Positions 1 to 29,890 of a stretch of 29,890 nucleotides of DNA are shown here, piece after piece. The stretch comes from Chrysophaeum taylorii (lineage: Eukaryota; Sar; Pelagophyceae; Pelagomonadales; Pelagomonadaceae), in NCBI GenBank assembly GCA_029834535.1, contig JAQMWT010000411.1:1-29890 (forward strand), given 5' to 3'. Under the pieces are notes generated by a model. It was not told the origin of the DNA. It did not search any database and was given only the letters and a program-made list of their open reading frames with translations. How positions within the stretch are numbered: the stretch's first letter is position 1; every line of letters begins with the position of its first letter. The position numbers and the translations under genes are program-made.

Positions 1-1041
1 AAGCTTGCCGGGAGCCTGTTTGAAGAGCGCGGTTACGCTGGGACAATCGAAGTGAGTTGGATGTTCGGGGTGTACCAGGAGAAGGCCGCGCTGAATTTTC
101 TCCGGGGCGACACCGAATCGGCGCCGTGGGACGAGACCGGACGACGAGCCGATTTGCGTGAACGACCTGCTCGAGAAGGACGCGTCGCGCGCGGGCGGAC
201 TGATGCGGCAAATGCTACGACGCCTCGAGGACCGCGCCAAGACCTGGACGGGCGACGTGCCGGACAACCTCGCGGGCATCGCATCGTCCCACGACCCTTT
301 GCTCGGCGCGGTCGGGTCGATTGGCTTTTCGCTCTTCGGCGTCGTGGGATGGAGCATTTCGATCTCGATCTCGGTTTACTCGTCGAGGCTGCGCAGATGG
401 CGCCAGCGCGTCGACAGGTCGTGGGCACTCGCGCACGACGCGCCGCGCTGGCGACCGCTTTTCGAGGCGATTAGCTCACCCGCTGGCCTCGTCTCCGGCG
501 CGGCCCGTCCTCGAGGCGATGACGACGGCGCGACGAACTCCGCGACGCCGTCGCCGGCGTCGCGCGCGTCCACCTCAGGGACGCCTGGCACCTCGCCGAC
601 GTCACCCGCGACGGATCTCTCGACTTCGAGGAATTTGTCCTGTTCCTCCACCTCATTTCCTGGGCGCGCGCGGCTCCTTCTCAGAACGGCCAGGGCATGG
701 CAGCTGGAAACAACAACAATAAGGCGCTCCCCCTCCCCCCTATCTCCCCGCCAACCTCGTCCCCCCCTGCGCGCAAAAATAAGCGCAACAGAAAAAAATA
801 CCGGGCGCCAGAAGGTTGCTCGACTCCGCCCCTACATCATCGCCTCCAAAACCCAAGGACCTCGCCGATGATGATGACGAGCCGACCGGGTCGCCTTCTC
901 TTCCCACAAGACCGCCCCCTCCGCACCTCGACACCCCCGGCGAGGGCCCTCCAGGGACGATCGCGGCATCGACCTCGCCGGCCATCATGGTACCAGGAGG
1001 AGACGCGCCGAGTGTGGAAGTTTGACATGGGCCTATTATAA
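1..1041 (+). pseudogene. EH-domain (EF-hand) protein, 3' part, frame-broken
   Basis: The clearest piece is frame 1 after the stop at 520-522: residues LRDAWHLADVTRDG followed by SLDFEEFVLFLHLI (about 571-660) fit the second half of an EH (Eps15 homology) domain, with an EF-hand loop D-x-T-x-D-G-x-L-D-x-x-E and the tryptophan of the IW-LaD core. The first half, with GLVSG, lies in frame 2 near 455-500, so the domain is split over frames. Upstream 1-140 (frame 1) and 158-330 (frame 2) also look coding. Downstream is a Pro-rich tail whose most convincing frame ends at 1023-1025. EH proteins bind NPF peptides in endocytosis. The gene starts outside the window. Several single-base shifts or small introns are needed; I infer a pseudogene or assembly indels. 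EH assignment fairly good, gene model weak. Confidence 0.45.
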
Positions 1042-1422
1042 CAGTCATCGTCGGCTCGAATAAAGAGGCGGTGAGACAGCTCGCGGACAGGTGTAGTTTC
1101 GTAGTTTGGGAATGTGCGTGGCTAAAGGCGTCAGAGACACAGGCACAAACTATCTTCTTCCGAGGCGAAATTGTGGTTCAGGAAGGGAAACCAAGAAAAC
1201 TAGATTTAGGCCCGTACGGAGGTACAAGCACTACGGAGATAATGGTACCTAGAGGGCGGACGTACCACCCCGGGGCCGAATCGGGGTCATCGCCGAGTTG
1301 CGGGGCACGCGAAGAGAGTAAGGGCCCCGCCCGCGGGGTGTACGCGTCTTGTCGCCGGGCGTATGTGCGACGGAATGTGACGCCCACCTGGATGGGCTGA
1401 CAACGTTTGTTTTTACGCCAAC
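1042..1422. other. Intergenic, no gene recognised
   Basis: GC-rich stretch with short open frames but no domain, repeat or RNA gene that I recognise. It separates the EH-domain relic from the MITE-like element. Confidence 0.4.
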
Positions 1423-1690
1423 TTAAGAGTAGGGTCGGATAAGAAAACGAGACTAGCCCGCGCCGCAACGACGGGTCCTACAACGCGTGGGCTTTTCCCT
1501 TTTTTGCGTGAGGGGACGAAAGGATGCCGACTTCACTATGGGGACTAGTTCCATCGCGACGATCTCGCGGCGTGGCGGCACGTACTCCTTGAGTACAAAT
1601 GAATATAGCTCAGCGATCCGTTGAGTATGTCTTGTACAAACTGAGACATAGTTAACGGCTCGTACGAACTTTCTTATCCGACCCTGTTAA
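1423..1690. mobile_element. MITE-like element with TTAA ends
   Basis: TTAA at 1423-1426 and TTAA at 1687-1690 bracket 268 bp. Just inside, the left end reads AGGGTCGGATAAGAAA (1430-1445) and the right end carries the inverse TTTCTTATCCGACCCT (1670-1685), a 16-bp perfect inverted repeat apart from the spacing to the TTAA. No coding capacity. TTAA duplication is typical of piggyBac-type and some other DNA elements; the TIR does not match a family I can name. Confidence 0.5.
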
Positions 1691-1696
1691 GAGGGG

Positions 1697-2028
1697 TGTG
1701 GCAGTAACGCCCATTTCCCCACTTGCCTGCCTGCCACCTGACTTACCCTGATTGTTGCCCTGGTATTGACCTTGCATTTATTGGGGGGGGGTGTCATCTC
1801 GACACCTTCACCTGCGCTTCCACTGGACCCAATGTACCGGGCATTTGTATTGCTTTCTTGCTGTCTTCTTGATATTACCCTCATTTGATTGTCCGATTTC
1901 GTGATGGCGTGAGGTATTACGCTGAGATCGGGCGTGTGGTGGTTTCACCCGCGGTTCGGGTTGGGAGAAAGGGTTGTTGAGGCCCCTGGTCCGGCCAGGA
2001 GGGGCGGGTATCTGAGAAAACCACTACA
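1697..2028 (+). repeat. 5' LTR of element 1
   Basis: 332 bp, begins TGTGGCAGTAACGCCC and ends GAAAACCACTACA, i.e. TG...CA termini. It matches 9952-10280 almost base for base, differing at about eight positions plus the length of a G run after TTGCATTT. It should contain promoter, R region and polyadenylation signals, but I cannot place them reliably. Confidence 0.95.
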
Positions 2029-2040
2029 GTGGTCTCAGAA
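2029..2040 (+). promoter_or_regulatory. Primer binding site (PBS)
   Basis: One base after the LTR comes TGGTCTCAGAA, starting with the TGG that pairs with a tRNA 3' CCA. It resembles the plant-type initiator-Met PBS TGGTATCAGAGC at 9 of 12 positions, but I cannot assign the primer tRNA. The same bases are also complementary to the LTR end just upstream (see findings). Confidence 0.7.
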
Positions 2041-2046
2041 ACGGGA

Positions 2047-2075
2047 ATCGATAGTCCAACTCCCGGACTATCGAT
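2047..2075 (+). promoter_or_regulatory. 11-bp perfect hairpin beside the PBS
   Basis: ATCGATAGTCC (2047-2057) and GGACTATCGAT (2065-2075) are exact reverse complements around a 7-nt AACTCCC loop. The place, just 3' of the PBS, is where retroelements often keep dimerisation or packaging hairpins; that role is inference. Confidence 0.6.
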
Positions 2076-2777
2076 CTCCTGTTTTTCGGCGGCGAGTCGG
2101 TTCGTAACGGTCGAGTGAGTGCGAAGCCGACGCATTTGTGGGTGAAGATCCAGAGGATCACGGGTACCGCCGCGGGGTTCATTTTACGTGATTCGGATCG
2201 AACGGGGAGCGGAGTCACTACGACTCATTTTGCATACTTTTGCATATCGCAATAAGTCCTAACCTAGCTCGCGCGAGGCAGACCACCTCCCTGACGGCGA
2301 GCGACAACACCGGGAAGTCCGTCCACGTCTGCGCAAGGTGCGACCAGCGCACCGGTACAGCGCGCAGTAGTCAGACGGCTGCCGGCAATTGTCGTCTGAC
2401 GAAAAGAATACAACAAGTGAGTTGTGAACGTCCGGAACAAACCTATTATCCGGGCAAATCGCGATCATGGCAGAGAGGCCAATGACAGAACGATCGCAGT
2501 GGTTTCGGGACGCACAGGGGCGTCTGCAACGATTCAGTGCAGGGACTCCATTTGCGTCTATTGGAAGAACACCGTTCAGTACGCCCTTTCAACGGCCGGA
2601 AGCCGAGGAAAGCGGCATCGGAAGAGAGGCAAGATCATCTGATAGCCTCGACAGCCCCCAAGCGTGGTCATCCTTCCGGATCCACGCGGCGGCGAAGGGG
2701 GAGCTACGGTTGCGCCAGACGCAACTTCAAGACAAGGTGAGCCGACGTTCCCGTACGCACGACCCTACGAACGTGCG
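2076..2777 (+). other. Long 5' leader of element 1
   Basis: About 700 bases from the PBS region to the first in-frame ATG of Gag, with no convincing gene. It holds a doubled TTTTGCATA near 2228-2246 and a hairpin at 2370-2400 whose loop recurs at 9566-9599. Short open frames here are not supported by any homology. Confidence 0.6.
2370..2400 (+). ncRNA. Conserved-loop leader hairpin, copy A
   Basis: GTCAGACG (2370-2377) pairs with CGTCTGAC (2393-2400), extended by a G-U and a C-G pair, around the loop TGCCGGCAATT. Copy B at 9566-9599 has nearly the same loop on a different but still paired stem, and both follow similar GCACCGGT...CGCGCA sequence. This suggests a selected RNA structure in the leader of this family. 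Confidence 0.5.
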
Positions 2778-5700
2778 ATGAATACTACGGAGTCATCTCG
2801 AGCGGAACCCGGACCGTTTACGGCGATGCGTGGACCAGAGGAGAGTGCACCTCCTAGGCCACCATCTGCGAATACGAGAGCGACAGATTTTCGCGTGGAT
2901 GTCGACCCCGAGGTTCTGCAGACCATCAACGAACGATTCGAGATGTACCAGTCGCAGATGGAGCAAGTCATACGTGAACTTGAGAACACCCGCCGCGACG
3001 CTCAACAACAACGCTCAGAAGTGGAGCGACAGCGGATCGACAACGATCGACTTCGGCGAATGATGGAGGAATCCATGCGGGCGCATGCTCGAGAGGCACG
3101 GCCAACCTCTCCGAATGCTACGCGTGTTACGCCCGACGACGATGATGACGCTGTATCGGCACTGACCGACGATCAGCCACCGCGAAGTCGACCGGAGCCT
3201 ACCCCGCACCATCATACTGACCCCGGTTCGGCGCGTCCTCGTGACGAAGAAGAGATACTTCGTGTCAAGAAGGGAGCTGCTGGTATGACACGTATCACAT
3301 TTTCGAATCTCACGGGGCAAATTACCAAGGACCGTGATGAGGTGGACGCGTGGTGGATGCAATTGCGGCGTATGATGGAAGGCAAGATTGATAAACCCTC
3401 AATAGCGATGAATGTGATTGGAGGCGAGTATCAACTCGCCCCTATGGAAGCTTATCGCAAGTGGGAAGTTGAACGGCCGCAGATGTGGAAACAATACAAG
3501 GATGGGACCATCACAATGAAAGAGTTGCGCCAGCATGATGAGGACTGTCTGGATGCTATGCAAGAGGCGACGAAGCTTCCTTGTCCACCTCGGGCTACGG
3601 TTGAGGAGCTTGAACGTGAATGGTTCAATTTACGGCAAGGGAATTTGTCATTGAATAAGTATATCGCGCGATGGGTGCAGAAATTCGGCCAGTGGAGAGC
3701 AATGTCAGGTCGCGATACTGATCCGGCTGCGTTCCGTTCGCACTTCATTGCTGGTCTCAATTCTGAGCGCTTGCGGACGAGCGTCGAACTTGCTCAGGCC
3801 TCACCGCATATGAAAGCATCTACTCTCACCCTCAACGATGTCATTCAATTGACCATCCAAATTTCCAAGATTCTGGAAGCCAACCCTACTGCCAACATCG
3901 AAGATGCGATTAAGAAGGAGAAAGGAAAGGAGCACGCACCACGGATGAGGAGAGAGCAGCAGCAGCAGAGGCAGCAGTTGCAGCCAGTCCAACGGGTTGG
4001 TTATGTTACTGACTCGGGAGTTGGAACCTGGCTACCACAGGGGATAGATAACCATACGCGTCAAGCAATTACGACGTGCCTCAGTTGCGGCCGGCATGGT
4101 AGTTTTCACCACGACAACGGTGTGTGTCCTGTGCCGGACAATCCCTCGAGGAAGAGGCGTGCTGCTCAGACGTTGACGGCTGCGGGTTTTCCAGCAACGC
4201 CAGAGGGACAGGAGCAATACCGACGGACGCTTTTAGCTGCAGCAGGACAGGCTTCAGTGACTCAGCTGGCGCCGCGCGTTGTGCAACAGCCGCAGGTGGT
4301 CTACACAGCAGCACAGGTGCCAGGTGCAGGTCAACAGCAGCTGGTTGCAGGCACTCAGCAGCGTTTGGTTGCAGGCTCTCAACAACAGGTGGTCCGAAGG
4401 CAGCCCGCAGTGCAGCGGACCGCTCAGACCTCGGTGCGCCTGGAGGATCTGACTACGGCTCTCAACACGATGAACTTGATTCGTCAGGCACAGCAGACGG
4501 CTCCGCCGGGTAGAGGGCGACAGTCTCAGAGAGCGAACCCTAGCCAGCACAATGATGGTGTCGCCGCTCAGTGGCTTGAAGTGCTTGGCGAAGATCAGGA
4601 TGACACTAAGCGAGCGGACTACTGCACTGTGCAGTATTCTGAGCTCATGGAGGGCAACGTGTATGACGATGACGAGGTTGGGGGCGATGATGATAGCTTC
4701 TCTGCAGAAGGCTATTCCCCTGGTGACCCCATGGAACCTCCTTCCTTTTTGGTCATCACTGAAGATGCATGGGTGGAGGAGCAGGAGCAAAGTACCGAAG
4801 TGACTGGAGTTGCATCTAGAGTTCTCTCGGAAGACGAAGATAATCGTGACGAATTGGGGTATACGATTGTTCGTGTGGGACAAGATACCTTGGTTGCCAT
4901 GGATATAGTGCCACCGAGGGACGACTGTGCCGAGCGTTATGTTGCTCACCCTTCCATCTCTTCGGATTTCGAGAATTTCTGCCCTCAGACTGCGTTGAAT
5001 ATCACTCAGGATCCCGACCATCGTGAAAATAAAGCCGTAAGGTACGATGGCACGAGATCCGCCTCTTTGACGTATGTGCCTGTGGCTATCTCTTCGCAAG
5101 ATGGTTCGAAATATTCCATCATCGCTGCCGGTTTGGATGGCATGGCTGATTTCCCCTACATCGATCACCGCTTGTATCGCAAACTTGATCGTGACGGCAA
5201 AATCATCTATCGTCAGCCACTCCCTACGATTCGTACTCTAAATGGGTCAGGAGGTTCGGGAGCTGCTATTCGAGAATGGGTCATCCTCCGGATCTCCTTG
5301 GTGCCGACGACATCCATGCTGCTCATGTTCTTCGTTGGTCAAACGAATGGGCAGTTACTATTAGGAGCACGAGAATTACGACTCTTGGGTACGATTTTGG
5401 ATTATGCGACAGAGAGAGCTATTTTTCGGCGTTCTGAAGTGACCATTGGAGTTCTCAAGAATCGGACTTCCGCCTCGCCACAAGACCAGCATGGAATTGT
5501 CCTTTACAATGATGCATTCGATGCGACTCCGCAGGTAGTGCAGATGTTCCCGACAGCTAAGCTTGCTGTGCAATACGGAAATATCCAAACTTGGACGCCA
5601 GTTGGTAAACCGTGGAGTTATGACAGTCTATTGCGTTCTATTCGTATCAGAGCGAATCACCATCACATTCCTCCCGGTGATCAGACTGCTGGAAAAGCTG

Positions 5701-6605
5701 AAGACCAACTTGAATGCCCTGCAGACGAGGAAGATATCATCCCTCATTTCGCGTACGTGACGAGTACTCGATTTCTTCTTCCAAGCCAACCGTACTTCTT
5801 GGAGATGGAGTGCGATGTGCCGCTGGAAAAGAGTCACGTATTCCGACCTTATCGGTCACTCCTCAAAGATCTCCGCCTTGTACCTGGTTCCTATTCATCG
5901 TATTGTGCCGATGAGCCCAACGAAGTTCATGTGGCTGTGGAGCACATTGGTGACGAACCCATTGGTATCGACCCCGAAGTCCCGGTGGCCGAAGGCGAGA
6001 TCATACCGCATGAAGGATGTGTCAACATGCAGCTAGAAGCCACTGATGACGTGTGTCATGCCACTCTTACGGCTGCTGTTGACGACGATGAAGTCGAGGA
6101 GGATGTCTTGAGTGACAGACCTCCTCCTCAGCCACCTCCAGATGAAGAAGTGAAAAAACACCAGAAATGGAGATGGAGGCGACTGTTAAGGAGCTGCTAT
6201 CTAAGCACGCCTCCTTGGTTTGGATACCCATCACCTACACCTTTGTCGTCGTCTATTTTGCTGGCGCTGGAGGATCAACGTTGGGTATCCGGCGATGCAA
6301 TGAGCTATATGGCAGTTCATTTCGCATTGTCCTGGCTTTGGATGCTTGTCCTCAAGCCCGAGCCACCTTTGAACTCAATTTTCCGAAGATTCCCTATGTT
6401 TTGCATGAGTTGGGGAAATCTCATCGTCGTACATACGACTTGGTGTTGTCGTATTTACACTCAGATTTTTGGAAGCACTCTTATTTTCACGCCAGTCCGC
6501 CGTGTATCTATGGATCGACTGCCAATTTGCACTACAGGGACGCACGCAAGGGCGCTACTATTACTTCTTGGGTCCTGCGTCATTTCCGCAACGCACCTTA
6601 TGTGA
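2778..6605 (+). CDS. gag-pro: Gag-Pro polyprotein of element 1
   Basis: First in-frame ATG is 2778; the open frame reaches back to 2664 but only through a GTG. Residues about 45-105 form a charged coiled coil. About 190-350 is a Ty3/gypsy-type Gag capsid region (W-x-x-L-R-R-M-M onward, with YIARWVQKFGQW). A Gln-rich stretch follows near 390, then a zinc-knuckle variant C-x2-C-x7-H-x4-C from residue 434, and a second Gln/Ala-rich linker. Acidic sequence leads to a retropepsin-like domain around 780-880 with a flap-like NGSGGSG and LLLGARELRLLG. The expected D-S/T-G active site reads D-G-M (D787, bases 5136-5138), so protease activity is doubtful. Reading past A6 at 6153-6158 (about residue 1125) looks non-coding in this frame; sense continues in the -1 frame as the methyltransferase. 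The last 150 residues of this ORF are therefore probably not real protein. Confidence 0.85.
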   Translation: MNTTESSRAEPGPFTAMRGPEESAPPRPPSANTRATDFRVDVDPEVLQTINERFEMYQSQMEQVIRELENTRRDAQQQRSEVERQRIDNDRLRRMMEESMRAHAREARPTSPNATRVTPDDDDDAVSALTDDQPPRSRPEPTPHHHTDPGSARPRDEEEILRVKKGAAGMTRITFSNLTGQITKDRDEVDAWWMQLRRMMEGKIDKPSIAMNVIGGEYQLAPMEAYRKWEVERPQMWKQYKDGTITMKELRQHDEDCLDAMQEATKLPCPPRATVEELEREWFNLRQGNLSLNKYIARWVQKFGQWRAMSGRDTDPAAFRSHFIAGLNSERLRTSVELAQASPHMKASTLTLNDVIQLTIQISKILEANPTANIEDAIKKEKGKEHAPRMRREQQQQRQQLQPVQRVGYVTDSGVGTWLPQGIDNHTRQAITTCLSCGRHGSFHHDNGVCPVPDNPSRKRRAAQTLTAAGFPATPEGQEQYRRTLLAAAGQASVTQLAPRVVQQPQVVYTAAQVPGAGQQQLVAGTQQRLVAGSQQQVVRRQPAVQRTAQTSVRLEDLTTALNTMNLIRQAQQTAPPGRGRQSQRANPSQHNDGVAAQWLEVLGEDQDDTKRADYCTVQYSELMEGNVYDDDEVGGDDDSFSAEGYSPGDPMEPPSFLVITEDAWVEEQEQSTEVTGVASRVLSEDEDNRDELGYTIVRVGQDTLVAMDIVPPRDDCAERYVAHPSISSDFENFCPQTALNITQDPDHRENKAVRYDGTRSASLTYVPVAISSQDGSKYSIIAAGLDGMADFPYIDHRLYRKLDRDGKIIYRQPLPTIRTLNGSGGSGAAIREWVILRISLVPTTSMLLMFFVGQTNGQLLLGARELRLLGTILDYATERAIFRRSEVTIGVLKNRTSASPQDQHGIVLYNDAFDATPQVVQMFPTAKLAVQYGNIQTWTPVGKPWSYDSLLRSIRIRANHHHIPPGDQTAGKAEDQLECPADEEDIIPHFAYVTSTRFLLPSQPYFLEMECDVPLEKSHVFRPYRSLLKDLRLVPGSYSSYCADEPNEVHVAVEHIGDEPIGIDPEVPVAEGEIIPHEGCVNMQLEATDDVCHATLTAAVDDDEVEEDVLSDRPPPQPPPDEEVKKHQKWRWRRLLRSCYLSTPPWFGYPSPTPLSSSILLALEDQRWVSGDAMSYMAVHFALSWLWMLVLKPEPPLNSIFRRFPMFCMSWGNLIVVHTTWCCRIYTQIFGSTLIFTPVRRVSMDRLPICTTGTHARALLLLLGSCVISATHLM

Positions 6606-7519
6606 TTGGACGATGGACGCTCGAGCAGGAACCATCAGTGATCCCTTTTGTGCATCACCAATTTTATGTGCCGCGTATTGTTGATTTCTATAGTATCACG
6701 CCAGAGCTGCTGTGCTCGCGCACGCGCCTACTTGCTTGCAATGTTCGCTTGGAACTGCCGTTATTATCGCGTGTACCACCGAATTTACGGGACCGTTTTG
6801 GCCCAGCGTTGGGATTTACAGGTGGTCACCCGCTCATTATAGTGAACAGTTTCTCATCTACGCGCCCGGCTATCGGCCCTGCCTTCACGGTGACGCGCAA
6901 TAAGCTCCGCTTAGGACCTCATTTCTCGAACACCCGTCCACTCACGTTGCAGATGCACCAGGAAATTATGACCGTTCCTGCTACGTGGCAATGGGGTGCG
7001 ACAGTTTCCGAGACAGTAGCTATGAAGATGCTTGGCAGTATGGTGCCACCCGCGACTATGACGCGGATTGCGCTAGCAGTGCACAATTCGTTTGAACCTT
7101 CACTTCGAAATTTGGGTAAGTTGCGGAATATTGCGACGACTACGCTAGCCCAACCTGATCACCATATTCTACGGTTTTCACCTTTTGCTGTAGAGTCGCG
7201 CATTCCAACGCTCGACCCTGCCACTCGAAGTGTATCATGGATTGCGCCCGATGAACTCTATTCTCCTGCGAGTCCTGCACCATCAGCTGCTGCCACCACC
7301 ACCCCGCCACCACCTTCAGTTACATCGCCTGGGACGGCTTCATCTTTTGCAGGGGCACCGTCGCCACTGCTGTTATGCAGAGCAACCAAGTTGATAACCA
7401 GCCCTCCGCAACTGCTGAAGAAGAAGGCACCGCGAAAGAGCGACCAGCGTATTTCAATACGTACGACGTTCCGTGGGCGGACGCGCCTCACGACGAACAT
7501 GGTCAACCTTCACCGGTGA
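6146..7519 (+). CDS. C5-cytosine DNA methyltransferase embedded in the retrotransposon
   Basis: The product transfers methyl from SAM to C5 of cytosine in DNA. Counting from the ATG at 6167 (450 aa): motif I FAGAGGSTLG at 31-40; motif II-like LALDACPQA at 56-64; motif IV SPPCIYGSTAN at 110-120 with catalytic Cys113 in the PPC loop; motif VI region WTLEQEP, where ENV would be, at 150-156; motif VIII SRTR at 184-187; motif IX RPLTLQMHQEI from 257; motif X MLGSMVPP at 288-295. Only about 70 residues separate VIII and IX, so the target recognition domain is very small, and there are no extra regulatory domains, as in compact phage or bacterial enzymes. Deviations: ENV reads EQE, the Q of QxRxR is Cys, GN in motif X is GS. 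After about residue 365 the chain is Pro/Ser/Thr-rich and overlaps the RT frame. It can be made as a -1 extension of Gag-Pro or from ATG 6167. Family assignment is firm; activity is inference. Confidence 0.85.
   Translation, partial: RSEKTPEMEMEATVKELLSKHASLVWIPITYTFVVVYFAGAGGSTLGIRRCNELYGSSFRIVLALDACPQARATFELNFPKIPYVLHELGKSHRRTYDLVLSYLHSDFWKHSYFHASPPCIYGSTANLHYRDARKGATITSWVLRHFRNAPYVIGRWTLEQEPSVIPFVHHQFYVPRIVDFYSITPELLCSRTRLLACNVRLELPLLSRVPPNLRDRFGPALGFTGGHPLIIVNSFSSTRPAIGPAFTVTRNKLRLGPHFSNTRPLTLQMHQEIMTVPATWQWGATVSETVAMKMLGSMVPPATMTRIALAVHNSFEPSLRNLGKLRNIATTTLAQPDHHILRFSPFAVESRIPTLDPATRSVSWIAPDELYSPASPAPSAAATTTPPPPSVTSPGTASSFAGAPSPLLLCRATKLITSPPQLLKKKAPRKSDQRISIRTTFRGRTRLTTNMVNLHR
6153..6158 (+). 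promoter_or_regulatory. Candidate -1 frameshift or slippage site (A6)
   Basis: A run of six A read as AAA AAA in the Gag-Pro frame. The methyltransferase frame opens only after its stop at 6143-6145, so the shift must occur between 6146 and about 6170, and this is the only slippery tract there. The phase is not the canonical X-XXY-YYZ; a tandem-Lys slip or transcriptional slippage would fit. A 7-bp stem GGAGGCG (6175-6181) with CGCCTCC (6208-6214) lies downstream. Confidence 0.45.
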
Positions 7520-9390
7520 TGCCTCCTCATTTAGCGGATCAGGAGAGCATGCAGGTCATCCCTCCGACCGTCGCGCAGGTCGAAGAGGTGATGACTGAAT
7601 TGGGTATTACAGAGCATCCTGCTTTAGATGATGACGAGAAGCTGATGATGAAGCATTTAATCTCGTATTCGTGGGCATTTTTCGATGATGTGATGAGACC
7701 TGTTGATTCACCTGAAGTGACGCTCCGGTTCAAAGAAGAGAACCCGACTCCCGTCAAACTCTCGCCATATCGGTTGTCGAAAGAAAAGATTGAATGTTTG
7801 CGGATGCAGATTGAAGCATGGACCCGAGACGGAGTTATTCGTCCCGCGAATTCTCCATGGGGTTTCCCTATTTTGATGTTGCCTAAGAAAGGTGCTGAGC
7901 CTGGCACTTCCAATGCTTACAGAGCAGCTGTCGACCTACGGCGCCTCAATGCATTGCTCAAGGATGATAGCTGGCCGAGTGTGAGCATGGCTGACGCGTT
8001 GATGTTTCTCATTGACAAGTTTTGTCGTTCCAGTTTGGATATTCGTTGGGGCTATCACAATTTACGATTGTCGCTGGATGCACAAGATGTGGTCACCTTC
8101 ACTAGTCCTCTGGGAGCGTACAGCTACATGCGTCTACCTTTGGGAGTCAAACCAGCCGGAAGTTTGTTTTGCAAGCAGTTGAACACTGACTTGTCGCAAT
8201 GGCTATATCGTGATCTCGTGGCATATATCGACGATATTCTCGCCGGTCACGCAGATACAAAGAATCACTTGCAGTGCCTTGTGCAAGTTATTCCCCATCT
8301 CGCCTTGAAGGGGTACAGCGCCAAGATCAAGAAGATTCATTTTATGCAAGAAGTCATTGAGTTTTTGGGTCATTTATCTACCCCGAACGGACTTCTTCCA
8401 TCACCAAGATCTTTAGAAGCCATCAGACACATGCCAATTCCTGGCACTTTGTCGGATGCTGACCCTAAGAAGCAAGTGCGATCTTTCCTTGGAATGGGGA
8501 GCTTTTGCCGGCGTTATGTAAGGAATTTTGCGAAAGTTGCAGAGCCATTAAGACAACTGACGTTGCCGGACGTGAAATTCAAGTGGACGAAAGAGTGTCA
8601 GGAAGCTTGGGATGCCATCATCGAGGCTATTGTCACGTCGAAGGGCGTCTACCATCCTGATTACTCGTTGCCTTTTTACATTCGAACTGATGCTTCCGCG
8701 CATGGGTTGGGTGCTTACCTATTTCAAAAAGTACCAGTCGTTGACGACGATGGAAGAGAAAGAATCGAAGAGAGAGTTATCGAGTACTGGAGTCGAACCG
8801 TGCCTAAGTCGATGAGGAAGTATGATCCTCGGCGCTTGGAACTCCTCGCAGTACTCTCTGCTCTCGAAAATTTCCGATTTTATATCGAAGGTCATCAGAC
8901 GAAGTTAGAGACGGATCATCGTAATTTAACGTTTCTGCGGGATTCGAATCATACGTCTGGACAGTTAGCACGATGGGCTATGCGGCTTGCTGCGTTCGAC
9001 CGGGAGCTCGGATACAAACCTGGAAGCTCCCCTGGCATGCGTATTCCGGATTGTCTGTCGCGCAACCCTATCGACAAATTGATCGAGAAAGATGAAGACG
9101 GGGAACCGATCAATGAAGCTTTTTGTATTTTCCAAGAAATCCCCACCGATGTCCCTGGCACCGCTTGCTTCACCTTCTCTTCGGTGACGATGCCTATGCT
9201 GACGGACAGCGGACCCACCGCAGCTATGGTAGCAGTTAGTACGCGACAGAACGTACAACCGCCTCAATTCTCGTACGAATCTGAGCCAGTTGACTCCGTC
9301 GAACGTCTCCCTTTTGCGGATCAAGCGGAGGATGAGATCACTCTCGATGAGATAGCGAAAGAACAAGCTGACGGACTACTCGGACGTTGA
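7375..9390 (+). CDS. pol: Reverse transcriptase-RNase H of element 1 (integrase missing)
   Basis: 671 aa from ATG 7375; the frame is open from 7255 and lies -1 to the methyltransferase frame. A linker of about 100 residues precedes the Ty3/gypsy RT: NSPWGFPILMLPKKG, first catalytic Asp222 in SLDIRWGYHNLRL, and YIDD at 284-287. The connection and RNase H follow with Asp439 (RTDASAHG), the LELLAV helix near 485-495 and Asp514 (ETDHRNLTFL). The ORF stops after KEQADGLLGR, which corresponds to about residue 580 of the element 2 pol, just before the integrase zinc finger. RT and RNase H residues are intact, so the enzyme may work; integration would need a relative. I see no canonical heptamer for a second frameshift in the overlap 7255-7519; ATG 7375 or splicing are alternatives. 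Confidence 0.92.
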   Translation: MQSNQVDNQPSATAEEEGTAKERPAYFNTYDVPWADAPHDEHGQPSPVMPPHLADQESMQVIPPTVAQVEEVMTELGITEHPALDDDEKLMMKHLISYSWAFFDDVMRPVDSPEVTLRFKEENPTPVKLSPYRLSKEKIECLRMQIEAWTRDGVIRPANSPWGFPILMLPKKGAEPGTSNAYRAAVDLRRLNALLKDDSWPSVSMADALMFLIDKFCRSSLDIRWGYHNLRLSLDAQDVVTFTSPLGAYSYMRLPLGVKPAGSLFCKQLNTDLSQWLYRDLVAYIDDILAGHADTKNHLQCLVQVIPHLALKGYSAKIKKIHFMQEVIEFLGHLSTPNGLLPSPRSLEAIRHMPIPGTLSDADPKKQVRSFLGMGSFCRRYVRNFAKVAEPLRQLTLPDVKFKWTKECQEAWDAIIEAIVTSKGVYHPDYSLPFYIRTDASAHGLGAYLFQKVPVVDDDGRERIEERVIEYWSRTVPKSMRKYDPRRLELLAVLSALENFRFYIEGHQTKLETDHRNLTFLRDSNHTSGQLARWAMRLAAFDRELGYKPGSSPGMRIPDCLSRNPIDKLIEKDEDGEPINEAFCIFQEIPTDVPGTACFTFSSVTMPMLTDSGPTAAMVAVSTRQNVQPPQFSYESEPVDSVERLPFADQAEDEITLDEIAKEQADGLLGR

Positions 9391-9428
9391 GCGGATTTTT
9401 GTGCGTCTCAAGACAAAAAGCGAGCCCA

Positions 9429-9510
9429 GGAGACCACCCACAGTCTCCGAAAAGAGGCAGAAAGAAGGCCGGAGAGACCAACCATAGTCTCTGAGACCAA
9501 CCATAGTCTC
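9429..9510 (+). repeat. Three consecutive hairpins with GAGACCA
   Basis: Units are GGAGAC-CACCCACA-GTCTCC (9429-9448), GAGAC-CAACCATA-GTCTC within 9473-9492, and an exact repeat at 9493-9510. TCTGAGACCA at 9490-9499 is the perfect reverse complement of the PBS bases TGGTCTCAGA at 2030-2039. Confidence 0.7.
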
Positions 9511-9565
9511 TGGCGAGGCAAAAGGCTTGTGCCGTGTAAGTCCGTCGCACCGGTCAACCGCGCAA

Positions 9566-9599
9566 GTCGAACAGTAGCCGGCAAATTTTGCTGCTCGAC
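9566..9599 (+). ncRNA. Conserved-loop leader hairpin, copy B
   Basis: GTCGA-A-CAG (9566-9574) pairs with CTG-C-TCGAC (9591-9599) with one A/C mismatch, around a loop containing GCCGGCAAATTT. Loop and flanks match the leader hairpin at 2370-2400, while the stem bases differ and still pair. Confidence 0.5.
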
Positions 9600-9712
9600 G
9601 AGAAGTTTTGGTGTTCGAGATAGCCGTTGATATCCGAGAGAAACCGCACCATGGAAACTAGAGGAGACTGACGTTTGTTCTGCGACCGCTTCTGCTTAAG
9701 AACGACGCTTAA

Positions 9713-9951
9713 GACCAGAAGACAAAGATCCTGACGGAGGTAGCTTCAAACGCCTACGACCAAACATGGAGGGCTGTGAACCTTGTGCCTGGCTTTCGCC
9801 TGAATGAAATTGATGTCCTCGTCAGTAACTTCGGCCTCCACAGCAACAAAGTTCCTGCTGATGTAGCTCACCGAGCTTATCGTACCATTCGTGAGCGTGA
9901 CCTTCGTCACCCTTTGAAGTCGAGGACGACTTCATCTCAAGTAGGGGCTTA
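9713..9951 (+). pseudogene. Integrase C-terminal remnant of element 1
   Basis: After a stop at 9710-9712 the frame is open and reads through to the LTR. Residues NEIDVLVSNFGLHSNKVP followed by a YRTIRERDLR segment align with the last 50 residues of the element 2 integrase (HEIDVLVPKFILRSGRVP, YQKIRSRDAR). The zinc finger, DDE core and barrel domains are absent. The frame runs on into the 3' LTR to 10024 with no stop. It shows that the ancestor of element 1 had a full integrase. Confidence 0.75.
9939..9951 (+). promoter_or_regulatory. Candidate polypurine tract
   Basis: AAGTAGGGG ending four bases before the 3' LTR is the only purine-rich run there. It is short and interrupted, so the call is tentative. 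Confidence 0.35.
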
Positions 9952-10280
9952 TGTGGCAGTAACGCCCATTCCCCCACTTGCCTGCCTGCCACCTGACTTA
10001 CCCTGGTTGTTGCCCTGGTATTGACCTTGCATTTTTGGGGGGGTGTCATCTCGACACCTTCACCTGCGCTTCCACTGGACCCAATGTACCGGGCATTTGT
10101 ATTGCTTTCTTGCTGTCTTCTTGATATTACCCTCTTTTGATTGTCCGATTTCGTGATGGCGTGAGGTATTACGCTGAGATCGGGCGTGTGGTGGTTTCAC
10201 CCGCGGTTCGGGTAGGGAGAAACGGTTGTTGAGGCCCCCGGTGCGACCAGGAGGGGCGGGTATCTGAGAAAACCACTACA
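9952..10280 (+). repeat. 3' LTR of element 1
   Basis: 329 bp, same TG...CA ends as 1697-2028 and about 97% identical. The G run after TTGCATTT is shorter, and a cluster of differences lies near the 3' end (CCCCCGGTGCGACC here, CCCCTGGTCCGGCC in the 5' copy). Confidence 0.95.
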
Positions 10281-10344
10281 CCTTTATTCGAACGTGTTAA
10301 ACCTGTTTATCAATCCTCTAACCTACCCTGAGCAGGTCATAACA

Positions 10345-10770
10345 ATGTCAAAACCCAAACCAATATCCACTACGGATATCTATAAGCAGGAACAAATTCT
10401 CGTTGATAAGCTTAATGATGGATTTTGTTTCCAAGACAATTCAATTAAGGTCAGTTTGCAACTCGAAATGCTTCTTAGGCACATGACAAGCCCATACGCC
10501 GACGCGTTGTTCTGCTCCGACTCGTATGACGCGTACACGTGGAATGCCCCAGAATATAACCAACTTCTTGAACACGAAGTTGATATCATTTTCTCCCTAT
10601 TAAATTCGAGAAAATCAACGAACTACATCTACCTAACAAGATCGCCCTGCCCTCCCCATAAACATCCGCGCGAGTCCCCACAGTTCACGTGCCGGGTCTC
10701 AACAAGGCATTCCGCGGATTCCGCATACCAACGACCTCTTACTTCCTTGCTGAAGACCGTGGCAAAATAG
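10345..10770 (+). CDS. Small hypothetical protein
   Basis: 141 aa from ATG 10345 (the frame opens earlier only at a GTG). The first 95 residues, from MSKPKPISTTDIYKQEQ to DIIFSLLNSRK, have ordinary composition and AT-richer codons than the surroundings, with no motif I recognise. The last 30-40 residues fall in sequence shared with 28616-28709, so the ORF is probably truncated and fused to a dispersed repeat. It lies 65 bp beyond the 3' LTR; no sign of regulation. Confidence 0.35.
   Translation: MSKPKPISTTDIYKQEQILVDKLNDGFCFQDNSIKVSLQLEMLLRHMTSPYADALFCSDSYDAYTWNAPEYNQLLEHEVDIIFSLLNSRKSTNYIYLTRSPCPPHKHPRESPQFTCRVSTRHSADSAYQRPLTSLLKTVAK
10682..10768 (+). repeat. Dispersed repeat B, copy 1
   Basis: Starts AGTTCACGT, includes GGGTCTCAACAAGGCATTCCG and ends GAAGACCGTGGCAA. 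A diverged copy in the same orientation is at 28616-28709. Confidence 0.5.
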
Positions 10771-11087
10771 AGCACCCACATCCTTCATGCCCCCCCCCCA
10801 CACACCCCCCTCTTAGCAGTCGACATTTAAAGAAAAAATAGAGATAGAAAACTCCATTTAGGGTTAGGGACTCCCCTACTGTCCCCCTTAACAACTAACT
10901 AACTTCAGACCTCTCCTGAGCATGGGAGCCAGGCCGGACCGGCAGGAGCCGGTACGGAATCACAAAGAAAAATCACGCAGTTGGGGCAGAGGCGAGGGAC
11001 GAGGACGGACTTGTTGATGGTGGACCGCCACTGCGCGCGATCTTGTGCGAGGTCGTGCAAAAGCGTCGCAGGCCGCGGACGTGTTGG
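10771..11087. other. Intergenic with poly-C and one GGGTTAGGG
   Basis: Holds CACCCACATCCTTCATG (about 10774-10790), also found inverted just outside the right inverted repeat (about 19420-19436), then C-rich runs and a single GGGTTAGGG at 10860. No gene seen. Confidence 0.45.
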
Positions 11088-11250
11088 TCCACGAACAATC
11101 GACCTGTCCGTCGCGTTCTGCCCAACCGAGCGAACTCCATCCCAGCGCGGACTTTCCGGGTGCTAACCGGCCAGCCCGGGAGGCGAGCAGGCACCGTCTC
11201 ACTCCGGGACGGCCGGGGCCGCCGCAGGGAGCAAGCGTGTTAGGCGTCGT
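11088..11250 (+). repeat. Left long inverted repeat (repeat A, copy 1)
   Basis: GACGTGTTGGTCCACGAACA through GGAGCAAGCGT-TAGGCG is the reverse complement of 19226-19399 with a small number of substitutions and indels. It forms one border of the 8.3-kb unit. A diverged third copy is at 28415-28545. Confidence 0.85.
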
Positions 11251-11645
11251 CCTCCATCGCAACCAACGGTTAGCGATCGCAGGGTTAACATCACACTTAC
11301 AACCACTAAATCGCTGTGTCGCACACCGTGCTGCTCTTTGTGTCGTTAGCGGACAGGACGAAAGGCAGCACTACCACTGCCACGATTCTCTACCATAGGC
11401 ACAGTGATTTTTTTCTGTTCTCTAGGTTTGGACCCAGTCCGGTACTGGTAGAGAAACGTCCTCCGAAAGACATCGATCTCGATCGACGTCTCGGACAAAG
11501 GCTCAGGATTTCCAGGCAAGAGCAATCTCCTGAAGTTCCTGAAAGTTTTAAGACCGTAGTCAAGTTTCATCGCTTGCTACTGGTGAAAAAGTGTGAAAAA
11601 GTGTGAAAGGCAACCAACAACGCGCAAAACGCAACCCCGAAAACG
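11251..11645 (+). other. 5' region of the long P/S/T-rich ORF
   Basis: No gene seen. Three tandem 10-bp units of GTGAAAAAGT occur at 11583-11608 immediately before the start codon at 11646. Confidence 0.45.
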
Positions 11646-12350
11646 ATGGCGACTCACGACCAACAAGTTCCGAGTCTGGAATCAGCGACGCCATTCGCTA
11701 CACCACAAGTCCCACATGCTTTCTGGCAACCGCTCAAACAGCTCCTAGATGATATCTTAGGTCAACACGCCGCTGATAATGCTGCCCTGCAAGCCAAAAT
11801 CGCTGCTGGTTACGCTGATCTCAGAGCCAAACTCACTGCCGCAAATGATCAAGACGAGCAAATCGATCAAGAAGTGCAACTCGATCAAGACGAGCAACTT
11901 GAACAAGCTCCCCAACCAGCTGTTCATACGGCAACTCCCCTCAAGCACAAGCAAACTTCTCACGAAGTCGCGACCCATGACCCGATCATCTCGATGGTCA
12001 CCCCCCCTCATGCCGACAACCCCACTGGATGTCAAACACCCCACGGCAAAGTCTCAGACCTAACTGCCTTCCCTCCGGACCCAGGCATAGCCAAGGTTAC
12101 TCCACAACCTGGCACACCCCACATTCACGAGGACACTCCAACTTGTTCAAATATCGCACCAGCAATGTTGAACACACCACCACCAATGAACATTACTCCC
12201 TTCACTCCACACCCACCGGAGCCTCCACCTCCTTCACTGGAGCCTAACTCCCCACTATCGGCAACTCCCGCTACACCACATATACAAGTTCCCCAACATC
12301 CTCGTCAACCCTCTCGCCGCACCACTCATCTTCTTGATGATCATGCCATA

Positions 12351-12660
12351 TACGGCCATGACGGCCCCGGCACCTTCATCCCCGAGCCCCCACCGCGGCT
12401 CAAGCTCATGCCGCCCCACTGTCGGATTCCCTTGTCCGATATCCATCATCTTCCGCAAGTCACTCTCCTCAGGACTTTCCTCTCCATCCACAAGACCATG
12501 CCACCTACGGCCACGACGGCCCCGGCACTTCCATTTCTACCACAGCTCCTTCCGCGGCTCAAGTTCCTGCCGCCCAACCATCGCACCCTCATGACAGACC
12601 TTCATCACCTTTCGAAAGTCGCTGTTCCCCCGATTTGCACCTCCACCCGCGTGACTATGC
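12351..12660 (+). repeat. Imperfect 155-bp tandem duplication
   Basis: TACGGCCATGACGGCCCCGG at 12351 recurs as TACGGCCACGACGGCCCCGG at 12506, followed by parallel CCGCGGCTCAAG and CATCATCTT/CATCACCTT sequence. The period is not a multiple of three, and a frame change lies inside the first copy. Confidence 0.6.
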
Positions 12661-15600
12661 ATTCTACGACTACGACCATTCCTCCGTCCCCACTCGAGTC
12701 CCCACTCAAGCAACACTCCACCTCCTTTCTCCAAGTTCCAATGCACCTCCGTCTGCGCTCCAACGCGAGTTGGCCGCCACTACGGCTGCATTCCGCTCCC
12801 AAACCGCTGAATTGGCCGCAACCAAGGCCATGCTCATTCGCAAGGATGACGCTTTGTCCTCCACAGCCAACAAACTCACCACCACCGACGCCGCCCTGGC
12901 TTTCGCCACTGCCCAGCTCGCCATCCAAGCCGACGAACTGGTCTCCACCCAAGCCGAACACCATCTCACCCACACCCAGCTCAAGGCACTCGAAACTGCC
13001 CACGCTGACATCCGCAGCTCCCACCTTGAAACCAACGCCGTCCTCCAAACCATTCTTACCTCATTGGATGCCACTCACCCCACCCAAGATGCTGCATCGC
13101 ATCTTTCACCTCCTTTCCCCATCCACAACCAACCTTCATCCCCTTCCGAACCAACCTCCAATGCCTCTCCCCCGATTCTCCCCGAGTACCTCCAAGGATG
13201 CCCCGGACCTGGTTCTCCTGGTTCACCACCCACTCCGTCTCTCTGTTCTCAACCCCCCGCCATCTCTGGCCCCTCCTCCTCTACCCACTCACTCTTCGCC
13301 TCTTTGGCACCCCCTGAACCCCTTTGCACCCGCTCGCCTTATCAGCTACCTGGTTCATTCCAACTCGACCACATCCCCGCGTCCGAGTTGCGAGGGCGTA
13401 CATTCAACACCGGCGACCGTACCCCTACCACCAGCGACGATCACCACGTGCAAAGTCCCACCAAGAATCAAGACCACCCACATCAAGAGTCGACAAGTTC
13501 CGAACTATCAAAAGACAGCTCTTTGCCAGATGGTCATGCTCACCATCATGCTGCCAAGACATACATAGGGCTTCTTCTCTCTTCGGGCACAACGGCCCAG
13601 GAAGCAATCATGTCGAAGAAACACCAAGCCATCTCGTTCCCACTTTCGACAAGTCAAAGACCAAGACACCTCGAGATGTTCCCGAGTATTATGCCTACAT
13701 CGACTATGGCAACCACACCCAAGAATCTAAGGCTCCGCCGTATTCCATGCACCGGGCGCAAGAGCCGCAGGCCACTGACAACATCCCCTCTGATTCAGTC
13801 CCCTGGTATGATGCATACAGCGAAGAAGCAAGACCCACTTCACTAGTCTCGAAGATGGTCTCCTCGACCATTCCAGATCAGCCGCCTGATCCAAGCACCA
13901 CCAATGACCCCGCAATGCCGAATCCACAAGGACAAGACACGCTGTCAACGGCCCCACGGTCAACATACTCGCAGGCACTCACCGCACCTGCAGGTATCAG
14001 CTCAGATTCACAAGGCATTCCCGCCTTATTCGATATCTCTCGATCAGCAGCTTCCGATCACTTCGAAGCTGGTTCCGCCTCGCCGCCTCCCCTCCTCGAA
14101 GACAGGCGCGCACTGCCGCTCACCGGCGCTTGCTGCTGCACCCACCATCCACCTTCTCGGTTGGATGCACTGGATGACACTGCTCAGCAGGTTGCATGGA
14201 CCCATCTGCGACCACCGTGTAACGATTTGATGGATGTCTTCGCACGAGCACCAGTCGCAACAACTGATCACCCGCTCCCCAACTCTCGGTCAGAGGACGC
14301 ACTCCTTTCGACTACCGATCCTTATGTCTCACCGCGACCAAGCCCCTGGAAACCTTTCCCCATGGCTGCAGTAACATACACAGATTTCGAGAGTTCTGAA
14401 CGGCCCGATCAGCCGCAAACTATGCACGATTCCATTGCGACCACTTCGGTCCTGTGTGTCCCCTTGCATAGCTTTCTTCTGGACGCCACACGCTTGCGCT
14501 GCCTCCGGAAATTCGACGTTGCGCTCTCAGGAAACATTATCCGCGCACTATGCACAGACTCGCTTCAACTAAACCACTTCTGTAAGCATTTTCGCATAAC
14601 TGGAATGCACGACAAACGTTCCATGCCAGCTGCCGGCTCCACCACAAACATGCACCCAAGTCACGTACGTTGCCTCCCTCAAAAGCGTCTTTTCGCTCAG
14701 CACGTCACTCCTCATTTGAGGACGCATGTCATATGCCCGCACCTTCGAATGCTCTACACGCCTAAGGGCAACCCTGGTCACTCTGGCACTCACCGCTCTG
14801 GTCCCAGCATCTCCGCTATTGAGGATGCACCCAGCAGGACTGACCCTTACATCGCCCTTGGTTCAACTGCATTCTCCTTCGGCGACCCCTCTTTCGAATT
14901 CCCGCACTGGACCCCAAGCATATCAGGCCGGATACTCTCCACCACGGGATCTCAGCTCACGCGCCCATCTGCCCTACCTTGCAGACAGGTCAGCCGCGAG
15001 CCACACTCCTTTTGGCACTGACTTCGGACCACCCGCATCACGCGCTTTCGCTCTTGGAGCATGACACGCTTTTTGATGCTCTCCGCGTCACCGCTTCTAA
15101 CACCACGACACTCGTCATTTCCACCGACACTCCGCGCCGCAACGTATCTCACGACCTTCAGATCACCAACCTAAGTCGCTCGCGCCCGCACCACGTCGCG
15201 CACGCCTTACGAGGGCGTATTTCAATTGGTGACCTCACAGGTCTTTCGATGCATTTTCCGACGTCCGACTTTGAACTTGCGAATTACTTTATGGCAATCC
15301 CCAATGCCAAGACGTTTGAAGCTGCGCAATCATGTCTCTGGAACTCCAAAGCAACAGAAACTGCCAGACAAGAGAGCACTCAGCTCTCACCAACTGCTCA
15401 ACAGCTACTTAAAGTCTCGCACATAGCAACAAGTACTATCTCGCAGTCTCTATTGGACGACAAGACGAAAGATAAGACCACAACGGCCAGCTACACCAGC
15501 CAGCTCATTGATGTAGCAGACGAGACAACGCAAACCAACTGCACAGCACGGTTCCAGACTATGCAGACGATGCTCAGGTCCAACGCTCAATTACTCGACC

Positions 15601-18308
15601 ACGCAAACGTTCTGTCACCTGACCTTGCACTGCTACTGGCTCCTGTCTCATTCATAGCTGATGCACCCCATCCGATGGACCAATCCTTAAGTTATGTCCC
15701 GCTCGCAGAAGCACCACCACAGGACACAAAGGTACATCATGAAGACACAGGTAAGCGCACCACGATCAAGCTCATTGCGCCTATCCGATCACGATGAGAC
15801 GAAGCTACAGCTTTGCTTGACCCCTTCGCCTCTGGAAGACAAAGGCCGCCTCTCAGCCCCCAGGCACCTGACCCTTCCCTGTCGCTGCAATCCGTATTAG
15901 CACAGACGATCTCGCCTCCCTGCACGACTGCAGATCAGGCACAAGCCAATGTCAGCACTCTGCAGAGTTATGCGCACCCGCTGGAATCTTACCAGCACGG
16001 CTACCTCAGCCAGTCAGGTCACTGCACCACCTCGGTCTCCCCTGACACCAGGTCGACGTATCGCTCATTCGCGACCACCTCAAGTCATCTAATGGACGAC
16101 TATGATCTCGAGCATGAACTCATTGCAACGCTTGAGTCATACCCAAGAAGGAATCCTACTTTGGAGTCACCTCAACCACTCCCACAGGAACTTTGGCCAC
16201 CAGACGCCACCCATGTGCTCATGGTTTCTCCATTGGTTTCCTCCAAAGCATTTGACTGCAGCAGAGACAAAATGAAACCTCCCCATGCGACTATAACCGC
16301 ATTCTCGTTTGGGACACAAGCATTTACTTCATGTCATTTGTTTACGCCCATAGTACCGCGACACACAGCAACCAAGATAGAAGTGGACTGCGTTCCACCC
16401 TCATCTCTGAGCGCCACCCCCGACATGCTGCTCCCGGCACTACTAGCCAGTCCCACCACGTCTGATTCAGCTCCCATCGCTTTGTATGACGTCATATGTC
16501 ATATTCCGATTAAAGCCCAGACACCGCACAGGCTACAATGCACTCGCGACGGCACGCTCACCGCCCCTCTCGGTTTAGACCACAAACATTGCGCCATACC
16601 CATGGTACACCCACAGTCAACTGAGACACACGCTCGCTTGTCGCACAGTACGATGCCCAAACACCTTTCGATTCATGAAACGCAGAACACTGTCGTCTCA
16701 GCCACCGCCGAAGCGCCTCCTCCGACCGCTGCCCGGCTCTGCGCTCGTTACGCAATGATGGTCTCTCGGTCTCACCGGCAATTCGAAGATTTCACCCAGT
16801 TCGAGTTACGAGGGCGCATTAGTATTCCACCGACGACAAGCTTCGTTTCGATTCGTATCAGTCATGCCTCCTACGGCTACTCTGGCTACATCGGAACTCA
16901 ATTCAAGGCACGTACCGAAGTCCCTCTTTCTAAGGACCTCTGTCACACGCCAAGACCTGATGAGTATTCGTCGTTCCTCCCCGCTTCAACGCGACTCCCG
17001 ACGACCAAATCCCCGACGATTTGTGATGACACAAAGTTCCGTCATCAATGCAATTCCGAGCCTCCCACGCTCCTCCGTCAGTCTCTCGCAGGTCACACCT
17101 CCCAAGTTTCAGCATTCCACCCTCGCTCGATTTTATCCAGCATGCTGCCATATGCAAACGAAGTTCAGTCACGCCAACGCCACACGTCGCAGTTATCGCC
17201 AGTCTCGCGCAATAAATGCCCGCCACCAAATGATAGCCGCACGCAGAGTCCTTTGCTCACCTCTCTTCACGTCCCTCCCAGCACTATGCTTGACGTTGAA
17301 GCTCTGCACCACTGTGGTTCGGTTACAACACAACTTCACGCGAAATCCTCGTCCAGTTCTGATCATATCTCGCATCTGTCGACATTGTTATCGGAATCAT
17401 GCTTCGGACACAGCTCAGACAGCACTAGCGTATTGCGCTCTTATGACGCATTCGGTTCGCTCCTCTCCGTTCGCACTGCAGGTTCCATCTTGCAGAACTC
17501 TGAGCCCAACAGCCGCCATTGCGTTTCGCACCCAGTCGAGGCTTTCCGTAGCACCCGCGAGGATAACCCCCAATCTCCACAGGTTGGACACGCGCTCTGC
17601 TCTACGCATTCCATCGCATCTCACTGCAGCACACCGCTAGCCCCACCCAGTTGTGTTACGAATCAAGGGAAGTTAACTGCCATGACTATTTACTTCTTCA
17701 TTCCCACACACTCGCTGCTAGTCACAGTCTCGCATGACTCATTATCGGACAGTTCTCGCATTATGGACAGGATCTCACATCATGTTCATTCTTCGGACAT
17801 CCCCCGTCCACAGATTAATCCTCTCTTGCAACATACGCTCCCTACACGTTGTAAACTGTACAGCTCTCGCATATCGACAACACCCTTCTGTCGAATGTCT
17901 CCCCTTTCAGTCACTGCACGATTCACCAGGGATGGACCACGCTCCCTCGCGCTTGTACATCAAGGGAAGTTTGATTCTGGTGAAAACGCTTCGTTTGATT
18001 CTGATGTGAACGATTCCGGACATGAAATGAATAGATCAGTCGATTGTCACAATTCAGGATTACTTTATCGAACAGAACACAAAAGATGCGACTTTGACCG
18101 TATCTTCGAAGTCTACTCTCCCCCTGGCACGGACACTATCTTCAAGCAGTCCATCGCCTTCAGGCATTCTCTTCTGTCGCCCGACTCTTCTACATTTTCG
18201 TCAGCACAGGACACACGCCTGTACCCAACATCATGCGCGATACACTCGCAAACCTCAGTCTCCGCCCAATCATATTTCAATGATAGCCTCTGGCGACTTA
18301 CACGAGAC

Positions 18309-18369
18309 TACGAACCCAAACCTCCAGCAAATTTAGAGTACGAACCCAAAGCTACAGCAAATTTAGAGT
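18309..18369 (+). repeat. Short tandem duplication
   Basis: TACGAACCCAAA-(C/G)CT-(C/A)CAGCAAATTTAGAG occurs twice in a row (about 30-bp period, in frame), giving a YEPKxxANLE doublet in the encoded protein. Confidence 0.75.
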
Positions 18370-18836
18370 TTTCATATTTATGGCCACCCCCAGACAACTT
18401 TATCCCGATGTTCTCATCGCGCTACGATTATCCGCATATTATTTTAGACGCTCATGCCCTAGCTTCAGCTGTCCCACGCTACACTCAGGACGACAGCTTT
18501 GACACGTATGTGACAGGCAATTCTGGTTCTCTCATCTTCCAGAAACAGCTCCGCCCTACTCGCTATCATTACGACGATTACCTTACCATGTCGAAGCCGA
18601 TTTGGTTAAATGGTCATATCTCTTTATGGGATCACGCTGGCGCTCCGTCACATCGTCAAATCTTTACTAGCCCAACATCAGCCACAATAGAATCTCATCC
18701 CTACGGCCACTCTCATTATTCGCCTTTCGATCGACCATTGGTCTGCTGCGCAATTCCCGACTGCCTGACCCGTGATCCCTCCTGTTATTATTCGTCAGAC
18801 CCCCCGCTCTACTCAGATGCTCCCCCAGCCGCTTAG

Positions 18837-19225
18837 GATTTATCCACCGGCACACACCGTCCCCTATATCATTAGCCACCGAGCAAGATGACGATGTGCT
18901 CTCTCGCGCAACATTCGCCATACTTCATCGTTAGCCTACTTAGCATCTTCCTCCACTTTTCTTCTTACTCACGATCGATGCTTTTCCCTTTCTTTGATCT
19001 GCCGCTCTTTCTCCTTTCTCACTTCACACACTACCTGCGTTCCGATTTCCTCTATCTCTTTCATGCACTTCGCACACTTTCCTTCAACGCCTCCTCACGA
19101 CTCGACGTCCATTTGTCCTTGGCCAGACATTTGTTTTGTTGTCCCAGATTTAAACAGCTGTGAGATGGTACCATTATCCTTTGGTTGAAAAATCAGCCCT
19201 CTCGAAAAGAAGGTGTTGACCAAAG
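18837..19225. other. Pyrimidine-rich 3' flank of the long ORF
   Basis: Continues the C/T-rich, G-poor strand bias of the ORF to about 19150. The hydrophobic open frame here (18888-19163) follows from the T-rich composition and is not called as a gene. Confidence 0.4.
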
Positions 19226-19399
19226 ACGGCGCCTAACGCTTGCTCCCTGCGGCGGCCCCGCGGCCGTCCCGGAGTGACACGGTGCCTGCTCGCCTCCCGG
19301 GCTGGCCGGTTAACACGCGGAAAGTCCGCGCTGGGATGGGGTTCGTTCGGTTGGGCAGAACGCGACGGACAGGTCGATTGTTCGTGGACCAACACGTCC
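19226..19399 (-). repeat. Right long inverted repeat (repeat A, copy 2)
   Basis: Reverse complement of 11088-11250. An inner near-palindrome CGCGGA/TCCGCG sits near 19317-19330. Beyond the repeat, GGACGTG and GACGTGT contexts do not reveal an obvious short target-site duplication. Confidence 0.85.
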
Positions 19400-19501
19400 C
19401 GGCGGAGGCAGAGAGGCCATGAAGGATGTGGGTGGTTTTGAAAGGTTGGTCGACTCTCCTTCGAATCAGGATAAGGCTCAGGTAGGCGCGCGAGCCAGGC
19501 G

Positions 19502-19650
19502 TTGATCCTCCAAGCCGTCTACGGCGACCTCGCGGACTATTTCCACGACCCGCGTCGGCTCTTTCAGCGCGCCATTCTCACGCCCCGTCGAAACGATGTT
19601 GTCGATGCTGACTGTGGCGTAAGGAGAATTTTAGGGGCTACCTGGCGTGC
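19502..19650 (+). pseudogene. Helitron-type PIF1 helicase fragment
   Basis: Residues ILQAVYGDLADYF and RAILTPRRNDVVDAD closely fit the conserved YxDL ... RAILTPxNxDVxxIN block of eukaryotic Helitron PIF1-like helicases, after which the frame loses similarity. There is no Walker A/B region, Rep domain or start codon, so this is a scrap of a rolling-circle element. It lies just outside the right inverted repeat and 340 bp before the element 2 stop codon (opposite strand). Confidence 0.6.
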
Positions 19651-19987
19651 CTTCGAATCCAGGCTCGCCGATCGCGTCCGTGCCTTTGGAGGGATCACTG
19701 GACGAGGATGGCCGTTCTCCCGCCACGCGACCACAAACAACTCCTGCGCCTGGTCCTCTTAACTTGAGGATCGGCTGTTGCTTTATGATCAAGGATAATC
19801 GAAATCAGAAATCAGGGTGACACATGTCACGGAAAAGGAAGATGATGTCAGAGAAAACTCTGACATCATCGGAACGGAGTAGGGTGCCCCTGATAAGGGG
19901 GGCCCTAGAAGAGGGGTAAGCCTTAGGAGGCGGGAGTTGCCGCCACAGGACTCCCCTGGTAAGAATTCGAGCTGCCCCAGCGAGGTG
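19651..19987 (-). other. 3' region of element 2 with strong palindromes
   Basis: Downstream of the minus-strand pol. It holds a small hairpin TCCTC/GAGGA near 19757-19773, GTGACA-CA-TGTCAC at about 19816-19829, and a 13-bp perfect stem GATGATGTCAGAG/CTCTGACATCATC with AAAA loop at 19843-19872. It may be part of a 3' LTR or UTR, but no second copy is present in the window to prove it. Confidence 0.45.
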
Positions 19988-22900
19988 CTAGCGCGAGGAG
20001 CGCGGCGTCGCCTTACGAGCATCTCGTGAACGAATCTTCTGGTAAACGCGGGTGATGATCGGTTCAGGAACTCGACCACTGCGTAAAATAAACTTGGGGA
20101 CCAACACGTCAATCTCGTGCGGAGCGAAATCCGTGACACAAGGAGTTGTGTTGGAGGAAATTCGGGACTTGTCGGTGAAACTTCGACCTTCAACGTCCTT
20201 GAACTCGGGCTTGAGCTTGCGGTGCGAAAGGTGAGAGGTCGGCTTGAAATAAGCGACATCATCGTTCGGACCCAAATCGGAATAGAAATGTAGAGCGACA
20301 CGATCATTTTGGTAATCGTAAGGCTCGTAAACTTCGGCAACATAAATCTTCTTGCGCCAATCAGAGCGCTTCCGGTCAGGAATCCGGAAAACAACAAACT
20401 TACCGTGCTGATAATCATCACGGAAGGTTTCTTCGGGTTTGCGGATGGTTTGATCAACGATCGGAGGTACCATCACCGGCGTGATCTGACTTACATGAAC
20501 ACGTCGTTCTTCGGGCGGAGAGTCGAGAGACTCAATCCTATAGGTGACCGGGGAAAGGCGTTCCTTGATAATAAACAGGACGCGCCATTCCGGTCGAAGT
20601 TTGTTCTGGAGGAAAGGAATATAAAGCAAAACGTGCGATCCTGCCTTGTATTCAACATCAACATGATCGGCATTGTAGGCCAATCGTTGTTTCTTCAAAG
20701 CTTTATCACGAGCCTCGCGGACGATCTTCGTATAATACTTCAATCGTTCACGAGTTTCGGCGACTGCATCAGAGCGAATCTTCGGCCATAATCGCGAATC
20801 AAAGTCCATAAGTGTGTAGTCGGTCGGCAGCATCGGCTGACGGTTCAGGCGCAGCATAAAGGGAGAAATCTGCGTGCCTGGAATAAACTTGCGGTTGTAG
20901 CAAAACGCATTATAATGAGCAAAGTCAGGCCAATCCGTAATGTTCCGGCCCTGAAGGCAAGCACGGAGGAAGGCCTTGATAAATCGGTTGACACGCTCAG
21001 CCGGGTTCGACTGGGCATGATAAGGAATCGTAGTTTTGTATCGTATGTTGAAGAGATGGCAAAACTCGCGCATCAACTTGTTCACGAACTCTTTACCGTT
21101 GTCGGTACGAGTCATCTGGGGCAAGTAGCCCTTGAGGAGGGTGTTAATGACAAAAGACTCGAGGACAGACTCCGCAGTCTTATCGTTCAAAACACCCAGA
21201 ATCCAGAAATGCGAGAACGGATCAAAAAATACTAGAAGATACGTCTCTGGACCAGCGCTGGGCAAGGGTCCAAATAAATCCATGCAAAGAACAGCACCAT
21301 CACCATCGTAGACGGCCAGCTGCAAGATTCCAGCTCGTTTCGGCTCAGGCGTACGAGCTTTCTGGCAAACTAAACATTCGGAAATGAAGACTCCAACTTC
21401 GTTCGACATGTGAGGCCACCAAAATCGTTCTTGGATAGCCTGGACGGTACTGTGACGTCCCATATGACCACCGTTAACCGGAGTGTCATGGTAGAGTCGA
21501 ATAATGCACTTGCGCAACGTAGCAGGTGCAACAATCATCGGGTGCAAATCAGCCGAAATGCGGTGAAGAACGTCTTTAACGACTTCGAATCGTTCGTTCG
21601 CTCGGGAACGTCGCGGCGTCTGACCTTGGGCCATTCGGTGGCGAATATCCTCGCAAGTAGCATCAGATTCTTGCTCACGTGCGATCTCAGCGAGCGTCAT
21701 GTTATCGGGTATCTTATCGATATAATCTTTGTAAGCGGCTGCGTCCTTGAAGATCTGTGGCTCATCGCGCGCACGGTTCTTCCGACGTTGTCTCGTAGCG
21801 TGAGACGTAGCCAATTTCATCGGATCCTTTTTAGGATCTTCTTCCTCGTCTTCCATCAGTTCGGTCGTAATAAACGACATTATGAAGTGGCAGCCGGAGG
21901 CGGGAATTCCTCGGTCATCCACAGGTCGGGGAAGCTCTTCGAACACCAAATAAGCGTGGTTCAAAGGTTCTCCAAACTCGTCAGTCTCGATGACATGATC
22001 TATGGGGTTGCGGGAGAGACAGTTAGGGATACTCATTCCCGGCGACTTTCCCGGCTTGTAACCAAGTTCAGGGTCAAAATTGGCGAGGCGCATCGCCCAC
22101 CGAGCAAGCTGCCCAGACGAGTGCGTCGCCTTACGTAAAAACGTCAAATTTCGGTGATCGGTCTCCAAAACAGTACGGTGCCCTTCGATGTAGGCTCGAA
22201 AGTGCTCTAGAGAAAGTATAACTGCCAGCAGTTCTAGCCGACGGGGCTCGTAATTGCGCATCTCCTTCGGCACAGCTCGGCTCCAATATTCAATCACTCG
22301 TTCTTCTCGAGTCACTCTTCCGGCATCGTCCTTGACTTCGACAATATGGAAGAGATACGCTCCAAGTCCATCCTTGGAAGCATCGGATCGGATCTGAAAA
22401 GGCAGATCATAATCGGGGTGGTAGACTCCTCTGGAATCAACCAGAGCTTCAATAATCGTATCCCAAGCTTTCTGACACTCGGGCGTCCACTCGAACTTTA
22501 CACCTTCGAGGCATAATCGTCTCAGCGGTTCCACGATCTTCGAGTAGCCCTTCACATATCGCCGGCAGTAATTACTCATGCCGATGAAAGAGCGTATCTG
22601 GGTCTTCGGGGAAGTATTCGGTAAAGTACCTGGAATCGGCATCTTCTGCAGTGCTTCCTGCGTCTTCGGATTCGGCTTCAAGCCTTCTGGGGTAGAAATG
22701 TGTCCCAGAAATACTATATCATCCTTGAGAAGATGGAACTTCGCGGTTCGACCGCTGTACCCTCTCTGTGCCAATTGACACATCACTTCGATCAAAACTC
22801 GTAAATGTCGATGAAGATCGTCGGATCCCATCATAATATCGTCAACAAACGCAACCAAGTCTTGATACATCCATTTCGAAAGGTCGCTCGCCATTTGCTT

Positions 22901-23419
22901 GCAGAAAAGAGCTCCGGCCGTCTTCACACCTAGAGGTAATCGCAAGAAACTATGAGCGCCAAGTGGGCTAACCATCGTGACAGCGTATTGCGCTGCCGGG
23001 TCCAGACGAAGGTTGTGATATCCCCATCTAATATCAGTGCATGTCCGCCATCGTCTCATGGCGAGAAAAGCTAAAGTATCGTCTTGTCGAATGTTCGGCG
23101 AACTGTCATTGACCAATTGATCGTTGAGCTGACGTAAGTCAACTGCAGCACGGAACGCGTTTGACGTTCCAATCTCCGCTCCTTTCTTTGGAAGCATCAA
23201 CACAGGAAAGCCCCAAGGTGAGTTGGCCGGACGAATGACTCCATCTCGGCACCACTCGCTGATCTGCTTGCGGAGACAATCGAGCTTCGCAGGCGTCAAT
23301 CGGTAGGGCGTCATCTTAATCGGTCGCGGATTCGCGTCTTTGAATCGTAGAGACACCGGAGGTGAGTCCACAGGTCTCATAATCGGGTCGAAAAAGCTCC
23401 TCGACCGTCGACTCCGCAT
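19988..23419 (-). CDS. pol: Ty3/gypsy pol: RT, RNase H, integrase (element 2)
   Basis: 1,143 aa from ATG at 23417-23419; true pol probably begins further upstream in another frame. RT: catalytic Asp129 (CTDIRWGYHNLRL) and FVDD 191-194. RNase H: Asp346 (RSDASKDG), Glu396 (LELLAV), Asp421 (ETDHRN). Integrase: HHCC finger His644/His652/Cys682/Cys685; DDE core Asp714 (MDLFG), Asp773 (RTDNGKEF), Glu808 (NPAERV). Next a GPY/F-like barrel (KLRPEWRVLFIIKERLSPVTYRIE), then an extra SH3/chromo-like module near 1000-1070 with VAEVYEPYDYQ and VALHFYSDLG. All catalytic residues are present, so the enzyme may be active. RT and RNase H resemble those of element 1 closely (NSPWGF-LMLPKKGAE, LETDHRNLTFLR), marking one family. 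No LTR pair, Gag or methyltransferase is visible around it. Confidence 0.93.
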   Translation of the reverse strand: MRSRRSRSFFDPIMRPVDSPPVSLRFKDANPRPIKMTPYRLTPAKLDCLRKQISEWCRDGVIRPANSPWGFPVLMLPKKGAEIGTSNAFRAAVDLRQLNDQLVNDSSPNIRQDDTLAFLAMRRWRTCTDIRWGYHNLRLDPAAQYAVTMVSPLGAHSFLRLPLGVKTAGALFCKQMASDLSKWMYQDLVAFVDDIMMGSDDLHRHLRVLIEVMCQLAQRGYSGRTAKFHLLKDDIVFLGHISTPEGLKPNPKTQEALQKMPIPGTLPNTSPKTQIRSFIGMSNYCRRYVKGYSKIVEPLRRLCLEGVKFEWTPECQKAWDTIIEALVDSRGVYHPDYDLPFQIRSDASKDGLGAYLFHIVEVKDDAGRVTREERVIEYWSRAVPKEMRNYEPRRLELLAVILSLEHFRAYIEGHRTVLETDHRNLTFLRKATHSSGQLARWAMRLANFDPELGYKPGKSPGMSIPNCLSRNPIDHVIETDEFGEPLNHAYLVFEELPRPVDDRGIPASGCHFIMSFITTELMEDEEEDPKKDPMKLATSHATRQRRKNRARDEPQIFKDAAAYKDYIDKIPDNMTLAEIAREQESDATCEDIRHRMAQGQTPRRSRANERFEVVKDVLHRISADLHPMIVAPATLRKCIIRLYHDTPVNGGHMGRHSTVQAIQERFWWPHMSNEVGVFISECLVCQKARTPEPKRAGILQLAVYDGDGAVLCMDLFGPLPSAGPETYLLVFFDPFSHFWILGVLNDKTAESVLESFVINTLLKGYLPQMTRTDNGKEFVNKLMREFCHLFNIRYKTTIPYHAQSNPAERVNRFIKAFLRACLQGRNITDWPDFAHYNAFCYNRKFIPGTQISPFMLRLNRQPMLPTDYTLMDFDSRLWPKIRSDAVAETRERLKYYTKIVREARDKALKKQRLAYNADHVDVEYKAGSHVLLYIPFLQNKLRPEWRVLFIIKERLSPVTYRIESLDSPPEERRVHVSQITPVMVPPIVDQTIRKPEETFRDDYQHGKFVVFRIPDRKRSDWRKKIYVAEVYEPYDYQNDRVALHFYSDLGPNDDVAYFKPTSHLSHRKLKPEFKDVEGRSFTDKSRISSNTTPCVTDFAPHEIDVLVPKFILRSGRVPEPIITRVYQKIRSRDARKATPRSSR

Positions 23420-23640
23420 CGATGGGCCATCCCGAGGGCGGAGTGAGGTCGCTGTAGCAGCCCTCCCTGTCGCTCTCGACAGCGCGATCGACAGCGGTGC
23501 GCTCTTCGCTGTCGAGGTCAGCCCAGCCTCGGCGCAGCTGTTCGAGTGGATGCCCGGAGCTCGGTCTTGGAATCCGGCACACAGGGCTGAATTCCGGGCG
23601 TAGTCTCGACGGGTCGACCACCAACCGCCGACCCTTTATG
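23316..23640 (-). pseudogene. Upstream pol remnant of element 2, other frame
   Basis: In the frame of the 23316-23624 ORF, residues LRRGWADLDSEERTAVDRAVESDREG and WPIDAESTVEELFRPDY look coding and run up to the point where the RT frame (FFDPIMRPVDSP) begins. A single frame change near 23380-23400 would join them. This seems to be the linker before RT, comparable to the 100 residues before RT in element 1, but the two do not align convincingly. Low-complexity Arg/Ala-rich frames further upstream are unassigned. Confidence 0.4.
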
Positions 23641-24721
23641 AGCTTATGCGCTTCTTCCGGAGCTGCGCGCGCGCTCGCTTCGCCCCCTTCTCTGTGGCGA
23701 ACTCCTTTCCCTCCAGCCCGGCGTCGAGTTCAACCTTGGTGCCCCTCCGAGCCATTGTCTCGGATAGCTTGTGGACTCCAACTTGTCGCAAGGAACGTAA
23801 AACTCGGCCAGTCCGCTGTGGTGCTTGCCGATCTGGCACCGGGCGTCGATGGCGACGCCAATGAAGCTCGCCACCGCGAAGTGCGGGCCCTAGTATCCGT
23901 CTATCCGTCTTCGTGGGCTAGCTAGCGACCCCGAGGGGCGAGGAGTGAGGTATGCTCGATGATGTTATTGACGTCCAAGGCACCCGGTACGTCGCCCCAC
24001 TCTTGGTTTAGCTTTGTGCCGGCCTCCTCGCCGATGCACCTCCAGCACGAGCGCCAGGACCTCGTCCCTGTTCATTGAAGGTATTTTGCTTTGGAAACCC
24101 CGGATGGACCTGACGCCAGGGCGACGAGGAGGTAGCGAAAGCAAAGTTGACCGTTCCCCGAAGCCAGGTCCGTCCTAGGCGCAGGTCAAATTGATACTTG
24201 CAAACTCTGCCCTTGGGCCTTATGGGGTCGGGCTGGCGGCGGCAGCGCCAACGAAAGCCTATTTGTGCGGCGGGGGGGCAACGAAACCACCGAAGGGGCA
24301 CTAAAAATTTGGGTGCGGGTGGTGCTTTCGAGAATGGGCGGGCGGTACTTTTTGGCTGTAAGCGACCCCGTCTCAGTAAATCTAGTGACGGAAATCAGAG
24401 TCTGCCGCGGTCAAACGGTTAGCAACGTCACAGGGTACCGAGGTGCTGGGAGTAGTGGATTTTGGCGTTTTGCTGGCGGTAAAGAAAGCATGCGATAGCC
24501 CGGAGATGTTATGGGGGGAAGCACTTCAGAAGTGAGGGGCGTGATGGAGAGAGACGGGGCGTTGCGAGGAGTCTTGGCGACGTTTTAATACTTGGGTGTT
24601 GAGCATGCGCACTTCCTTGGAAAGTGGAACGCAGCACCAGGCAGGCTATGGGGCCTTTGCACCGGGAGCACGAGCCACGACGCAACGGAGCTGAGAGTGA
24701 AAGGCGCAAGCGCGGGCGTTG
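23641..24721. other. Intergenic between element 2 and the MULE relic
   Basis: No intact gene. Minus-strand frames at 23641-23874 (with VAIDARCQIGKHHSGLAEFY) might be a decayed protein I cannot place. Around 24264-24360 G-runs followed by ACxAAA/ACTAAAAA loosely mirror the C-rich repeats at 27803-28010 and could be the decayed far end of the MULE. Confidence 0.35.
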
Positions 24722-27700
24722 CTAAACGTAGGCACCATGGTTGCCCTCGGTGTCGTTGTCGCCGCGGTCGTCGTCGCTGCTGTCGTCATTGAGGGCACCA
24801 GCAATTTGCTTGAAAGGGCACTCCGCGGTTGCGTGGCCCTGGTCTTTACAGAGACGGCAATAACGCACCCTAGTGCGCTTCCGCCGGCCGTCCTCATGGG
24901 CGGAGTAGATCCGGGCGCCGTTTTCTTGGAGGGGAGTCCCTTTGGAGGGCGTATCGCAACCGGGAAGAGGATCGAGTGGCCCCGGGGAAGCTCGGAGATC
25001 TCAGCGGACGACGGAAGGTTGAAGTCGACGTCGTGAAACAGCTCCCGCCAGTGCTGGGTTGTGAGTTTTTTCGAAACAAACCGCCAAACTTCGTGCTGGC
25101 CGCACATGTCCACGATAGCTCGAACCCCGAGATAGCAGGGGAGTTTGGATCGATGGTAACAGCAGTCACACTCCGGCGGCCCCGTCGCATTCGCAGTAAA
25201 AATATCTTGTGGACTTTCGATGGATCCACCTTGCTCCGGACGCGGGCCTCTACCTTAGTCTCGGCGTCAATCCACGAGACGTCGGGGTATCGTCGCATGG
25301 CTTCTGCGATGATCCTGGCGAGGCGCTCCTCAACGCGCGGCGGAAGCGGCCCGACACAACCATCCGCCGCAGCTTTGTCATTAAGGAATTTCTGGCGCTG
25401 CGGCAAAAGTTCTGTCACCGAGGGGCACGCCGATCGAACCTGACGGGAATGTCATATCAGATGACTGCACGCTCGCGATTTGACAGATGGAATGCGACGC
25501 GACTTACATTAAGCTTATCGTCAGCGTTGTTCGATGACTCGACAGCCTGGCTTGTGACCTTTTCCGTGTCCTTGATCCCAGCGTATATGGGGAAGATGTT
25601 CTCCTTCTTGCGATCATTTCCGAGAAGGTGTTCTTTCGCGGGACCAGACATACGCTCCCATATATTGTCGACTTTCCTCTTCGAGGGCGCACGGACACTC
25701 AGCCAGAATCGGGCCACGTCCAATGAATTCGACGTGACCTTTGTTTGTAAGTTCGGCGCCAGGTGCTTCGGGTCGAGCATGGCGTTCGTTTCGTTGAATT
25801 CCTTCTTATGGGCTGTGAACGTGCCTTTGTCGCCGTCCATGAGCAACACCGCGCCCGGTCGATCCACATGCGAAAGGAAACCGGCGCTTGCACCATTGCA
25901 CGCCGTGGCGGCCTTGACAAACTGAAAGATCAAGCGGTGCGGATGTTCTCTCTCGTTGTCTGCGAAGTGCGAGAAGGCGACCTTGCCAATGTTGTCGTTC
26001 GAGTCGTATACGGTCCAGTTGAAGATCGTGCCCAACGAGAACGCGCCCTTCCGCTCACAGTGCGCCCCGTCTATTTGATAGAAGGGGCGGGCAAGTTCGG
26101 CTAGACGCCTGCCCCAAGGTGACACGACGACCATGCCGTGGTAGTACTTCGCCGGGACATCCTCGCTATCGACATTGACAGTATCCCTGATGTCTGAGAT
26201 GTCGACGGTGCTTGGGTCGAAACCGACACGATCCGCATCGGGCAGCTTCTTCTGCACCTGGGCGTGCCGGTCCGCCTCACAGGCGATGCGGTTCACTCGC
26301 ATTTCGGCGGCATCCGAAAAGAAGATGCCTGGCAGCCGTACTCGTCGCGAAGCTCATTGGCGAAGGCAGGGAGGCGCTTTGGCGCCTCGAGGCGGTCGCC
26401 GAGAAGAAGTAGTTGAGCCTGGCGCTTGATCTCGCGGAGAAAGGGGAGTTTCAGGCTGTACGAGACGAAGGGGGAGAGGAGAGTGTTGATGTCTTTGGAG
26501 GTCATTTCGGGACACTCGGCAAGGACATGCTCGACAAGACGGGCGAGATGCTGGGCCAAGTATGGGCTTCGGCCGCGTTTCGATGAGATCGCAGCACAGC
26601 TTCGCGACTGCTCCGTGTGGTTTCGCAAGACGAAGCGGCCGGTTTTCGGGGAACGCCGGTATATCTCGACGAAAGGACACTCCTCTTGGACCTCTTCGTC
26701 TGGCGTCGCCCTAACACCACGCCGGGCCTTCTTGCTGGCGCGAGCTCGCGCCGTCTCCGCCGCACCGCAAACTAAGCAGAGGACGTCGTGCTTGCATTCA
26801 CGAGCATTGAGCACGGTGCCAAATTTAGCCGATCGACCGCGCGCGAATTGTTCGGCCTGCCACCGAAACTCGAACGACGATGCCCCGTCGCTCCCGGTCT
26901 CATTACCCACGACCAGCTCGCACGCGAGGAGCAGGTCATAAATGCGCAGAGGCTCCCAGCTAACGCCGCGTTCTTTCGCGAAGAGGAGCCGGCTTTGCTC
27001 CTCTACACGCCGTTTGTACGCCGCCTTCGACGCGTTTCGAGCCCGATTAATTTTCGCCACATTTTCCTTCCTCATTTTTTAAAAGTGGCGCTTCTTCTCG
27101 CAGTTCTCGTCAGCGTCGTGGTTGCAAAAAGTCGCGTCCGATTCCGCTTCACATTCATCATCAGAATCATCGATATCCGACTCAGCCTCAACCGTCGACA
27201 TAGGCACTGAGCGAGCCTCGCACGACGAGCCGACAGGAGGAGGCGGCGTCGCTCCGAAGTAGTTGCGAAGCATTCGTAGCGCTTGGTTCAGCCGCTGCAT
27301 CACCTCGTGCGCCCGCTGGTCTCGCCATTTGTCCCCGTGGAACTGCCACGCGAGGTCGCGGAACAATGCTCACGCCTGCGCGCGGGGCGAAAACGTCGAA
27401 ACTTTTCGAGGTCACGTTACTGCGACGGGACGCACCTTTTCAAGAGTTACATCTTTCTTCGCGCCCAAGACCGCCACAGCGTCTGAAGCTGTCAGTATAC
27501 GCGCGATGACGCGCTCCTTCGCCTCGTCGACTGACACCTCCGACTCCCATGGCAGCTGTTGCAGCGCAACCGCTCCTGAATCGGTTTGGGCCGGTGGTGG
27601 CGGCGATGGTGGAATCGGTGATTCCTCAAACGTTTGCGGGCACGACGGCGACGGCGGCGGCGACGACGGCGATGGTGGAATAGGTGACTCCTGTAGGGTC

Positions 27701-27732
27701 TGCGTCCTCGCCCGCGACGACGTAGACGCCAT
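24722..27732 (-). pseudogene. MULE (Mutator-like) transposase, frame-broken
   Basis: Reads right to left. A possible start at 27732 opens a Pro-rich leader (two ESPIPPSP blocks). Then an acidic segment ends at TAA 27079-27081, four bases before ATG 27075 in the same frame. From 27075 comes the N-terminal domain (ECPFVEIYRRSPKTGRFVLRNH). A one-base shift near 26331 leads to the DDE region: YQIDGAH with first Asp, LLMDGDKGTF with second Asp, then KHLAPNL. VTSQAVESSNN matches the TSNxxExxN block. After shifts near 25440 and 25195 a SWIM-like finger (ECDC...LPCYL, with Leu where His is expected) follows, and after one near 24900 a CCHC knuckle CRLCKDQGHATAEC and an acidic tail ending at TAG 24722-24724. 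At least four shifts plus a stop suggest decay; introns or assembly indels cannot be excluded. MULE identity is well supported. Confidence 0.75.
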
Positions 27733-28131
27733 CGGCTGACGATGAAATTCCCGTTGGCTCTTCGCTGAACTAACGGCCTAACGGATTTTTCGACTCTTCA
27801 ACCACCACTTTTTTTAGGTCGCCCCCCCAATTTCGACGCATGGTTTTAAGGTCGCCCCCCAAAAACGTCCACTTTTTTTAAGGTCGCCCCCCCAAAATCA
27901 CCACTTTTTTTACGGTCGCCCCCCCCAAGAACACTATGTTTTTAAGGTCGCCCCCCCTAATACATCTAGAATCCAACGTTGTCGCCCCCCTAATACGTAC
28001 ATCACCCAAAAATGTTTTTGTTTTGTATAGTTCTACTTAATAGGTGGACATATTGACCGTCGAAAATAAGAGAATTATTGAGAAGTTTTGAGAAGTCTTG
28101 AGAAGTTTTGAGAGAAGTTTAAAGTAAGATT
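27733..28131. repeat. MULE subterminal repeats and 11-bp tandem repeat
   Basis: Six units of TTTTTAAGGTCGCCCCCC-CAA spaced 30-40 bp lie at about 27803-28010, with the last two diverging. Then at 28076-28120 TTGAGAAGTTT-type units repeat about four times. No coding. The position upstream of the transposase start fits a terminal region that binds transposase. Confidence 0.65.
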
Positions 28132-28414
28132 TTGTTGCTGGGTCAGCACGTTCCGAAACTGAAAACGGACTTCGGCGCCACCAAGGGGCACGAAGCGCGG
28201 CACGGAGTTTCTAGGAGATTGGATTCATTTGCCCCTTTCCTTGCGGGCTACCTGTGGGCCCTTTCGGCTAGAGAATTCGGTTTTGGGGACCTTGTCGTTC
28301 GCGACTCGCCGCACGCGATGCCAAAAAATATGATGAACGACGCGATCTTGACCCTTACCCTGATTGTACACCCAACCTCTAAGTCTCTCATAGCGCCATA
28401 CTTTTCGCGTTGGA
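28132..28414. other. Unassigned segment
   Basis: An open frame (28132-28560, plus strand) covers this stretch but ends inside the dispersed repeat A and has no recognisable domain, so I do not call it a gene. Confidence 0.3.
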
Positions 28415-28545
28415 GGACGGTGCCTTCTGAACCCGCTCCTTGTGAAGGAATCGGTCCTCCCGGCGTAGGTTGGCACCTGTTCGCCTCCCGAACGGGCCGG
28501 TTGGCTAACGGAACTTTTGCAGCGGGACGAGGGATGGCCGGGGAC
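28415..28545 (+). repeat. Dispersed repeat A, diverged copy 3
   Basis: GACGGTGCCTTCTGAACCCG, then CACCTGTTCGCCTCCCGAAC and GGGCCGGTTGGCTAAC correspond in order to 19226-19340. Many substitutions; same orientation as the right inverted repeat. Confidence 0.55.
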
Positions 28546-28615
28546 GCGGAAGGAAGTTGACGACGAAGTTGACAGTGAGTCCGAAAGCCCGCGGTCTCAA
28601 AAACGAGGCGAAGAT

Positions 28616-28709
28616 AGTTCACGTACGGCCGGGGTCTCATCAAGGCACTCCGAAAATTTCACATACCCACGAAGATATGGAACTCCCTCGTTCAAGACCG
28701 TGACAACTG
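28616..28709 (+). repeat. Dispersed repeat B, copy 2
   Basis: AGTTCACGTACGGCCGGGGT, CTCATCAAGGCACTCCG and CAAGACCGTGACAA follow the order of 10682-10768. As at the left inverted repeat, a repeat A copy lies nearby. Confidence 0.5.
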
Positions 28710-28823
28710 GCGACGAACCATATACATGCCCTCTGACCGCCCAGTGACTCTGATTGCACGCGCCACCGCGCTGGGAGCAAATAGCCGACGCCCCATGCAT
28801 TGGGCCGGCCTTTAGTTTATTAG

Positions 28824-29288
28824 TTAGTGGTGACAGCTGCCAGATACACGACGAGGGCGCGAGGAGCGAAGCAAAACTACGCCCGCGAGAATATCGAGAA
28901 TCGGCATGTCATGAAGTTCAAGAATCAGCTGAACGGCGGTGAGCAGCTGTAGCGGCCGGTCAACTACGTCGAGATCGGCTGGAAGAACCTCGACGCCTTC
29001 CTCGACCAGTTCGAACACAAGTATGCCAGGGTCAAGTGGTTCAAGCCCTCGGCGCCGCAGCCTTCGACGGGCGAACGGCTTACAGCTCAGGAGGCTACCC
29101 GAGATGCCCAGCGTGATGCCCTCGCGGCCCTGTGCGAGGAGCTGCCGCCGACGTCGATCGAGACGGCAAGGAGGATGGACCTCGTGCGAAGGGCCAAGTT
29201 GATGGGCCTCAAGCTCCAAGTCCCTAGGACCGACGGCAAGCCCTGCACGCGCCAGATGATAGTCGCCGAGCTCCGCAAGGCTTTTTAG
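28824..29288 (+). pseudogene. Unidentified protein C-terminus with in-frame TAG
   Basis: From 28824 the frame reads a basic segment (KQNYARENIENRHVMKFKN), stops at TAG 28950-28952, and continues without any ATG near the break as RPVNYVEIGWKNLDAFLDQF to the final ELRKAF and TAG at 29286-29288. Composition on both sides is protein-like: aromatic and acidic pattern after the stop, then RRAKLMGLKLQVPRTDG. About 154 codons in all. No family recognised; it could be the 3' end of a transposon gene or a host gene fragment. A nonsense mutation is the simplest reading of the TAG. Confidence 0.4.
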
Positions 29289-29890
29289 ATAACAGTAATC
29301 ACGACTGTGTTACCCTTCAGCAGAGTGAGACAGTGGTAGTCTGCCCTCGTCCTGTGCTCTAACAACGAGGACAGCACGGTGTGAATACCAGAGCGTTTTT
29401 CGGAATTAAAAGTGATAGAAATAAGAGAGCTAACCCTAGGATGGTTAGGCGAACGCCTTGCCGTCCTTACTTACACCTTACACCCATTACATCCTCCCAC
29501 CTCACTCTCATTTCAGCTCGACGCTCTCACCCCCGCCAATCTAAGCTGCTTTCATCAGCGCACGTTCGCTAGCCTGTGAGTTTACTCCTAAACCCTATGA
29601 TAGAGGGGTACTAACCCTAAATCAAATTTTATATCTCTACGCCCTCACAGATTGAACTCGGTGAGCGAAATCTGGATCAAACTAAGCAGGAAGGGACTTT
29701 CCATCGACAAGCATGTGGAGAGTGTTCTGGGCGGAATTGTACGGTGGAAGAGTGGCGGATGGAGAGATTCGACCCTCTCCGGGTACATGGTAGAGACTGC
29801 GTGCAGTCTTAGGCGTGTACAGACCATTCCGCTTGTCACATGCTAATATACATGTTAGGGATTTAGGTCCCAACTCCTTAAGGACATTAG
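29289..29890. other. No gene recognised
   Basis: AT-richer sequence with isolated CCTAAACCC and CTAACCCTAA words (29585-29625) and a GGAGAG/CTCTCC hairpin at 29761-29780. Short open frames on both strands overlap each other and have no motif. Confidence 0.4.

Follow-up and report, generated by a model that had tools for sequence, protein, structure and literature searches.

The window, a stretch of 29,890 nucleotides of Chrysophaeum taylorii DNA, contains two Ty3/gypsy LTR retrotransposons (Table 1). The first belongs to a lineage termed gypA and bears a putative C5-cytosine methyltransferase (MTase) upstream of the reverse transcriptase (RT), while the second represents the sister gypsy lineage gypB. 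A dinoflagellate or perkinsid host was rejected, as the spliced-leader pattern gave 0 hits with up to 1 mismatch allowed.

Table 1. Coordinates of the features in the window
Feature	Position	Strand	Description
5' LTR	1697..2028	+	332 nt, TG...CA ends; 96.4% identity with 9952-10280
Candidate primer-binding site	2030..2047	+	TGG start, 1 nt past the 5' LTR; based on position and TGG only
gag-pro frame	2646..6602	+	homology with other copies stops near 6167
C5-MTase-bearing frame	6146..7519	+	PF00145 match
Putative methyltransferase core	6203..7195	+	331 aa; aligns with copies and sister lineage (alignment A1)
Motif IV PPC, catalytic Cys	6497..6505	+	present in 24/24 gypA and 9/9 readable gypB rows
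RT-RNaseH frame	7255..9390	+	RVT_1, RT_RNaseH, RT_RNaseH_2; YIDD present; L031 homology from 7345
Polyprotein C-terminal tail remnant	9700..9913	+	tblastn with the L031 tail
3' LTR	9952..10280	+	96.4% identical to the 5' LTR
gypB element, RT-RH-IN frame	19988..23635	-	second gypsy element in the window; Pfam domains in order

The gypA element of the window

The initial annotation of this DNA had described an MTase inside an LTR-framed Ty3/gypsy element, located between protease and RT. The two LTRs and the RT-RNaseH downstream of the MTase bear this out. The protease side holds less well, as the upstream segment is retropepsin-like by eye and gave no Pfam protease match in the profile search. 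The gag-pro frame contains a zinc-knuckle-like CLSC...H...C and a retropepsin-like LDGMAD...LLGAREL, both recognized by eye, and it matches Pfam Retrotrans_gag with an E-value of 0.03 (15 bits vs. a cut-off of 24.1 bits). The active site of retropepsins is D[ST]G, in place of which the window element has DGM.

Integrase is absent from this copy, its expected site being 9372-9700 according to tblastn with the C-terminal tail of the gypA copy L031. No target-site duplication was found at the window copy; in another copy (L029), the 4-base sequence GGTC is seen by eye on either side. The gypB copy in the window has RT-RNaseH ahead of integrase, with rve above the cut-off, but no MTase match within 1.5 kb upstream, unlike other gypB copies. 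A Pfam search of six further frames of the window yielded nothing at E 0.01. The window gypA element is one decayed member of a family of Ty3/gypsy LTR retrotransposons.

The methyltransferase domain

The profile search that had been suggested as a check on the annotation was significant, with PF00145 matching the frame in two stretches (E 5.4e-9, 36.4 bits, curated cut-off 22 bits). PHROG 116 (E 1.4e-10) and NCBIfam dcm (E 1.9e-4, under its own cut-off) agree with this assignment. Motifs I, IV, VI, VIII, IX, and X occur in one frame and in the right order as annotated, while three of them deviate in their residues. Motif I is FAGAGG (6257-6274), motif IV is SPPC with the catalytic Cys codon at 6503-6505, and motif IX is RPLT. 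The usual forms of motifs VI and X in C5-MTases are ENV and GN.VPP. Motif VI is E-Q-E (6623-6631) with the Glu retained, motif VIII is SRTR (6716-6727), which has the RxR pair without the leading Gln, and motif X is GSMVPP (7034-7051) with the usual Asn substituted. In the alignment of gypA and gypB sequences (A1), either GSMVPP or ASVVPP stands at this last position, and both the EQE and the Asn-less motif X are common to the two lineages, so that catalysis could be altered.

Twelve motif residues were compared between rows. In gypA, 10 of them are retained in 24/24 rows, with G24 present in 23/24 and E141 in 22/24, and all 12 are retained in the 9 readable of 10 gypB rows. The catalytic Cys is found in 33/33 readable rows of both lineages and the RxR pair in every readable row, although the lineages are only about 39% identical. 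A structure prediction from 3 sequences yielded no usable model (pLDDT 32.9). With the Cys of the motif IV PC, the motif I glycines, and the motif VIII RxR in place, motif and profile evidence together confirm the core as a predicted C5-cytosine methyltransferase domain.

Copies, layout, and selection

The MTase domain of gypA was found at no fewer than 93 distinct genome places (93 of 1070 candidates scored), and that of gypB, in the same position and with about 39% identity, in at least 117 rows (117 of 1063 candidates scored). A scored MTase match lies upstream of the RT on the same strand at at least 39 of 73 gypA RT places, 27 of them at a distance of 99-263 nt, and an upstream match at at least 47 of 82 gypB RT places, at least 37 of them at 444-452 nt; both counts are lower bounds, with 34/73 and 35/82 RT places, respectively, having no scored match. 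A chance insertion of the MTase, which the initial annotation had considered, and likewise an artefact were rejected in view of this copy number and the dN/dS reported below.

The three-frame layout of the window element, which had been annotated as worth comparing with the known retrotransposon-borne C5-MTases, is not a trait of the family. Among the 12 plus-strand gypA loci other than the window to which this count is confined, the MTase core of 8 lies in one open frame with 300 nt or more of further open sequence on either side, while a stop breaks the frame in 2 and another 2 are open downstream only. In L029, L031, and L052, the frame is continuous through the MTase region, and a single open frame, of 2115 aa in L031 and of 3041 aa inside the locus in L052, comprises the protease-like segment, MTase, RT, RNaseH, and integrase. 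The order in L031 is RVT_1, RNaseH, H2C2, and rve, the latter just under its cut-off (29.4 vs. 32.6 bits), so that RT-RNaseH precedes integrase as in Ty3/gypsy elements. Since the reading frame is uninterrupted in other copies, programmed frameshifting is rejected as the arrangement of the family; the three frames of the window copy reflect its decay.

Between the sublineages represented by the window and L031, dN/dS of the MTase is 0.084 at a dS of 1.3, compared with 0.042 for the RT and 0.177 for the protease region. The gypsy MTase is under strong purifying selection between sublineages. In the close pair L031 and L053, MTase dN/dS is 1.0 (4 vs. 12 changes). Because two sublineages and the sister lineage have the MTase, the question of a new acquisition is best answered as a probable old acquisition within this gypsy clade. 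The gypsy family shares the general features of DNMT-bearing retrotransposons, which are an MTase in the coding frame, multiple copies, and purifying selection.

The elements show no clear CpG-decay footprint. CpG o/e is 1.04-1.08 in gypA bodies, mildly below two host loci (1.31 and 1.43), and 1.33 in gypB, where there is no depletion; the LTR of the window has a lower value of 0.62 over only 332 nt. CpG transitions among gypA copies are only 1.06-1.21 times as frequent as the remaining C/T and G/A changes, and a comparison of C contexts did not single out CpG.

Relationships of the enzyme

Among the reference sequences, the best profile scores were obtained with the bacterial-type enzymes P0001 (36 bits) and P0002 (35 bits). 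Bacterial-type Dcm C5-MTases (PF00145; PDB 8yf3, 3g7u) share motif I FxGxGG and PPC with the gypsy MTase, but the likeness is very distant, with 29% identity across some 30% of the query, and the gypsy enzyme differs in its altered ENV and GN motifs and its fusion into Pol. The host encodes a DNMT5 (L036) and a DNMT2 (L037), which have the Pfam domain and the genome in common with the gypsy MTase and are not detectably its source; capture of either gene was rejected with no reported hit for DNMT5 and 4.4 bits for DNMT2. The host DNMT5 carries SNF2 and matches PDB 7r76 (entry name 'Rad8') at E 2.8e-129, which we take to be Cryptococcus DNMT5. With DNMT3A, the one Dnmt3 reference used, the A1 profile scored -2.4 bits, and the GSPC and FDGIATG of DNMT3A are replaced by SPPC and FAGAGG in the gypsy enzyme; judged by this one reference, it is not detectably part of the Dnmt3 clade.

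The phylogeny proposed for the enzyme was resolved in part. A maximum-likelihood tree of 15 sequences joins gypA and gypB with a support of 100 and does not place either these two or the copia line at depth. A single-sequence search of 5.8 billion proteins with the MTase gave no match at E 1e-3 among the 8000 candidates sharing most words, and an alignment-based search of the same set gave two remote matches among its 8000 such candidates. No relative was found in viral-contig scans with A1 and A2 or in a prokaryote genome scan with the RT. The RT has relatives among public proteins (P0003, 60% identical), and no PF00145 was present among the best 120 of 123 of these.

A second methyltransferase in a Ty1/copia family

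A Ty1/copia family of the same genome carries a different C5-MTase at 101 places. This enzyme retains PCQ and ENV and is likewise constrained, with a dN/dS of 0.12-0.13 (L035 vs. L039, L004, L007, and L003). A recent common origin with the gypsy enzyme was rejected on account of an hhalign probability of 0.1 and profile scores below 0; as both profiles are shallow, a very old common root is still possible. Neither enzyme appears near DNMT3A, DNMT1, or the host DNMT2 and DNMT5, and the nearest relatives of both are, weakly, bacterial-type enzymes. It is reasonably likely that two LTR superfamilies, Ty3/gypsy and Ty1/copia, independently captured unrelated C5-MTases outside DNMT1/2/3/5, which selection has maintained at some 311 places or more, as if the host forced LTR elements into methylating the nucleic acid that they produce themselves. 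On these counts, element-borne MTase genes would far outnumber host-borne ones.

Comparison with known retrotransposon-borne methyltransferases

DNMTs in retrotransposons are already known. The nearest published case is that of the charophyte Klebsormidium nitens, where KnitGypsy-Dnmt3 resides in a gypsy element (de Mendoza et al. 2018, PMC5890265). It resembles the C. taylorii element in that the C5-MTase lies within the Pol frame of an LTR element of the gypsy type, which occurs in several copies and is under purifying selection. The differences concern the host, a streptophyte alga vs. a stramenopile, the repeats, which were described as DIRS-like in KnitGypsy and are direct LTRs here, and the enzyme, which belongs to the Dnmt3 line in KnitGypsy (PMC5890265); the gypsy MTase of C. 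taylorii is not detectably of this line, reported also for SymbioDIRS. SymbioDIRS-Dnmt3 and SymbioLINE-Dnmt of Symbiodinium are likewise retroelement-borne C5-MTases with hundreds of copies, and the latter is also an orphan MTase line (PMC5890265). Their carriers are DIRS (tyrosine recombinase) and LINE elements instead of LTR gypsy and copia elements, and the copia elements of Symbiodinium are reported to be without any DNMT domain, whereas the copia family of C. taylorii has a C5-MTase. SymbioDIRS-Dnmt3 domains caused de novo CG methylation in yeast, while KnitGypsy-Dnmt3 had no activity there, a result termed inconclusive by its authors (PMC5890265).

Proposed role

From its location in Pol between the protease-like segment and RT, the MTase may well methylate new cDNA or a fresh insertion of the element. 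It would be translated as part of Gag-Pol, packaged together with RT and integrase, and could then act on newly made double-stranded cDNA or on the fresh insertion. As the host has DNMT5, a copy methylated in this manner would bear the mark of host DNA and thus not be treated as foreign; alternatively, it might start in a chosen chromatin state. The CG methylation by SymbioDIRS-Dnmt3 in yeast is a precedent for such a role; the altered motifs VI and X, the CpG values of the elements, and the yeast result with KnitGypsy-Dnmt3 speak against it.

An enzyme acting on another target, either RNA (genomic RNA or the tRNA primer) or host loci whose silencing it would alter, is unlikely but would agree with the lack of a clear CpG-decay footprint, and an RNA target was suggested by the authors for SymbioLINE-Dnmt (PMC5890265). 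The position within Pol beside RT, which puts the MTase with the cDNA, argues against it, as does, for RNA, the scant similarity to the host DNMT2. Retention without catalysis, for instance for DNA binding, flipping, or particle assembly, is a rather doubtful reading, to which the EQE, the Asn-less motif X of both gypsy lineages, and the loss of E141 in 2/24 gypA rows would point, against the invariant Cys and RxR of these diverged lineages and the PCQ and ENV of the copia enzyme. A passenger without element function, be it a chance capture, a hitch-hiking host gene, or a reading artefact, could be imagined from the broken window copy with its disrupted frames and lost integrase, the RT places without an MTase match, and the close pair at a dN/dS of 1.0, but this very improbable reading is largely refuted by the selection between sublineages, the 210 gypsy places, and the conservation of the MTase since the gypA-gypB split. 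Self-methylation of cDNA is the best, though tentative, explanation.

Ever since the 2018 report, it has been puzzling that elements which hosts silence by cytosine methylation should themselves encode a methylase. A further host line, a stramenopile, together with a different enzyme in the gypsy element and an MTase in a copia family, suggests that such enzymes have been retained repeatedly and convergently. With the host DNMT5 as a comparison, the methylation of element copies with and without the MTase is measurable in one compact 71-Mb genome.

Methyltransferase domain of the gypsy element

The open reading frame at 6146-7519, located in a Ty3/gypsy element of the window (lineage gypA), was searched against C5-cytosine DNA methyltransferase (MTase) profiles as proposed in the initial annotation and gave a significant match to PF00145 in two stretches (E 5.4e-9; score 36.4 bits, the cut-off being 22). 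Further matches were obtained to PHROG 116 (E 1.4e-10) and to NCBIfam dcm (E 1.9e-4, under the NCBIfam cut-off). Pfam identifies reverse transcriptase (RT) and RNaseH downstream in a different frame and the element is flanked by long terminal repeats (LTRs), which confirms a C5-MTase ahead of the RT inside a Ty3/gypsy element. Alignments of the 331-aa core (6203-7195) reveal FAGAGG, SPPC, EQE, RxR, RPLT, and GSMVPP, which we take to be motifs I, IV, VI, VIII, IX, and X, respectively. Motif VI is EQE, with the Glu kept, in place of ENV. The proposed position between protease and RT is supported by Pfam on the RT side; the protease was named by eye, and the protease-like segment gave no Pfam protease match. 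The retropepsin-like segment (for instance LDGMAD in window frame 2646-6602, and that of the long copy L052) has DGM where D[ST]G is expected, both in gypA and in its sister lineage gypB.

Features located in the window
Feature	Position	Strand	Description
LTR pair of gypA element	1697-2028 and 9952-10280		332 nt, 96.4% identity
Inverted repeat	11077-11218 and 19258-19399		142 nt, 96% complementary, arms 8 kb apart
Two MULE-type transposase-like frames	25457-27078	-	by eye
Tandem repeat	27812-27960		32-nt unit, C runs

The inverted repeat surrounds overlapping long Pro/Ser/Thr-rich frames (11607-18836); the three searched against Pfam gave no match. One frame (15798-18833) has a weak, perhaps compositional, tblastn match to a Ty1/copia MTase region (L004; 21% over 359 aa, E 1.8e-6). 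The MULE-like frames gave no Pfam match at E 0.01.

Copy number and linkage to the reverse transcriptase

A count of genomic copies, also proposed initially, was made in the assembly containing the window contig (70.8 Mb, 697 contigs). The window MTase query gave 108 matches representing at least 93 distinct gypA places (93 of 1070 candidates scored). The RT of a gypB copy in the window (19988-23635, minus strand) detected at least 82 places of this lineage (82 of 1435 candidates scored), and the gypB MTase query gave at least 117 matches (117 of 1063). In the long gypB copy L052, the MTase is found at the same position and is 37-39% identical to the window MTase.

In the gypA RT search, 73 of 92 matches were retained after removal of 16 gypB-like matches (66-67% identity) and three second fragments. 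A scored MTase match lies upstream on the same strand at no fewer than 39 of these 73 places, 27 of them at a distance of 99-263 nt, and at no fewer than 47 of the 82 gypB RT places, at least 37 of them 444-452 nt away. Misses at the remaining 34 gypA and 35 gypB places are not proof of absence, as a locus on contig C24 (L047) was scored as a miss yet holds 253 aa of the MTase domain. The window gypB copy has no MTase match within 1.5 kb upstream. Some places may be assembly duplicates, because a few pairs of matches from separate contigs appear identical base for base (for example C10/C297 in the gypB MTase search and C25/C521 in the copia MTase search).

A public protein of 793 aa (P0003), filed under a Pseudomonadota MAG, has 60% identity to the gypsy RT-RNaseH. 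Its N-terminus carries the linker found here between MTase and RT, and it contains no MTase. It is probably a related element from another eukaryote on a mis-binned contig of 2621 bases.

Intact layout and decay

The window copy carries gag-pro, MTase, and RT in three separate frames, but this layout, highlighted in the initial annotation, is not a family feature. Among the gypA loci L009-L028, 8 of 12 other plus-strand loci keep the MTase core within a single open frame extending at least 300 nt beyond on each side; in two (L025, L028) the frame is interrupted by a stop and in two (L020, L023) it is open downstream only. L029 has a single frame from gag into RT, and L031 has one of 2115 aa from the end of gag to the integrase, with the bulk of its gag in other frames. 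In L052, one frame of about 3041-3067 aa ends at the locus edge, its first ~1000 residues being gag by position only. The window copy is decayed. It lacks the stretch matching L031 residues 1565-2043, where the integrase zinc and core domains sit. No target-site duplication was seen around it; L029 has a 4-base GGTC on either side, as judged by eye.

Selection on the gypsy methyltransferase

Between the window copy and L031, NG86 dN/dS ratios were 0.084 for the MTase (dS 1.305), 0.042 for RT, and 0.177 for the protease region; the respective values with L053 were 0.094, 0.034, and 0.176, all of them rough because dS is high. MTase ratios were higher in close pairs (L029 with L010, 0.27; L026, 0.31; L021, 0.19). 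They amounted to 0.195 for L029 and L054, which has three stops, to 0.18-0.24 for the gypB locus L044 and seven others, and to 1.0 for L031 and L053, from 4 synonymous and 12 other changes. Low ratios between lineages and higher ones in close pairs are consistent with an MTase that is constrained across lineages and decays once a copy has inserted. Ten of 12 motif residues are kept in all 24 gypA sequences, G24 in 23 and E141 in 22, when second copies of the same places (L009, L013, L015) are excluded; all 12 are kept in the 9 readable of 10 gypB sequences. One stop within the core was present in 6 of the 20 loci L009-L028.

A separate methyltransferase in Ty1/copia elements

A genome profile search yielded 57 PF00145 matches, none overlapping the window-MTase matches. 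Two are host genes, encoding DNMT2 (L037; PDB 1g55, E 3.9e-39) and DNMT5 with SNF2 (L036; PDB 7r76, E 2.8e-129). Among the other 55, 46 overlap matches of a copia MTase query, to which tblastn adds a further two (L003/L033, L005). The copia MTase query gave 108 matches at a minimum of 101 distinct places (101 of 678 candidates scored), with identities down to 59%. In L034 and L035, MTase and Ty1/copia RT (RVT_2) share one frame, and the frames read in L033, L038, and L039 contain the MTase without RT. The copia MTase, found on other contigs (loci L033-L035, L038-L041, and L003-L008), lies upstream of the integrase.

The copia enzyme retains PCQ and ENV. An extra region of ~300 aa separates motif VIII from the apparent motif IX-X, which is likely the NAVP read by eye beyond it and was not detected by Pfam. 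For the catalytic part, dN/dS was 0.12-0.13 (dS 0.56-1.1) between L035 and L039, L004, L007, and L003; further MTase values were 0.131 (L039, L034), 0.164 (L039, L003), and 0.28 in the close pair L035 and L034. Kinship between the gypsy and copia enzymes was not detectable with hhalign (probability 0.1).

Origin and published cases

The gypsy MTase profile scored best with two bacterial-type proteins obtained in the protein search (P0001, 36 bits; P0002, 35 bits), followed by 3g7u (14.8), 8yf3 (14.1), HaeIII (5.4), host DNMT2 (4.4), DNMT1 (-1.4), and DNMT3A (-2.4), with no reported hit to host DNMT5; the copia profile scored best with 8yf3 (16.8), HaeIII (11.2), and DNMT1 (8.1). The reference set was small and comprised neither DNMT6 nor CMT. 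A 15-sequence tree joined gypA and gypB with a support of 100 and placed neither them nor the copia line with resolution (supports 43 and 55). From these scores and this tree, neither enzyme can be assigned to the Dnmt3 line; bacteria, phages, or viruses are possible sources.

Reported retrotransposon DNMTs are KnitGypsy-Dnmt3, SymbioDIRS-Dnmt3, and SymbioLINE-Dnmt; Symbiodinium copia elements have no DNMT, and activity in yeast was found for SymbioDIRS only, the remaining results being termed inconclusive (PMC5890265). A passage in a later paper names "LTR Copia and DIRS" as carriers of Dnmt3 with PMC5890265 as source (PMC12344493). Gypsy and DIRS elements encoding DAM or DCM have Stramenopiles among their hosts, and no C5 case is named in the respective passage (PMC6338049). 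Within the literature searched, which covered few subscription papers, PMC5890265 was the only full text found on DNMT-bearing retrotransposons, and no pelagophyte or copia case was recognised by title. The string "transpos" is absent from the main text of the Chrysophaeum taylorii genome paper (PMC10366177).

Proposed role

Domain, position, spread, conservation, and selection of the gypsy MTase are observed features. The enzyme would be translated within Gag-Pol and packaged, and could then methylate cDNA or new insertions. Three gypA bodies had CpG observed/expected values of 1.04-1.08, and two host loci had 1.31 and 1.43. The value was 1.33 for the gypB copy L052, 1.00 for two copia frames, and 0.62 for the window LTR, which is short. 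CpG transitions among gypA copies were 1.06-1.21 times as frequent as other C/T and G/A changes (three regions; 20, 14, and 20 copies; without L009, L029, and L032), and CpG does not stand out from other C contexts. These figures speak against heavy methylation in the past; the enzyme may still have another specificity or act on RNA, methylation may be transient, or deamination may be rare. The window MTase is a genuine, multi-copy, selected retrotransposon methyltransferase and a variant on already known retrotransposon MTases; it gains interest from the distinct MTase that copia elements carry in this genome.
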